Shown here: one piece after another, positions 1 to 53,126 of the stretch
Layout of the letters: each line of letters starts with the position of its first letter
Numbering within the stretch: position 1 is the first letter of the stretch
Assembly (NCBI RefSeq): GCF_021530995.1
Contig: NZ_JADYTF010000009.1
Span: 1-53,126 of the forward strand
Reading direction: 5' to 3'
Source of the DNA: Bacteroides caecigallinarum
Lineage (GTDB): Bacteria; Bacteroidota; Bacteroidia; Bacteroidales; Bacteroidaceae
DNA: 53,126 nucleotides
Translations under genes and position numbers: made by a program
The notes under the pieces: generated by a model
The model's database searches: none
What the model was told of the DNA's origin: nothing
Seen by the model: the letters and a program-made list of their open reading frames with translations, nothing else

Positions 1-2
1 CA

Positions 3-1427
3 AAGGATTTTCTACTGTTCGACAAGCATGGCGACATGCTCGACAACTTTTTCAAAAACTTCTTCCGGCAATGCAAGGAACCCAGCCGCTTCGGTTTCTA
101 CCGCATAGCGGCGGATCAGGTGGATTCACTTCTGGGAGTGATGAAGGACCTGCTGCAGCATCCCTATCAGAACAAGGACATCCTTGCCCCGCACAAGGTG
201 GACACATTCCCCTATCAGATGCAGGCGGAAGAAGAGAAAACGGAAAAGAAAGAGGAACAGGGTGAAACCCAAAAACAGGAAAACATGGAACAGAAACAGG
301 AAAAAACGCAGGAAAAGCCTCAGACCCGACAAGGCTACCAGCCCATTGACGAGAGTTCAATCAACTGGCAGGAACTGAAAGAGAAATGGGGCATCGACCG
401 TGAGGAGCTTGAAAAGTCCGGTGACCTGCAGAAGATGCTCAACTACGGCAAGTCGGATCTGGTGAAAGTGTCCCCAAAGTTCGGGGAGGAAACCTTTGAA
501 CTGGATGCCCGCCTGTCATTCAGGAAAAACGAGGACGGCAGCATCGGTCTTGTACCGCATTTCATCCGCAAGGAACAGAAACTTGACGAATACAAAGGAC
601 ACAAGTTCTCGGAATACGACAAAAGGAACCTGAAGGCTACCGGCAACATGGGGCGTGTGATTGACCTTGTGGACAAGGAAACCGGAGAGATTATCCCCTC
701 GTACATCAGCATTGACCGCAAGACGAACGAAATCACCGATGTCCCTGCCAGCAAGGTACGCATACCGGAAAGAATCGGAAAGACGGAAATCACCAAACAG
801 GAGCAGGAAATGCTCCGTGCGGGGCTGCCGGTAAAAGACAAGCTGGTGGAACGCAATGACGGAAGGAAGTTCGTAACGACCCTGCAGGTGAATGTGGAAC
901 AGCGCGGTGTCGAGTTCGTGCCGGGCACCGGAAAGTCCCCGCGTACCGTACAGAAACAGGACAACACGGAACTGCCGGAACTGGAACCGGACATGAACGA
1001 CGCTGAAAAGCAGGATGCGAAGCAGCAGAAAAGGAACACATGGACGAACGAGGACGGCAGCATCCGCGGCATCACCAAATGGTGCGGCAAGCCCCTGACG
1101 GAACAGCAGCAGGCGGACTACAAGGCAGGCAAGACCATCAGACTGGAGAACGTGACGGACAAGCAGGGGCAGCACGCCATCATGTATGTCAAGTTCAATC
1201 CGGAAAAGGGACGCCCATACCGCTACGATGAAAATCCGGACAATGCCCAGAAAGTCGCCCCGTCGAACGAAAGCCGGACACAGGTGGCCGTAAACAGCGA
1301 GGGCAAGACGAACGAAGCGACCAAGAATATCAAAGAGCCGCTGCAGCAGGGACAGTCAGCCCCGAAGGATGACGCACAGAAGCAGCAGCAGGAAAAGCCC
1401 AAGAAAAACAAAGGCATGAAAGTATAG
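3..1427 (+). CDS. DUF4099/DUF3945 protein (Orf3-like), 5' end outside window
   Basis: The frame is open from the left edge (in-frame codons K-D-F-L-L-F-D-K-H-G-D-M), so the real start is upstream; the ATG at 36 is internal. The first part resembles the DUF4099 module of Bacteroides conjugative elements. It is followed by a Lys/Glu/Gln-rich linker (about residues 65-105) and DUF3945-type repeats such as KSDLVKVSPKFG and KAGKTIRLENV. The C-terminus is Gln/Lys-rich and ends in a basic tail. In CTnDOT the gene before exc is orf3 of the xis2c-xis2d-orf3-exc excision operon, and this gene holds the same position, 54 bp before exc. The biochemical function is unknown. The family call is confident; equivalence to orf3 is inferred from synteny. 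Confidence 0.85.
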   Translation, partial: KDFLLFDKHGDMLDNFFKNFFRQCKEPSRFGFYRIAADQVDSLLGVMKDLLQHPYQNKDILAPHKVDTFPYQMQAEEEKTEKKEEQGETQKQENMEQKQEKTQEKPQTRQGYQPIDESSINWQELKEKWGIDREELEKSGDLQKMLNYGKSDLVKVSPKFGEETFELDARLSFRKNEDGSIGLVPHFIRKEQKLDEYKGHKFSEYDKRNLKATGNMGRVIDLVDKETGEIIPSYISIDRKTNEITDVPASKVRIPERIGKTEITKQEQEMLRAGLPVKDKLVERNDGRKFVTTLQVNVEQRGVEFVPGTGKSPRTVQKQDNTELPELEPDMNDAEKQDAKQQKRNTWTNEDGSIRGITKWCGKPLTEQQQADYKAGKTIRLENVTDKQGQHAIMYVKFNPEKGRPYRYDENPDNAQKVAPSNESRTQVAVNSEGKTNEATKNIKEPLQQGQSAPKDDAQKQQQEKPKKNKGMKV

Positions 1428-1434
1428 TCCCGCA

Positions 1435-1450
1435 CACCACTAAATCCAAA
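1435..1450 (+). promoter_or_regulatory. RteR-like sRNA target motif in the exc leader
   Basis: CACCACTAAATCCAAA lies 32 nt before the exc ATG. It is the exact complement of 16 nt of the small RNA encoded at about 3664-3744 (sRNA bases 3700-3715). The same motif recurs before traI and traN. That it is a pairing site is inference. Confidence 0.55.
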
Positions 1451-1481
1451 AACATAAAAAACAGAATCAAAACAAATCAGT

Positions 1482-3572
1482 ATGAAAACAATCATAGCAG
1501 AAAAGCCCAGTGTGGCACGTGAAATTGCCCGCATCGTGGGTGCCGGCAAGCGAGAGGAAGGTTATCTGACCGGAAACGGTTATAATGTGACATGGGCATT
1601 CGGACATCTTGTCCAGCCCGCCATGCCGGAAGAATACAACCTGCACGGCTTTGTACGCAGCAACCTGCCCATCATTCCCGAAACCTTCACGCTTGTTCCC
1701 CGACAGGTAAGGACGGAAAAAGGATACAAGGCGGACAGCAGCGTGGTCGCCCAGATAAAAATCATTACCAGACTGTTCAAGGACAGCGAGCAGATTATTG
1801 TGGCGACCGATGCCGGCCGCGAGGGTGAGCTGATATTCCGATACCTCTATCATTATATCGGCTGTACGGTCCCGTTCGTGCGTCTGTGGATAAGCAGCCT
1901 GACGGACAAGGCTATCCGTGAGGGACTGAAACATCTTGAAGACGGAAGCAAGTATGACAACCTTTACCATGCCGCCAAAGCCCGAAGTGAAGCCGACTGG
2001 CTGGTGGGGATAAACGGAACGCAGGCACTGTCCATCGCAGCCGGACGCGGAACCTACTCGGTGGGACGTGTCCAGACGCCGACACTGGCGATGATCTGTG
2101 AACGTTATTGGGAAAACCGCCGTTTCACCCCCGAAGCCTTCTGGCAGCTGCATATCTCGGCAAAGGTACAGGACAGTGACGGAGTTGTGAAAATGCCGTC
2201 GGTGGAGAAATGGAAGGACAAGGCAACCGCAACAGCCCTATATAATAATGTAAAGGAGAGCAACACGGCTACTGTCGTGAAAGTCGAACGAAAGGAGAAA
2301 ATCGAAGAAACACCGCTTCTGTATGACCTGACCACACTCCAGAAGGATGCGAACACGAAGTACGGGTTCACGGCAGAGCAAACACTCGACATCACGCAGA
2401 AACTTTATGAGAAGAAACTCGTCACCTATCCCCGAACCGGCAGCCGATACATCCCGGAAGATGTCTTTGCGGAAATACCAAAACTGCTGGCTTTCATCGG
2501 CAGGCTCTCACAATGGAGCGGCAAAATCCCGCAAAAGCCGGAGCCTACCCGAAGAAGCGTTGATGACAGCAAGGTAACAGACCATCACGCACTGCTGGTT
2601 ACGGGAGAAAAGCCCCTGTTCCTTTCCGAAGATGAAAGCAAGGTGTACCATCTGATAGCGGGACGCATGATAGAAGCCTTTTCGGAAAAATGCGTGAAGG
2701 ACGTGACAGCCGTCACGGTGGAATGTTCCGGCGTGGTGTTCTCAGCCAAAGGTCATGTAGTGAAACAGGCCGGATGGCGTGTCGTCTGCAAGGAAGAACA
2801 GGAAGAGACGATACTTCCGGACTGGAAAGAAGGGGAACTGCTGCACCTCAGCGGCTGTTCCATGACCGAAGGAAAGACCAAGCCCAAGCCTCTCCATACG
2901 GAAGCCACCCTGCTCTCGGCGATGGAAACGGCCGGCAGGGAAATCGAGGACGAGGAACTGCGTCAGGCACTGAAGGACTGCGGTATCGGAACTCCCGCCA
3001 CCCGTGCCTCCGTCATTGAAACGCTCTTTGCCCGCGAATATGTGACAAGGCAGAAGAAATGCCTTGTGCCCACAGAAAAAGGGCTTGCCCTCTATTCCAT
3101 TGTCAAGACCATGCGCATTGCCGACGTAGCCATGACCGGCGAATGGGAAAAGGAACTGGCGTGTATCGAACGCGGAGAGATGCCTGTCGGAAAGTTCCGC
3201 AAGGAGATTGAGGAATATGCGACGTCCATCACCTCCGAACTGCTGTCGTGCGAAAAGCTGTTCGGGAAAAAGGATTCAGGCTGCACGTGTCCCAAGTGCG
3301 GAACGGGCAGGATGCAGTTCTTCGGCAAGGTGGTACGATGCGACAACACGGAATGCGGCCTGCCCATATTCAGGCTGAAAGCCAACAGGATGCTTACCGA
3401 CGATGAAATCAGGGAACTGCTGACAAAGGGAAAGACGGGTGTCCTGAAGGGATTCAAGAACAAGCAGGGCAAGCGTTTCGATGCCGCCCTGGTCTTTGAT
3501 GCCGACTTCAACACCGGTTTTGTCTTTCCGGAAAGAAAGGACGGTGCGGCATCCGCAAAAAAGAGAAAGTGA
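1482..3572 (+). CDS. topB: DNA topoisomerase III (Exc), type IA
   Basis: A 696-residue type IA topoisomerase, which passes single strands through a transient 5'-phosphotyrosine break. It starts with the Toprim motif (MKTIIAEKPSVAREIA) and has a second Toprim acidic motif (ATDAGREGELIFRY, about residue 110). The active site is TYPRTGSRYI with Tyr316, and the C-terminus carries a four-Cys zinc ribbon (CPKCG...CDNTECG, about 605-625). The commoner D of YPRTDSRYL is G here, as I recall from element-borne TopB. In CTnDOT the homolog is Exc, encoded at the end of the excision operon. The order DUF3945 gene, exc, RteR-like RNA is preserved here. The leader carries a CACTAAATCC-type motif complementary to that RNA. 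Confidence 0.95.
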   Translation: MKTIIAEKPSVAREIARIVGAGKREEGYLTGNGYNVTWAFGHLVQPAMPEEYNLHGFVRSNLPIIPETFTLVPRQVRTEKGYKADSSVVAQIKIITRLFKDSEQIIVATDAGREGELIFRYLYHYIGCTVPFVRLWISSLTDKAIREGLKHLEDGSKYDNLYHAAKARSEADWLVGINGTQALSIAAGRGTYSVGRVQTPTLAMICERYWENRRFTPEAFWQLHISAKVQDSDGVVKMPSVEKWKDKATATALYNNVKESNTATVVKVERKEKIEETPLLYDLTTLQKDANTKYGFTAEQTLDITQKLYEKKLVTYPRTGSRYIPEDVFAEIPKLLAFIGRLSQWSGKIPQKPEPTRRSVDDSKVTDHHALLVTGEKPLFLSEDESKVYHLIAGRMIEAFSEKCVKDVTAVTVECSGVVFSAKGHVVKQAGWRVVCKEEQEETILPDWKEGELLHLSGCSMTEGKTKPKPLHTEATLLSAMETAGREIEDEELRQALKDCGIGTPATRASVIETLFAREYVTRQKKCLVPTEKGLALYSIVKTMRIADVAMTGEWEKELACIERGEMPVGKFRKEIEEYATSITSELLSCEKLFGKKDSGCTCPKCGTGRMQFFGKVVRCDNTECGLPIFRLKANRMLTDDEIRELLTKGKTGVLKGFKNKQGKRFDAALVFDADFNTGFVFPERKDGAASAKKRK

Positions 3573-3626
3573 GGAATGGGAAGTAAGGGATAATCCGCCT
3601 TTCGGATGAATTATCAGCGGAAATTA

Positions 3627-3658
3627 TTTCGTATTTCATCCGGATTGGACTACCTTTG
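3627..3658 (+). promoter_or_regulatory. Promoter of the RteR-like small RNA
   Basis: TACCTTTG at 3651-3658 is a perfect Bacteroides -7 box. A TTTC at 3627-3630 stands 20 bp upstream in the place of the -33 TTTG. Transcription should start near 3664. It lies about 55 bp after the exc stop. Confidence 0.65.
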
Positions 3659-3663
3659 CCACT

Positions 3664-3744
3664 GATTCAAGGTTCATAAATCATCATACTGATCAAGACT
3701 TTGGATTTAGTGGTGGCACTCGGAGGGATACCGGGTGCCTTTTT
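3664..3744 (+). ncRNA. rteR: RteR-like small antisense RNA
   Basis: A consensus promoter and a strong terminator bracket about 80 nt with no convincing ORF, directly downstream of exc. This is where CTnDOT encodes RteR, a small RNA that acts in trans to lower tra gene expression. Bases 3698-3714 read ACTTTGGATTTAGTGGT, which is the exact complement of the sequence just before the traN start and of closely related sequences before exc and traI. The segment lies immediately 5' of the terminator stem, a usual place for an sRNA seed. Identity with RteR is inferred from position and size. An open frame running through it (ATG-like start at 3701) is rejected as non-coding. Confidence 0.7.
3715..3744 (+). 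terminator. Intrinsic terminator of the RteR-like RNA
   Basis: Stem GGCACTCGG (3715-3723) pairs with CCGGGTGCC (3731-3739) with one G-U pair. The loop is 7 nt and a TTTTT tract follows. Confidence 0.85.
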
Positions 3745-3799
3745 CTTCCCCTTCCCCGTATATCCGGACATTTGTCAAATCACTAAATCCATTGTAAAA

Positions 3800-4246
3800 A
3801 TGAACAAGAAGAATCTTGAACAGACCGAACTTTCCTATTACGGTCTGTATCTGCTGAACTATCTCAAGGAAAACAAGTTTGAACAGGCTTCCGATGCCGC
3901 CTTCGTGAAGGCGCGTGCCGATGAAGCCGCAGAAGCCTATGAGCGTGCAAGGCTTGAGGGGTACACTCCCGACGGTGCGCAGGAGATTGCCATGTCCGCA
4001 CTCGTCCACGGCCTGCACTATTCCCGATACGCCATCCTGCGTGAAGTCGTGGAAAGCGAGTTTCATGAAGAGATTCCGGAAGACGCGCGTGAGGGCTTTG
4101 TAGAGAAACTGCTGCCGCTTGTGGGCAACGTATTCTCCATTTACGACCTGTCAGACGACCAGTTCGCCCTGTCGTCCGACTATGACCTGCTCTATACGGA
4201 GCTGACGGGAGCCGTCGTCCTTTACCTGAGGGAGTATGGCATTTAA
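3800..4246 (+). CDS. DUF1896 family protein
   Basis: A 148-residue acidic protein beginning [20 protein letters not shown]. It matches the DUF1896 family found next to the large helicase gene in many Bacteroidales conjugative elements; no function is known to me. I chose ATG 3800 because an upstream in-frame start at 3701 would put the start inside the sRNA and its terminator. The leader contains TCACTAAATCC (3780-3790), a partial match to the sRNA target motif. The 3' end overlaps the next gene by 11 bp, suggesting translational coupling. Confidence 0.85.
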
Positions 4247-7200
4247 CCGCAAGCAGAAACTGCGCGACAACATCGAGGCGATACGGACGGCATTCACACT
4301 GGAGAAGGAACAGCGCACGCCCACCGCGCGTGAACGTGTGCTGCTGGAAAGGTATTGCGGCTTCGGGGGACTGAAGTGCATACTGAATCCCGCCAGAGAA
4401 CTGACGGATGCCGTCCATTGGGCGAAATCTGACCTCGACCTGTTTGCCCCGACCATCGAACTGCACCGGCTGATCCGTGAGAACAGCCGGGATGAAAGGG
4501 AATACAAAAGTTATGTGGACTCGCTGAAATCATCGGTATTGACAGCCTTCTATACGCCGGCGGAGGTTACGGGTGCAATAACGGAAGCCCTGTATGACCG
4601 CAAGGTGCGTCCCGACCACGTACTGGAACCGTCCGCCGGGACGGGCGCTTTCGTGGATGCGGTGCTGCAATACCAGCCGCAGGCGGATGTGATGGCTTTC
4701 GAGAAGGACCTGCTGACGGGCAAGCTGCTGGGCTGCCTTTACCCGGAACAGAAAATCCGCACGATGGGTTTCGAGAAAATCGAAAAGCCGTTTCTGAACC
4801 ATTTTGACCTTGCCATCTCCAATATCCCTTTCGGGGATTTCGGAGTGTTCGATGCGGAGTTCAGCCGCAGCGCATCCTTTGGCAGACGTTCGGCACAGAA
4901 AGCCATCCATGACTATTTCTTCCTGAAAGGTCTGGATGCGGTGCGTGACGGCGGCATCGTGGCGTTCATCACCTCGCAGGGGGTATTGAACAGCTCGAAG
5001 GTATCCGTCAGGAACGAGATGTTCAGCAAGGCGAATCTGGTATCGGCAATCCGACTGCCCAACAACCTGTTTACCGACAATGCAGGCACGGAAGCCGGCA
5101 GCGACCTGATCATCCTGCAAAAAGACCTGCAAAAGAAAGAACTGACACAGGAAGAGAGGGTACTGACCATCATACAGACGGAACATAACGGCGGACTGAC
5201 GGAGAACGCCTATTTTGCCTACCACACGGAACGTATCGTACATACCGATGCGAAGAGGGGTACCGACCCGTACGGAAAGCCCGCCATGATATATACGCAC
5301 AGCGGAGGTGTGGAAGGTATCGCGACAGACCTGGGCAGGATGCTTGCGGAGGACTTGCGCAAACGTCTGGACATGGAACTTTATCATGGACGCAGGACAG
5401 CGGCGGAACAGACCGTACAATCCGCCATGAGCATCTCCATGCCGGAAACTGAAACAGTGAAGGCGGAAAGGGAGGTTCCCGAACCTGACCCCGTCCGGCA
5501 GCAACCGGAGAACAGGGATGCAGCGACAGAAGAAAAGGCACAACCGGTTACGGAAAGACAGGAGACCGGGACGCATGAGCCGGAACAGGCTCCAACCGTG
5601 CAGCTGACACTCTTTGACCTGTGGGAATATACTGAAGAGGAACGCAATCAGGCCCTTTCGGGCAAAAAGAAAAAGTCCGCAGCCAAGTCAAAGGAAAAGA
5701 ACGGCAAGAAGCAGGCACAGGTTACGCCGAAGGTTACGGATAAACCGGCGGCTGCATCTGCCGTTTCCCCGCAAACGGAGACTGAAGACGAAAAGGCGGA
5801 AGATGTGAAAGATGTGAAAGCGGAAGATGTGGAAGCCAAAGAAACGGCAGTCCAAGCCCATCCGGACGACATATATGCGGATATAGACTGGGAGGAAAAC
5901 CCGCCCATCAACGGTTTTTACGAAACCATGATGCACCTTACCCCCGAAGTGCGTATCCAGCTCAGGCATGAGGCGGAGAAACACAGACAGGAACTGCTTG
6001 CGAAGTCCGGCATGAAAGACACCCTCGACCCGGCGTTTGTGCCATCGTCGGATTCCCGGCCGGTGCAGCAGGCTGACATGACACACGGGTCAGAACAGGC
6101 ACCGGAAGATGAAAGCCCATTGCCGGAAGGTATGACCGCTACGGCTGAGAATCCGTCCGTACAATCCGGACAGACGGGAACGACTTCCGCTTCGCTGTTC
6201 CCGGAATATGATACGGAACCTGCCAAGGAGGAAACTGCCGACCTGACACCGCACCCGTACAGCGGGATGGTGGAAGCCTATCACCGTGACGGCTCAATGG
6301 TGGCGGAAGGGACCACCGTCGGGTATCTGAGGGACATCACCCCCTATGGAGCCACCTTCCACCCGCTTGACCTGAAAGGCTACCAGAAGGAAAAGGCCCT
6401 GCTGTATATATCCATCCGTGACGCCTATGAACGCCTGTACCGGAATGAGGCGGAAAACCGGACGGAGGACAGCCGTCAGCGTGAATACCTGAACGTGTCC
6501 TATGACGAGTTCGTGATGCGTTACGGCAACCTGAACGCCAGACAGAATGCAAAACTTCTGATGATGGATGCCTCCGGGCGTGACGTCCTTGCACTGGAAC
6601 GTGCCGAAGAGGGGAAATTCGTGAAGGCGGACATTTTCGAGCGTCCCGTTTCCTTTTCGGTGGAAACATACGTCAATGCCGGGTCGCCCGAAGAAGCCCT
6701 GTCCGCCTCGCTCAACAGATATGGCGGCATAGACCTCGACTTCATGCGTGCCATAACCGATAGTACGGAAGAGGAACTGCTCGGAGCCCTGCAGGAACGT
6801 ATCTATTACAACCCGCTGGTTTCGGGCTATGAGATAAAGGACCGATTCATTGCCGGAAACGTGATAGAGAAGGCGGAGCTTGTGGAAGAATGGATAAACG
6901 ACCATCCCGGACATGAGCGGCTTGCGGATGCGGAGCAGTCTCTTGAAGCCCTGAAAGCCGCCACGCCGCAGCGTATCGGTTTTGAGGAACTGGACTTCAA
7001 TTTCGGCGAGCGATGGATTCCGACAGGCATCTATGCCGCCTACATGAGCCATCTGTTTGACACGGAAGTGAAAATCTCCTATTCGCCGAGCCTTGACGAG
7101 TTTTCGGTGGCATGTGCCTACAAGAACATGAAAATATGGGAGGAGTTCTGTGTAAAGGGCTATTACCGGAACTATGACGGCATGAGTCTGCTGAAACACG

Positions 7201-9077
7201 CTCTGCACAACACCTGCCCCGACATGATGAAGAAGGTCGGCGAGGACGAAAACGGAAACGACATCAAGGCACGCGACAGCGAGGGCATCCAACTCGCCAA
7301 CGCAAAGATTGACGAAATCCGCAACGGCTTTACTGAGTGGCTGGAGGAACAGTCGCCACAGTTCAAGGAGCGTCTGACAACCATGTATAACCGGAAGTTC
7401 AACTGCTTCGTTCGACCGAAATATGACGGCTCGCACCAGACATTTCCCGACCTGAACATGAAGGGGCTGGAAAGCCGGGGTGTGAAAAGCATCTACCCAT
7501 CGCAGAAGGATTGTGTCTGGATGCTGAAACAGAACGGAGGCGGGATCTGTGACCATGAGGTTGGAACCGGCAAGACGCTGATAATGTGCATCGCAGCACA
7601 TGAAATGAAACGTCTCCGGCTTGCCCACAAACCGATGATTATCGGGCTGAAGGCGAATGTCTCCGAAATTGCGGCGACCTATCAGACAGCCTATCCGAAC
7701 GCACGTATCCTGTATGCCTCGGAAAAGGACTTTTCAGCCGCTAACCGCGTTCGGTTCTTCAACAACATCAAGAACAATGACTATGACTGCATCATCATGT
7801 CGCACGACCAGTTCGGAAAAATCCCGCAGTCGCCGGAACTGCAACAACGCATCCTGCAGGCAGAGCTGGATACGGTGGAGGAAAATCTGGAAGTGCTGCG
7901 CTCGCAGGGCAAGGACGTGTCGCGTGCGATGCTGAGAGGACTGGAGAAACGCAAGTTCAACCTGCAAGCCAAGCTGGACAAGGTAGAACACGCGATAAAG
8001 TCGAGGACGGACGATGTGGTGGACTTCAGGCAGATGGGCATCGACCATATTTTCATAGACGAGTCGCACCAGTTCAAGAACCTGACGTTCAACACAAGGC
8101 ATGACCGTGTGGCGGGTCTGGGAAACTCGGAAGGCAGCCAGAAGGCACTGAACCTGCTGTTTGCTATCCGCACCATTCAGGAGCGGACGGGAAAAGATCT
8201 GGGAGCGACGTTCCTGTCGGGCACGACCATCAGCAACTCGCTGACGGAGCTGTACCTGCTTTTCAAGTACCTGCGTCCGAAGGAGCTGGAAAGGCAGGAC
8301 ATCCGATGCTTTGACGCATGGGCGGCAATTTTCGCCAAAAAAACGACGGATTTCGAGTTCAATGTGACGAACAACATCGTGCAGAAGGAACGCTTCCGCT
8401 ACTTCATCAAGGTGCCGGAGCTGGCGGCGTTCTACAACGAGATAACGGACTACCGTACAGCGGAGGATGTGGGCGTGGACCGTCCGCACAAGAACGAGAT
8501 ACTGCACAACATACCTCCCACGCCCGACCAGGAATATTTCATCAAACAGCTGATGGAATTTGCCAAGACGGGCGATGCCACACTGCTCGGCAGATTGCCG
8601 TTGTCGGAAACGGAGGAAAAGGCGAAGATGCTCATCGCCACGGACTACGCAAGGAAGATGGCACTGGACATGCGCATGATAGACCCGGAATATGAAGACC
8701 ACCCGGACAACAAAGCGAGCCACTGCGCAAGGATGATAGCGGAGTACTACCGCAGGTATGAAGCACAGAAAGGAACGCAGTTCGTGTTTTCGGATCTGGG
8801 AACCTACCAGACGGGAGAAGGCTGGAACGTGTACAGCGAAATCAAGCGCAAATTAGTGGAGGACCACGGCATACCGGCACAGGAAATCCGGTTCATACAG
8901 GAGTGCAAGACGGAAAAGGCACGCAAGGCGGTGATTGCCGCCATGAATGAAGGTTCGGTACGTGTGCTGTTCGGCTCGACGAGTATGCTGGGTACGGGTG
9001 TGAACGCACAGAAACGATGTGTGGCCATCCATCATCTTGACACACCGTGGGTGCCCGTCCGACCTTGCACAGCGTGA
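4236..9077 (+). CDS. Large N6-adenine methylase-like / SF2 helicase protein, N-terminal part (frameshifted)
   Basis: A giant DNA-processing protein common to Bacteroidales conjugative elements. Near the N-terminus is a methyltransferase-like region with an AdoMet-binding motif (EPSAGTGAF, residues 131-139) and NIPFG (196-200) in place of the usual NPPY/F, so catalysis is uncertain. A long Glu/Lys/Ala-rich linker follows (about 390-700). The helicase part has Walker A HEVGTGKT (near residue 1110), a DESH box (near 1276), and SGTTISNS as motif III. The frame ends at 9077 just before motif VI, which continues in another frame (next entry). The break is at the GGG run 9049-9051. Joined, the protein would be about 1,965 residues. 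It is either a pseudogene, a sequencing error or, less likely, a programmed shift. Confidence 0.9.
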
Positions 9078-10137
9078 CGGGCGTGGCGTGCGTGCGGGAA
9101 ACGAGATCGCCAAGCATTTTGCCGGCAACAATGTGGATGTCATCATCTATGCGGTGGAAAAGTCGCTGGACTCGTACAAGTTCAACCTGCTGCACTGCAA
9201 GCAGACGTTCATCAGTCAGCTGAAGAGCGGTGCAATGGGCGCAAGAACCATAGACGAGGGAGCGATGGACGAGAAATCCGGCATGAATTTTTCGGAATAC
9301 ATGGCGATACTGTCGGGGAACACCGACCTGCTGGACAAGGCGAAGCTGGAGAAGAAGATAGCCTCGCTGGAGGGTGAACGCAAATCGTTCAACAAGGGCA
9401 GACGCGAAACCGAACGGAAACTTGAATCCAAAACCGCCACATTGTCCGACTCGATAGAGAAAGCCAGGGGTATGACGGAAGACTGGGAAAAGTTTACGGC
9501 AGCGGTACAGACCGACATGGACGGCAACCGCCTGAATCCGATACGGGTGGACGGACTGGAACAGACGGATGAAAAATCCATCGGCAAACGCCTGCAGGAG
9601 ATAGCGAAGAACGCCACGACCGGCGGACAGTACAAGCGTGTGGGCGAACTGTACGGCTTCCCCATCAAGGTGGTCAGCGAAAGGACGCTCAAAGAAGGTC
9701 TGGAGTTTATCGACAACCGCTTTGTCATAGAAGGCAATTACAAGTACACCTACAACAACGGGCATCTGGCAATGGCTGACACACATGCCGCCGCCACGAA
9801 TTTCCTGAACGCACTGGAAAGGATACCGGGCATCATCGACCAGTACAAGGAAAAGATCGCCACGCTGGAGCGTGAAATCCCGCAGTTGCAGGAGATAGCC
9901 GGGAAGACATGGAAGAAAGAGGACGAGCTGAAACAGCTTAAATCAGAACTCGCCGCACTGGACCGCAAGATACAGCTGGAGCTGGCTCCGCCCAGCGAGA
10001 GTGTCCCCGACGGAGAAAAGCCGTCCTTGCCGGAAGGAACCGAGGCAAAACCAGTGCCTATGGAGCCGCAGCTGCAATCTGGCTATGTAATGGGTGATTT
10101 GCAAAAGGAAAGCAAACCGAAAGGTTTGAAACTGTAA
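9019..10137 (+). CDS. C-terminal part of the methylase-helicase (after frameshift)
   Basis: This frame continues the preceding helicase. It carries [16 protein letters not shown], which includes SF2 motif VI (Q-R-x-G-R-x-x-R), then the family's C-terminal region with coiled-coil stretches (about 9340-9480 and 9840-9980) and a Pro/Glu-rich tail. Homologs that I remember read [16 protein letters not shown] without a break; here one base too many lies between the Trp codon (9048-9050) and the Pro codon. Any ATG near 9019 is unlikely to be a true start. The fragment alone lacks the ATPase core and would not be active. Confidence 0.85.
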
Positions 10138-10140
10138 TTA

Positions 10141-10175
10141 AAAGACGGTTGTCATAAGGCAGCCGTCTTTTATTA
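10141..10175 (+). terminator. Intrinsic terminator after the helicase gene
   Basis: AAAGACGGTTG (10141-10151) pairs with CAGCCGTCTTT (10160-10170), 11 bp with one G-U pair. A T-rich tail follows. It separates the conserved element backbone from the LytTR cargo. Confidence 0.85.
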
Positions 10176-10351
10176 TGAGATTATTTGTTGCAATTGTAAA
10201 GAAATACATTCTTAAATGAATGAAAATTTCTTTCTTACCGTGTCTGTGTGATTTTGAAGTTCAAAAAATGGATGAAATCGCATCAAAATGTTTTGTAAAA
10301 CGTGGTAACGGACCTAAATCTTATTTGTCTAATATTAAAGGCAGCAATGCC

Positions 10352-10384
10352 GTTTACAAAGAATTTAAGTCGTTCATAAAACGG
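10352..10384 (+). promoter_or_regulatory. LytTR-type operator 1 (upstream of the LytTR gene)
   Basis: Two half-sites, GTTTACAAAG (10352) and GTTCATAAAACG (10372), start 20 bp apart with AATTT between them. The 33-bp element matches the one at 32169-32201 at 27 of 33 positions. It lies 55 bp before the LytTR ORF, consistent with autoregulation. Direct repeats about two helical turns apart are the known architecture for LytTR-domain proteins such as AgrA and ComE. The assignment is inference. Confidence 0.65.
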
Positions 10385-10439
10385 TTTTCTTCCATAATGA
10401 GAAAGGTAGTTATTTACCCCAATTATAAATGCTTAAGAT

Positions 10440-10901
10440 ATGGAAGAGAAACTATCTTTGGTGATAACCTTGCCTGAAAGTCTGGCAGGATTGCCTATAC
10501 GATTTGAAGTTAATTCGGGTTGTAGAAATATCGCATTGAACTTAGAATCATCAACCCCTATTAAGAAAAAGTATCTGCTGATATGGAACCAGACAGATTA
10601 TTTGAAAGTGGATGACGAAGATATTCTATGGATTAAGGCTGACGGAAGTTACAGTTGCATCCATTTTAGGGATGGAAACAAAATGATGGTTTCAATCAAT
10701 CTGGCCAATATCATGAAAGACCTCCCTCAGAAAAAGTTTATGAGGATACATCGTTCATATATTGTAAATGTCAGAAATGTTGAAAGTATCGCTGGAAACT
10801 GTGTAAGAATGAACGGCCAATATATTCCGATAGGTCGCGAATACCGCAAAGATTTCTTTGAGCATTTCTCTTTTATCGGTGTCAGAAAGAATCCGTTGTA
10901 A
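10440..10901 (+). CDS. LytTR-domain DNA-binding regulator
   Basis: A 153-residue protein whose C-terminal two-thirds is a LytTR DNA-binding domain. Its hallmarks are ILWIKADGSYSCIHF and KKFMRIHRSYIVNV, then a final YIPIGREYRKDF strand. There is no receiver domain and no membrane segment. The N-terminal ~45 residues match nothing I recognise, so any signal input is unknown. Base composition is clearly AT-richer than the backbone, like the nuclease gene at 32.3 kb. It lies just upstream of the DUF2589 operon, and three near-identical double-repeat operators (10352, 10906, 32169) are its likely targets. Start: ATG 10440; no clear Shine-Dalgarno. Confidence 0.85.
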   Translation: MEEKLSLVITLPESLAGLPIRFEVNSGCRNIALNLESSTPIKKKYLLIWNQTDYLKVDDEDILWIKADGSYSCIHFRDGNKMMVSINLANIMKDLPQKKFMRIHRSYIVNVRNVESIAGNCVRMNGQYIPIGREYRKDFFEHFSFIGVRKNPL

Positions 10902-10905
10902 TGTT

Positions 10906-10938
10906 GTTCATAAAGGATTCCGGCAGTTCGTAAAACAA
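10906..10938 (+). promoter_or_regulatory. LytTR-type operator 2 (DUF2589 operon)
   Basis: GTTCATAAAGG (10906) and GTTCGTAAAAC (10926) are direct repeats exactly 20 bp apart. They begin 5 bp after the LytTR stop codon and end 1 bp before the -33 TTTG of the next promoter. This is the position expected of an activator site. Confidence 0.7.
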
Positions 10939-10939
10939 A

Positions 10940-10971
10940 TTTGCCCCACTTATATGCCTCCCGTAAATTTA
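10940..10971 (+). promoter_or_regulatory. Promoter of the DUF2589 operon
   Basis: TTTG at 10940-10943, a 20-bp spacer, then TAAATTTA at 10964-10971, which matches TAnnTTTG except for the last base. A weak -7 box next to a double operator suggests activator dependence. Confidence 0.55.
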
Positions 10972-11036
10972 CCATCGTAAACCTACAGGTTACATTAAAA
11001 CAATTTATTATTAACAATTAAAAAAAGGAGGTCATT

Positions 11037-11882
11037 ATGGCAATTGACACCACCCCTTCGCAAGTAGCAACCAGTGCACTACAAGCGATTCCCTTCGGTT
11101 CCATTATCGGAGGTCCGTTGAAAGCTGCAATCGAAGCACAGGCTATGGCAGCCCAGACATCATGGCAGTTTATTCAGGAAGTAGGTCTGACGGTTAATCC
11201 GCAGACAAATCAGAAAGAAGCCGTGAACGTATCGTTCCAGTTCATGCAGGACGGACGCATGGTACAGCTGAATGTTCCGTTGCTGACCATTGTACCTATC
11301 CCGTACATTGCAATCCAGAACGTGGACATCAACTTCAAGGCCAACATTTCTGCATCATCTTCTTCGGTTCAGGAGAACACATCTTCTGAGGCGATAGATG
11401 CCGGGGCAAACATCAAAGCCAAAGCCGGCTGGGGACCTTTCAGCGTGGAAGCAGACATGAAAGCCAACTATTCATCCAAAAAGGACTCAAAGGCTACACA
11501 GGATTCACGTTACAGTGTGGAATACACAATGGACGTGGCGGTGAAGGCCGGACAGGACAGTATGCCGGCAGGTCTGGCAAAAGTGCTTGAACTGTTGGGC
11601 AGCGCGATGGATGTCAGCAATCCAAAAGGTACACTTGAAGTCAATGCTCGCAAGTTGACTCTTGACCCGAACGGCAATGCGACTTTGATTGTCACTTACA
11701 AGAACTGCAACGGTCTGTTCGAATCTGAAAAAGTCAAAGTAACAGATGGAAACGGAAATCCTTGCAACGCTACTGAAACCAATGCAGAGAGCGCAGTCTT
11801 TGAATTGAAGGCTATCGGTGATTACACTGTTGAAGTTACTGACAATGCCGACAAAAAGCTGAATGTGAAAGTAGAACAGTAA
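11037..11882 (+). CDS. DUF2589 protein with C-terminal Ig-like region
   Basis: A 281-residue protein with no signal peptide. The N-terminal DUF2589 region has an amphipathic start (GGPLKAAIEAQAMAAQTSW) and the family signature VPLLTIVPIPYIAI near residue 85. The last ~80 residues (from about 200) look like an Ig-like beta domain (NGNATLIVTYKN, then alternating beta strands). DUF2589 has no known function that I am aware of. An unusually perfect Shine-Dalgarno, AAGGAGGT at 11025-11032, stands 4 nt before the ATG; this is rare in Bacteroidales and suggests high translation. It is the first gene of the cassette, about 60 bp after the putative promoter. A second DUF2589 gene lies two genes on. 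Confidence 0.8.
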   Translation: MAIDTTPSQVATSALQAIPFGSIIGGPLKAAIEAQAMAAQTSWQFIQEVGLTVNPQTNQKEAVNVSFQFMQDGRMVQLNVPLLTIVPIPYIAIQNVDINFKANISASSSSVQENTSSEAIDAGANIKAKAGWGPFSVEADMKANYSSKKDSKATQDSRYSVEYTMDVAVKAGQDSMPAGLAKVLELLGSAMDVSNPKGTLEVNARKLTLDPNGNATLIVTYKNCNGLFESEKVKVTDGNGNPCNATETNAESAVFELKAIGDYTVEVTDNADKKLNVKVEQ

Positions 11883-11913
11883 TTCAGATCATTAAAACCT
11901 AAAAAAGAATCTT

Positions 11914-12699
11914 ATGGCTCAATTAAGTACAATTATCAGTTCAATCCTCCGCGATATGGTATCGGCACAACATGAAGCCAACATGTATGCCGCATCGCTG
12001 GAAGAGATTTACAGACGGGACGGACGTCTGGAAAGGTTTCACCTGCCTGCCATTGCGCTCGGTGAACTCGAGCTGGGCATCCAATATGGAGTAAAGGACG
12101 ATTCCGCCCAAAAGGAACAGTTTGAAATCAATTATCCGGCATTGCGGACACTCTCGAAAGAGATCAGTTCGCAGCTTGCCAATACCGTATTGGCCAGTGT
12201 GCTGAAAACATTTCAGGAAGCAATGCCCGCGAACAGCGCTGAAGGGGAGGACAACCCCGTACTCATGCTGAACAGCGCTCCGGATATGAAACGTGATTTT
12301 TGTGCCTATCTGAGTCGTAAGATTCTTAAATCATTCCGTGAGTCATTCCTCACACTTATCAACGACGACGGTACTGCCAACCGGGGGCAAATCATGAAAT
12401 GCGTGATTTCGACCTGCGAGGAAGAAGTACTTAACAACAAGGATTTCAATTTTCATTTTGACCAGGCGGGCGGCACTTTACTCCGCGAAAAGGTAAGGCA
12501 GGACATCCGCCAGTCGGTCAAGACGGTGCTGGACGAGTCCCTGAAGGATTTGGACTTGAAACGCAAGAAATTCGTTCCTTCTCTTGATGTAACGGTTAAT
12601 TCGGAAGAAATAGCGAAACTTCCTGACGAATGTGTCCACACACTCCATCTGAAACTTGACCCTCGCGACATCAGGCTATATCAGGATGAGAACAAATAA
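11914..12699 (+). CDS. Unknown protein of the DUF2589 cassette
   Basis: A 261-residue, mainly helical, acidic protein with no signal peptide or membrane segment. It begins MAQLSTIISSILRDMVSAQH and has the motif HLPAIALGELELGIQYGVKD (residues 43-62), which I cannot place in a named family. Its C-terminus (LHLKLDPRDIRLYQDE) is beta-like. It sits 31 bp after the first DUF2589 gene and 31 bp before the second, so the three products are probably made together and may form a complex. The function is unknown. Confidence 0.75.
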   Translation: MAQLSTIISSILRDMVSAQHEANMYAASLEEIYRRDGRLERFHLPAIALGELELGIQYGVKDDSAQKEQFEINYPALRTLSKEISSQLANTVLASVLKTFQEAMPANSAEGEDNPVLMLNSAPDMKRDFCAYLSRKILKSFRESFLTLINDDGTANRGQIMKCVISTCEEEVLNNKDFNFHFDQAGGTLLREKVRQDIRQSVKTVLDESLKDLDLKRKKFVPSLDVTVNSEEIAKLPDECVHTLHLKLDPRDIRLYQDENK

Positions 12700-12730
12700 A
12701 TTCAATCGTACAACATAAAACCCCATAATC

Positions 12731-13369
12731 ATGGCAAGTGAGAATAACCAAAAGAACATCAGCAGCCAAGTGATGGAACTGAAAGACCTTATTTCCGGCC
12801 CGTTGGTTGCCACAATAGACGCGGATACCATTTCCGCCAGAAGGTATCTGAGCTACCTGATAGAACTGGCATTTGAAGAATACGACAAGGAAACGGGCAA
12901 GGGCGGCAAGTTACGGACACTTGATTTCACATTCACGAGCCAGGATGTGAATGGCACACATCTGCAAAGAATCAGCATTCCGCTGCTGACCCTTGTCCCG
13001 CTTCCTCTGTTGCAGGTAAAAGAAGCGGATTTCGATTTCGACATACAGGTCGTAGATGCGATCAGTGCGGACAAGGATGCCACATTTTCATTTAAGAAAG
13101 GTGAACCCCAATCGGAAGAAGACAGCAACGACGGTGTCAAACTGCGTGTATCTATGGCTCCAAGCAGTGCCAGCGGCAGTGTGAAGACGACAACGCAACA
13201 ATCGCTGACAGCCAATATGAAGATAAAAGTCAAGATGCAGCAGGCTGACATGCCCGGTGGTGTGGCGAACCTGCTTCATCTGACAACCAACAATCTTCAG
13301 ATAGAAGATATAAACGGTCCATCTTCAGAAAAAGAAAATAAGGAGGAAGAAGGAAATGGCAAACAATAA
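12731..13369 (+). CDS. Second DUF2589 protein
   Basis: A 212-residue paralog of the first DUF2589 protein. It shares the N-terminal helical block (LISGPLVATIDADTISARRY) and the signature IPLLTLVPLPLLQVKEADFD near residue 83, and it ends after a mid-region like the first protein's MPAGLAKVLELLG (MPGGVANLLHLT). It lacks the Ig-like C-terminal domain and instead ends in an acidic tail (SSEKENKEEEGNGKQ). It has no signal peptide and overlaps the next gene by 14 bp. Two unequal DUF2589 paralogs in one operon suggest a hetero-oligomer; this is inference. Confidence 0.75.
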   Translation: MASENNQKNISSQVMELKDLISGPLVATIDADTISARRYLSYLIELAFEEYDKETGKGGKLRTLDFTFTSQDVNGTHLQRISIPLLTLVPLPLLQVKEADFDFDIQVVDAISADKDATFSFKKGEPQSEEDSNDGVKLRVSMAPSSASGSVKTTTQQSLTANMKIKVKMQQADMPGGVANLLHLTTNNLQIEDINGPSSEKENKEEEGNGKQ

Positions 13370-13589
13370 TCAACAAGAACAACGTGTTCCGGGGTTTGCC
13401 TGTCCGCAATGCGGCAGATTCATTGCCACGAGTATAACAGAATTGCTTTCGGCTACCTATCTGCAATGTCCGTTTTGCCATTTGAGACTGAACATTGACC
13501 GCCGGCAGTCTTCCAAAGCATTGAACGCCCTTGCCAAAGTGGAGGCGGCACGTCTGAATGTGGAAAAAAAGAGCAAGTTCAACAGATAA
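13356..13589 (+). CDS. Small zinc-ribbon protein
   Basis: A 77-residue protein with two CxxC pairs (CPQCG at residues 15-19 and CPFCH at 40-44), the spacing of a zinc ribbon. A basic C-terminal helix follows (about residues 50-77). The ATG lies inside the 3' end of the DUF2589 gene and is preceded by AAGGAGG (about 13340-13346), so it is translationally coupled. The role is unknown; it could be an assembly or nucleic-acid-binding partner. Confidence 0.7.
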   Translation: MANNNQQEQRVPGFACPQCGRFIATSITELLSATYLQCPFCHLRLNIDRRQSSKALNALAKVEAARLNVEKKSKFNR

Positions 13590-13598
13590 AAAACGCTC

Positions 13599-14126
13599 AT
13601 GGAAAAAAAAGGAACATGGAAACGGGTCAAGTCCACCATACACCGATGGTACGTTGCGTTTTTGCGCTCACTGGGACTCCGGAAAGAGGAACCCTATGAG
13701 AACAGGCATACCGATACCCCGCCGGATTCTCCCGGTGTACCTCCGGTTCCGATGCCGGACATTCCGCCCCTTTCTCCTGAAGGATTCCCCGAAAGCAGCA
13801 TTTCTGCCGACATCATCTGCAAACGGCTGGAACATTTGAGCAAAAAACGGCTCTTTTCCGTACGGAAGAACGGCAACCGTGCGGAATGGAAGGTACGTCC
13901 GGCAAATTTTGTGGACGCCTATCTTTTCCTGCTCAGCATACCTCGTGTAGAAGTGTCGCGGTTGACAACCCGGCGTATAGGGGACAAGACCGTAATCAGT
14001 GTCTCGTTTCAAGACGGAGGAAAAATTGAACTGATCAACAAAAAAATACTCTCGGAGAAAAAGCTTTTCCTTCGTCTGACGAAAGGGAAAGAGTGTTTGT
14101 TAACCATATATTTTATCAACTCTTAA
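13599..14126 (+). CDS. Unknown protein of the DUF2589 cassette
   Basis: A 175-residue protein with a very basic N-terminus (MEKKGTWKRVKSTIHRW), a Pro-rich linker (about residues 41-64) and a compact C-terminal domain of about 105 residues (NRAEWKVRPANFVDAYLFLL onward). It is 9 bp after the zinc-ribbon gene. No family recognised. The layout suggests a docking N-terminus and a folded C-terminal module. Confidence 0.65.
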   Translation: MEKKGTWKRVKSTIHRWYVAFLRSLGLRKEEPYENRHTDTPPDSPGVPPVPMPDIPPLSPEGFPESSISADIICKRLEHLSKKRLFSVRKNGNRAEWKVRPANFVDAYLFLLSIPRVEVSRLTTRRIGDKTVISVSFQDGGKIELINKKILSEKKLFLRLTKGKECLLTIYFINS

Positions 14127-14138
14127 AAAATGTAATTT

Positions 14139-14474
14139 ATGAATCCATTTGAAAAATGTCTGGACGGACAGTCCGAAATGCTGGTGGCTTGTGCAACCAT
14201 GCTGGAAAAGTATGTGTCAAAGTATCCGCAGACAAAAGGTAATGTAAAGTTCAACGATGAAGACATGAAGCTGTGGAAAGAGAAGTTCTACCCGTCATTG
14301 GTGGAAAGCGGTCCGCAACTTCCCGACAACCTGTTTTTCGACCCTTCGGGAAAGAACAAGGACATCGGTATCGGTAAGGACGGCGAGTTCAGCGCAACTG
14401 AACTGTTCCAGTTCCTTTACCGGGTATATAAAGCCCTGTATGAGGTTACAGCTATGAACAAAGGATTGATATAA
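14139..14474 (+). CDS. Unknown small acidic protein of the DUF2589 cassette
   Basis: A 111-residue protein, apparently helical, beginning MNPFEKCLDGQSEMLVACAT, with no signal peptide. It is 12 bp after the preceding gene. A terminator-like hairpin follows, so it closes the first transcriptional block of the cassette. Function unknown. Confidence 0.65.
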   Translation: MNPFEKCLDGQSEMLVACATMLEKYVSKYPQTKGNVKFNDEDMKLWKEKFYPSLVESGPQLPDNLFFDPSGKNKDIGIGKDGEFSATELFQFLYRVYKALYEVTAMNKGLI

Positions 14475-14494
14475 TGCCGTTTCATATCGTCCTG

Positions 14495-14538
14495 AGGAGC
14501 GTGCGGAAAAAGCATTGAGGGGCTCGCCGCTCCTTTTC
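14495..14538 (+). terminator. Possible attenuator before the muramidase gene
   Basis: AGGAGCG (14495-14501) can pair with CGCTCCT (14528-14534), followed by TTTT. The 26-nt loop and short T run suggest partial termination, which would lower muramidase relative to the upstream genes. Confidence 0.45.
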
Positions 14539-14571
14539 ATTTTAACAACATAACCATTAAAAAAAAAGATT

Positions 14572-15372
14572 ATGCAAACAATCAGATTAAATTCGACCGG
14601 TCCGGACGTGGAACTGCTCCAACAACTTCTCTGCAAGTGGGGATATAAGGTGAACGGAACAGGTGTTTTTGACGCGGAAACGGATGCTGCCGTCCGTAAA
14701 TTCCAGCGTGACGGACGACTGGACGCCGACGGCATAGTCGGCAAATGTACCTGGGACTTGCTTCAGAACGAGGATGCCCGCGCCCTTTCTTCCTATCGCA
14801 TCAATGATGCCGATTATGAGAGAGCAGCCGGTCTGCTCGGCGTGGAAGTGGCAGCGGTCAAAGCCGTTCTTGAAGTGGAAACTGGCAATAAGGGCGGTTT
14901 CCTTTCCCCCGGGCATCCTACCATACTTTTTGAAGGCCACATCTTCTGGAGCCAGTTGAAGGAAAGAGGTATCGACCCGGAGAAATACCGGAAAGGAAAC
15001 GAGGATATTCTTTATCCGAAGTGGGACAAAAGCCACTATAAGGGCGGCATAAAGGAATATGACCGTCTGGAGAAAGCCCGTGCCATCCATCGTGAAGCCG
15101 CCGATTCTTCCGCAAGCTGGGGGCTGGCACAGATCATGGGATTCAATTACAAGGCTTGCGGCTGCAAGAATGTAAGCGAGTTCGTCGGTGACATGACGGA
15201 AAACGAGGGCAGGCAGCTGGATCTGTTCGTCCGCTTCCTGCAAGGGAACAAATGGGACAAGTATCTCCGTACACTTGACTGGAAAGAGTTTGCCCGTCAT
15301 TACAACGGTCCGTCTTATGCCCAGAACCAATATGACATGAAATTGGAAAATGCGTACAAGAAGTATAAATAA
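14572..15372 (+). CDS. Endolysin-like N-acetylmuramidase with peptidoglycan-binding domain
   Basis: A 266-residue cell-wall hydrolase without a signal peptide. Residues about 5-64 form a PG_binding_1 domain (GPDVELLQQLL, VRKFQRDGRLDADGIVG). Residues about 75-263 match the N-acetylmuramidase (DUF3380) family of phage endolysins, with a probable catalytic Glu in VLEVETGNKGGF (E101 or E103) and ASWGLAQIMGFNY downstream. Lack of a leader means it needs a holin-like route, another secretion path or lysis to reach the wall. It overlaps the next gene by 23 bp. Sharing an operon with DUF2589 proteins, and probably a regulator with a CdtB-like nuclease, is notable (see findings). Confidence 0.85.
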   Translation: MQTIRLNSTGPDVELLQQLLCKWGYKVNGTGVFDAETDAAVRKFQRDGRLDADGIVGKCTWDLLQNEDARALSSYRINDADYERAAGLLGVEVAAVKAVLEVETGNKGGFLSPGHPTILFEGHIFWSQLKERGIDPEKYRKGNEDILYPKWDKSHYKGGIKEYDRLEKARAIHREAADSSASWGLAQIMGFNYKACGCKNVSEFVGDMTENEGRQLDLFVRFLQGNKWDKYLRTLDWKEFARHYNGPSYAQNQYDMKLENAYKKYK

Positions 15373-15811
15373 TCCGGTATGTTACGCCGTCCTGCGTATG
15401 TTTATCCTGATGTTGCTTGTTTTGTCGGCAGGCGACATCAGGTCATTTGCGTCTGAGCAAGGGGATTCCGACAGCATCCTTGCCGTCCTTTTCCCGAACG
15501 GCAAGGCCATCGGTCAGCCCTATACACGCAACTGCACGGACATCAGGATGGTTCGTGTGTTCAGCGAGGACGAAGCCTACGGCATTTTCAGGCGTCTGTG
15601 CGGGAAAGAGTATATTTTTCCGGTGAGTGACGGAAGGTATCATTACCATGCGTGCCTGCTTGCCAAGCCATATACCGGTTATCTGCTTTACAGTTTTCAT
15701 GTGAAGCCCGACACTTATGAGGTCGGTGTCATTTATGTGCATTCACCCGAACTTCGTAAACTCGGGATAAAGGAGCTTCATTTAGTAAAAGCCATAAAAA
15801 TAAAGAAATAA
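15350..15811 (+). CDS. Small exported protein of unknown function
   Basis: A 153-residue frame. Its N-terminus has a hydrophobic signal-like segment (MFILMLLVLSAGDIRSFASE), cleavable near ASE. Two starts are possible: 15350, overlapping the muramidase gene, or ATG 15398, which gives a standard signal peptide. The mature part is small and basic at the C-terminus (KAIKIKK) with two Cys. No family recognised. Being coupled to a muramidase it could be a periplasmic partner or immunity-type protein; this is a guess. Confidence 0.65.
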   Translation: MRTRSINNPVCYAVLRMFILMLLVLSAGDIRSFASEQGDSDSILAVLFPNGKAIGQPYTRNCTDIRMVRVFSEDEAYGIFRRLCGKEYIFPVSDGRYHYHACLLAKPYTGYLLYSFHVKPDTYEVGVIYVHSPELRKLGIKELHLVKAIKIKK

Positions 15812-15927
15812 TCCATTGTTCTTTGACATACATATGAAAAATAAGGGGGGTAGATGATAAAAAGCTCTGATTAGAGGCCTAATACGAACGGATTTTTGTA
15901 AATTCGCAAAATTTTTAGAAATCCGAA

Positions 15928-17067
15928 ATGATAATACAAGGTCCTGAAATATATTATGCGGCATCCTGCCTGATACTGGTCGTTACGTCACTGTTTTGTG
16001 CGTTGGTGCGTTATTTCCACATGTGCCGTCCGTTTGACGAGGAAGAAACCTATTTTTATCCGGCCCGCAAGCTCATCACGATTGTCTATGCCTGTTTTGC
16101 CTTGCCTGTGGTATGGCTTTTCCGCATGGACAGCCCGGACGCATACTTCTTTATGCGTGTTTTTCTTATGCTGCTGTTGCCCGGTGCGGGCGTGTTGTCG
16201 TTCCGCCGGTTTTTCTTCAGCAAGACAAGACACCGCAGACTGATATTTGTATTGTCCGGTATCATTCCTCTTGTCATTATACTGGTCTGTTGGATATACG
16301 GCTGGATTGGTGGAGATACCCTCCACCGCCATCGTGATATGCTTCTTCTCCTTATCGGAGGATATTCCCTGCTGCTTACAGCCATGCTGTTGCATACCAC
16401 AAGCTGGCTGTTGCGCCAGATTCGCCTACACATGCAGGAAGAATATTCCAACAGTGAAGATTTTCCGGTACGTTTTGCCGGTTTTGTCGTATTCATGCCG
16501 GTGCTGTATCTGGGAGCCGCATGGTGGCTGTTTATCACCGGCGACCATAATTATAACATGTGGTTCCAGCTGGTCATTTCTGTCATGCACATCGTACTTT
16601 TGATACGGATATTGCATCCGCAACGGAAAGAATACAGGGAAGTGGTGGAAGAAGCGGAAGAACTCATAGCGGAAAAAATAGAAACGGTACTGTCCGACCG
16701 GGGAAGCGGCAGCAGCCTGCTGTCTGTTGATGCCAAGGATGAACTGGAAGCGAAAATACGGGCAGCATTGACCGAGGACAGGCTTTACCTGAATCCGAAC
16801 CTGAAAATCGGCGAACTGGCAGATGCGGTAAAGAGCAACCGGAAATATGTATCCATTGTCATGAAAGAACGTTTCGGTTCCTTTTATAAGGAACTGAACC
16901 GGCTCAGGATTGAGGCCGCTGTCCGATACCGGGAAGAACACCCTTCGGCAAGCCGTGAAGACATTGCCACACATTGCGGTTTTTCCAATGTAAGGACTTA
17001 CAGCCGAAACCTGAAATCCGGGATGCAGGACAAGAATACAGAAGGACAATTTAAGGAAATTCCCTGA
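15928..17067 (+). CDS. Membrane-anchored AraC-type transcription regulator
   Basis: A 379-residue protein. The N-terminal ~230 residues contain about six hydrophobic segments (for example YYAASCLILVVTSLFCALV and GIIPLVIILVCWIYGW). The C-terminal ~100 residues are an AraC-type helix-turn-helix domain (LKIGELADAVKSNRKYVSIV, then IATHCGFSNVRTYSRNLK). Such membrane HTH_18 proteins commonly stand beside fimbrillin loci in Bacteroidales. The fimbrial module starts directly downstream, and direct repeats of TGAATTGTCC overlap and follow its stop codon (17065-17132), making it the likely regulator of that module. Its signal is unknown. A degenerate match to the LytTR half-site (ATTCGCAAAA, 15902) lies before its start. 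Confidence 0.85.
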   Translation: MIIQGPEIYYAASCLILVVTSLFCALVRYFHMCRPFDEEETYFYPARKLITIVYACFALPVVWLFRMDSPDAYFFMRVFLMLLLPGAGVLSFRRFFFSKTRHRRLIFVLSGIIPLVIILVCWIYGWIGGDTLHRHRDMLLLLIGGYSLLLTAMLLHTTSWLLRQIRLHMQEEYSNSEDFPVRFAGFVVFMPVLYLGAAWWLFITGDHNYNMWFQLVISVMHIVLLIRILHPQRKEYREVVEEAEELIAEKIETVLSDRGSGSSLLSVDAKDELEAKIRAALTEDRLYLNPNLKIGELADAVKSNRKYVSIVMKERFGSFYKELNRLRIEAAVRYREEHPSASREDIATHCGFSNVRTYSRNLKSGMQDKNTEGQFKEIP

Positions 17068-17132
17068 ATTGTCCCTCATTATGAGCATTTTTCCTTGAAT
17101 TGTCCTTCAAATTTTCTAAGATTGTCCTCTCA
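17065..17132 (+). promoter_or_regulatory. Direct-repeat operator array for the fimbrial module
   Basis: TGAATTGTCCCTCA (17065), TGAATTGTCCTTCA (17096) and AGATTGTCCTCTCA (17119) are direct repeats. An inverted copy GGACAAT lies at 17044-17050 inside the end of the AraC gene. They precede a -7 box. Binding by the adjacent AraC-type protein is inferred. Confidence 0.55.
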
Positions 17133-17150
17133 CTTTCCGTTAAAATCCGC

Positions 17151-17158
17151 TAACTTTG
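17151..17158 (+). promoter_or_regulatory. -7 box of the fimbrial module promoter
   Basis: TAACTTTG is a perfect Bacteroides -7 box. No TTTG stands at the right distance upstream; the third operator repeat ends 18 bp before it. An activator-dependent promoter is likely. It leaves a leader of about 320 nt before the first small ORF. Confidence 0.55.
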
Positions 17159-17321
17159 CAAGCGGAATTTAATAATTGAATGACAATGTATTCCGATTTA
17201 CAATCAGTTTTGGGAAATAGGGTAATGTGTTCAGGCAACATTCCGTTGTCCGCTGCATCGTGCATATACCTGTATTCAAAAAAGTGTCTTGTAAATTTGG
17301 ATATGTGTGAGATTTGTGTAA

Positions 17322-17344
17322 ACACACACACACACACACACACA
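17322..17344. repeat. (AC)n dinucleotide repeat
   Basis: About 11 perfect AC units inside the long leader between the fimbrial promoter and the first ORF. It is a slippage-prone tract and is not in a coding frame that I can support. Confidence 0.9.
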
Positions 17345-17399
17345 TTGCGACCGGCGTATCTTCGCGCGTTAATATACTTATTATCATCAATACATGCAA

Positions 17400-17438
17400 G
17401 GGTGGAAACTCCTTTTTACGGGAGCTTTCCGCCCTTTT
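17400..17438 (+). promoter_or_regulatory. Leader hairpin before the small ORFs
   Basis: GGGTGGAAACTCC (17400-17412) pairs with GGAGCTTTCCGCCC (17421-17434) with one bulge and one G-U pair, then TTTT. It could be an attenuator or an mRNA 5' stabiliser. Apart from the promoter, the AC repeat and this hairpin I see nothing in 17068-17481. Confidence 0.45.
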
Positions 17439-17481
17439 CCGTATTCGTATGCCCCGTTTAACCCATTAAAACAAAAGTCGT

Positions 17482-17619
17482 ATGAATACCGAAATAACCA
17501 TTATAGCAAGTATATTCCTGTTGCTGGGCGGACTGGCAGCGTTTCCGTTTACGCTCGATTACAGCAATACTTCATGGATGCCCCGTTGGATAATAGACAA
17601 ATTGACGTATATTAATTAA
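17482..17619 (+). CDS. Small single-pass membrane protein
   Basis: A 45-codon frame beginning MNTEITIIASIFLLLGGLAA, followed by a polar tail with three Trp/Tyr-rich turns (SWMPRWIIDKLTYIN). The hydrophobic stretch (residues 5-23) predicts one membrane segment or an uncleaved signal. It is 17 bp upstream of the microprotein gene and therefore probably co-transcribed with it. No family recognised. Coding status is supported only by length, composition and placement. Confidence 0.45.
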   Translation: MNTEITIIASIFLLLGGLAAFPFTLDYSNTSWMPRWIIDKLTYIN

Positions 17620-17636
17620 CCATAATAAATAAAAAA

Positions 17637-17786
17637 ATGCAAGACAATAAAAAAATAACAAGCCTTGAGAGCTACGAAGCTCCCAAATGTGAGATTATTG
17701 AAATACAGAATGAAGGCGTGCTGTGCGGCAGCGATTACAGTGCCACACACCGTGGTTTTGAAGACAGCGACGAAGTGATTTGGTAA
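17637..17786 (+). CDS. Cys-containing microprotein (YEAP...GFED...W type), copy 1
   Basis: A 49-residue peptide. Its core YEAPKCEIIEIQNEGVLCGS and its end GFEDSDEVIW closely parallel a 41-residue peptide encoded at 19478. Small peptides of this kind (YE-x-P, a GVLC-like Cys, acidic tail, terminal W) occur near fimbrillin genes in Bacteroides genomes as I remember, without known function. It has two Cys and no signal peptide. It lies 23 bp before the LRR fimbrillin gene. Two similar copies flanking one gene strongly support it being coding. Confidence 0.75.
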   Translation: MQDNKKITSLESYEAPKCEIIEIQNEGVLCGSDYSATHRGFEDSDEVIW

Positions 17787-17809
17787 ATTCTGAACAAATA
17801 AATATAACA

Positions 17810-19456
17810 ATGAAAGCAAAAAACATGACCATCGCCGCACTGGCCCTGCTGTTGGCAGCCTGCGGCAACGAAGAAATCATTGAGAACAACGAAAGCGGCA
17901 GCACGGGGAAGGTACACATGACCTTCACCGCCGGAATGCCGCAGACACGTACCTCGCTGGGCGAGGACGGCCATGCCGTCAACTGGACGCAGGGCGACCT
18001 GGTAGCCATCTACGACGGAACGGAAACCATCTGCAAGTTTGAAGCAACCGAAGTCAGCGGCAGCACCGCCACCCTGGAAGGTGAGGCCAAAGTGACCGAT
18101 ACCTACACCGCCTTCTATCCCTACACCGACGACGGGACGCTGACCCTCGACAACACTGCCATCACCTTCACCCTGCCCGCCACGCAGACAGCCACGGCAG
18201 GCGGCTTTGCCGAAGGGCTGAACCCCTCGTGGGCACAGGCGACGGACGGCAGCAAAAATCTGACGTTCCATAACCTCTGCGCCCTGGCCAAGTTCACCGT
18301 GGACGCAGAGGGTGTGACGGAAGTTACCCTGACCGCCAACCAAGAAAGCGACGCACTGTCAGGCGGGCTGACCTATACCATCGCCGATGGCACGCTGGCC
18401 GCCAACGACGGCGCTTCCCGGTCGGTAACGCTGACGGGAACCTTCACGAAAGGCGAGGAGTACTACTTCGTCGTGGCTCCCGGCATGCTGACGGGCGGCA
18501 TTACCCTGAACTATATGGGTGAAGGCGGCAAGACATACGTCAAGACCACCCAAAAAGAGGTGACCTTCGCCGCCGGAAAGATTACCAACCTGGGCGTACT
18601 GGATATCGCCAATTTCACCGAGGCCCTCAATGCGGCGTTTGCCAATGCCGTGAAAGAATCCAACCCAAATATCGGCTGGAGGGCGAACCCCGATGGCACC
18701 GTATCCCTGGATGAGGATAACAAATTGCAAATAATAATGAATGGGGGAACTTTCTTGGATTTGCAAAATAAAAACATTACCAGCCTTGCCGGCATTGAGT
18801 ACTTCACCGATCTGGAGCATTTGGATTGCATGGGTAATCAATTGACTACCCTTGATGTAACCAAGCTGACCAATCTGAAGAATTTATTCTGCAGCGATAA
18901 TCAACTGACTACCCTTGATGTAACCAAGCTGACCGATCTGGAGACTTTGGATTGCAGGGGTAATCAATTGACTACCCTTGATGTAACCAAGCTGACCAAA
19001 CTGATGTTTTTGATTTGCGCCGGTAATCAACTGACTACCCTTGATGTAACCGGGCTGACCAATCTGAAGAATTTATTCTGCAGCGATAATCAACTGACTA
19101 CCCTTGATGTAACCGGGCTGACCAATCTGACGGATTTGGAGTGCAACGGTAATCAACTTGTCTCGTTGGATGTCAGTACTTTGGAAGAGCTTAAAATTTT
19201 GTGGTGTCATGGCAACAAGATGACGGCTCTCGATATAACCAATAACGCATATTTGGGGGATTTGAAGTGCGGGAACCAGCAAGATAATCAGCAACTGACC
19301 CTGACATTGTGGGACACCAAGAAGGAGTTTTGGGACAGGATGTTAGACAGGTATTCAGATGAAAACAGCAATGTCACAACCAATGTTATAGAGGCTCCTG
19401 TCAATGCCGATCACGACGGCTACGAAGAGGACGGCGGAGAACCCGTATTGCAGTAA
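17810..19456 (+). CDS. Fimbrillin-family lipoprotein with C-terminal leucine-rich repeats
   Basis: A 548-residue surface lipoprotein. The start chosen is ATG 17810, because MKAKNMTIAALALLLAACGN gives a lipobox (LAAC); an earlier start at 17780 would spoil it. Residues about 25-265 match the Mfa-like/fimbrillin N-terminal fold (MPQTRTSLGEDGHAVNWTQG). Residues about 320-500 are 21-residue leucine-rich repeats of the internalin J/Cys-LRR kind (LTTLDVTKLTNLKNLFCSDN). Five of the repeats are encoded by almost identical 63-bp units. It is probably an adhesin exposed on the cell surface. It is flanked on both sides by the YEAP-type microprotein genes. Confidence 0.85.
   Translation: MKAKNMTIAALALLLAACGNEEIIENNESGSTGKVHMTFTAGMPQTRTSLGEDGHAVNWTQGDLVAIYDGTETICKFEATEVSGSTATLEGEAKVTDTYTAFYPYTDDGTLTLDNTAITFTLPATQTATAGGFAEGLNPSWAQATDGSKNLTFHNLCALAKFTVDAEGVTEVTLTANQESDALSGGLTYTIADGTLAANDGASRSVTLTGTFTKGEEYYFVVAPGMLTGGITLNYMGEGGKTYVKTTQKEVTFAAGKITNLGVLDIANFTEALNAAFANAVKESNPNIGWRANPDGTVSLDEDNKLQIIMNGGTFLDLQNKNITSLAGIEYFTDLEHLDCMGNQLTTLDVTKLTNLKNLFCSDNQLTTLDVTKLTDLETLDCRGNQLTTLDVTKLTKLMFLICAGNQLTTLDVTGLTNLKNLFCSDNQLTTLDVTGLTNLTDLECNGNQLVSLDVSTLEELKILWCHGNKMTALDITNNAYLGDLKCGNQQDNQQLTLTLWDTKKEFWDRMLDRYSDENSNVTTNVIEAPVNADHDGYEEDGGEPVLQ
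18836..19150 (+). repeat. Five tandem 63-bp LRR-encoding repeats
   Basis: Units start at 18836, 18899, 18962, 19025 and 19088, each beginning AATCAA(T/C)TGACTACC; a sixth, degenerate unit starts at 19151. Each encodes one 21-residue LRR, so unit number can change in frame. Confidence 0.9.
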
Positions 19457-19477
19457 AAACAAATTGTCAACAAGTAT

Positions 19478-19603
19478 ATGGAAACGACAAAAGAGCGCTA
19501 TGAAGCGCCGCTCTGCGAGGTGTTGCAGATGGATGCCGTGCAGGTGATATGCACGAGCGGAATCCATGAAGGATTCGAGGACGGCGAAACGGTCGAATGG
19601 TAA
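19478..19603 (+). CDS. Cys-containing microprotein (YEAP...GFED...W type), copy 2
   Basis: A 41-residue peptide beginning METTKERYEAPLCEVLQMDA, with an internal VQVICTSG and the end HEGFEDGETVEW. It shares YEAP-x-CE, a central hydrophobic-Cys element, GFED and a terminal W with the peptide at 17637. It lies 21 bp after the LRR fimbrillin gene, so it belongs to that operon. The function is unknown. Confidence 0.75.
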   Translation: METTKERYEAPLCEVLQMDAVQVICTSGIHEGFEDGETVEW

Positions 19604-19706
19604 AGGGCCGCTGATGCAACCCCCTGCCTTTCTGCCGTATTGTCCCGCACCCGATGAAAGGGTATAGGAAAAGGGCAATGCCCCGAAATACGAAAGGACA
19701 TCAAAC

Positions 19707-19811
19707 AGGAACTCCCGTTTCGGGCGGGAGCATTTGTGCCCGGCAACATCATACAGACACCGCAGCCCGCTACCGTAAGGTCAGTGGGCTGCATTTTAAT
19801 AAGAAGAAAAG
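19707..19811 (+). repeat. Direct repeat copy 1 (~105 bp, double hairpin)
   Basis: Nearly identical to 26728-26831, with 59 consecutive identical bases (19745-19803). It contains two hairpins: CTCCCG/CGGGAG, and GCAGCCCGCT (19761-19770) with AGTGGGCTGC (19783-19792) followed by ATTTTAAT, which looks like a terminator. This copy stands after the microprotein gene and is abutted by the IS remnant. Confidence 0.85.
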
Positions 19812-20145
19812 ACACTGCTGTCCGGAGAAATTTTACCATAAAGTAAGTTGTACGACAGAACCCGTCTCCGGAACACTAACGGGGACTGTCGGCTGATTAG
19901 AAAGATCCCGGATGTCCGTCCTCTGGAAGAGGACCTGCCCGATTGAGTAATATCTCTCAGACCAGCTCTGTCTGTGAACTGAGCAAAGCTCATCACCATG
20001 AACTGGTCACGGCAATTGAACTTGATTGCGTGTCGGTCACCCTTGTGTTACTGAAGTTCTAATCGGAAAATCTTCTGATGCTTGCAAGTTATTGATATTT
20101 AATAAATAAAACCTTATCGGAGATTTTTTCTCCGGACACTAGTGT
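19812..20145. mobile_element. Internally deleted IS4-like insertion sequence remnant
   Basis: The ends are 19-bp terminal inverted repeats: ACACTGCTGTCCGGAGAAA at 19812-19830 and, on the other strand, ACACTAGTGTCCGGAGAAA at 20127-20145 (17 of 19 identical). At 334 bp it is far too short for a whole IS4-family element. Between the ends is a broken transposase fragment on the minus strand. I see no clear target-site duplication. Confidence 0.75.
19949..20047 (-). pseudogene. IS4-family transposase N-terminal fragment
   Basis: Read on the minus strand from 20047, the frame gives HKGDRHAIKFNCRDQ, then FMVMSFAQFTDRAGLRDI. This matches the conserved N-terminal region of IS4-family transposases (typically WxQF...FAQLT-x-R-x-SLRDI). 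A stop codon stands directly upstream in frame, and the similarity ends after RDI, so the gene is non-functional. Confidence 0.65.
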
Positions 20146-20219
20146 AATTCGACAAAAAAGTGCTCAAACGACAATTTCCATAAAACACTGTATTTTAACA
20201 GAAAAAGTTTTTGTAATAT

Positions 20220-20250
20220 TTTGGGCGCTGAATGGCATTTATTACCTTTG
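20220..20250 (+). promoter_or_regulatory. Promoter of the DUF3575-fimbrillin operon
   Basis: TTTG (20220-20223), 19 bp, TACCTTTG (20243-20250): a perfect match to the Bacteroides consensus, 32 bp before the next gene. Confidence 0.8.
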
Positions 20251-20281
20251 GGGAAGACAAAGATAATAAATTCAAGTTTAT

Positions 20282-21382
20282 ATGAGCAGAAAAATCACTT
20301 TTCTTACCCTGTTTCTGTGGCTGACGGCAGTAACTTTTCCTGTCTTTGCGCAGCAGAAAGCAGACACGACCTACACCTTCCGCTTCGTGCCGCAGAAGGA
20401 CATGTTCTATGTTCCCTGGAACGGCAATGACATGGAACTCGCCCGTCTGCTGGAGTGCATTGAAAGCAACAAGACGGACATTCTTGACGGCAAGTTGCCG
20501 CTTTATGTCGATGGCTACTGCAATTCCTTGAATGGCGAAAAAGAAAACCTCGCGATAGCCAAAATTCGCTCGAACCGTGTGAAATCCGAACTGATTATCC
20601 GTGCGGAAATCAAGGAAGAAAACTTTATCACCCGCAACCATGCGACAGAGGGAGACTTTGTCACTGTGCGCCTAACGATGCCGGTCAAGGAAACAGCCGC
20701 GACGGATGCGGAAGCGGAAGCACGACGCAAGGCGGAAGCCGAACGACTGGAAGCCGAGAAGCGTGCCGAACAGGAACGACTTGCCGAAGAGCAGCGCAAA
20801 GCGGAAGAAGCCCGACTTGCCGCTGAAAAGGCAGAGGCAGAGAAAGCCGCTCAACAAAACACACTTGCCGACATGCCGTCGGAAACCAAAATCACAAATG
20901 ATTATCATCTCTCCCTGCGTGCCAACCTGCTGCGCTGGGCCACCCTGACACCCGATTTAGGACTTGAATGGCGCATCTGCCCGTCGTGGGGCATTGCCGT
21001 AAACGGCTCGTGGACTTCTTGGAGCTGGAGCGACAAAGACCGCCGCTATGCCCTCTGGGAAGTGGCTCCGGAAGTGCGTTACTACATGGGTGAGAAGAAA
21101 GCCTGGTATCTGGGTGCTATGTTCAAGGCCGGACAGTTCAACTACAAGCTCTCCGAAACAGGCAAGCAGGGCGACCTGATGGGTGGCGGCATCACTGCCG
21201 GCTACCGGCTGCGGCTGAACAAGGCATTAGATCTTGATTTCAACCTCGGCTTGGGCTACCTGAATGCCGACTATGAGAAATATGAAGTCATCGACGGTGT
21301 GCGCGTGCGCCGTGGCAACGAGACAAAGGACTGGTGGGGCCCCATCAATGCCGGTGTGACATTGGTATGGAAGTTATTCTAA
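20282..21382 (+). CDS. DUF3575 outer-membrane protein with coiled-coil linker
   Basis: A 366-residue protein with a signal peptide (LTLFLWLTAVTFPVFAQQ). Residues about 25-135 resemble an OmpA-like module (LPLYVDGYCNS, IAKIRSNRVKSELI). Then comes a long Ala/Glu/Arg coiled coil (about 140-200). The C-terminal region is a DUF3575 beta-barrel-like domain with alternating aromatic strands, ending in WKLF as outer-membrane proteins often do. Such proteins occur at the head of fimbrial (Mfa/Fim) loci in Bacteroidales and probably anchor or assemble the fimbria. It has its own consensus promoter 32 bp upstream and leads an operon of five genes. Confidence 0.85.
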   Translation: MSRKITFLTLFLWLTAVTFPVFAQQKADTTYTFRFVPQKDMFYVPWNGNDMELARLLECIESNKTDILDGKLPLYVDGYCNSLNGEKENLAIAKIRSNRVKSELIIRAEIKEENFITRNHATEGDFVTVRLTMPVKETAATDAEAEARRKAEAERLEAEKRAEQERLAEEQRKAEEARLAAEKAEAEKAAQQNTLADMPSETKITNDYHLSLRANLLRWATLTPDLGLEWRICPSWGIAVNGSWTSWSWSDKDRRYALWEVAPEVRYYMGEKKAWYLGAMFKAGQFNYKLSETGKQGDLMGGGITAGYRLRLNKALDLDFNLGLGYLNADYEKYEVIDGVRVRRGNETKDWWGPINAGVTLVWKLF

Positions 21383-21398
21383 CTCGGAGGAATCGAAT

Positions 21399-22286
21399 AT
21401 GAAAGCAAGACAATATATAAATATGATGGGAATGGCAGCCGCCGTGCTGCTCTCTTCCTGCGTGAAGGACACGCTTTATGACACGCCGCATCCCGACTAC
21501 GGGAAGATTGCGGTGACAGCCGACTGGTCGACCCGCGGTGAGGGCATCGACATACCTGCCACATGGACGGTCAACATGGGCGACTATACGGGTACGGAGA
21601 CTTCCGCCACCCATACACCCGACCATCTGTTTGCTCCGGGCAACTACACCCTTGCGGTGTGGAACCCAGCTGAAGGAATCACGGTAAGCGGCACCACCGC
21701 CACCGTTGCCGCAGCCACGGGAAACCGGGCAGGCACGGATGCCTTTGTAAACAATACTCCGGGATGGTTCTTCACCTATACGGAACAGTTGAGCATCGAG
21801 AAAGACAAGGACTATCCGCTGACCGCCGCAATGAAGCAGCAGGTACGCGAGCTGACGCTTGTCGTCGAACCGACGGGTGATGCCGCCGGACGCATCACGG
21901 AGATTATTGCCCATCTGACGGGTGCAGCCGGAACACTCGACTTCGCAACCGATACCTACGGAGCCGCTTCGAGCGTCGTACTGCCCTTCACCAAGATAAC
22001 CGAAGGTGATGATGCCGGCAAGTGGAAAGCCACGGTGCGGCTGCTGGGTGTGACCGGCACGGAACAGTTGCTGACGGGCGAAATCCGCTATGCTGACGGC
22101 AACCCGACCCCCACCACGTTGAAAAGCGACCTTACGGAAGCTCTCAAGGAGTTCAACACCGGAAAGGGCGAATCGCTGACCCTCGGCGGAACGCTGGTTG
22201 AGACTCCCGAAGGCATGGAAGTGGACGGAGCCGGAATTACCGGCTGGGAAGAAGTGAAAGGTGATGATGTAAATGCCGATTTGTAA
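21399..22286 (+). CDS. FimB/Mfa2-family fimbrial anchor lipoprotein
   Basis: A 295-residue lipoprotein with the lipobox LLSSC (residues 18-22). The body matches the FimB/Mfa2 family, which terminates and anchors fimbriae in the outer membrane (IPATWTVNMGDYTG, then WNPAEGITVSG). The C-terminus carries the GWEEVKGDDVNADL ending also seen, as VDGGEVGADL, in the next gene. A good Shine-Dalgarno-like CGGAGG stands 13 bp before the ATG. It is 16 bp after the DUF3575 gene. Confidence 0.85.
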   Translation: MKARQYINMMGMAAAVLLSSCVKDTLYDTPHPDYGKIAVTADWSTRGEGIDIPATWTVNMGDYTGTETSATHTPDHLFAPGNYTLAVWNPAEGITVSGTTATVAAATGNRAGTDAFVNNTPGWFFTYTEQLSIEKDKDYPLTAAMKQQVRELTLVVEPTGDAAGRITEIIAHLTGAAGTLDFATDTYGAASSVVLPFTKITEGDDAGKWKATVRLLGVTGTEQLLTGEIRYADGNPTPTTLKSDLTEALKEFNTGKGESLTLGGTLVETPEGMEVDGAGITGWEEVKGDDVNADL

Positions 22287-22306
22287 CTAATAAAATGACA
22301 GATATA

Positions 22307-23197
22307 ATGAAGACAAGATTTTTTGCACTTGCGGCGCTCGCCCTCGCACTGGCAGCCTGCAATAACGACAACGAGATTCTGAACAATGACGGTCCCGTGG
22401 CCGCCCGGTTTATCGCCGACATCGCCCCTGCCACCCGTGCCAGCGGAACCACATGGACTGGCGGAGACCGCATCGGCGTCACCGACATCGGCAACGATAC
22501 CCGGTACGGCAACGTGCCTTTCATCCTGAAGAACGGAACATTTGAGGCAGAAGAAAAGGTCATCTATATCGAAGATGTAAAGACCCATACTTTCCGCGCC
22601 TACTATCCGTACAACGCAGCGGGAGGCACCCTCGCAGCCACGACCGATGCCACGGCGCAGCAGAACCAGCCTGCCATCGACTTCCTCTTTGCTTCAGGAG
22701 CCACGGGAGACAAAAACAGCCCGGTGGTGAGCTTCACCGACAAAACCGACAAAGGCGGTGCAGACAACTCCTTCCACCACCGCATGAGCCGGATAACCCT
22801 TACCTTCGAGGCGGGCGACGGCGTGGATTTCAGTATGATCAAGCCTGAACGTTACACGCTGGACGGATTGATACTCACCGGTACGTTCAACACAGCCGAC
22901 GGTATTGCCACCGCAGACGACGGGGCACAGACCGGAGAACTGACCATGGAGCTGGCAGACGGCAACCTCACGTCATCGGTCATCCTCTTCCCGCAGACAG
23001 CTGCCTCCCTGCCGTTGACTGTGAATTACAGAAGTCAGAATTATCATGCCACGCTCACCGTGCCCGAAGGCGCACTGCAGGCGGGAAACAACTATACCTA
23101 TACCGTCAAGGTACGCAACAAAGGCCTTGAAGTCAGCGAAGCCACCATTGCAAAGTGGAACGATGTAGACGGCGGAGAAGTGGGCGCTGACCTGTAA
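22307..23197 (+). CDS. Fimbrillin family lipoprotein (Mfa1-like shaft subunit)
   Basis: A 296-residue protein. I prefer ATG 22307 because MKTRFFALAALALALAACNN is a clean lipoprotein signal; ATG 22295 would add MTDI. The body matches fimbrillin-like proteins: TFRAYYPYNAAGG, FHHRMSRITLTFEAGDG, and the C-terminal YTYTVKVRNKGLEVS strand followed by IAKWNDVDGG. It is likely a fimbrial subunit processed by gingipain-like cleavage in the family model, although I cannot see a clear cleavage Arg here. Confidence 0.85.
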   Translation: MKTRFFALAALALALAACNNDNEILNNDGPVAARFIADIAPATRASGTTWTGGDRIGVTDIGNDTRYGNVPFILKNGTFEAEEKVIYIEDVKTHTFRAYYPYNAAGGTLAATTDATAQQNQPAIDFLFASGATGDKNSPVVSFTDKTDKGGADNSFHHRMSRITLTFEAGDGVDFSMIKPERYTLDGLILTGTFNTADGIATADDGAQTGELTMELADGNLTSSVILFPQTAASLPLTVNYRSQNYHATLTVPEGALQAGNNYTYTVKVRNKGLEVSEATIAKWNDVDGGEVGADL

Positions 23198-23224
23198 GAC
23201 ATTACTAATTAAGAATGAAGAATT

Positions 23225-24829
23225 ATGAGACATAGATTATTTATCCCCGCAGCCACCGCGCTGCTGCTCGGCCTTGCTGCCTGCACACAGGACGAACTGG
23301 CCGACGACAACCGTCTGCCCGAAGGCGAATATCCCGTAGTCATCCGTGCCACCGGATTGTCCGTAGAGGCAACGCCGCAGGCAGCCCCATCCACCCGTGC
23401 CACCGTGGACGGCGACTGGCAAGGTGTACAGACCGTGGCTCTCAAGATGGGCGACGCGGTAAAGGAATACACCGTAACGGCTACGGATGCCGACGGATAC
23501 AAGAGCGCCACGCTCTCACGCACGGACGACCCGCACTACTGGACCAGCCGCGACCCGATTACCGTATCGGCATGGTGGCCTATCGACAAGGCTGACATCA
23601 CACGGATGCCTGCCGTGAAGGTGGCCGAAGACCAAAGCAAGTTGGCAGACTTCCAGAACAGCGACTTCATCTCTGCTGAAAACCAGACGGTAAAATTTGA
23701 CGACCCGAAACTCACCTTTACCCACCGCACGGCACGCGTGGCAATCGAACTGAAGCCCGGCACAGGATTCACGAGCGTGGACGGTGCCACAGTGAGCCTC
23801 GTGAGCCTGTCCACCGATAACGGCAACCCGACCGCCATCCAGACCTACCACGCAAGCGGCAACAGCTACGAGGCACTGACCGCCCCGCAGACCGTTGCGA
23901 AAGGCGAGCCGTTCATCCGCGTGGAACTTGGCGGCGGCAACTTCTACTTCCGCCCGCAGAACGACGTCGTGCTGGAGGCGGGCAACCGCTATACCTACAC
24001 CGTCAAGGTGAACGCCACCGGCCTGACGCTGGAGGGCTGCACCATCGGCGGCTGGGAACCCGGCCAAGGCGAGAGCGGCGCAGCCGAGGATTTGGGCTAC
24101 ATCTACGACAACACCACCAAGACCTACACGGTCTATAACGCAGACGGCCTGCTGGCATGGAACGAAGCCGCGCAGAGCGACCTCAGCATCAACTGCACCC
24201 TCACAGCCGACATCGACCTGACTGACGAGACATGGACACCGATAGGCAGTGGGTTCGGTCCTGATAACGGTTATCAAGGCACCTTCGACGGGCAGGGACA
24301 CAGCATCACAGGACTGACCATCACCACAAACACAACAGACGGCGAGAATGCCGCATTGTTTGACGGTATCGGGAGTGACGGAACGGTGAAGAACCTGCAA
24401 GTAGAGGTGAACTACACTGTGCAGCAAAACGGTGCGGCCGGCGGCATAGCATATGCCAACTACGGTACCATTACCGCCTGCTCCGTAAAGGGAGATATTA
24501 CTGCAAATAGCGGTGCTGTCGGTGGCATTGCTGTTAGTAACCTCGACACCGGCATCATCACTGCCTGTTGGTATAACGGACAGTTGAAGGAGCGCAATAT
24601 AGGAGGCATAGTCAGTAACAATAATAACACCGTCACCGCTTGCTACTGGGGCGGCAATGCCGGACAAGGAGTAAATAATAATATGGGAGGAACGGTAGAT
24701 GCCACGAAGGTGGAGGATACGACCACTTGGCAGGACGCTGTCGATGGCATGAACGCCGCCCTCACCGGCAACGACTATCAATGGAAACTTGGCACGGACG
24801 GCCTGCCCGTACTGCAAAAGAAACAATAA
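23225..24829 (+). CDS. Fimbrillin-family lipoprotein with GLUG repeats (A)
   Basis: A 534-residue lipoprotein (lipobox GLAAC, residues 15-19). The N-terminal ~280 residues form a fimbrillin-like region (DPHYWTSRDPITVSAWWP, LTFTHRTARVAIEL, then YTYTVKVNATGLTL and GGWEPG). The C-terminal ~250 residues hold GLUG-type repeats (WTPIGSGFG, YQGTFDGQGHSITGL, AGGIAYANYGTITACSVKG), as in surface adhesins. It is probably a tip adhesin, and is a clear paralog of the next gene. The gene is GC-rich compared with the tra backbone. Confidence 0.85.
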   Translation: MRHRLFIPAATALLLGLAACTQDELADDNRLPEGEYPVVIRATGLSVEATPQAAPSTRATVDGDWQGVQTVALKMGDAVKEYTVTATDADGYKSATLSRTDDPHYWTSRDPITVSAWWPIDKADITRMPAVKVAEDQSKLADFQNSDFISAENQTVKFDDPKLTFTHRTARVAIELKPGTGFTSVDGATVSLVSLSTDNGNPTAIQTYHASGNSYEALTAPQTVAKGEPFIRVELGGGNFYFRPQNDVVLEAGNRYTYTVKVNATGLTLEGCTIGGWEPGQGESGAAEDLGYIYDNTTKTYTVYNADGLLAWNEAAQSDLSINCTLTADIDLTDETWTPIGSGFGPDNGYQGTFDGQGHSITGLTITTNTTDGENAALFDGIGSDGTVKNLQVEVNYTVQQNGAAGGIAYANYGTITACSVKGDITANSGAVGGIAVSNLDTGIITACWYNGQLKERNIGGIVSNNNNTVTACYWGGNAGQGVNNNMGGTVDATKVEDTTTWQDAVDGMNAALTGNDYQWKLGTDGLPVLQKKQ

Positions 24830-24851
24830 CAACCCCTAAACAACACGCATC

Positions 24852-26663
24852 ATGAAACGAACAACCATCCATATATCCGCAGCCCTCGCCCTGCTGCTCG
24901 CCCTTGCCGCCTGTACGCGGGACGAAGCGGGCTTCCTGCCGGAAGGGGCGGAAGGCACACCCATCGTCTTCACCGCCACGGGGCTGAACCCCGACGCGAC
25001 CGCCACCGCCGGTACCCGTGCCCCGGTGGACGGGAACTGGGAGGGCGTGCAGAGCGTGGCAGTCCTGATGGGCGGCACGGTGAAGGCGTACGACGTGACG
25101 CCCACCACCGCCGACAACACCGGCGCCACGCTGACCTCCACCGACCCGCACTACTGGACTAACCACGATGACATCACCGTCACGGCGTGGTGGCCCTACA
25201 CCGAGGGCGAGACCACCCCGCCTGCCGTGGTGGTAAGAGCCGACCAAAGTTCGCCGACTGACTTCGAGGGAAGCGACTTTATTTCCGCCGAGAACCAGCC
25301 GGTGAGCTACGGCAACCCCACGCTCCGCTTCACCCACCGCACGGCGCGGGTGACCGTCGTCCTGACGGACTACACCGAGGGGCTGGCGTCCGTCAAGCTG
25401 ACCGGCCTCTCCACCGAGAACGGCAACCCGGCCGTAATCGCCCCGTATGACAAGGGCGGCGACACCTACACCGCCCTCGTCGCCCCGCAAAGTGTGGCAA
25501 CGGGCACGGCCTTCATCACCTGCGCCTTCACCAACGGCAAGGTCTTCGTCTATAAGATGAAGGAGGCTACCGACTGGCAGGCGGGCGAGGAATATACCTA
25601 CACCGTCTCCCTCGCTGCGGCAAAAGACCCGGGATACACCGTATCTGAGGACGGCAAGACCTACGAGGTCTACAACGCCGAGGGACTGAAGAACATCGCC
25701 AAGCTGGTGAACGACGGAAATACCGGCATCGACATCACCCTGACCGGCAACATCGACCTGAAGGGCATCGACTGGACACCGATAGGCAAAGATGATAACA
25801 AAGCATACACCGGCACCTTCGACGGCAATGGCAAGACCATCACGGGGCTGACCGTTACGGGAAGTTATAAATATGCAGGCCTGTTCGGAGATATCGACGA
25901 GAACGGCACGGTGAAGAACGTGGTGCTGGAGGGCGTACAGATAACAAGCGACAACAGTTCGGGCTATGCCGGCGGCGTGGCAGGAGATAGCTGGGGTACC
26001 ATTGAAAACTGCTCGGTGTCGGGCAGCGTCAGCGGCACAACGTTCGCAGGTGGCGTGGTGGGCTCTCAATGGGGCGGTTCCATCACCGGGTGCAACTCCT
26101 CGGCCACAGTGAAGGGCGTGATCTTTGCCGGCGGCATAGCGGGAGAAACGAATAGTGGGGCCTCCCTGACCGGCTGCTACGCCACGGATGACGTGACCGT
26201 TGAAAACGACGGTACGAACAACTCCCATGCCGGCGGCGTGGTGGGATACAACGGAGGTGGCACCCTGACCGCCTGCTATGCCACGGGCAACGTGATCGGC
26301 ACAGGCACCGGAACCGACCCTATCTATGTAGGCGGCGTAACGGGGTCCAACGATCTTGGCACCCTGACCGCCTGCTATCACGCTGCGGAAACAGTCAGCG
26401 GCCCGGATGGTGCCACCACAGGCGGCGTAACGGGACGGAATTTCGAGGACGCTATATTAGGTAAAGGCACCCTGACCGCCTGCTACTGGGAGAACAACCA
26501 AAAACAAGGCATTGGTGACAATCATGCAGGCACTGGCGAAACCACGAAGGTGGAGGACGACTGGACGGAAGCTATGAATACCATGAACGCCGCATTGCAG
26601 AGTGCAGGTTCAGAGTGGCGTTACGAACTCACCGGAGCATTGCCTACCTTGAAGAAACAGTGA
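24852..26663 (+). CDS. Fimbrillin-family lipoprotein with GLUG repeats (B)
   Basis: A 603-residue paralog of the preceding protein (lipobox LAAC; TDPHYWTNHDDITVTAWWP; LRFTHRTARVTVVL). Its longer C-terminal half has at least five GLUG units, each with a GTLTACY- or ITGCNS-like turn. The two genes end alike (KVEDDWTEAMNTMNAAL against KVEDTTTWQDAVDGMNAAL). Base composition is the most GC-rich in the window, which suggests a separate origin. A strong hairpin (CGGGCGG/CCGCCCG, 26669-26690) follows the stop codon. Confidence 0.85.
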   Translation: MKRTTIHISAALALLLALAACTRDEAGFLPEGAEGTPIVFTATGLNPDATATAGTRAPVDGNWEGVQSVAVLMGGTVKAYDVTPTTADNTGATLTSTDPHYWTNHDDITVTAWWPYTEGETTPPAVVVRADQSSPTDFEGSDFISAENQPVSYGNPTLRFTHRTARVTVVLTDYTEGLASVKLTGLSTENGNPAVIAPYDKGGDTYTALVAPQSVATGTAFITCAFTNGKVFVYKMKEATDWQAGEEYTYTVSLAAAKDPGYTVSEDGKTYEVYNAEGLKNIAKLVNDGNTGIDITLTGNIDLKGIDWTPIGKDDNKAYTGTFDGNGKTITGLTVTGSYKYAGLFGDIDENGTVKNVVLEGVQITSDNSSGYAGGVAGDSWGTIENCSVSGSVSGTTFAGGVVGSQWGGSITGCNSSATVKGVIFAGGIAGETNSGASLTGCYATDDVTVENDGTNNSHAGGVVGYNGGGTLTACYATGNVIGTGTGTDPIYVGGVTGSNDLGTLTACYHAAETVSGPDGATTGGVTGRNFEDAILGKGTLTACYWENNQKQGIGDNHAGTGETTKVEDDWTEAMNTMNAALQSAGSEWRYELTGALPTLKKQ

Positions 26664-26727
26664 ACCGTCGGGCGGGAAAAGTTCCGCCCGAAACGGAATA
26701 TAACCGAAGTATAACCCCAATAAAGAA

Positions 26728-26831
26728 AGGAACTCCCATTCCGGGCGGGAGTATTGTGCCCGGTAACATCATACAGACACCGCAGCCCGCTACCGTAAGG
26801 TCAGTGGGCTGCATTTTAATAAGGAGAAAAG
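26728..26831 (+). repeat. Direct repeat copy 2 (~105 bp), leader of rteA
   Basis: Same double-hairpin element as at 19707, ending 27 bp before the rteA ATG. The hairpin GCAGCCCGCT/AGTGGGCTGC with ATTTTAAT (26781-26820) could end adhesin transcripts or control rteA. The three-codon frame ATG AGG TAA lies at 26845-26853. Confidence 0.85.
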
Positions 26832-26858
26832 AATAATATAAAAAATGAGGTAACCCGC

Positions 26859-29207
26859 ATGAAACAGAAAACAATAGCAACCAGACACCTGCGCACCAAG
26901 ATAGCGGCAGGATATGTGCTGATACTATTCGTCATTTTCGGCATCGTCTATATTTGGCTCAACGAACAGCACAGACGACAGGAATTAGAGATTACAAGCC
27001 AAAAGATAAGATGTTTACGCAAGGACATACACGAGGTATATGTTAAAATGGTGGATTTATCCCTTATTGGTGAGACCGTGCTGGACTGGAATGAGGAAGA
27101 TATGAATATATACCATAAGAAGCGTCTGGAGGTGGACAGTCTGCTCAGCCTGTTCAAGTCCAGCTATCGCAGCGAACGTATAGACAGCGTCTGCCGGCTG
27201 CTGGCTGAAAAGGAAAATCTGCTGAATAAAATCATGCTGGTACTCAACGAACAGGAAGAAATAAAAGACAAAATAGCCCGACGGGTTCCAGTAATAGCCC
27301 GCAAGAGTTCGCAGGAAGAGCCCCCAAAAAGAAAACGGACAGGTTTCTTAGGACTGTTCGGAAAAAAGGAAGAAGCGAAACCGACTGTTACGACTTCCAT
27401 GCTCAATACGCTGAACAGTGACGTGATAGCCCGCCAGAAAGAACAAAGCGAGAGGTTGAGCCAATACACCGACAGCCTTTCTGTAAGAAACAGGAAACTG
27501 AACTGCCAGTTGCAAGGAATGATTAAGAAAATGGATGCGAGAATACGGACAGACCTGCAACAGCAAGAAACAGAGTTAGCCGCCATACGCAGGCAATCGT
27601 CGGTGCAAGTAGGCGGACTGACGGCAGTTGTAGCATTACTGCTGCTGCTCTCGTATTTTATCATCCACCGGAACGTAAAACGTATCAGTCAGTATAAGAA
27701 AGAGACAAACGAACTGATAGACAAACTGCAAAAGACGGTGGAACAGAACAAACAACTGCTTACCGCCCGCCGGAAAATCATGCTGACCGTCACGCATGAA
27801 CTCCGCACACCGCTGACTGCCATCAACGGTTACGGGGAACTTCTGGCACAGACTGAAAATAAGAACAAAAGAATAGAATATACCCAAAACATAAGGCAGG
27901 CGGCAGGTAGAATGACGGATATGCTGAATACCCTGCTGAACTTTTTCCGGCTTGACAGCGGGAAAGAACAGGCAAACGCTGTCCCCTTCCGCCTGAAAAA
28001 TGTGATTGAAATACTTCAGACAGAATTTGAACCACGGGCTGAAGCCAAAGACCTGACCCTGCGCATTACCGGATGCAGCGACATCATTCTGATGGGTGAC
28101 CGCAACCGGCTGGTACAGATCGGCAACAATCTGCTGAGCAATGCCATCAAGTTTACGGAAAGCGGTACGGTAGGACTGGACATGGCTTATGAAGCCGGGA
28201 AACTTGTACTGACCGTGCAGGATACAGGCACAGGAATGAGCCATGAACAGAAGGAAAAGATATTTGAACCTTTTGAACGCCTGCCGAATGCTGCCGTCAA
28301 AGACGGTTTCGGACTGGGACTTCCGATAGTCAAGAACACAGTCACCCTGCTGGGAGGAACAGTAGATGTAGAAAGCGAGGAAGGCAAAGGCAGCCGGTTT
28401 ACCGTAAAATTGCCGATGCCTCTTGCCGACAATATCATAGAGATAGAAAAGCGCAAGGCCGGAATTTCAGCCAGACGCCATGCGGCTTTTTACTCCGTTC
28501 TGGTTCTGGACAATGATGAAATGACACTGGCCATGACCAAAGAGATGTATGGCAGCTGCAATATACGCTGTGACACATGTGCCAATACATCGGACCTGAT
28601 GGAAGCCATACGGGAACGGGACTATGATTTGCTGATAACAGACCTGCGAATGCCTGAAACAAACGGATATGACGTGCTGAAACTGTTGCGCTCGTCGAAT
28701 GTGGGCAACTCACAGACCATTCCGGTAATCGTCACTACGGCCTGGGGCAACTGTGATGAACAGAGCCTGCTTGACTTCGGTTTTTCGGGCTGCCTCTTCA
28801 AGCCATTCTCATTGCCAGACCTGCTGCAAATATCCGAGAAATGTGTCGGTATAAAGGAACAGGAATACTCACCGGATTTATCCCCCCTGTTGGCATACGG
28901 CAACAAGGAGGAAATGCTGGATACACTGACCCAAGCTACGGAAAAAGAAATGCAGGGAGTGAAACAGGCCGGCATGATGAAAGACCTCAAGGCTCTGGAC
29001 GAATGGGTACACCATCTGCGCAGCTCATGGAGCGTGATCCGAGCCGACAAGCCGCTTTGGAAACTGCACGGGCTGTTACACAAGGAAGGTGGCAGTACGG
29101 AAGATGAAATCAGCCGGGCTGTCGATGCGGTTGTCCGCATGGGGCAAAGTATCATAGAACAGGCAAAAAAAGAAAGGAGGATACAGGATGAAGGTTTTTG
29201 TGGTTGA
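26859..29207 (+). CDS. rteA: RteA-like hybrid sensor histidine kinase
   Basis: A 782-residue hybrid kinase. Two membrane segments (about residues 18-34 and 251-269) flank a helical sensor region. Then come HisKA (TVTHELRTPL, His313), HATPase_c (NLLSNAIKF, DTGTGM, GFGLGLPIV), a receiver domain (ITDLRMPE, Asp595) and a C-terminal Hpt-like region (WVHHLRSSW, His718/719). This is the domain plan and length of CTnDOT RteA. It overlaps rteB by 20 bp. In CTnDOT the operon is tetQ-rteA-rteB; here no tetQ precedes it. The usual role is relaying a signal to RteB to start excision and transfer. Confidence 0.9.
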   Translation: MKQKTIATRHLRTKIAAGYVLILFVIFGIVYIWLNEQHRRQELEITSQKIRCLRKDIHEVYVKMVDLSLIGETVLDWNEEDMNIYHKKRLEVDSLLSLFKSSYRSERIDSVCRLLAEKENLLNKIMLVLNEQEEIKDKIARRVPVIARKSSQEEPPKRKRTGFLGLFGKKEEAKPTVTTSMLNTLNSDVIARQKEQSERLSQYTDSLSVRNRKLNCQLQGMIKKMDARIRTDLQQQETELAAIRRQSSVQVGGLTAVVALLLLLSYFIIHRNVKRISQYKKETNELIDKLQKTVEQNKQLLTARRKIMLTVTHELRTPLTAINGYGELLAQTENKNKRIEYTQNIRQAAGRMTDMLNTLLNFFRLDSGKEQANAVPFRLKNVIEILQTEFEPRAEAKDLTLRITGCSDIILMGDRNRLVQIGNNLLSNAIKFTESGTVGLDMAYEAGKLVLTVQDTGTGMSHEQKEKIFEPFERLPNAAVKDGFGLGLPIVKNTVTLLGGTVDVESEEGKGSRFTVKLPMPLADNIIEIEKRKAGISARRHAAFYSVLVLDNDEMTLAMTKEMYGSCNIRCDTCANTSDLMEAIRERDYDLLITDLRMPETNGYDVLKLLRSSNVGNSQTIPVIVTTAWGNCDEQSLLDFGFSGCLFKPFSLPDLLQISEKCVGIKEQEYSPDLSPLLAYGNKEEMLDTLTQATEKEMQGVKQAGMMKDLKALDEWVHHLRSSWSVIRADKPLWKLHGLLHKEGGSTEDEISRAVDAVVRMGQSIIEQAKKERRIQDEGFCG

Positions 29208-30492
29208 GGACAATCCAGTCTATTGCAAATATGTATGCAACCTGCTTGCCAGAGAAGGATTTGAAACGGAAACCGCTTCATCGCTGTCAGCCGCCCGCAA
29301 GCTGGCGGACAAGATGAAAAGTGAGGACATCATACTTGCCGACCTTCGCCTGCCCGACGGTGAATGTACCGGACTGTTGCAGTGGATGCGCAATCAGGGC
29401 AAACGGCAACGCTTCATCGTCATGACCGACTACGCCGAGGTACATACGGCAGTGGAAAGCATGAAACTCGGCTCTGAGGACTATATCCCGAAACGGCTGA
29501 TAGAAGAACGGCTGCTGCCACTTGTGCAGACCATAAGGAAAGAACAGGAACGCACACGACGTGCCCCCATATTCAGACGTACCAGCGAGGCGTATCTTTC
29601 CGCAAAGCATCGCGCCAAGATTGTCGCACCAACCAATCTGAGTGTGATGATTCTGGGCGAGAACGGAACCGGAAAGGAGCATTTCGCCCAGTATATCCAC
29701 GAAAAAAGCAAACGGGCGGACAAGCCGTTTGTCGCAGTGGACTGCGGTTCGTTATCCCCGGCATTGGCACAGTCCGCCTTTTTCGGACATGTGAAAGGGG
29801 CGTTTACCGGTGCGGATGCCAACCGCAGCGGATTTTTTCAGGAAGCGGAAGGCGGCACGCTGTTTCTGGATGAGGTGGGAAACCTGACCCCTGACACCCA
29901 ACAAATGCTGTTGCGTGCCATACAGGAACGGCGGTACCGACCCGTAGGCGGCAAGGAAGACAAGACAGCCGATGTGCGCATTATAGCAGCCACCAACGAG
30001 GATTTGCAGAAAGCCGTATCGGAGAAGCGTTTCCGTCAAGACCTGCTATACCGCTTGCAGGAATATGCAGTAACTGTACCACCACTCCGGGAAAGCAGTG
30101 ATGACATCATGCCTCTCTCGGAATTTTTCCGTGAACAGGCAAATATGGAGCTGGAACGCAACGTGAAAGGCTTCGACCAGTCGGCACGCAAAGCCCTGCT
30201 CACCCATTCATGGCCGGGCAACGTGCGTGAACTGCGTCTGACGGTACAGGCTGCGGTATTACATACGGCAGGAGATATGGTGTCTGCAAAAGATTTGGAA
30301 ATAACCGGTGAACATATCTGCACTTCTTGTTGCTTTACCTTAAAAGATGAGGAACTTGAAAAAGAACGTATCTTGCGTGCATTGGAACAAGCGGAAGGTA
30401 ACCGGAACATGGCTTCACAGATATTGGGTATAGGTCGTACGACATTATACCGGAAAATGATGGAATATGGACTGAAATACGGCGATAAATAG
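29188..30492 (+). CDS. rteB: RteB-like NtrC-family response regulator
   Basis: A 434-residue sigma-54-type activator. Its receiver has phospho-acceptor Asp52 (ILADLRLPDG). The AAA+ domain has Walker A GENGTGKE (157-164) and the sigma-54 contact loop GAFTGA (204-209). The C-terminus is a Fis-type HTH (GNRNMASQILGIGRTTLY). It is the partner of the overlapping rteA. In CTnDOT, RteB activates rteC, and a RteC-family gene lies 1 kb downstream here. I did not find a convincing -24/-12 promoter before that gene. Confidence 0.92.
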   Translation: MKVFVVEDNPVYCKYVCNLLAREGFETETASSLSAARKLADKMKSEDIILADLRLPDGECTGLLQWMRNQGKRQRFIVMTDYAEVHTAVESMKLGSEDYIPKRLIEERLLPLVQTIRKEQERTRRAPIFRRTSEAYLSAKHRAKIVAPTNLSVMILGENGTGKEHFAQYIHEKSKRADKPFVAVDCGSLSPALAQSAFFGHVKGAFTGADANRSGFFQEAEGGTLFLDEVGNLTPDTQQMLLRAIQERRYRPVGGKEDKTADVRIIAATNEDLQKAVSEKRFRQDLLYRLQEYAVTVPPLRESSDDIMPLSEFFREQANMELERNVKGFDQSARKALLTHSWPGNVRELRLTVQAAVLHTAGDMVSAKDLEITGEHICTSCCFTLKDEELEKERILRALEQAEGNRNMASQILGIGRTTLYRKMMEYGLKYGDK

Positions 30493-30544
30493 CTCCAAAA
30501 TGAATATTTCCGCTGTAAAATAACATATTATCCGCACAAATTCC

Positions 30545-30552
30545 TATCTTTG
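30545..30552 (+). promoter_or_regulatory. -7 box upstream of the structured RNA
   Basis: TATCTTTG, a perfect -7 box 53 bp after the rteB stop. The -33 region is not recognisable, which suggests activator control. Confidence 0.5.
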
Positions 30553-30556
30553 TGGA

Positions 30557-30781
30557 GAAGTTTAGGAATAAAACAGGCAGTCGGATCATGTCCGGCTGTC
30601 TGCTGATATAGACATAAGAACGCAAGGTGTCCAAGCGTAAATCTGGAAAATTGACACTGAAAGGTACAAATTGCGTGGTGCTTATGCTATGCTTTGTCAT
30701 AGCGTGCATTCACGTATATAACCTTTCAAGGGCTTTCCAGAGCCTACGCTTGGTGTAGCGTGGATAGCACGCTACTTTTTT
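30557..30781 (+). ncRNA. Structured leader RNA / attenuator upstream of the DHFR-like gene
   Basis: About 225 nt between a -7 box and a perfect terminator, with no ORF that I can support. Stems visible: a 12-bp stem CAGGCAGTCGGA with TCCGGCTGTCTG (about 30573-30602), ACGCAA (30620) with TTGCGT (30671), GTGTC (30627) with GACAC (30653), and GCTATG (30686) with CATAGC (30698). CCAAGCGT (30631-30638) can pair with ACGCTTGG (30746-30753), and CGCTTGG can alternatively pair with CCAAGCG just after the terminator. Alternative pairing at the terminator suggests a riboswitch-like attenuator or a stand-alone RNA. No known class recognised. Confidence 0.5.
30755..30781 (+). terminator. Intrinsic terminator before the DHFR-like gene
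   Basis: GTAGCGTG (30755-30762), loop GATAG, CACGCTAC (30768-30775), then TTTTTT. It ends 37 bp before the next start codon. Confidence 0.9.
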
Positions 30782-30818
30782 ATTCCAAGCGAACCGGAAA
30801 GACCAAGAAATTCAGATT

Positions 30819-31241
30819 ATGGCGAAAATACAATTGCTGGCAATACTTTCGATAGACGGCTGTCTGGCGAATATGGACACTGAAGGACGCTGGTGGCTCC
30901 GTCCAGATTGTCATGGCATCTCAGACATATATAACAAGGCAACCTTTGAACTTTCACCGGATTATTCAATGACCACATTGATAGCCGAACATGAGAAACA
31001 AGACGACAACACCGTTTATCTGATTGAAGCGACCCATCAGAATGCCGATTTTATCAATGCACTGCTGAATATGCGTATCGTTGATGAAATTATTATCTAC
31101 ACCGTACCGTTCATAGCAGGTACCGGTTTCTTTCTGTTTCAAAAAAAATTGCCAATATCCTATTGGAAACTGATCGAACAGAAAAGTATGCCGGGAGCCT
31201 TGCGACACATATACCGTAAGGTGGATGTGGAAGATAATTAG
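30819..31241 (+). CDS. Dihydrofolate reductase / RibD C-terminal-like protein
   Basis: A 140-residue short member of the RibD_C/DHFR-like fold. It begins with a beta strand and loop typical of the family (LLAILSIDGCLANM). Near the end it has VDEIIIYTVPFIAGTGFFLF, which parallels the VDEL...PVLLGGG...LF motif. It is shorter than full RibD C-domains (about 170) and probably binds NADPH. The substrate is unknown; it may be a cargo reductase. It is preceded by the structured RNA and terminator, so its expression may depend on read-through. Confidence 0.7.
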   Translation: MAKIQLLAILSIDGCLANMDTEGRWWLRPDCHGISDIYNKATFELSPDYSMTTLIAEHEKQDDNTVYLIEATHQNADFINALLNMRIVDEIIIYTVPFIAGTGFFLFQKKLPISYWKLIEQKSMPGALRHIYRKVDVEDN

Positions 31242-31250
31242 CCGTATCAT

Positions 31251-31317
31251 GTTCCAAAATGGAACGTGAAATGCGGATTCAGTTGTTTCAAAATGAAACG
31301 CGGTTTCATCTTGAAAC
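31251..31317. promoter_or_regulatory. Three GTTYCA-N3-TGRAAC palindromes
   Basis: GTTCCAAAATGGAAC (31251), GTTTCAAAATGAAAC (31285) and GTTTCATCTTGAAAC (31303) share the form of a 6-3-6 palindrome. The right arm of the second can also pair with the left arm of the third. The third is followed by T7, so it can act as a terminator. They may be a repeated operator or a switchable attenuator; the regulator is unknown. Confidence 0.6.
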
Positions 31318-31379
31318 AGTTTTTTTGGCCGTTTATACAATGGCTGAAAAATATTTTATCTCTATTCTATTGTATAACA

Positions 31380-31408
31380 GCAGGATACAAAATCCTGCCG
31401 TTTTTTTT
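31380..31408 (+). terminator. Intrinsic terminator before the RteC-family gene
   Basis: GCAGGAT (31380-31386), loop ACAAA, ATCCTGC (31392-31398), then a T8 run. Upstream, TTATACAAT (31333) and ATTGTATAA (31369) form a 9-bp inverted repeat with a 27-nt spacer. Confidence 0.8.
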
Positions 31409-31487
31409 CTGTTTGCGGAAAAGCATTTGTACTCATAGTTCATGTGCGCACACTGATAATCAAAGTGTATCATTCAAACAGAAAAAT

Positions 31488-32111
31488 ATGAATTACCTTA
31501 TATTGACAGAAACCGAATTTTTTGGTCTTATAAACGGAAATGATGAGACAATCAATCTGAATGCTGCCTATGGGTGTTTTGTCAAGGCGGTTGTCGAACT
31601 GCTGTCCGATAACGATACGGACGGTGTAAAGATTGCACTGGCGTATGCCGAGAACGAACTGGAATATCACAACACGCAGTATCTTGCAGGTGGGGTGAAA
31701 AGCCATACCGACCTATTTGTCCGCAAAGCCTTGTCTTTTGTCCGCAAGATGCAAAAGCAAATCTCCACAAGCCGCTTACAAGTGCCACCACTATCTCCTT
31801 CCTATCCAAGTCCTCCTTCTGCTGCCCATTCAGTTCCTACATTGAAATGGACCGGCAATGCCATTGACCTTGTGGAAATGATTTATGGCATCAGCGAGAT
31901 GGGCTGCATCAATGACGGGGAAATTCCGTTGAAAGAACTTGCACCTGTCTTATACTCTTTTTTCGGCGTAAACTCCAAAGATTGCTACCGCTTCTATACG
32001 GACATCAAACGCAGAAAAAATGACAGCCGTACTTATTTTCTTGACCGTATGCAAAAGAAGCTGAATGAAAAAATGCAGCGGGATGACGAGCTGGAACGCA
32101 TGAGGAGATAA
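31488..32111 (+). CDS. RteC-family protein
   Basis: A 207-residue protein. Its C-terminal ~90 residues match the RteC family closely (WTGNAIDLVEMIYGISEMGC, FFGVNSKDCYRFYTDI, FLDRMQKKLNEKM). The N-terminal part is also RteC-like but short (CAYAENEL-type helices), with a Pro/Ser-rich linker (about 112-130). CTnDOT RteC activates the excision operon under RteB control. I chose ATG 31488 because an upstream start at 31266 would read through two terminator-like hairpins. As RteC-family genes are often multi-copy, I do not assign the symbol rteC. Confidence 0.8.
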   Translation: MNYLILTETEFFGLINGNDETINLNAAYGCFVKAVVELLSDNDTDGVKIALAYAENELEYHNTQYLAGGVKSHTDLFVRKALSFVRKMQKQISTSRLQVPPLSPSYPSPPSAAHSVPTLKWTGNAIDLVEMIYGISEMGCINDGEIPLKELAPVLYSFFGVNSKDCYRFYTDIKRRKNDSRTYFLDRMQKKLNEKMQRDDELERMRR

Positions 32112-32133
32112 ACTCCGTTTCCAGAATGTTTTT

Positions 32134-32165
32134 AAGGGATTGCATCACGCAATCCTTTATTTTTT
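32134..32165 (+). terminator. Intrinsic terminator after the RteC-family gene
   Basis: AAGGGATTGC (32134-32143), loop ATCAC, GCAATCCTTT (32149-32158), then ATTTTTT. The third LytTR-type operator begins 4 bp after it. Confidence 0.85.
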
Positions 32166-32168
32166 GCT

Positions 32169-32201
32169 GTCTGCAAAGAATTTCCGTCGTTCGCAAAACG
32201 G
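32169..32201 (+). promoter_or_regulatory. LytTR-type operator 3 (CdtB-like nuclease gene)
   Basis: Half-sites GTCTGCAAAG (32169) and GTTCGCAAAACG (32189) are 20 bp apart with the same AATTT spacer start as operator 1 (27 of 33 bases equal). It ends 1 bp before the -33 TTG of the nuclease promoter, the same geometry as operator 2 at the DUF2589 operon, 21 kb away. Confidence 0.7.
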
Positions 32202-32202
32202 A

Positions 32203-32234
32203 TTGGGAAGGCAGATAGGATGAATTTATCTTTG
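32203..32234 (+). promoter_or_regulatory. Promoter of the CdtB-like nuclease gene
   Basis: TTG at 32203-32205, a 21-bp spacer, and TATCTTTG at 32227-32234. The leader is about 65 nt. Confidence 0.75.
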
Positions 32235-32306
32235 CCATGTAGGTTTACAACGGAGGGGCCGAAAATCCGAATATTAAATAGAGTAGGAAGAAAAAAATGA
32301 TAAGAA

Positions 32307-33014
32307 ATGAAAATATTGTCATGGAATGCTCAAGGCTATGATGGGCAGGCGAGAAAGCCCGAATTTATCAGGAATTTGTTAAATACCGGTGAATACGATT
32401 TAATATGCATACAAGAAGCGGGACATGCTTTAGGTAGTTTTGATCAAAAAAAACAGGACGGCAATCCTATGATATTGGAATGTAAACAGCCATCTCGCAC
32501 AAGAGGGGTATCTCAATTACATAATTATTATGCGATATATTATGAATGGGGAAACACTAATTTCAGATGCAGTATGGTAACGTATGTAAAAAAGTGTTTG
32601 TATTCTAAAGACAATGTTTACATTCCGCCAATGACTCGTAATATTCGTGGCGGTCTTATTACAACGATCAATCCGGGTCATGGATTAGTAAATGTATGTA
32701 ATATACATCTTCAATCTGGTGATCTAGACTTTGCATTGCAGCAATTTCAAGAAATCTTAGTGTATATGCGAGGAAAGACATATCCCTTTATAATCATTGG
32801 TGATTTTAATATAGATGCTATTAGAAATCAACCTCTTATATCTCCGCAAAATCATTTTTATCCTATAATAATAAACAATCAAATTATAATAACGCAGAAA
32901 TCTGGTGGGTGCTTAGATTATGCATATTCTGAGATGTATCCTCCATTAGAATATGGAAGACTGGCATACCCCGAAGAATTGTCAGACCATGCACCTGTTG
33001 TTTATATTTTCTAA
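32307..33014 (+). CDS. CdtB-like endonuclease/exonuclease/phosphatase family protein
   Basis: A 235-residue EEP-fold (DNase I-like) enzyme with all main catalytic motifs: WNAQG (6-10), IQEAG (Glu37), NIHL (His134), GDFN (Asp166, Asn168) and SDHAP (Asp227, His228). The pattern WN-x-QG, QEAG, an aromatic IYY segment, GDFN, a G-x-LDY motif near the end and SDH-x-PV resembles cytolethal distending toxin subunit B more than ExoIII or sphingomyelinases, as far as I can judge by eye. There is no signal peptide. It is strikingly AT-rich against its neighbours, so recently acquired. It is a single-gene transcription unit with its own LytTR-type operator and terminator. It could be a toxin, an effector or an anti-phage nuclease. 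Confidence 0.75.
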   Translation: MKILSWNAQGYDGQARKPEFIRNLLNTGEYDLICIQEAGHALGSFDQKKQDGNPMILECKQPSRTRGVSQLHNYYAIYYEWGNTNFRCSMVTYVKKCLYSKDNVYIPPMTRNIRGGLITTINPGHGLVNVCNIHLQSGDLDFALQQFQEILVYMRGKTYPFIIIGDFNIDAIRNQPLISPQNHFYPIIINNQIIITQKSGGCLDYAYSEMYPPLEYGRLAYPEELSDHAPVVYIF

Positions 33015-33056
33015 AAGCAAGTATAATCAGCTGTTTTTTTGTCCGACAAAACAAAT

Positions 33057-33097
33057 GGGCGGAACAGGATTTAACTTGCTCCGCCCGTTTTCTTTTT
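33057..33097 (+). terminator. Intrinsic terminator after the nuclease gene
   Basis: GGGCGGA (33057-33063) pairs with TCCGCCC (33080-33086), then GTTTTCTTTTT. The 16-nt loop region can extend pairing through AAC. Confidence 0.8.
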
Positions 33098-33155
33098 CAG
33101 TTGCCAGCTATGGATTCGTCTGTATTGCAATCTCATAGTTTTCATTCATTTATTC

Positions 33156-33184
33156 TTGAAACTCACTTAAAAGCAGTACCTTTG
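33156..33184 (+). promoter_or_regulatory. Promoter of the Abi gene
   Basis: TTG (33156-33158), 18 bp, TACCTTTG (33177-33184). It lies 23 bp before the Abi start codon. Confidence 0.7.
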
Positions 33185-33207
33185 CATGAAATTTGTGCAA
33201 TAGGAAC

Positions 33208-34170
33208 ATGGAAATATATAACAAACCACCATTGACATACACGGAGCAAGTGGAATTGCTGAAGTCGAGAGGAATGACCGTTCCCGACGAAAAGCGTGCA
33301 GAGAGGTTGCTTGCCAACATCAGTTATTACCGGTTGAGCGCATATATGCTGCCATATAAGCTGCGTGAGAATGGAACGATTCTTGACGCATTCAAGGAAG
33401 GTACGACTTGGGATATGGTGTATGACCTGTACATATTCGACAGAAAGCTGCGACTGCTGGTCTTTGACGCGATTGAACGGCTGGAGGTGGCAATACGCGC
33501 CCAGATTATCTACCAGTTAAGCCACAAGTACGGGGCACATTGGCAGGATAGGCAGGATATTTTCAATCCCCCGGAAACAATAACGCTACGTGACGGTAGA
33601 ACCGTCACCATAGACGTGTATGGTGACATCCAGAAACATATCAAGGAGCAACTGCATAACAACAAGGCGGAGGTGTTCATACAGCATTATCGGAACAAGT
33701 ATGACACGCCGGAAAACCCACCCTCTTGGATGAGCGTTGAAATCATGTATTTCAATCACCTGTCACGGATATGTACAGGATTGAAACAACGTGCCGACAT
33801 CAACGGCATAGCCTCCTATTTCGTGCTCCCGCCACGGACATTCTGCTCGTGGCTTCACACCGTAAACTATGTGCGCAACATCTGTGCGCATCATGCAAGG
33901 CTTTGGAACCGCGACCTGAACATCGTGCCGGAACGTCTTTCATTCTCCAAGCGGCTTGATTGGATAAGCCATCCCGAAACGGCGAAAAGAAGCAAGATAT
34001 ACTATTTCCTGTGTATGCTGAACTATATGTTGCAGACAGCCAACCCTACATCGCCACTCAAAAAACGCCTGAAAGGACTGTTGGATGAATACGCAGGGGT
34101 AATATCCCTGAATGCTATGGGCTTCCCACCCGATTGGGAAAGTGAAAAAATCTGGAAAGATGAAAAATAG
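33208..34170 (+). CDS. Abi_2 (AbiD/AbiF-like) family protein with HEPN RNase motif
   Basis: A 320-residue protein with the Abi_2 layout: KPPLTYTEQVELLKSRGM at the N-terminus, ANISYYRLSAYMLPY, FDRKLRLLVFDAIERLEVAI, and the HEPN motif R-x4-H in RNICAHH (Arg223, His228). Abi_2 proteins mediate abortive infection, probably by RNA cleavage. I chose ATG 33208 over an in-frame TTG at 33193. It has its own promoter and stands alone, with no second antitoxin-like gene. It is a likely phage-defence cargo of the element. Confidence 0.85.
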   Translation: MEIYNKPPLTYTEQVELLKSRGMTVPDEKRAERLLANISYYRLSAYMLPYKLRENGTILDAFKEGTTWDMVYDLYIFDRKLRLLVFDAIERLEVAIRAQIIYQLSHKYGAHWQDRQDIFNPPETITLRDGRTVTIDVYGDIQKHIKEQLHNNKAEVFIQHYRNKYDTPENPPSWMSVEIMYFNHLSRICTGLKQRADINGIASYFVLPPRTFCSWLHTVNYVRNICAHHARLWNRDLNIVPERLSFSKRLDWISHPETAKRSKIYYFLCMLNYMLQTANPTSPLKKRLKGLLDEYAGVISLNAMGFPPDWESEKIWKDEK

Positions 34171-34183
34171 TCCGTCCGAAGTA

Positions 34184-34213
34184 TTGCGGATTGAGAAAAA
34201 AAACGTACCTTTG
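34184..34213 (+). promoter_or_regulatory. Orphan promoter between the Abi gene and mobC
   Basis: TTG (34184-34186), 19 bp, TACCTTTG (34206-34213). No ORF follows before the terminator at 34309-34344. Confidence 0.65.
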
Positions 34214-34219
34214 CAACAT

Positions 34220-34344
34220 CTGAACAAGATAGTTTGTTAAACTCAAAGATAATAAGCCTTCCGGGCGCGTCGCAAGACAGCATACTTGGGAGGCGTTCTT
34301 CATTTTAAGAGGTGGCGGTTCTATGGATTCCGCCACCTCTTTTT
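34220..34344 (+). ncRNA. Candidate small RNA convergent with mobC
   Basis: A consensus promoter and a strong terminator bracket about 125 nt without an ORF. The RNA would end 3 bp from the mobC stop on the opposite strand. No complementary target found by eye. The function is unknown. Confidence 0.5.
34309..34344. terminator. Bidirectional intrinsic terminator
   Basis: GAGGTGGCGG (34309-34318) pairs with CCGCCACCTC (34330-34339), 10 perfect bp. TTTTT follows on the plus strand. On the minus strand it stands right after mobC and can end that transcript too. Confidence 0.9.
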
Positions 34345-34346
34345 GA

Positions 34347-36356
34347 TTATTTCTGCTGCAACAAATGGCTCAGGTTCTCGTCACCCGCGATACGCTCCAG
34401 CTCGTCGGCGACAATCTTTTTCACCTCTTCCTTGATGCGGTTATAGTTTTCCTGCACCTTTTCCTGCATACAGTCATTGCCGTTCTCGTCGGTAAAATCC
34501 GTAATGACGGGAATAGGCTTGTAAGCCTTCGTTTCAGCCGCCACCTTCGCATTGTCCACGACAATCTCCGCATGGAAAATCTTCTGTTCGATACGTTCAT
34601 TGAAATTGTCGGACACCGAACCGACAAACATGCCCTGCGTCAGGCCGGAAATCTTGCTCGGCGGGATAAGGCTGTCCATCTGCGTGTTAATGGAGGTGGA
34701 AACGTCCTGCCGGTTGATGGATATGGACTGACGCTTCTGCAAGACCTTTCCGAACCTCTCCGAAAGCGTCTTGGCGGTTTCGCCCACCACCTGACCGGAG
34801 AAGATGTTGCCGACAGTGTTCATCACCACCTTCGCTTCCTTGTCCCCATAGTCACGTACAAGCTGTGAGAAATCCTGAAATCCCAGACATACGGCGACCT
34901 TGTTGCTTCGTGCCGTGGCAATCAGGTTGTCCAGCCCCTTGAAATAGATGGTGGGTAGCTCGTCAATAATCACCGAAGACTTGAGCATACCCTTCTTGTT
35001 TATCAGCTTGACGATACGTGAGTTATACAAACCCAGTGCCGCACCGTAGATGTTCTGGCGGTCGGGATTGTTCCCGACACACAGGACTTTCGGCTCTTCA
35101 GGATTGTTGATGTCGAGCGTAAACTCGCTGTCGCTCATCACCCAGTACAGTTGCGGTGAAATCATGCGTGAAAGCGGGATTTTCGCCGATGCAATCTGAC
35201 CCATCAGCTGCTCGGCAGCCCCTCCCAGCCATGCATCCATAAAGGGACTGAGGTAGTTCTCCAGCTCCGGATATGAGGTAAGGATGGGGAAAATATCCTC
35301 GTACCTGCGGTTCAGGAACTCAATGGCATGGGGAAAGGTACAGTATCTACCGTTCTGATAGATTTTGAGATACCATATAATCGCCGCAAAAAGGATGATT
35401 GGTGACTCCACAAAGAAGTCCCCCTGCTTCTGCACCCACGTTTTATTGAGGTTGAGCATGATGGTATATGCCGATTCATAAGCATCCGAGATGTCCGTCA
35501 TGAAATCCGGGTGAATGGGATTGCAGCGATGGCTCCTTCGCGGGTCGTCAAAGTTTATCACATAGAACTTCGGCTTTACCTTGTATGCGTCAAGGTGGTT
35601 GAGCAGGTGGTTATAGGCAATCGTTGAAAGGTCAGGATACTTGAAATCATAGATATATTGACTATACCCCTTCTCAATCTGCTGCTTGATGAAGCTGTTT
35701 ACCACGGCATAGGATTTTCCGGAACCCGGAGTACCCAGCACGATGGTTGCACGGAAGGGATTGACCACATTGATCCATCCCTGATGCCACTTCTTCCTGT
35801 AATAAAAACGGGTGGGCAGATTCACGGAATAGTCATTCTCCAGCAGACGGGTTTCCTGCATGAAACTCTCGTTCTCGTTGTTGAACACATCGTCCATGAG
35901 ATTGTGCTTCAGCAGGCGTGACATCCACAGTCCGCCCATCAGCAGACAGATATATCCTGCCGAAAGGGTAAGGATATACAGAAAGGCGACCGTCGCGACA
36001 TGAAACGGAAGCTCCAGTATCCACCAGTTCAGGAAAAACAGCACAAAGCCTGCGGCAAGAGCCGTCCATATCCTGCGCCAGGTGATTTTCTCACCTTTCA
36101 CGCCCTTGGTTCCCAGACACGAGAGTGCCAGCAGAAGGACTGCGAACAGCTTCGTGTAAAGGACGGAACGGAACAGACCGGCGGTACGGTTGAAATTCAC
36201 CAGTATCCTGTCCACCACGCCGATGTCAATCCCCCAGAGGCGTATGGCCTCATAGCAGAACCAATACACGTTCATGACCACTAAAATAATACTCACGGCA
36301 CGAAGAAAATCCATGATTTTCGCAAGTGCCCTCAAATCATCTTCCTGTTGTGACAT
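34347..36356 (-). CDS. mobC: MobC coupling protein (TraG/VirD4 family)
   Basis: A 669-residue type IV coupling protein that links the relaxosome to the mating channel. The N-terminus has several membrane segments (about residues 17-35, 68-82, 98-115 and 120-145). The ATPase has Walker A GTPGSGKS (208-215) and Walker B-like SVIIDELP, followed by ARSNKVAVCLGFQDFSQL. It is encoded on the minus strand with mobB and mobA, 33 bp after mobB. In CTnDOT the gene is called mobC despite being a TraG homolog. Confidence 0.92.
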   Translation of the reverse strand: MSQQEDDLRALAKIMDFLRAVSIILVVMNVYWFCYEAIRLWGIDIGVVDRILVNFNRTAGLFRSVLYTKLFAVLLLALSCLGTKGVKGEKITWRRIWTALAAGFVLFFLNWWILELPFHVATVAFLYILTLSAGYICLLMGGLWMSRLLKHNLMDDVFNNENESFMQETRLLENDYSVNLPTRFYYRKKWHQGWINVVNPFRATIVLGTPGSGKSYAVVNSFIKQQIEKGYSQYIYDFKYPDLSTIAYNHLLNHLDAYKVKPKFYVINFDDPRRSHRCNPIHPDFMTDISDAYESAYTIMLNLNKTWVQKQGDFFVESPIILFAAIIWYLKIYQNGRYCTFPHAIEFLNRRYEDIFPILTSYPELENYLSPFMDAWLGGAAEQLMGQIASAKIPLSRMISPQLYWVMSDSEFTLDINNPEEPKVLCVGNNPDRQNIYGAALGLYNSRIVKLINKKGMLKSSVIIDELPTIYFKGLDNLIATARSNKVAVCLGFQDFSQLVRDYGDKEAKVVMNTVGNIFSGQVVGETAKTLSERFGKVLQKRQSISINRQDVSTSINTQMDSLIPPSKISGLTQGMFVGSVSDNFNERIEQKIFHAEIVVDNAKVAAETKAYKPIPVITDFTDENGNDCMQEKVQENYNRIKEEVKKIVADELERIAGDENLSHLLQQK

Positions 36357-36389
36357 TTGATTGAAATTGTTTAACGGTTAAAAATCTGA

Positions 36390-37640
36390 TTACATACCCA
36401 AGCCCCTGCGCTTCTTCTTTTTCTTCTTACGCTGCATGGCTCGGATAAAGGCTTCCTCTTCGGCATTGACCGCCGGACCTTCGGGAGTGAACAGCCCCAT
36501 GCCGCCCGGATAATCTACACTATCGGAAGCATCGCGCGTATAAGCCGCCTCGCGTTCTTCCGCCGGAACGGAGAGCCGGATCGGCGGGAGTCCTGCATAC
36601 GGCAGGGTGAAATGTTCCTGCAAGGCATTTGCGGAAAGTTCCTTGCCCATGCGTGAGCCGTTTAGCACACAGCCGGTGCGGTGGTCGATGAAGGTGGCTC
36701 CGTAGATGCGTCCTTCCTCCGTGTGGCGCAGCACGGTGTCGATGCCCTTCTCTTTGAGCCGGGAAATGAACTTCTCCTTGTCATACGTTTCTCCCAGTAC
36801 GGCAAGTACGGTGCGTTTTGTCACGTCCGCCAGCTTCCTGTCCCTGATGTCCTGTCCGGAACAGGCGAACTTCTTCTGCACGGCATCATAGCCGACCGTC
36901 TTTCCGAAGAGCGAGGACTTGAACGGATTGCCGACCTTGTTCCCGTCGCCGTCCGTGGCGGAATAGACCAGTCCGCGGTACTCACGTCCGCGCACGTTTC
37001 CCTGAGTTTCCTCGACGGTCACATTATAAAGGGAAAGAAGGGCACGGTATTCGCCCATCGTCTGGAAACGGTATTGCCTGCATACCGCCTTCACGGTGTT
37101 GCCGACCTGCCTCTTGACATCACCGGCGGAAACGTCCACCCCGCGCAGCGGATTTTCAAGACGCTCGCTCCGGCATTCTGCCGGACGAAGCCCGTATTTC
37201 TCCTCCAGCTCCCGGCGTATGCGGTCACTGCGGCGAAAAAGGAAATCGCAGTTGAGCCGCCTGCCGTTCTCATCCACATTGACCGTCACGATATGCACAT
37301 GGTGGCGGTCTATATCCTCGTGCTTATATATCATATAAGGCTGCTCCCCGAAACCGAGCTTCTCCAGATATTCCCTTGCGATGTTCTGCAGGTCCGTATC
37401 CGTGAGCCTGTCCTCCGGGTGCGGATTGAGCGATATATGCACCACCGGTTTCTCCACCCTTGTCTGTGAGGGCATGTAAAGCAGAAAGTCGTTCAACGCA
37501 CGTCCGATGTCCACCGTGCCTGTACCGTCGTTATAGATCTTGTTGGTAGCAAGGAGCTTTCCCCTTGCCTCGTTGATTTTCTCCCCGTTGTAGGCAAGTG
37601 CGCCGTACAACGAGCTTCCCATGCTGATTTTTGCTACCAT
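36390..37640 (-). CDS. mobB: MobB relaxase
   Basis: A 416-residue relaxase/mobilisation nuclease that nicks oriT and leads the strand into the recipient. The N-terminus MVAKISMGSSLYGALAYNGE is typical. The HUH metal site is visible as DRHHVHIVTVNVDENG (His triad, near residue 135). The C-terminus is very basic (MQRKKKKKKRRGLGM). I placed the start at 37640, where TGATG joins the mobA stop to the mobB ATG; a longer frame starting at 37700 would overlap mobA and lacks homology. Confidence 0.92.
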   Translation of the reverse strand: MVAKISMGSSLYGALAYNGEKINEARGKLLATNKIYNDGTGTVDIGRALNDFLLYMPSQTRVEKPVVHISLNPHPEDRLTDTDLQNIAREYLEKLGFGEQPYMIYKHEDIDRHHVHIVTVNVDENGRRLNCDFLFRRSDRIRRELEEKYGLRPAECRSERLENPLRGVDVSAGDVKRQVGNTVKAVCRQYRFQTMGEYRALLSLYNVTVEETQGNVRGREYRGLVYSATDGDGNKVGNPFKSSLFGKTVGYDAVQKKFACSGQDIRDRKLADVTKRTVLAVLGETYDKEKFISRLKEKGIDTVLRHTEEGRIYGATFIDHRTGCVLNGSRMGKELSANALQEHFTLPYAGLPPIRLSVPAEEREAAYTRDASDSVDYPGGMGLFTPEGPAVNAEEEAFIRAMQRKKKKKKRRGLGM

Positions 37641-38125
37641 CACCCCTGATTTTTGTCGTTCTCCAATCCCGTTTCCATGACGGCATTCTTCGCCGCCCAT
37701 TCTTTCAGTTCCTCAGAAAGCCCTACAATCTGACGGCTCAGCTTCACAAGTTCGATGGTGTCCTGCTCCAGCCGGAAGAGCAGCGCCATCGCCTTCTTCT
37801 CGGAAAAGTGCATCCTCAGTTCCTTGACCACCTGATTGTAATTGGTTCCCACTGCCCGGAACTGGGCATGAAAATCGGACAGTCTGGTGCAATATTCCAC
37901 CAGTGTCTTGTCCACTTTCAGCACCTTGAACGGTCTTCCGAAGAAGTGTTCCTTGAGGAATACGGATCTGGCATAGACACCCGATTTCTCGAACATGGCG
38001 AGGAAACGGTTGTGCTCCACCTCGTTGAAACGGACGGTGTAGCGGTACACCGCCGGGTCGATTTTGGGATTTCTCCCGGTCTTTCCGCCCTTTTTCGGCG
38101 GACTGTTCTTCTTTTTCTCAATCAT
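37640..38125 (-). CDS. mobA: MobA relaxosome accessory protein
   Basis: A 161-residue basic protein that in CTnDOT-type elements helps MobB at oriT. After a Lys/Pro/Gly-rich start comes YRYTVRFNEVEHNRFLAMFE (a ribbon-helix-helix-like strand) and GVYARSVFLKEHFFG, then a helical C-terminal part. It is translationally coupled to mobB. Its leader, ending 3 nt before the ATG, contains CCGCTAAATCCTAAGT, a near match to the sRNA target motif. Confidence 0.9.
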   Translation of the reverse strand: MIEKKKNSPPKKGGKTGRNPKIDPAVYRYTVRFNEVEHNRFLAMFEKSGVYARSVFLKEHFFGRPFKVLKVDKTLVEYCTRLSDFHAQFRAVGTNYNQVVKELRMHFSEKKAMALLFRLEQDTIELVKLSRQIVGLSEELKEWAAKNAVMETGLENDKNQG

Positions 38126-38128
38126 ATT

Positions 38129-38144
38129 ACTTAGGATTTAGCGG
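38129..38144 (-). promoter_or_regulatory. Variant sRNA target motif in the mobA leader
   Basis: On the minus strand CCGCTAAATCCTAAGT is followed by AAT and the ATG, the same spacing as CCACTAAATCCAAAGT-AAA-ATG at traN. Pairing with the sRNA would have one G-U pair and one mismatch. Confidence 0.45.
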
Positions 38145-38400
38145 TTACACGGCACAAGCCCCGCCTTGGGGACATTCCACCGCAGGTTTTTCAGGCTTCC
38201 CGACTTCGGAGAGGAAGCCCGCCCCCTGCAAGGGCAAGTGCTTTTCAGGGATGCTCAAATCATTTTGAGCCGCTGAAAAGACATCTTGCTGTTGGCTGGA
38301 GCCAACAAAAATCCGTCGGGGACGGATTGGAAAGGAAACCTTCAGACCCACGGCTTCGCCCGTAGCGGGAAACCCTGCCGTTCGGGGGCAAAGTTACGGT
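38145..38400. other. Probable oriT: cluster of hairpins upstream of mobA
   Basis: Between divergent mob and tra genes lie at least five hairpins: GGCTTCC/GGAAGCC (about 38192-38218), a long interrupted one CTTTTCAG-GCTCAAA with TTTGAGC-CTGAAAAG (38241-38280), GTTGGCT/AGCCAAC (38291-38306), ATCCGTC/GACGGAT (38311-38327), and GC-rich repeats to 38390. TAACTTTG on the minus strand (38389-38396) is a -7 box for mobA, so its leader contains these hairpins. The position next to the relaxosome genes fits oriT; the nic site cannot be seen. Confidence 0.55.
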
Positions 38401-38545
38401 GATAAACGGTTGTGGAATAGTATATTAAGTAAGCCAATCGCTGCCTATCGGCGCAACATGCTGCCAGTTGTCCGGGAAGTGATACAACTTCCATTATTTC
38501 CATGTTTATTTGCATCGTGATTCAAAAAAACAGTGATTTGAAGAT

Positions 38546-38821
38546 ATGAGAAATGACATCATCCAATACCCGAAAATTCAAACCGGCAAACATTTGCCGA
38601 AACGGTTATCCGGTTCAGCAGATAACTGCATATTCAATGATCCGGTGACTTACAGATTCAATGATTTCATGACGTACTGTCGTCAGTCACCAATTATCCG
38701 AAACATTGTTTCACCAATGAACCGGATACGTGATGAACCGCCTGTTTGCAGATTCATTGAAGCGGAAACGGAAATCACCGGTTCTGTATGGAAACAACAA
38801 ATCATTTTATCAATAACTTAA
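38546..38821 (+). CDS. Doubtful small ORF upstream of traA
   Basis: An open frame of 91 codons (MRNDIIQYPKIQTGKHLPKR...) ends 6 bp before traA. No family is recognised, and the DNA is dominated by repeated CCGG-centred motifs and repeats of CAGATTCA, so it may be regulatory DNA rather than a gene. Confidence 0.3.
   Translation: MRNDIIQYPKIQTGKHLPKRLSGSADNCIFNDPVTYRFNDFMTYCRQSPIIRNIVSPMNRIRDEPPVCRFIEAETEITGSVWKQQIILSIT
38608..38784. promoter_or_regulatory. Repeated ATCCGGTTC-type sites before traA
   Basis: ATCCGGTTC (38608), GATCCGGTGA (about 38640), GAACCGGAT (38719, inverted) and ACCGGTTC (38777) lie within 180 bp upstream of the tra operon. In CTnDOT the excision proteins activate the tra promoter; these may be such sites. 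This is inference. Confidence 0.35.
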
Positions 38822-38827
38822 ATATCT

Positions 38828-39595
38828 ATGACAATGAGTAATGAAATCTTCGTTGCATTCGCAACACAGAAAGGCGGTATCGGAAAATCCACCATTACGG
38901 CGCTTGCCGCCAACTATCTCCACAACGTGAAAGGTTACAATGTAGCCGTGATAGACTGCGATGCCCCGCAGCACAGCATCTACGGACTCCGTGAGCGCGA
39001 AACAAAACTGATTGACGAGAGCCGGTACTTCAAGGCACTCGCCTGCGAGCATTTCCGCAAGCTGAAAAGGAATGCCTATCCGGTCATTGCCAGCGATGCG
39101 GTGAACGCCCTTGATGACGCGGAAAAGCTGATAAGCGGGGAAGCGGTCAAGCCGGACATCGTGTTTTTTGACATGCCGGGAACGCTCAAAAGCAACGGCG
39201 TGGTGAAAACCCTGTCGCAAATGGACTATATCTTCGCCCCCATGAGTGCCGACCGCTTTGTCGTGGAAAGTACGCTGCAATTCGCCGCTATGTTCCGTAA
39301 CAACCTCATGACGACGGGGCGGTCGAAAACCAAAGGACTGTACCTGTTCTGGACGATGGTGGACGGCAGGGAGAAGAACGGGCTGTATGATGTTTATGAG
39401 GACGTCATAGCGGACATGGGACTTTCGATACTCTCGACCCGCCTGCCGGACAGCAAGAAATTCCGACGCGACCTTTCGGAAGAACGAAAAAGCGTGTTCC
39501 GCTCGACCATATTCCCCACTGAGGCGTCACTCCTGAAAGGGAGCGGCATCCGCGAGTTTTCGGAAGAGATATGTAAAATCATTACCGGGCGTTGA
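38828..39595 (+). CDS. traA: TraA, ParA/MinD-family ATPase
   Basis: A 255-residue ParA-like ATPase with a deviant Walker A (ATQKGGIGKSTITALAANYL, from residue 11), VAVIDCDAPQ and DIVFFDMPG. It is the first gene of the tra operon in CTnDOT-type elements, where it is called TraA; the exact role in transfer is not established to my knowledge. ATG 38828 and ATG 38834 are both possible. It is followed after 2 bp by traB. Confidence 0.9.
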   Translation: MTMSNEIFVAFATQKGGIGKSTITALAANYLHNVKGYNVAVIDCDAPQHSIYGLRERETKLIDESRYFKALACEHFRKLKRNAYPVIASDAVNALDDAEKLISGEAVKPDIVFFDMPGTLKSNGVVKTLSQMDYIFAPMSADRFVVESTLQFAAMFRNNLMTTGRSKTKGLYLFWTMVDGREKNGLYDVYEDVIADMGLSILSTRLPDSKKFRRDLSEERKSVFRSTIFPTEASLLKGSGIREFSEEICKIITGR

Positions 39596-39597
39596 GC

Positions 39598-40020
39598 ATG
39601 GGCAGCAGGAAAGTGAATACGGAGGACATTGACGAGGAACTGTTGATCGCCTCTATCGGCAGACGCACGCAGGACGGCAACACACGGCCTGCACAGGAAC
39701 CTCCTGCCGTTCCGGCCGAAGAAAGTACAGGCGGAACGGAACCGCCGGCGGCAAAGGAGAAAACGTCAAGGGAAAGCAGCCGACGGAAACGGCAGGAGGA
39801 AGACTATATGATGTTTCTGCGCCGCAATGAGCTGAAAACCCGCCAGTGTGTCTATATCAGCCGCGACGTACACAGCAAGATTCTGAAAATCGTGAATGAC
39901 ATTGCCGGACGTGAGATAACTGTCGGCGGCTACGTGGACACCGTACTGCGGCAACATCTGGAACAGCACAAGGAACAGATCAACGAACTGTACAAGAAAC
40001 AAAGAGATGATTTAATCTAA
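39598..40020 (+). CDS. traB: TraB, DUF3408 protein
   Basis: A 140-residue protein with an acidic, Pro/Glu-rich N-terminal half and a C-terminal DUF3408 domain (TRQCVYISRDVHSKILKIVN, GGYVDTVLRQHLEQH), which looks like a ribbon-helix-helix fold. The pair traB-traC are paralogs. ATG 39598 was chosen over TTG 39592. It is probably a DNA-binding protein paired with TraA. Confidence 0.8.
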   Translation: MGSRKVNTEDIDEELLIASIGRRTQDGNTRPAQEPPAVPAEESTGGTEPPAAKEKTSRESSRRKRQEEDYMMFLRRNELKTRQCVYISRDVHSKILKIVNDIAGREITVGGYVDTVLRQHLEQHKEQINELYKKQRDDLI

Positions 40021-40032
40021 AAATCAACGACA

Positions 40033-40389
40033 ATGGAACATAAAAAAAGAAAAGCAAGACCGCATGACAGCGGCAAGGAAATGATTACCGTCGGGATACA
40101 GACGAACGTGGAAATCGTGTCGTCCTCACCGGCAAGGGGCAAATACAGCGAAAAGGAGTATGAACGGCTGTTCATCCGGGAGTCCGGGATGCGGGCACGC
40201 GACGGGAAAATGACATATATACGCCGTGAATACCATAACCGCATCAGGCGTATCATACGGGTCATCGGACATGACCGGCTCTCGATGTCGGCCTACATCG
40301 ACCATGTGCTGACCCTGCATTTCGGGCAGTCCGACGAGGCAATAAAAAGCCTGTACGAGAAGAATTATGAAAAGGAATATCAACCATAA
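40033..40389 (+). CDS. traC: TraC, DUF3408 protein
   Basis: A 118-residue paralog of traB (MTYIRREYHNRIRRIIRVIG, MSAYIDHVLTLHFGQ), with a short basic N-terminus in place of the acidic half. It is 12 bp after traB. Likely a DNA-binding partner; the function is unproven. Confidence 0.8.
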   Translation: MEHKKRKARPHDSGKEMITVGIQTNVEIVSSSPARGKYSEKEYERLFIRESGMRARDGKMTYIRREYHNRIRRIIRVIGHDRLSMSAYIDHVLTLHFGQSDEAIKSLYEKNYEKEYQP

Positions 40390-40399
40390 GAATGAAACG

Positions 40400-40477
40400 A
40401 TGAAAAGAAGACAGGAAAACAGAAAATGCGCGAGTGAGAAACATAAGTCCAACATAAACGACGGAAAACGCCCATGA
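40400..40477 (+). CDS. Short basic ORF coupled to traD
   Basis: A 25-codon frame (MKRRQENRKCASEKHKSNIN...) whose stop overlaps the traD start as ATGA. It is rich in Lys/Arg. It may only serve to couple translation; coding is uncertain. Confidence 0.3.
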   Translation: MKRRQENRKCASEKHKSNINDGKRP

Positions 40478-41202
40478 GCCTGACCACAATCCTATTGACC
40501 GTATCGGTCGCCTGCAACGTATGGTTCGTGTTCCTGCTCATGTATGACCGGATCATGGAAACGAGGCTGTTCCGCTTCTTCGGGAAACTGGCAGGCATCT
40601 GGAAGTCACTCCATGCAGAGGAAAAGGACAGCAGCCCGGAAGCGGATGCGTCCGCCACCGCCACGGCACCGGAAATCATCGGCAAGAGCCGTTTCAGAAT
40701 GACGGTAACCCGGACAATGACTACCGTACCGAAGCCACAAGCTGCCACTTCGGATAAAGGCGAGGAAGTGCAGAGTGATGATGTTACCTTTGCCGACGAA
40801 GCCGAAAGGAAGACGGCACGGGTACCGGAAGAGAAGTTCGACGAAGTATTCAGCAACATACCTCCTGAAGAGGTTGAGTACGGCGAAGGTGAACCGGAAG
40901 AGGAAACCCCGGACAGACGTCAGGCTTCCGGCAGCAGCTTTGACGAGATTGAAAAGGCCGTCAAGACCGCCCGAAATCCAGATGCGACACGGACGGAACG
41001 TGAACAGGCTGCAAAGGTATTTGTCGAAATGGAGGGTACGGAGCTGTATGACATGCTTATGGAAGGTTCCACCGAAATGAGCGTCCGTATCAAGGGGCTG
41101 ATTGAAATCCGGTTGAAAGAGCAGGAAGTCGAGTTTCTGGTACCCGACAACATCGACGAGTTTGACATCCGCAAATATGCAACGACAACCAAAAAGGAAT
41201 GA
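40474..41202 (+). CDS. traD: TraD, conjugal transfer protein
   Basis: A 242-residue protein with one N-terminal membrane segment (LTTILLTVSVACNVWFVFLL), a disordered acidic middle (about residues 48-150) and a helical C-terminus (FDEIEKAVKTARNPDATRTE, then ELYDMLMEGSTEM). By position it is the CTnDOT TraD. The function is unknown; unrelated to F-plasmid TraD. Confidence 0.8.
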   Translation: MSLTTILLTVSVACNVWFVFLLMYDRIMETRLFRFFGKLAGIWKSLHAEEKDSSPEADASATATAPEIIGKSRFRMTVTRTMTTVPKPQAATSDKGEEVQSDDVTFADEAERKTARVPEEKFDEVFSNIPPEEVEYGEGEPEEETPDRRQASGSSFDEIEKAVKTARNPDATRTEREQAAKVFVEMEGTELYDMLMEGSTEMSVRIKGLIEIRLKEQEVEFLVPDNIDEFDIRKYATTTKKE

Positions 41203-41294
41203 AGAAAGAACAGTAGTACCGACCCCCGGAAAGCGGATACAAGGTAACCGCCTGCCGGAACGGACAATCCCAAGTCCGTGGAACCAAAAGGGAG

Positions 41295-41309
41295 ACCACT
41301 AAACCAAAA
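41295..41309 (+). promoter_or_regulatory. Variant sRNA target motif before traE
   Basis: ACCACTAAACCAAAA: as the traN motif but with one T missing. It lies about 68 nt before the traE ATG and 12 nt before a 19-codon ORF. Confidence 0.4.
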
Positions 41310-41320
41310 ACAAAATCAGT

Positions 41321-41380
41321 ATGAACCGCCGGAAGAAGGACTATCCACCCTTTGACGGCACAAACAAAAAGTATTTATGA
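41321..41380 (+). CDS. Short ORF coupled to traE
   Basis: A 19-codon frame (MNRRKKDYPPFDGTNKKYL) whose stop overlaps the traE start as ATGA, just as the short frame before traD does. Its ATG follows AAAATCAGT, the same sequence that precedes the exc ATG (CAAATCAGT). Confidence 0.35.
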   Translation: MNRRKKDYPPFDGTNKKYL

Positions 41381-41694
41381 ACAGAAACATCAAGAACAGC
41401 AAGAAAATCATCCTTTCGGCAGCACTTCTCATCGCTGCCGCATCATCCGCTTTCGCACAGGACAACGGACTGGCAGGCATCAACGAGGCCACTTCAATGG
41501 TCACTTCCTATTTTGACCCCGGAACGAAGCTGATATACGCCATCGGCGCCGTTGTCGGTCTGATAGGCGGCGTAAAGGTCTATGGCAAATTCTCGTCCGG
41601 TGATCCTGACACCAGCAAGACCGCCGCTTCGTGGTTCGGTGCGTGTATCTTCCTGATTGTGGCGGCGACAATCCTCCGTTCATTCTTCCTTTAA
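41377..41694 (+). CDS. traE: TraE, DUF4134 membrane protein
   Basis: A 105-residue protein with a cleavable signal (IILSAALLIAAASSAFAQ) and two further membrane segments (LIYAIGAVVGLIGGVKVYG, SWFGACIFLIVAATILRSFF). This is the DUF4134 family, with the size and topology of VirB2-type pilin subunits. It is followed 8 bp later by traF. Confidence 0.9.
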   Translation: MNRNIKNSKKIILSAALLIAAASSAFAQDNGLAGINEATSMVTSYFDPGTKLIYAIGAVVGLIGGVKVYGKFSSGDPDTSKTAASWFGACIFLIVAATILRSFFL

Positions 41695-41702
41695 TATACG
41701 GT

Positions 41703-42035
41703 ATGGCTGAATATCCGATCAACAAGGGTATCGGCCGTTCGGTTGAGTTCAAGGGACTAAAGGCACAATACCTGTTCATCTTCGTGGGCGGGCTTCTGGC
41801 CCTCTTTGTCCTGTTCGTCATCCTCTATATGGTCGGAACCGACCAGTGGATATGTATCGGCATCGGTGCGGCAGGCGCCTCCGTCCTTGTATGGCAGACC
41901 TTCGCGCTGAATGCCCGGTACGGCGAACACGGGCTGATGAAGCTGGGTGCCGCAAGAAGCCATCCCCGTTACCTGACCAACCGTCGGCGCATTGCCCGGC
42001 TGCTTAAACGAAAAAGAAAGGAAGAGAAAATATGA
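41703..42035 (+). CDS. traF: TraF, DUF4133 membrane protein
   Basis: A 110-residue inner-membrane protein (MAEYPINKGIGRSVEFKGLK, then two membrane segments LFIFVGGLLALFVLFVILYM and WICIGIGAAGASVLVWQTFA) with a basic C-terminus. VirB3-like by size, topology and position before the VirB4-type ATPase. I chose ATG 41703, not an in-frame start at 41631 inside traE. It overlaps traG by 4 bp. Confidence 0.9.
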   Translation: MAEYPINKGIGRSVEFKGLKAQYLFIFVGGLLALFVLFVILYMVGTDQWICIGIGAAGASVLVWQTFALNARYGEHGLMKLGAARSHPRYLTNRRRIARLLKRKRKEEKI

Positions 42036-44542
42036 GAAACGTATCAAGAATAACTACACTGGAAAACAAGTTCCCCCTGCTTGCAGTGGAACACGGCTGC
42101 ATCGTATCAAAGGATGCCGACCTGACGGTCGCCTACGAAGTCGAACTGCCGGAGCTTTACACGGTCACGGGTGCGGAGTACGAGGCGATACACGGGTGCT
42201 GGTGCAAGGCCATCAAGGTGCTGCCGGACTTCTCCATCGTCCACAAGCAGGACTGGTTCATCCGTGAGACGTACAGACCGGAACTGCAAAAGGAGGACAT
42301 GAGCTTCCTCTCGCGCAGCTTCGAGCGTCATTTCAACGAGCGACCCTATCTGCGCCACACCTGCTACCTGTACCTGACGAAAACGACCAGGGAACGCAAC
42401 CGGATGCAGAGCAACTTCAGCACGCTGTGCAGGGGGCACATCATCCCGAAGGAACTGGACAGGGAAACATCGGAAAAGTTTCTGGAGGCAACAGAACAGT
42501 TCGCCCGTATCATGAACGACAGCGGCTTTGTCCGACTGCGCCGGCTCGGTACGAATGAGATAGTCGGCACAGACGACAGGAAGGGACTGTTGGAACGCTA
42601 TTTTTCGCTGATGTCTGAAAACGACGTCGCCCTGCAGGACATCGACCTTTCGGCAAAGGGGATGCGTATCGGTGACAATTACCTGTGCCTGCACACGCTT
42701 TCCGACACGGAGGACCTGCCCGGCAAGGTGGCTACCGACAGCCGCTATGAGCGTCTTTCCACCGACCGCTCGGACTGCCGTCTTTCGTTTGCCAGTCCCG
42801 TGGGACTGCTGCTTCCATGCAACCATGCCTATAACCAGTATGTGATACTGGACAACAGCGAGGAGAACCTGCGTAAGTTCGAGAAGTCCGCCCGCAACAT
42901 GCAATCCCTGTCCCGCTATTCAAGGAGCAACAGCATCAACCGTGAATGGATAGACCAGTACCTGAACGAAGCCCATTCCTACGGGCTGACCTCGGTACGC
43001 GCACATTTCAATGTCATGGCGTGGAGCGATGATGCGGAGGAACTCCGGCACATCAAAAATGACGTGGGCAGCCAGCTGGCAAGCATGGAGTGTATGCCCC
43101 GGCACAACACCGTTGACTGTCCGACCCTGTTCTGGGCGGCCATACCTGGCAATGCCGCCGATTTCCCTGCTGAAGAGAGCTTCTACACCTTCACCGAACA
43201 GGCGGTATGCTTCTTTACGGAAGAGACCAACTACCGCAGCTCGCTTTCGCCTTTCGGTATAAAGATGGTGGACCGTCTGACGGGAAAGCCGCTGCACATC
43301 GACATTTCCGACCTTCCGATGAAACGCGGCATCACGACCAACCGCAACAAGTTCGTGCTGGGACCGAGCGGCAGCGGCAAGTCGTTCTTCATGAACCATC
43401 TTGTCCGGCAGTATTATGAACAGGGAACGCACGTTGTCCTTGTGGATACCGGAAACTCGTATCAGGGATTGTGCGAAATGATCCGGCGCAAGACACACGG
43501 CGAAGACGGCGTATATTATACCTACACAGAGGAAAAGCCCATTTCGTTCAATCCGTTCTATACGGACGACTATGTGTTTGACGTGGAGAAGAAGGACAGC
43601 ATCAAGACCCTGCTGCTGACCATCTGGAAATCGGAGGACGACAAAGTATCAAAGACCGAAAGCGGAGAGCTGGGCAGCGCCGTGAACGCCTACATAGAGC
43701 GTATCAAGGCAGACCGGAGCATCGTCCCCTCGTTCAACACCTTTTACGAATACATGCGCGATGACTACCGCCGTGAACTGGCCGGACGTGAAATCAAGGT
43801 AGAGAAGTCCGACTTCAACATTGACAACATGCTGACCACCATGAGGCAATACTACAGGGGCGGACGCTATGACTTCCTGCTGAACTCGGAGGAAAACATC
43901 GACCTGCTGAACAAGCGGTTCATCGTGTTCGAGATTGATTCCATAAAGGAAAACCGCGAACTGTTTCCGGTGGTGACCATCATCATCATGGAGGCGTTCA
44001 TCAACAAGATGCGCCGCCTGAAGGGAGTGAGAAAACAGCTGATTGTGGAAGAAGCCTGGAAAGCACTCTCGTCGGCGAACATGGCGGAATATCTCCGCTA
44101 CATGTACAAGACGGTGAGAAAGTATTTCGGCGAGGCGATTGTCGTCACGCAGGAAGTGGACGACATCATTTCCTCGCCCGTGGTCAAGGAGAGCATCATC
44201 AACAATTCCGACTGCAAGATACTGCTTGACCAGAGGAAGTACATGAACAAGTTCGACCAGATACAGACCCTGCTCGGACTGACGGAAAAGGAGAAGTCGC
44301 AGATTCTTTCCATCAACATGGCGAACAACCCGTCGCGGCTCTACAAGGAGGTGTGGATAGGGCTTGGCGGTACGCAGTCGGCAGTCTATGCCACGGAAGT
44401 GAGTCCGGAGGAATATCTGGCTTATACGACGGAAGAATCGGAAAAGACGGAGGTTTACCGCCTGGCGGAAAAACTGGGCGGTAACATAGAGGGAGCCATC
44501 CGGCAGCTTGCGGAAAGAAGGCGCGAAGAACGGAAAGGCTGA
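42032..44542 (+). CDS. traG: TraG, VirB4-family conjugation ATPase
   Basis: An 836-residue ATPase that powers the transfer channel. The N-terminal half is the VirB4/CagE region. Walker A is GPSGSGKS (444-451) and Walker B lies in KQLIVEEAWKAL; EAIVVTQEVDDI follows. The ATG overlaps the traF stop. This is the longest and best-conserved gene of the mating apparatus in the window. Confidence 0.95.
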   Translation: MRNVSRITTLENKFPLLAVEHGCIVSKDADLTVAYEVELPELYTVTGAEYEAIHGCWCKAIKVLPDFSIVHKQDWFIRETYRPELQKEDMSFLSRSFERHFNERPYLRHTCYLYLTKTTRERNRMQSNFSTLCRGHIIPKELDRETSEKFLEATEQFARIMNDSGFVRLRRLGTNEIVGTDDRKGLLERYFSLMSENDVALQDIDLSAKGMRIGDNYLCLHTLSDTEDLPGKVATDSRYERLSTDRSDCRLSFASPVGLLLPCNHAYNQYVILDNSEENLRKFEKSARNMQSLSRYSRSNSINREWIDQYLNEAHSYGLTSVRAHFNVMAWSDDAEELRHIKNDVGSQLASMECMPRHNTVDCPTLFWAAIPGNAADFPAEESFYTFTEQAVCFFTEETNYRSSLSPFGIKMVDRLTGKPLHIDISDLPMKRGITTNRNKFVLGPSGSGKSFFMNHLVRQYYEQGTHVVLVDTGNSYQGLCEMIRRKTHGEDGVYYTYTEEKPISFNPFYTDDYVFDVEKKDSIKTLLLTIWKSEDDKVSKTESGELGSAVNAYIERIKADRSIVPSFNTFYEYMRDDYRRELAGREIKVEKSDFNIDNMLTTMRQYYRGGRYDFLLNSEENIDLLNKRFIVFEIDSIKENRELFPVVTIIIMEAFINKMRRLKGVRKQLIVEEAWKALSSANMAEYLRYMYKTVRKYFGEAIVVTQEVDDIISSPVVKESIINNSDCKILLDQRKYMNKFDQIQTLLGLTEKEKSQILSINMANNPSRLYKEVWIGLGGTQSAVYATEVSPEEYLAYTTEESEKTEVYRLAEKLGGNIEGAIRQLAERRREERKG

Positions 44543-44558
44543 AAAATGAAAAAGATTC

Positions 44559-45209
44559 ATGAATAAAAAAACTGACAATATGGATATGGACAACGCATAC
44601 ATGAGAGCCGAACAGAAAAGGCAGGAAACGGAAAGACATGCCACCCGGCTCAAGGAGTTCCTCATATACGGTGCCGACATACCGGAAGACATCCAGAAGC
44701 AGTACGGCTTTTCGGAAGACTACCGGCTGTATAAGGAACTTGAGGAAATGGACAGCAGGCAGTACAGCGAGAAAAGACAGAAAGGGGAAGTCCCGGATGC
44801 CGGAAAAGTCGGCGGAAGACTTACCCGTGCAGTGGAAAAGGCATACGAAAGCATCTGCGGCAGTCCTTCGAGAGTGTATATCGAAGGACTTTACAAGGAA
44901 CTTCTGCTGCTCGGAGGCATGACCGTAAGGAAAGATTATGACGACCCGGTACATTACAACCCCGGCTTCTTTGACAAATACGGAATTGACCGCAAGGCTC
45001 CCCGCGAAACCATTCTCAGGCAGGTGGAACAGGCATACAGGGAACTGGACAGCCGCTTTTCGAGAATGACGGGCAGAAGGTCGGACGCGGACGAGCTGTT
45101 CGGCAAGCCGAAGGAGAAACAGGCGGTACAGCCAAGGAAGGAAAATCCGGACCGCCCTGCACCGGGTATCCGCCCTTGCAGGCCGAAAGGCAGGAGAATG
45201 GGCTTCTGA
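44559..45209 (+). CDS. Conserved hypothetical protein between traG and traH
   Basis: A 216-residue, highly charged soluble protein (ERHATRLKEFLIYGADIPED, HYNPGFFDKYGIDRKAPRET) with a Pro/Arg-rich basic tail. No domain recognised. ATG 44559 follows traG by 16 bp; ATG 44580 is an alternative. It may be an assembly factor of the channel, inferred only from position. Confidence 0.7.
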   Translation: MNKKTDNMDMDNAYMRAEQKRQETERHATRLKEFLIYGADIPEDIQKQYGFSEDYRLYKELEEMDSRQYSEKRQKGEVPDAGKVGGRLTRAVEKAYESICGSPSRVYIEGLYKELLLLGGMTVRKDYDDPVHYNPGFFDKYGIDRKAPRETILRQVEQAYRELDSRFSRMTGRRSDADELFGKPKEKQAVQPRKENPDRPAPGIRPCRPKGRRMGF

Positions 45210-45261
45210 ACCGGAGCAAATAACAAAGAAAACAACAGTAACATCAAAAAAAAGAAAAAGT

Positions 45262-45660
45262 ATGGACATTCAGATTACAAAATCCCAGCTCAGACTGCTT
45301 TGCGGCGGTCTGATAGGACTTGCATCACTGGTGATGCAGGCATGTGACATGGAACAGGACAAGGACGTGCGCGAAAGCATCTGCGGTAACTGGGAAAGCG
45401 TGGAAAGCAAACCCGACCTGCTCATCTACAAGGAAGGAAATGCGTACAAGGTGACCGTATTCAAACGCAGCGGCATAAGCCGCAAGCTGAAGCCGGAAAC
45501 CTATCTGCTGCAGATGGAAGACAACGGAAACCTGTTTATGAATACCGGATTCCGCATAGATGTGGCGTACAATGAGGAAACGGACATCCTGACCTTCTCG
45601 CCGAACGGGGACTATATAAGGGCCACTCCCGCAGCAGACAACGCGGAAGACAGACAATGA
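45262..45660 (+). CDS. traH: TraH, DUF3876 lipoprotein
   Basis: A 132-residue protein with a hydrophobic N-terminus ending in a lipobox-like MQAC (residues about 26-29). The core GNWESVESKPDLLIYKEGNA matches the DUF3876 family. It is likely a periplasmic lipoprotein of the mating channel. The position between the ATPase and TraI matches CTnDOT TraH. Confidence 0.8.
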   Translation: MDIQITKSQLRLLCGGLIGLASLVMQACDMEQDKDVRESICGNWESVESKPDLLIYKEGNAYKVTVFKRSGISRKLKPETYLLQMEDNGNLFMNTGFRIDVAYNEETDILTFSPNGDYIRATPAADNAEDRQ

Positions 45661-45671
45661 AACCGATAATG

Positions 45672-45687
45672 ACCACTAAATCCAAAG
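45672..45687 (+). promoter_or_regulatory. sRNA target motif in the traI leader
   Basis: ACCACTAAATCCAAAG, 16 nt exactly complementary to the RteR-like RNA (bases 3699-3714), ends 7 nt before the traI ATG. Confidence 0.6.
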
Positions 45688-45694
45688 AAAGAAA

Positions 45695-46324
45695 ATGAGA
45701 ATAAAAATTCTGACAATCTTCTGCCTGTGCCTGCTTTACGCAGGCAGGGCAAGCGCACAATGGGCGGTCATAGACCCGTCCAACATTGCGCAAAGCATCA
45801 TAAACACCTCGAAGAATGTGGCGCATACCTCGACCACCGCAACGAATATGGTCAAGAACTTTCAGGAGACCGTCAAGATCTACGAGCAGGGAAAGAAGTA
45901 TTATGACGCGCTGAAATCGGTGAACAATCTTGTAAAAGACGCCAGAAAGGTGCAGCAGACCATCCTGATGGTGGGCGACATCACGGACATCTATGTGAAC
46001 AGTTTCCAGAAGATGATGCGTGACGAGAACTTCACCGTGGAGGAACTCGGAGCCATCGCGTTCGGATATACCAAACTGCTTGAGGAAAGCAATGACGTGC
46101 TGACGGAACTGAAGAACGTGGTGAACATCACCACACTCTCGATGACGGACAAGGAACGCATGGACGTGGTGGAACGCTGCTACTCGAAAATGAGAAGATA
46201 CCGGAACCTTGTCGGCTATTATACCAACAAGAACATTTCGGTAAGCTATCTGCGTGCGAAAAAGAAAAACGACCTTGACCGCGTGCTGGGTCTTTACGGA
46301 AATGCAAACGAAAGATACTGGTAG
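45695..46324 (+). CDS. traI: TraI, DUF4141 protein
   Basis: A 209-residue secreted protein with a signal peptide (LTIFCLCLLYAGRASAQW) and a helical body (IAQSIINTSKNVAHTSTTAT, IYEQGKKYYDALKSVNNLVK). DUF4141 family; VirB5-like by topology and position ahead of the polytopic TraJ. The leader carries the sRNA-complementary motif. It is 3 bp before traJ. Confidence 0.88.
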   Translation: MRIKILTIFCLCLLYAGRASAQWAVIDPSNIAQSIINTSKNVAHTSTTATNMVKNFQETVKIYEQGKKYYDALKSVNNLVKDARKVQQTILMVGDITDIYVNSFQKMMRDENFTVEELGAIAFGYTKLLEESNDVLTELKNVVNITTLSMTDKERMDVVERCYSKMRRYRNLVGYYTNKNISVSYLRAKKKNDLDRVLGLYGNANERYW

Positions 46325-46327
46325 CCT

Positions 46328-47332
46328 ATGGACTTTGAAAACCTTCATCAGATACTCCGCTCGCTTTACGAGGAGATGATGCCCCTGTGCGAGGACATGG
46401 CCGGTGTCGCGAAAGGGATTGCCGGTCTGGGTGCGCTGTTCTATGTCGCCTACCGTGTGTGGCAGTCACTTGCCAGGGCGGAACCGATAGAGGTGTTCCC
46501 CATGCTGCGCCCCTTTGCGATAGGATTCTGCATCATGCTTTTCCCGTCGCTTGTTCTGGGAACGCTCAACGGGGTCATGTCGCCCATCGTTCAGGGAACG
46601 GCAAAGATACTGGAGGCGGAAACGCTGGACATGAACGAATACCGCAAGCAGAAAGACGAGCTTGAACATGAGGCGATGATGCGCAATCCGGAAACCGCCT
46701 ATCTTGTCAGCAACGAGGAATTTGACAGGCAGCTGGACGAACTGGGCTGGTCGCCGGAGGACGTGGTGACCATGACGGGAATGTATATCGAACGTGGCAT
46801 GTACAACATGAAAAAGTCCGTGCGTGACTTCTTCCGCGAGATACTCGAACTAATGTTCCAGGCTGCCGGTCTTGTCATAGACACCATACGCACGTTCTTT
46901 CTCGTGGTGCTGGCGATACTCGGTCCGATAGCCTTCGCCATATCGGTATGGGACGGTTTCCAGAGCACGCTGACGCAGTGGATCTGCCGCTATATACAGG
47001 TTTACCTGTGGCTTCCCGTATCGGACATGTTCAGTACGGTGCTGGCAAAGATACAGGTACTGATGCTGCAAAGCGACATCGAACGTATGCAGGCGGACCC
47101 GAACTTCTCTCTTGATTCGAGCGACGGCGTGTATATCGTATTCATGATAATCGGGATTATCGGATACTTTACCATTCCGACCGTATCGGGCTGGATCATT
47201 CAGGCCGGAGGCATGGGCAACTACGGACGCAACGTCAATCAGGTAGCCGGAAAATCCGCCGGATTCACAGGCAGTGTTGCCGGTGCCACCGCCGGAAACG
47301 TGACGGGACGTGTGGGCAAGCTGCTGAAATAA
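46328..47332 (+). CDS. traJ: TraJ, polytopic inner-membrane protein
   Basis: A 334-residue protein with multiple membrane segments (FAIGFCIMLFPSLVLGTLNG, TIRTFFLVVLAILGPIAFAI, YIVFMIIGIIGYFTIPTVSG) and a Gly/Ala/Val-rich end. VirB6/TrbL-like role in the mating channel is inferred from topology and position. CTnDOT TraJ family. Confidence 0.9.
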   Translation: MDFENLHQILRSLYEEMMPLCEDMAGVAKGIAGLGALFYVAYRVWQSLARAEPIEVFPMLRPFAIGFCIMLFPSLVLGTLNGVMSPIVQGTAKILEAETLDMNEYRKQKDELEHEAMMRNPETAYLVSNEEFDRQLDELGWSPEDVVTMTGMYIERGMYNMKKSVRDFFREILELMFQAAGLVIDTIRTFFLVVLAILGPIAFAISVWDGFQSTLTQWICRYIQVYLWLPVSDMFSTVLAKIQVLMLQSDIERMQADPNFSLDSSDGVYIVFMIIGIIGYFTIPTVSGWIIQAGGMGNYGRNVNQVAGKSAGFTGSVAGATAGNVTGRVGKLLK

Positions 47333-47365
47333 ACCAACAGAACAACTAAAAACAGATAAAGTAAT

Positions 47366-47989
47366 ATGGAATTCAAGTCATTGAAGAATATTGAAACATC
47401 ATTCAGGCAGATACGCCTGTTCGGTATCGTCTTCCTGTCACTGTGTACCGTGATAACGGTGTGGAGCGTATGGAGTTCCTACCGCTTTGCGGAGAAGCAG
47501 AGGGAAAAGATTTATGTGCTGGACAACGGCAAGAGCCTGATGCTGGCTCTCTCGCAGGACCTTTCACAGAACCGTCCTGCGGAAGCCCGCGAGCATGTAC
47601 GTCGCTTTCACGAACTGTTCTTTACCCTGTCACCGGAGAAGAGCGCCATCGAGCACAATGTGAGACGTGCCCTGCTACTGGCAGACCGCAGCGTGTATAA
47701 CTATTACTCGGACTTTGCGGAAAAGGGCTACTACAACCGCATCATTGCCGGCAATATCACGCAGGTGCTGAGAGTGGACAGCGTGGTGTGCGATTTCGAG
47801 CATTATCCCTACCGTGCGACCACCTATGCCACCCAGCAGATAATCCGTCAGAGCAACGTCACAGAGCGCAGCCTCGTGACGACCTGCCGCCTGCTGAACG
47901 CCTCGCGGTCTGACGACAATCCCAACGGATTCACGATAGAGGGGTTCACCATCATAGAGAACAAGGACCTGCAAACCGTCAAAAGATAA
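47366..47989 (+). CDS. traK: TraK, conjugal transfer protein (VirB8-like)
   Basis: A 207-residue protein with one N-terminal membrane segment (LFGIVFLSLCTVITVWSVWS) and a periplasmic domain of about 160 residues (LSQDLSQNRPAEAREHVRRF, NRIIAGNITQVLRVDSVVCD). The topology fits VirB8. Its leader (AACAACTAAAAACAG) is only loosely like the sRNA target motif. Confidence 0.88.
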   Translation: MEFKSLKNIETSFRQIRLFGIVFLSLCTVITVWSVWSSYRFAEKQREKIYVLDNGKSLMLALSQDLSQNRPAEAREHVRRFHELFFTLSPEKSAIEHNVRRALLLADRSVYNYYSDFAEKGYYNRIIAGNITQVLRVDSVVCDFEHYPYRATTYATQQIIRQSNVTERSLVTTCRLLNASRSDDNPNGFTIEGFTIIENKDLQTVKR

Positions 47990-47993
47990 TGGA

Positions 47994-48305
47994 ATGAAAG
48001 AAAAAGCAATGAAACCGCTGCGGATGGCATATGAGAAAATCCGCGGTACAAGAGAGCGGATAGTTTCCGGACTGAAGGACTATCTGGACGGACTTCCGCA
48101 AAAGACAAGGAAAAGAATCATACTGGCTATGCTGGCCGTATTTGCCACGCTTGCCCTTTACACGTTCGGAAAGTCGCTGTACGATATAGGACGTGATGAC
48201 GGACGGAAACTGAATATCGGACACGCCGGACAGCTCCCCGTAAAGGGAGAATGCGGCGGCAAGATTCATCACAATTTTATAAAACAGTATAAGGATGGAA
48301 AATAA
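47994..48305 (+). CDS. traL: TraL, DUF3989 protein
   Basis: A 103-residue basic protein with one central membrane segment (RIILAMLAVFATLALYTFGK). This is the DUF3989 family, encoded between traK and traM in CTnDOT. It overlaps traM by 11 bp. Confidence 0.85.
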   Translation: MKEKAMKPLRMAYEKIRGTRERIVSGLKDYLDGLPQKTRKRIILAMLAVFATLALYTFGKSLYDIGRDDGRKLNIGHAGQLPVKGECGGKIHHNFIKQYKDGK

Positions 48306-49626
48306 GGAAACAAGAAAAGAGAACGGGGACAGCCCCGAAAAGAAGAACAGGGAACGTACACCACTGACGGAGGCGCAAAGGCTGAAACGTCAGAAGATGA
48401 TAGTCCTGCCTGCAATGGTTCTGGTCTTCATCGGTGCCATGTGGCTGATATTCGCTCCCTCTTCCGACAAGGAGGAACAGCCGGGTGCGACGGGCTACAA
48501 CACGGAGATACCGGATGCGGACAAGGACAACAGGAAGATTATCGGTGACAAGGTCAAAGCCTACGAGCAGGGAGAAATGGAGGAACGCAGGGCAAGCCGC
48601 AACCATGCCATGCAGGAACTCGGCAGCATGTTCGACCGGGAAGTTTCCGTGACCGGGGACAATCCGGACTTCGACCTTGCCAGTCCCGGTGGCGGAAGTG
48701 ATACGGATACGGCATCATCGCCGGCTTCGCAGACAATCAGGTCATCGGCCACCGCCTACCGTGACCTGAACGCCACGCTCGGCAACTTCTATGAGCAGCC
48801 TTCGGGAAACAGTGCTGAAATGGAGGAGCTGATGGAGCGCATATCCTCGCTGGAAACGGAACTTGAAAGGGAGAAGGAAAAAGGTTCCTCGATGGACGAG
48901 CAGGTGGTGCTTATGGAAAAGTCGTATGAACTGGCATCCAAATACATGGGCGGTCAGAACGGACAACAGACAGCACAGGCATCGCCGGCACGGAAGGCGG
49001 AAGAGCATACGGCAATGCCGGTCAAGCAGGTTACCAGACAGGTGGTTTCCTCCCTTGCACAGCCTATGAGCAATGCGGAATTTGCCGCCATGTATGCACA
49101 GGAGCGCAACATGGGTTTCCATACGGCAGTGGGAAGCCGTACGGTATCGGACAAGAACACCATATCGGCATGTGTCTATGGGGCACAGAGCGTGACGGAC
49201 GGGCAGGCTGTCCGGCTGCGGCTTCTGGAGCCGATGGCGGTTGCGGAGAAAATCATCCCACGCAATGCCGTACTTGTCGGAGCGGCAAGGATTCAGGGTG
49301 AACGTCTCGGCATAGCAGTCACTTCGCTGGAACATGAGGGGACGATCATTCCGGTTGAGCTTTCCGTTTACGACACGGACGGACAGGAAGGAATCTTCAT
49401 CCCGAACTCGATGGAAATGAACGCAGTCCGTGAGGTAGCCGCCAATATGGGCGGATCGCTCGGCAGCAGCATCAACATCTCCACCGATGCGAAGGCACAG
49501 CTCGCCTCCGATCTGGGCAAGGGGCTGATACAGGGCACAAGCCAGTATATAGCCAAGAAGATGCGTACCGTCAAGGTACATCTGAAAGCCGGATACAAGG
49601 TCATGCTGTATCAGGACAGAAATTAA
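48295..49626 (+). CDS. traM: TraM, VirB10-like channel protein
   Basis: A 443-residue protein with a basic cytoplasmic start, one membrane segment (IVLPAMVLVFIGAMWLIFAP, near residue 40), a Glu-rich coiled coil (about 180-215) and a C-terminal beta domain (ISACVYGAQSVTDGQAVRLR, IPRNAVLVGAARIQGERLGI) like that of TrbI/VirB10. It probably spans the periplasm in the channel core. Confidence 0.92.
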   Translation: MENKETRKENGDSPEKKNRERTPLTEAQRLKRQKMIVLPAMVLVFIGAMWLIFAPSSDKEEQPGATGYNTEIPDADKDNRKIIGDKVKAYEQGEMEERRASRNHAMQELGSMFDREVSVTGDNPDFDLASPGGGSDTDTASSPASQTIRSSATAYRDLNATLGNFYEQPSGNSAEMEELMERISSLETELEREKEKGSSMDEQVVLMEKSYELASKYMGGQNGQQTAQASPARKAEEHTAMPVKQVTRQVVSSLAQPMSNAEFAAMYAQERNMGFHTAVGSRTVSDKNTISACVYGAQSVTDGQAVRLRLLEPMAVAEKIIPRNAVLVGAARIQGERLGIAVTSLEHEGTIIPVELSVYDTDGQEGIFIPNSMEMNAVREVAANMGGSLGSSINISTDAKAQLASDLGKGLIQGTSQYIAKKMRTVKVHLKAGYKVMLYQDRN

Positions 49627-49652
49627 CAACAAAAAATTATCAATTTATTATT

Positions 49653-49669
49653 ACCACTAAATCCAAAGT
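49653..49669 (+). promoter_or_regulatory. sRNA target motif in the traN leader
   Basis: ACCACTAAATCCAAAGT is the exact complement of RteR-like RNA bases 3698-3714 (17 of 17) and ends 3 nt before the traN ATG. Pairing would cover the ribosome-binding region. Confidence 0.65.
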
Positions 49670-49672
49670 AAA

Positions 49673-50692
49673 ATGAAAAAAGTAATTATGATGTTCGCCC
49701 TGTTTATGGGCATCGTATCTGCCCAAGCGCAGGAAAACAAGACCGCCGAAGAAAACGGAAGTGACAGACCGGCTCAGGAAGTGAAGCAGGAAGAGGTTCA
49801 GAAACTCTCTCTGAGCAAAGAAATCTATCCGCAGAAAGAGGCGGACGGCGACCTGTATCACGGTCTGACCCGCAAGCTGACCTTTGACCGCATGATACCG
49901 CCGCACGGACTGGAAGTGACCTACAACAAAACCGTGCATATAATCTTTCCGTCAGAGGTGCGCTACGTGGACCTGGGCTCACCGAACCTTATTGCCGGAA
50001 AAGCGGACGGGGCTGAGAATGTGATAAGAGTGAAAGCTACGGTAAGAAATTTCCAGAACGAGACGAACATGAGCGTCATCACGGAGGACGGCGGCTTTTA
50101 CACCTTCAACGTCAAATATGCGGAAGAGCCGCTGCTCCTCAATGTGGAGATGTGCGACTTCATCCACGACGGTGAAGCGGTGAACCGTCCGAACAACGCG
50201 ATGGAGATTTACCTGAAGGAACTGGGGAATGAAAGTCCGATGCTGGTGCGTCTTATCATGAAGTCCATCCACAGACAGAACAAGCGTGAGGTGAAGCATA
50301 TCGGCTGCAAGCGTTTCGGTATCCAGTATATCCTCAAAGGCATCTATACGCATAACGGACTTCTGTATTTCCATACGGAAATCAAGAACCAGAGCAACGT
50401 CCCGTTTGACGTGGACTATATCACATGGAAAATCGTGGACAAGAAGGTGGCAAAGCGTACAGCCGTGCAGGAACAGGTCATTCTTCCGCTCCGTGCGCAG
50501 AACTATGTGACCTGCGTGCCGGGAAAGAAAAAGGAACGTACCGTGTTCACGATGTCCAAGTTCACCATTCCGGACGACAAATGCCTCGTGGTGGAACTGC
50601 ATGAGAAGAACGGAGGACGTCACCAGTCCTTTACCGTAGAGAACGAGGATCTGGTACGAGCCACAACGATTAACGAACTTCAGGTACGATGA
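49673..50692 (+). CDS. traN: TraN, DUF4138 protein
   Basis: A 339-residue secreted protein with a signal peptide (VIMMFALFMGIVSAQAQE). It has the DUF4138 signature (GLEVTYNKTVHIIFPSEVRY, DLGSPNLIAGKADGAENVIR), probably a VirB9-like outer channel component. It is led by the strongest copy of the sRNA target motif and overlaps traO by 4 bp (ATGA). Confidence 0.9.
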   Translation: MKKVIMMFALFMGIVSAQAQENKTAEENGSDRPAQEVKQEEVQKLSLSKEIYPQKEADGDLYHGLTRKLTFDRMIPPHGLEVTYNKTVHIIFPSEVRYVDLGSPNLIAGKADGAENVIRVKATVRNFQNETNMSVITEDGGFYTFNVKYAEEPLLLNVEMCDFIHDGEAVNRPNNAMEIYLKELGNESPMLVRLIMKSIHRQNKREVKHIGCKRFGIQYILKGIYTHNGLLYFHTEIKNQSNVPFDVDYITWKIVDKKVAKRTAVQEQVILPLRAQNYVTCVPGKKKERTVFTMSKFTIPDDKCLVVELHEKNGGRHQSFTVENEDLVRATTINELQVR

Positions 50693-51270
50693 ACATGAGA
50701 AAGTACATGATAGCACTGGCAGCGTCGCTTGCCCTGTTCACGGGGCGGGCGAACGCCCAGCGATGCCTGCCGGGAATGCAGGGCATCGAGGTGAAGGCGG
50801 CAATGACGGACGGTTTCAGGATGGGCGGCAATGACGGAGGGCACAGTTTCGGGGCGCTTCTTTCGACCTATACGAAAAACGGCAACAAATGGTCGCTGGG
50901 CGGTGAATACCTGTTGAAAAACAGTCCGTACAATGATGTGAAGATACCGGTGGCACAGTTTACCGCCGAAGGCGGCTACCACTTCAAGGTGCTTTCCGAT
51001 GCCCGCAAAATCGTGTTTCTCTATGCCGGCGTTTCCGCTCTTGCCGGATATGAAACGGTGAACTGGGGCGACAAGGTGCTGTATGACGGGGCGAGGCTCC
51101 ACGACAGTGACGCTTTTGTCTATGGCGGTGCGGTGACGCTCGACATGGAGGTGTATGTGGCTGACCGTCTGGCTCTGCTTGCCAGCCTGCGCGAGCGTTG
51201 TCTTTGGGGAGGTGACACGAGAAAGCTCCACACGCAGTTTGGAATAGGTATCAAGTTCATCATAAATTAG
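50689..51270 (+). CDS. traO: TraO, conjugal transfer protein
   Basis: A 193-residue protein with a signal peptide (MIALAASLALFTGRANAQRC) and a beta-rich body with alternating aromatic strands (WSLGGEYLLKN, YHFKVLSDARKIVFLYAGV), fitting a small outer-membrane barrel. ATG 50689 or ATG 50695 may be the start. CTnDOT TraO family. Confidence 0.88.
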   Translation: MNMRKYMIALAASLALFTGRANAQRCLPGMQGIEVKAAMTDGFRMGGNDGGHSFGALLSTYTKNGNKWSLGGEYLLKNSPYNDVKIPVAQFTAEGGYHFKVLSDARKIVFLYAGVSALAGYETVNWGDKVLYDGARLHDSDAFVYGGAVTLDMEVYVADRLALLASLRERCLWGGDTRKLHTQFGIGIKFIIN

Positions 51271-51277
51271 GACGGGT

Positions 51278-52165
51278 ATGGATATAGCTGAAATGAGGCA
51301 GATACCGATTGCGGACTTTCTCCGAAGGCTGGGACATGAACCGACAAGAAGAAGCGGAAACGAATTGTGGTATTCGGCACCTTACAGGAGCGAAAGGACA
51401 CCGTCCTTCCGTGTGAATGTGGAAAAGAATGTCTGGTACGATTTCGGGCTGGGCATAGGCGGTGACATCTTCAATCTTGCCGGAGAGTTTATCCACAGCC
51501 GTGATTTTCTCGCACAGGTAAGGTTCATATCGGAAAGTGCCGGTGTGCCTATGGTGCAGCCGGATGCTTCCACCTTCAGGAAAAAGACTCCCGAACCGTC
51601 CTTTGAGGACGTGGAGGTCTTGCCCCTGCGGTATCAGGCTTTGAAGAAATATCTGGTGGAACGTGGCATATCTCCCGATACAGCGTCCTTTTACTGCTGC
51701 CAGTTGAACTACTACGTCCACAAGAAGAAATATTTCGCCGTCGGCTTCTCCAATGTGTCCGGCGGTTATGAACTCCGGAACCGGCTTTTCAAAGGGTGCA
51801 TACCGCCCAAAGACGTATCCCTGATAAAGCGGAAGGACGGGCAGGCTGAAAGTTGCAGCCTTTATGAGGGCTTCATGGACTTCCTGTCCGCCGTGACGCT
51901 CGGCATGGCGGAGGACGGCGACAGCCTTGTCCTGAACTCGGTCGCCAATGTGGACAGGAGTTTCCGTTATCTGGACGGTTACGAAAGGATACGGTGCTAC
52001 CTCGACAACGATGAAGCCGGACACCGGGCGGTGGAAAAACTGCGGATGCGGTACGGTGAGAAAGTGTCGGACTGCCGTGGGTTATACAAAGGCTGCAAGG
52101 ACCTGAACGAGTATTTGCAGCAACGGATAAACAAACAGAATAACAACAAACTTAAAATCAGATAA
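51278..52165 (+). CDS. traP: TraP, primase-like protein with Toprim domain
   Basis: A 295-residue DNA primase-type protein. The N-terminus (RRSGNELWYSAPYRSERTPS, WYDFGLGIGGDIFNL) is like the DnaG/CHC2 region but lacks the Cys ligands. The C-terminal half is a Toprim domain (SLYEGFMDFLSA with the catalytic Glu, CYLDNDEAG with the Asp pair). It may prime complementary-strand synthesis in the recipient; function inferred from the family. Confidence 0.88.
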   Translation: MDIAEMRQIPIADFLRRLGHEPTRRSGNELWYSAPYRSERTPSFRVNVEKNVWYDFGLGIGGDIFNLAGEFIHSRDFLAQVRFISESAGVPMVQPDASTFRKKTPEPSFEDVEVLPLRYQALKKYLVERGISPDTASFYCCQLNYYVHKKKYFAVGFSNVSGGYELRNRLFKGCIPPKDVSLIKRKDGQAESCSLYEGFMDFLSAVTLGMAEDGDSLVLNSVANVDRSFRYLDGYERIRCYLDNDEAGHRAVEKLRMRYGEKVSDCRGLYKGCKDLNEYLQQRINKQNNNKLKIR

Positions 52166-52166
52166 G

Positions 52167-52685
52167 ATGATGAAGATTATGAATAATAACAGCAACAGAG
52201 GCAAATCAATTTTCAAGGCAGTGGCAGTCTGCATGGCTGTCCTGGCTGCGGGACTTTTTGCGTCCTGCGATGACGATATGGACATACAGCAGAGCTACCC
52301 GTTTACGGTGGAAACCATGCCTGTCCCTCACGATGTGGCAAAGGGGCAGACCGTGGAAATCCGCTGTGAGATGAAGAAGGAGGGCAATTTTGCCAATACA
52401 CTCTATACGATACGTTACTTCCAGTATGAAGGTAAAGGGACACTGAAGATGGACAACGGTACGGTATTCCTGCCGAACGACCGTTACCTGCTGGAGAACG
52501 AGAAGTTCCGTCTGTACTACACCTCGCAATGCGATGAAACACAGAATTTCATCGTGGTCGTGGAGGATAACTTCGGCAACTCCCATGAAATGGAGTTTGA
52601 TTTCAACAACTCCAACACTTCAGAAACGGAAAGCGACAGTGTGCCAGCCGTCAGTCCGTCCACTTCCAAACAAATCCGTGAATGA
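52167..52685 (+). CDS. traQ: TraQ, DUF3872 lipoprotein
   Basis: A 172-residue lipoprotein (lipobox FASC, residues about 31-34). The DUF3872 body is a single Ig-like beta domain (YPFTVETMPVPHDVAKGQTV, YTIRYFQYEGKGTLKM). It is the last lettered tra gene of CTnDOT. It overlaps the lysozyme gene by 4 bp. Confidence 0.88.
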   Translation: MMKIMNNNSNRGKSIFKAVAVCMAVLAAGLFASCDDDMDIQQSYPFTVETMPVPHDVAKGQTVEIRCEMKKEGNFANTLYTIRYFQYEGKGTLKMDNGTVFLPNDRYLLENEKFRLYYTSQCDETQNFIVVVEDNFGNSHEMEFDFNNSNTSETESDSVPAVSPSTSKQIRE

Positions 52686-53126
52686 GGTACAGGATGTTGT
52701 TACTGCTCTGTTTCCTTTCGTTGGGCTGCACTTTGTCGGCACAGGAACCTGAAAGGGAAACAGCCAAGGAAGCAAGGATTTTCAGGTTGCCGGAATTTGA
52801 GAGGGCATTTTTGTGTGTGCGCTATTTTGAGGGTTGGCACTCGGAAAAGAACCATCCTTATGTCGGCTGGGGGCATTGCCTCCAGCCGGGCGAGAAATAC
52901 TCGGCACGCACCATGACAAGACAGCAGGCTGACGAGCTGCTGCGGAAAGACCTTCGGAAGTTTTGCGCCATGTTCCGGCATCTGGGAAAGGATTCGCTAC
53001 TCCTGGGTACATTAGCTTATAATGTGGGACCGTTCCGGCTCTTGGGCAGCGGAAAGATACCCAAAAGCAAGCTGATCCGAAAGCTGGAAGCCGGTGACAG
53101 GGACATCTATAAGGAGTATATATCCT
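52682..53126 (+). CDS. Lysozyme-like glycoside hydrolase of the tra operon, 3' end outside window
   Basis: At least 148 residues, cut by the right edge. It starts at ATG 52682 (ATGA overlap with traQ) with a signal peptide (MLLLLCFLSLGCTLSAQE). The body resembles phage-type lysozymes of family GH24: RYFEGWHSEKNHPYVGWGHC (catalytic Glu in F-E-G), LQPGEKYSARTMT, TLAYNVGPFRLLGSGKIP. It would open the peptidoglycan for the mating channel, as VirB1-type transglycosylases do. Confidence 0.85.
   Translation, partial: MRYRMLLLLCFLSLGCTLSAQEPERETAKEARIFRLPEFERAFLCVRYFEGWHSEKNHPYVGWGHCLQPGEKYSARTMTRQQADELLRKDLRKFCAMFRHLGKDSLLLGTLAYNVGPFRLLGSGKIPKSKLIRKLEAGDRDIYKEYIS

What the first reader, a model, noticed from the sequence alone, without database searches (positions are those of the whole stretch)
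3664..3744. RteR-like sRNA carries a 17-nt seed complementary to a motif repeated in transfer-gene leaders
Seen: sRNA bases 3698-3714 (ACTTTGGATTTAGTGGT) are the exact reverse complement of 49653-49669 before traN (17/17). They also match 45672-45687 before traI (16/16), and 3700-3715 match 1435-1450 before exc (16/16). Variants lie at 41295 (traE, one base missing), 38144-38129 (mobA, one G-U pair and one mismatch) and 3780-3790 (DUF1896 gene). At traN and mobA the motif ends 3 nt before the ATG. Known: in CTnDOT, RteR is a small RNA downstream of exc that lowers tra expression. Inference: one RNA represses many genes of a ~14-kb operon by pairing at several ribosome-binding regions. I do not know whether this multi-site pairing has been described.
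Basis: partly seen in the sequence, partly recalled or inferred. Interest (0 to 1): 0.92.

Follow-up and report, generated by a model that had tools for sequence, protein, structure and literature searches.

The report
Small RNA matching several transfer-gene leaders
A mobile DNA element of gut bacteria carries a small RNA whose short pairing stretch matches sites just before its own transfer genes, and in related elements both the stretch and the sites have changed together, which makes a brake on gene transfer by RNA pairing very likely.

Summary
RNA gene 3659-3744, just after exc, carries 3698-3714, complementary to sites before exc, DUF1896, mobA, traE, traI and traN (6 places including the RNA itself, 0.11 expected). 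Of 134 ATG ORFs in the window, the five best leader duplexes are traN, traI, mobA, exc and DUF1896. With 19 distinct seeds, 0 of 20,000 permutations of seeds among elements reached the cognate pairing at 67 target leaders; 159 other leaders show no clear effect (1,567 of 20,000). The RNA's 5' arm also tracks the seed (0 of 20,000). The RNA hits Rfam rteR (RF04181) at 42.4 bits, below its cutoff of 72; three relatives at the same place with other seeds pass. Best reading: a diverged RteR-type repressor that blocks translation starts at several leaders of one element. Pairing is well supported by coevolution; repression is inferred. RteR is known; I found no description of the seed or of multi-site, coevolving targets in the papers held, but the two primary RteR papers could not be read.

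The parts
3659..3744 (+). RteR-like small RNA gene (5' end somewhere in 3659-3665 by the promoter box; 3' end at the U run)
   Evidence: Promoter box, hairpin, terminator and place after exc are shared with relatives; fold z-score -4.51 for 3660-3744. No transcript data.
3651..3658 (+). Bacteroidetes -7 type promoter box TACCTTTG
   Evidence: Read from sequence; TAnnTTTR directly before the RNA in 16 of the 17 RNAs (TACCTTCG in G059_C16). The consensus itself is recalled.
3659..3674 (+). 5' arm that pairs with the seed; resembles a leader site
   Evidence: Predicted fold; arm and seed covary, 0 of 20,000 permutations.
3698..3714 (+). seed ACTTTGGATTTAGTGGT, core TGGATTTAGTGG
3715..3744 (+). 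intrinsic terminator: stem 3715-3739 and U run 3740-3744
   Evidence: 5 of 8 consensus terminator pairs show two-sided changes that keep pairing.
1435..1450 (+). site in exc leader (16/16), 31 nt before ATG 1482
   Evidence: duplex -20.4 kcal/mol.
3780..3791 (+). site in leader of DUF1896 gene, 8 nt before ATG 3800
   Evidence: -19.1.
38129..38145 (-). site in mobA leader, 3 nt before ATG 38125
   Evidence: -23.0.
41295..41309 (+). site in traE leader (one base missing), 67 nt before ATG 41377
   Evidence: -16.6.
41326..41359 (+). hairpin between the traE site and traE with loop ACTATCCA
   Evidence: Loop ACTATCCA in 10 of 11 traE leaders, ATTATCCA in the other; 3 of 5 consensus pairs show two-sided changes that keep pairing. 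Role unknown.
45672..45688 (+). site in traI leader, 16/17, 7 nt from the end of the 16-nt match to ATG 45695
   Evidence: -23.1.
49653..49669 (+). site in traN leader, 17/17, 3 nt before ATG 49673
   Evidence: -25.2.
1482..3572 (+). exc: type IA topoisomerase gene just upstream of the RNA
   Evidence: PF01131; the name exc is from the finding and recall.
38828..52685 (+). tra operon traA to traQ
   Evidence: PF19044 (TraG), PF07863 (TraJ), PF12508 (TraM), PF13605 and PF13595 families; other tra names by order and by the annotation of L016.

Best explanation
The element makes an RNA of about 80-86 nt from its own promoter just downstream of exc. It folds as a hairpin whose 3' arm is the seed, followed by a terminator hairpin. 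The 5' arm is an imperfect copy of the target sites, so the seed is held in a stem that a better-matching leader can displace, the GUGG end perhaps acting as an entry point. The seed then pairs with sites (11-17 bases in the window, up to 21 in a row in relatives) that end 3-31 nt before the start codons of exc, DUF1896, mobA, traI and traN, and with one 67 nt upstream of traE, and blocks ribosome entry (Bacteroidetes lack strong Shine-Dalgarno signals; recalled). One RNA thus holds down excision, mobilisation and three internal points of the tra operon while leaving traA-traD alone. Shown here: the sites, their gene specificity, and three-way coevolution of seed, leaders and 5' arm. Inferred: transcription, displacement, and repression by blocking translation (loss of message or early termination may follow).
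For: Sites and chance level. The same six genes carry sites in a B. fragilis element with tet(Q) and rteA/B/C-like genes. Element classes with other seeds carry matching other sites: TTGAAATTTTAGTGG with CCACTAAAATTTCAA; 7 T in the seed with 7 A in the leaders of G230; 6 with 6 in G372; CTGTGGATTTAGTGG with CCACTAAATCCACAG; CTGATTTTTTTAGTGG with CCACTAAAAAAATCAG. Permutations: 0 of 20,000 for target leaders in set 1 (15 elements, 70 leaders), set 2 (12 elements, 22 leaders) and pooled over 19 distinct seeds (67 leaders); also 0 of 20,000 for the 12 elements whose seed does not end GGATTTAGTGG (37 leaders). Other genes: 178 leaders, 17,818 of 20,000; 159 leaders, 1,567 of 20,000. 5' arm: 22 RNAs, own -16.3 vs permuted -11.0, 0 of 20,000 (one seed of the 22 taken at a wrong place). 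Rfam rteR passes its cutoff in three relatives at the same place. [quoted passage not shown]
Against: No transcript, binding or expression data for this window. Among elements that share the core GGATTTAGTGG, the window's own seed is not the best partner of its own leaders (ranks 3-4 of 15): the 5' extension does not track the leaders. In the pooled test the own seed is best in 10 of 19 elements only, and mobA (507 of 20,000) and traI (224 of 20,000) are weak. traI sites were seen only in the GGATTTAGTGG class; the GAAATTTTAGTGG class has no site before exc or mobA, and G059_C19 and G059_C3 none before mobA; G289 lacks one at traI and G352 one at traN. In set 2 the other-gene control leaned the same way as the targets (26 leaders, 625 of 20,000). 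Permutations treat elements as independent although they are related; the untargeted leaders of the same elements are the control for that. Energies ignore internal structure, and the seed is predicted to be paired inside the RNA, which costs energy on binding. The RNAs of L107, L109, L113 and L115 did not reach the rteR cutoff.
Confidence: 0.85

Rival explanations
1. The leader motif is a binding site for an element-encoded protein (DNA or RNA binding), and the RNA gene merely contains a copy.
For: The motif recurs in several leaders, and repeats of this kind are often operators.
Against: The motif is in sense orientation in the target leaders that were read and antisense in the RNA gene; it changes between elements in length and letters while staying complementary to the RNA, down to the number of A and T; the RNA's 5' arm changes too.
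Confidence: 0.04
2. Pairing is real but activates or stabilises the transfer messages rather than repressing them.
For: Some small RNAs open inhibitory leader structure (recalled); the sign cannot be computed here.
Against: Five of six window sites end within 31 nt of a start codon and four within 8 nt; the title of the RteR paper in the reference list of PMC7366714 says it inhibits transfer.
Confidence: 0.05
3. Pairing acts mainly by early transcription termination or message decay inside the operon rather than by blocking ribosomes; the conserved hairpin after the traE site may take part. This overlaps with the best explanation, which shares the pairing and differs in the step after it.
For: RteR is said to cause discoordinate expression of the operon (PMC7366714); a covarying hairpin with a nearly fixed loop follows the traE site in 11 of 11 traE leaders of set 1.
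Against: Sites at traN, mobA and DUF1896 nearly touch the start codon; no U run follows the traE hairpin in the window.
Confidence: 0.3
4. Coincidence or shared descent: leaders and RNA share a repeat spread by recombination, without function.
For: Elements are related, and sites within one element resemble each other.
Against: Signal at target-gene leaders and no clear signal at others; changes match across sites tens of kb apart.
Confidence: 0.02

Closest known systems
RteR small RNA of CTnDOT (Rfam RF04181 rteR)
   Same: Place just downstream of exc in a CTnDOT-type element, about 90 nt, hairpin plus intrinsic terminator; tra operon as the regulated unit (the place after exc is from the finding and recall).
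   Different: Window RNA scores 42.4 bits against a cutoff of 72 and has another seed (GGATTTAGTGG class); Rfam's consensus shows the GAAATTTTTGTGG type. Multi-site pairing was not found described in the papers held.
GibS and FopS small RNAs of Bacteroides thetaiotaomicron
   Same: Bacteroides trans-acting RNAs with short seeds; GibS binds translation initiation regions (passages of PMC11697453).
   Different: Chromosomal metabolic or PUL targets, and the FopS seed lies in a single-stranded 5' stretch; here the targets lie in one mobile element and the seed is in a hairpin arm.
FinP antisense RNA of F-like plasmids
   Same: An element-encoded RNA that lowers conjugation genes (passage of PMC9299015).
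   Different: FinP is an antisense RNA against one message (traJ); here one trans RNA has several separate leaders with a shared site.

Membership tests
RteR (Rfam RF04181) | Covariance-model score at or above the gathering cutoff (72 bits) | tested here: not met
   Window 42.4 bits, E 9.9e-6 in a 201-nt search; L016 39.2. Of 7 relatives' sources searched, three pass (94.3, 93.5, 79.6) and four (L107, L109, L113, L115) do not.
RteR (Rfam RF04181) | Lies immediately downstream of exc | tested here: met
   exc 1482-3572, RNA 3659-3744. That this defines RteR is from the finding and recall.
RteR (Rfam RF04181) | About 90 nt with a hairpin and an intrinsic terminator | tested here: met
   86 nt from the base after the -7 box to the U run, by prediction; fold.
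RteR (Rfam RF04181) | Lowers tra expression and transfer in trans | not testable with these tools
   Needs reporter or transfer assays.
Trans-acting base-pairing small RNA | Conserved complementarity to target leaders beyond chance | tested here: met
Trans-acting base-pairing small RNA | Compensatory change of seed and target between relatives | tested here: met
Trans-acting base-pairing small RNA | RNA is made and binds its targets | not testable with these tools
   No expression data held.

The most novel reading that the evidence does not exclude
Seed and leader sites form element-specific codes: conjugative elements of Bacteroidales have diversified matched seed-site sets much as plasmids diversify antisense copy-control RNAs or phages their repressors. 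A resident element's RNA would then silence the transfer and excision genes of an incoming element with the same code and ignore elements with another code, giving RNA-based regulatory immunity groups among co-resident elements. The window's assembly already holds two elements with GGATTTAGTGG-class RNAs and one with a GAAATTTTAGTGG-class RNA.
Probability: 0.3. Interest if true: 0.88.

Novelty: new variant of a known kind. Interest (0 to 1): 0.74.

Why it matters
RteR has been known as a repressor of CTnDOT transfer, but how one RNA makes a ~14-kb operon discoordinate is not explained in the papers I could read. This gives a concrete, letter-level answer with mapped sites in six leaders, extends control to excision and mobilisation genes, and shows the code changing between elements while pairing is kept. 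It makes the question directly testable with simple leader reporters and lets seeds and targets be read from sequence in a family of elements that often spreads antibiotic resistance.

Tried and rejected
Kissing-loop idea: the terminator loop (GGGATA) could pair with the traE hairpin loop (TATCC). Rejected as a general rule: the traE loop stays ACTATCCA while terminator loops read GGGAAA, GGGACA or GGGGAC in other classes.

Pattern scan of viral contigs for the exact window-class RNA: 0 matches. Plasmid collection: 3 records. Rfam at gathering cutoff on the whole window: 0 matches.

A leader motif CCATTAAAACCAAAT before DUF1896 in G189 and G277 was followed as a possible further class; no RNA was found within 1,000 nt after the exc genes of those elements; left open.

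Elements without the RNA: a pattern of promoter box, 5' arm start and GTGG, without any seed letters, was run over up to 1,000 nt after exc. It found the RNA in 23 of 33 sets (not in G166_C16, G372_C2, G292_C1b, G189_C20, G189_C15, G277_C63, G371_C61, G082, G186, G053; for G053 only 157 nt and for G371 632 nt were at hand) and in 16 of 50 named loci, the same as by eye. Of the 80 loci returned, 30 were not read. None of the Flavobacteriia or Sphingobacteriia loci among the 50 showed it; an RNA elsewhere or of another make would be missed. G166_C16 keeps a traN site but only a terminator-like remnant after exc.

Errors of mine: the window seed was taken from the traN leader; the G320 seed and the L151 seed were taken at the wrong GTGG; the script failed and was put right. 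The test was run again with right seeds. The exc leader of G000_C247 has its site (L012 9803) just outside the leader stretch used. Dropped before counting: entries with the same 16-nt seed (29 to 19); L146, L147, L149 and L183 (same seed as L145 and L148); in set 1, G000_C110, G258_C1b, G266, G105, G277_C9, G292_C1a, G356_C3 and G388_C22 as near copies of elements kept. That contigs C22 and C247 of G000, and two contigs of G289, form one element each is assumed. Sets 1 and 2 come from two collections, but shared strains or elements cannot be excluded.

Papers: Jeters 2009 and Waters & Salyers 2012 are not held, nor two other ids tried; nothing of them was seen. The statement that multi-site pairing was not found in print rests over the open-licence library only, of which I saw listings, and passages of four papers.

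Full report
WHAT IS THERE. The window is one whole contig (G000:C392) of a 3.73-Mb assembly and holds much of a CTnDOT-type conjugative element: exc topoisomerase, a DUF1896 gene, a long gene like the N-6 DNA methylase of L016, mobA-C and a tra operon with TraG, TraJ, TraM and TraN families. Between exc (1482-3572) and the DUF1896 gene (3800) lies a short gene with a TACCTTTG box (3651-3658), a hairpin and a terminator. The sequence 3698-3714 in its 3' arm is complementary to sites before six genes.

CHANCE AND SPECIFICITY. Six places with at most 3 mismatches, the RNA among them, are found against 0.11 expected. Among 134 ATG ORFs of 80 or more codons on both strands, the five strongest duplexes of the seed with a -70 to +15 leader are traN -25.2, traI -23.1, mobA -21.0, exc -20.4 and DUF1896 -18.5 kcal/mol; the median is -9.7 and the sixth is -16.6. 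traE's site lies mostly upstream of that stretch. In the whole assembly, 12 places have the core with at most one mismatch: this RNA gene, ten leaders of element-type genes and a copy of the stretch before exc on C81. Two of the ten precede genes for small HTH proteins that resemble excisionases (TIGR01764 at 28.7 and 23.6 bits, both below its cutoff of 28.8; PF12728 at 50.4 and 42.7, above its cutoff of 27).

RELATIVES WITH THE SAME SEED CLASS. A B. fragilis element with tet(Q) and rteA/B/C-like genes in one record (NZ_OR675140, L016) has the RNA at the same place and sites before the same six genes: exc, DUF1896, mobA, traE, traI, traN.

RELATIVES WITH OTHER SEEDS. The RNA was then looked for by place (after exc), not by seed. 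23 of 33 element sets have it and 16 of 50 named loci (80 loci were returned and 30 not read). The seeds fall into many types and the leaders follow. G258: seed AATTGAAATTTTAGTGG, traE leader CCACTAAAATTTCAAATTAT. G059_C3: AATTGAGGATTTTTGTGG, traE leader CCACAAAAATTCTCAATTATT. G230 (seven T): TGCTATTGAATTTTTTTAGTGG, traE leader CCACTAAAAAAATTCAATAGTAAC (seven A); G372 has six and six. G352: ACTGTTGAA with exc leader CAACAGTA. Prevotella sp. (L144) and Rikenellaceae (L152) repeat the pattern at exc, and Dysgonomonas (L143) and two elements of Bacteroidales C35 (L151, L154) at exc and DUF1896.

TEST. For each element the mean duplex energy of its target leaders with its own seed was compared with seeds dealt out at random among elements. 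Set 1: 15 elements, 70 leaders, own -18.5, permuted -14.6, 0 of 20,000. Set 2, from another collection: 12 elements, 22 leaders, -18.2 against -13.5, 0 of 20,000. Pooled, one element per distinct 16-nt seed: 19 elements, 67 leaders, -19.7 against -14.3, 0 of 20,000; own seed best or tied in 10 of 19. Leaving out seeds that end GGATTTAGTGG: 12 elements, 37 leaders, 0 of 20,000, own seed best in 8 of 12. By gene in the pooled set: exc 0, DUF1896 0, traN 1, traE 2, traI 224, mobA 507 of 20,000. Leaders of other genes: 17,818 of 20,000 (178 leaders), 625 of 20,000 (26 leaders), 1,567 of 20,000 (159 leaders). Energies are from RNAduplex and ignore internal structure.

THE RNA ITSELF. All 17 RNAs folded and the 8 further ones form a long 5' hairpin plus a terminator. 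The first 18 bases pair better with the own seed than with others' (22 RNAs, -16.3 against -11.0, 0 of 20,000). So the 5' arm behaves as an internal copy of a target, and seed, arm and leaders change together. RNAalifold finds 15 consensus pairs, 6 with two-sided changes, 5 of these in the terminator stem; the inner part of the seed stem is not recovered because it does not align.

MECHANISM. Sites end 3 nt before the ATG at traN and mobA, 7-8 nt at traI and DUF1896, 31 nt at exc. That favours blocking of ribosome entry. traE is different: its site is 67 nt upstream and is followed by a hairpin with loop ACTATCCA (ATTATCCA in one) in 11 of 11 traE leaders of set 1, with a covarying stem. Sites at traE, traI and traN but none at traA-D would give the 'discoordinate' tra expression reported for RteR (introduction passage of PMC7366714). 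Repression by any route is inference here.

WHAT IS KNOWN. RteR is a published small RNA that acts on the tra operon (passages and reference lists only). Rfam rteR hits the window RNA at 42.4 bits, below its cutoff, and passes in three of seven relatives searched, all three of other seed classes at the same place. I therefore call the window RNA a diverged RteR-type RNA and not a formal member. The two primary papers were not available, so a target site may have been proposed there.

VERDICT. Observation confirmed; interpretation supported by coevolution; known RNA type with a mechanism and a coevolving code that I did not find described.

Noticed in passing
window 41326-41359; L009, L016, L070, L077, L080, L086, L094, L111, L114, L115: A hairpin with an almost fixed loop ACTATCCA and covarying stem lies between the small-RNA site and traE in 11 of 11 leaders of set 1; a similar stretch stands before traN in G059_C3 (L055). 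Role unknown.
   Followed up: partly
window 41321-41380: A 19-codon ORF starts 11 nt after the traE site and overlaps the traE start (ATGA). Relatives such as L016 and L094 have ACC or ATC in place of its ATG, so it is not conserved.
   Followed up: partly
L013 8992-9309, L011 2392-2713: Two further genes with the site just before the start code for small HTH proteins like excisionases, suggesting that excision genes are also targets.
   Followed up: partly
G000 contigs C392, C247 with C22, C110: The assembly holds at least three elements of this kind, two with GGATTTAGTGG-class RNAs and one with a GAAATTTTAGTGG-class RNA.
   Followed up: partly
L016 32379-43275: In the B. fragilis record the annotated traG is shorter than the window's, and about 11 kb with its own integrases and mobilisation genes lie within the tra region.
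   Followed up: no
L113 7199-7497: Two Rfam group II intron domains (RF02001, RF01998) lie within a G230 element.
   Followed up: no
L020, L021, L038: DUF1896 leaders of other elements carry CCATTAAAACCAAAT before the ATG, a possible further site type without a known RNA.
   Followed up: partly
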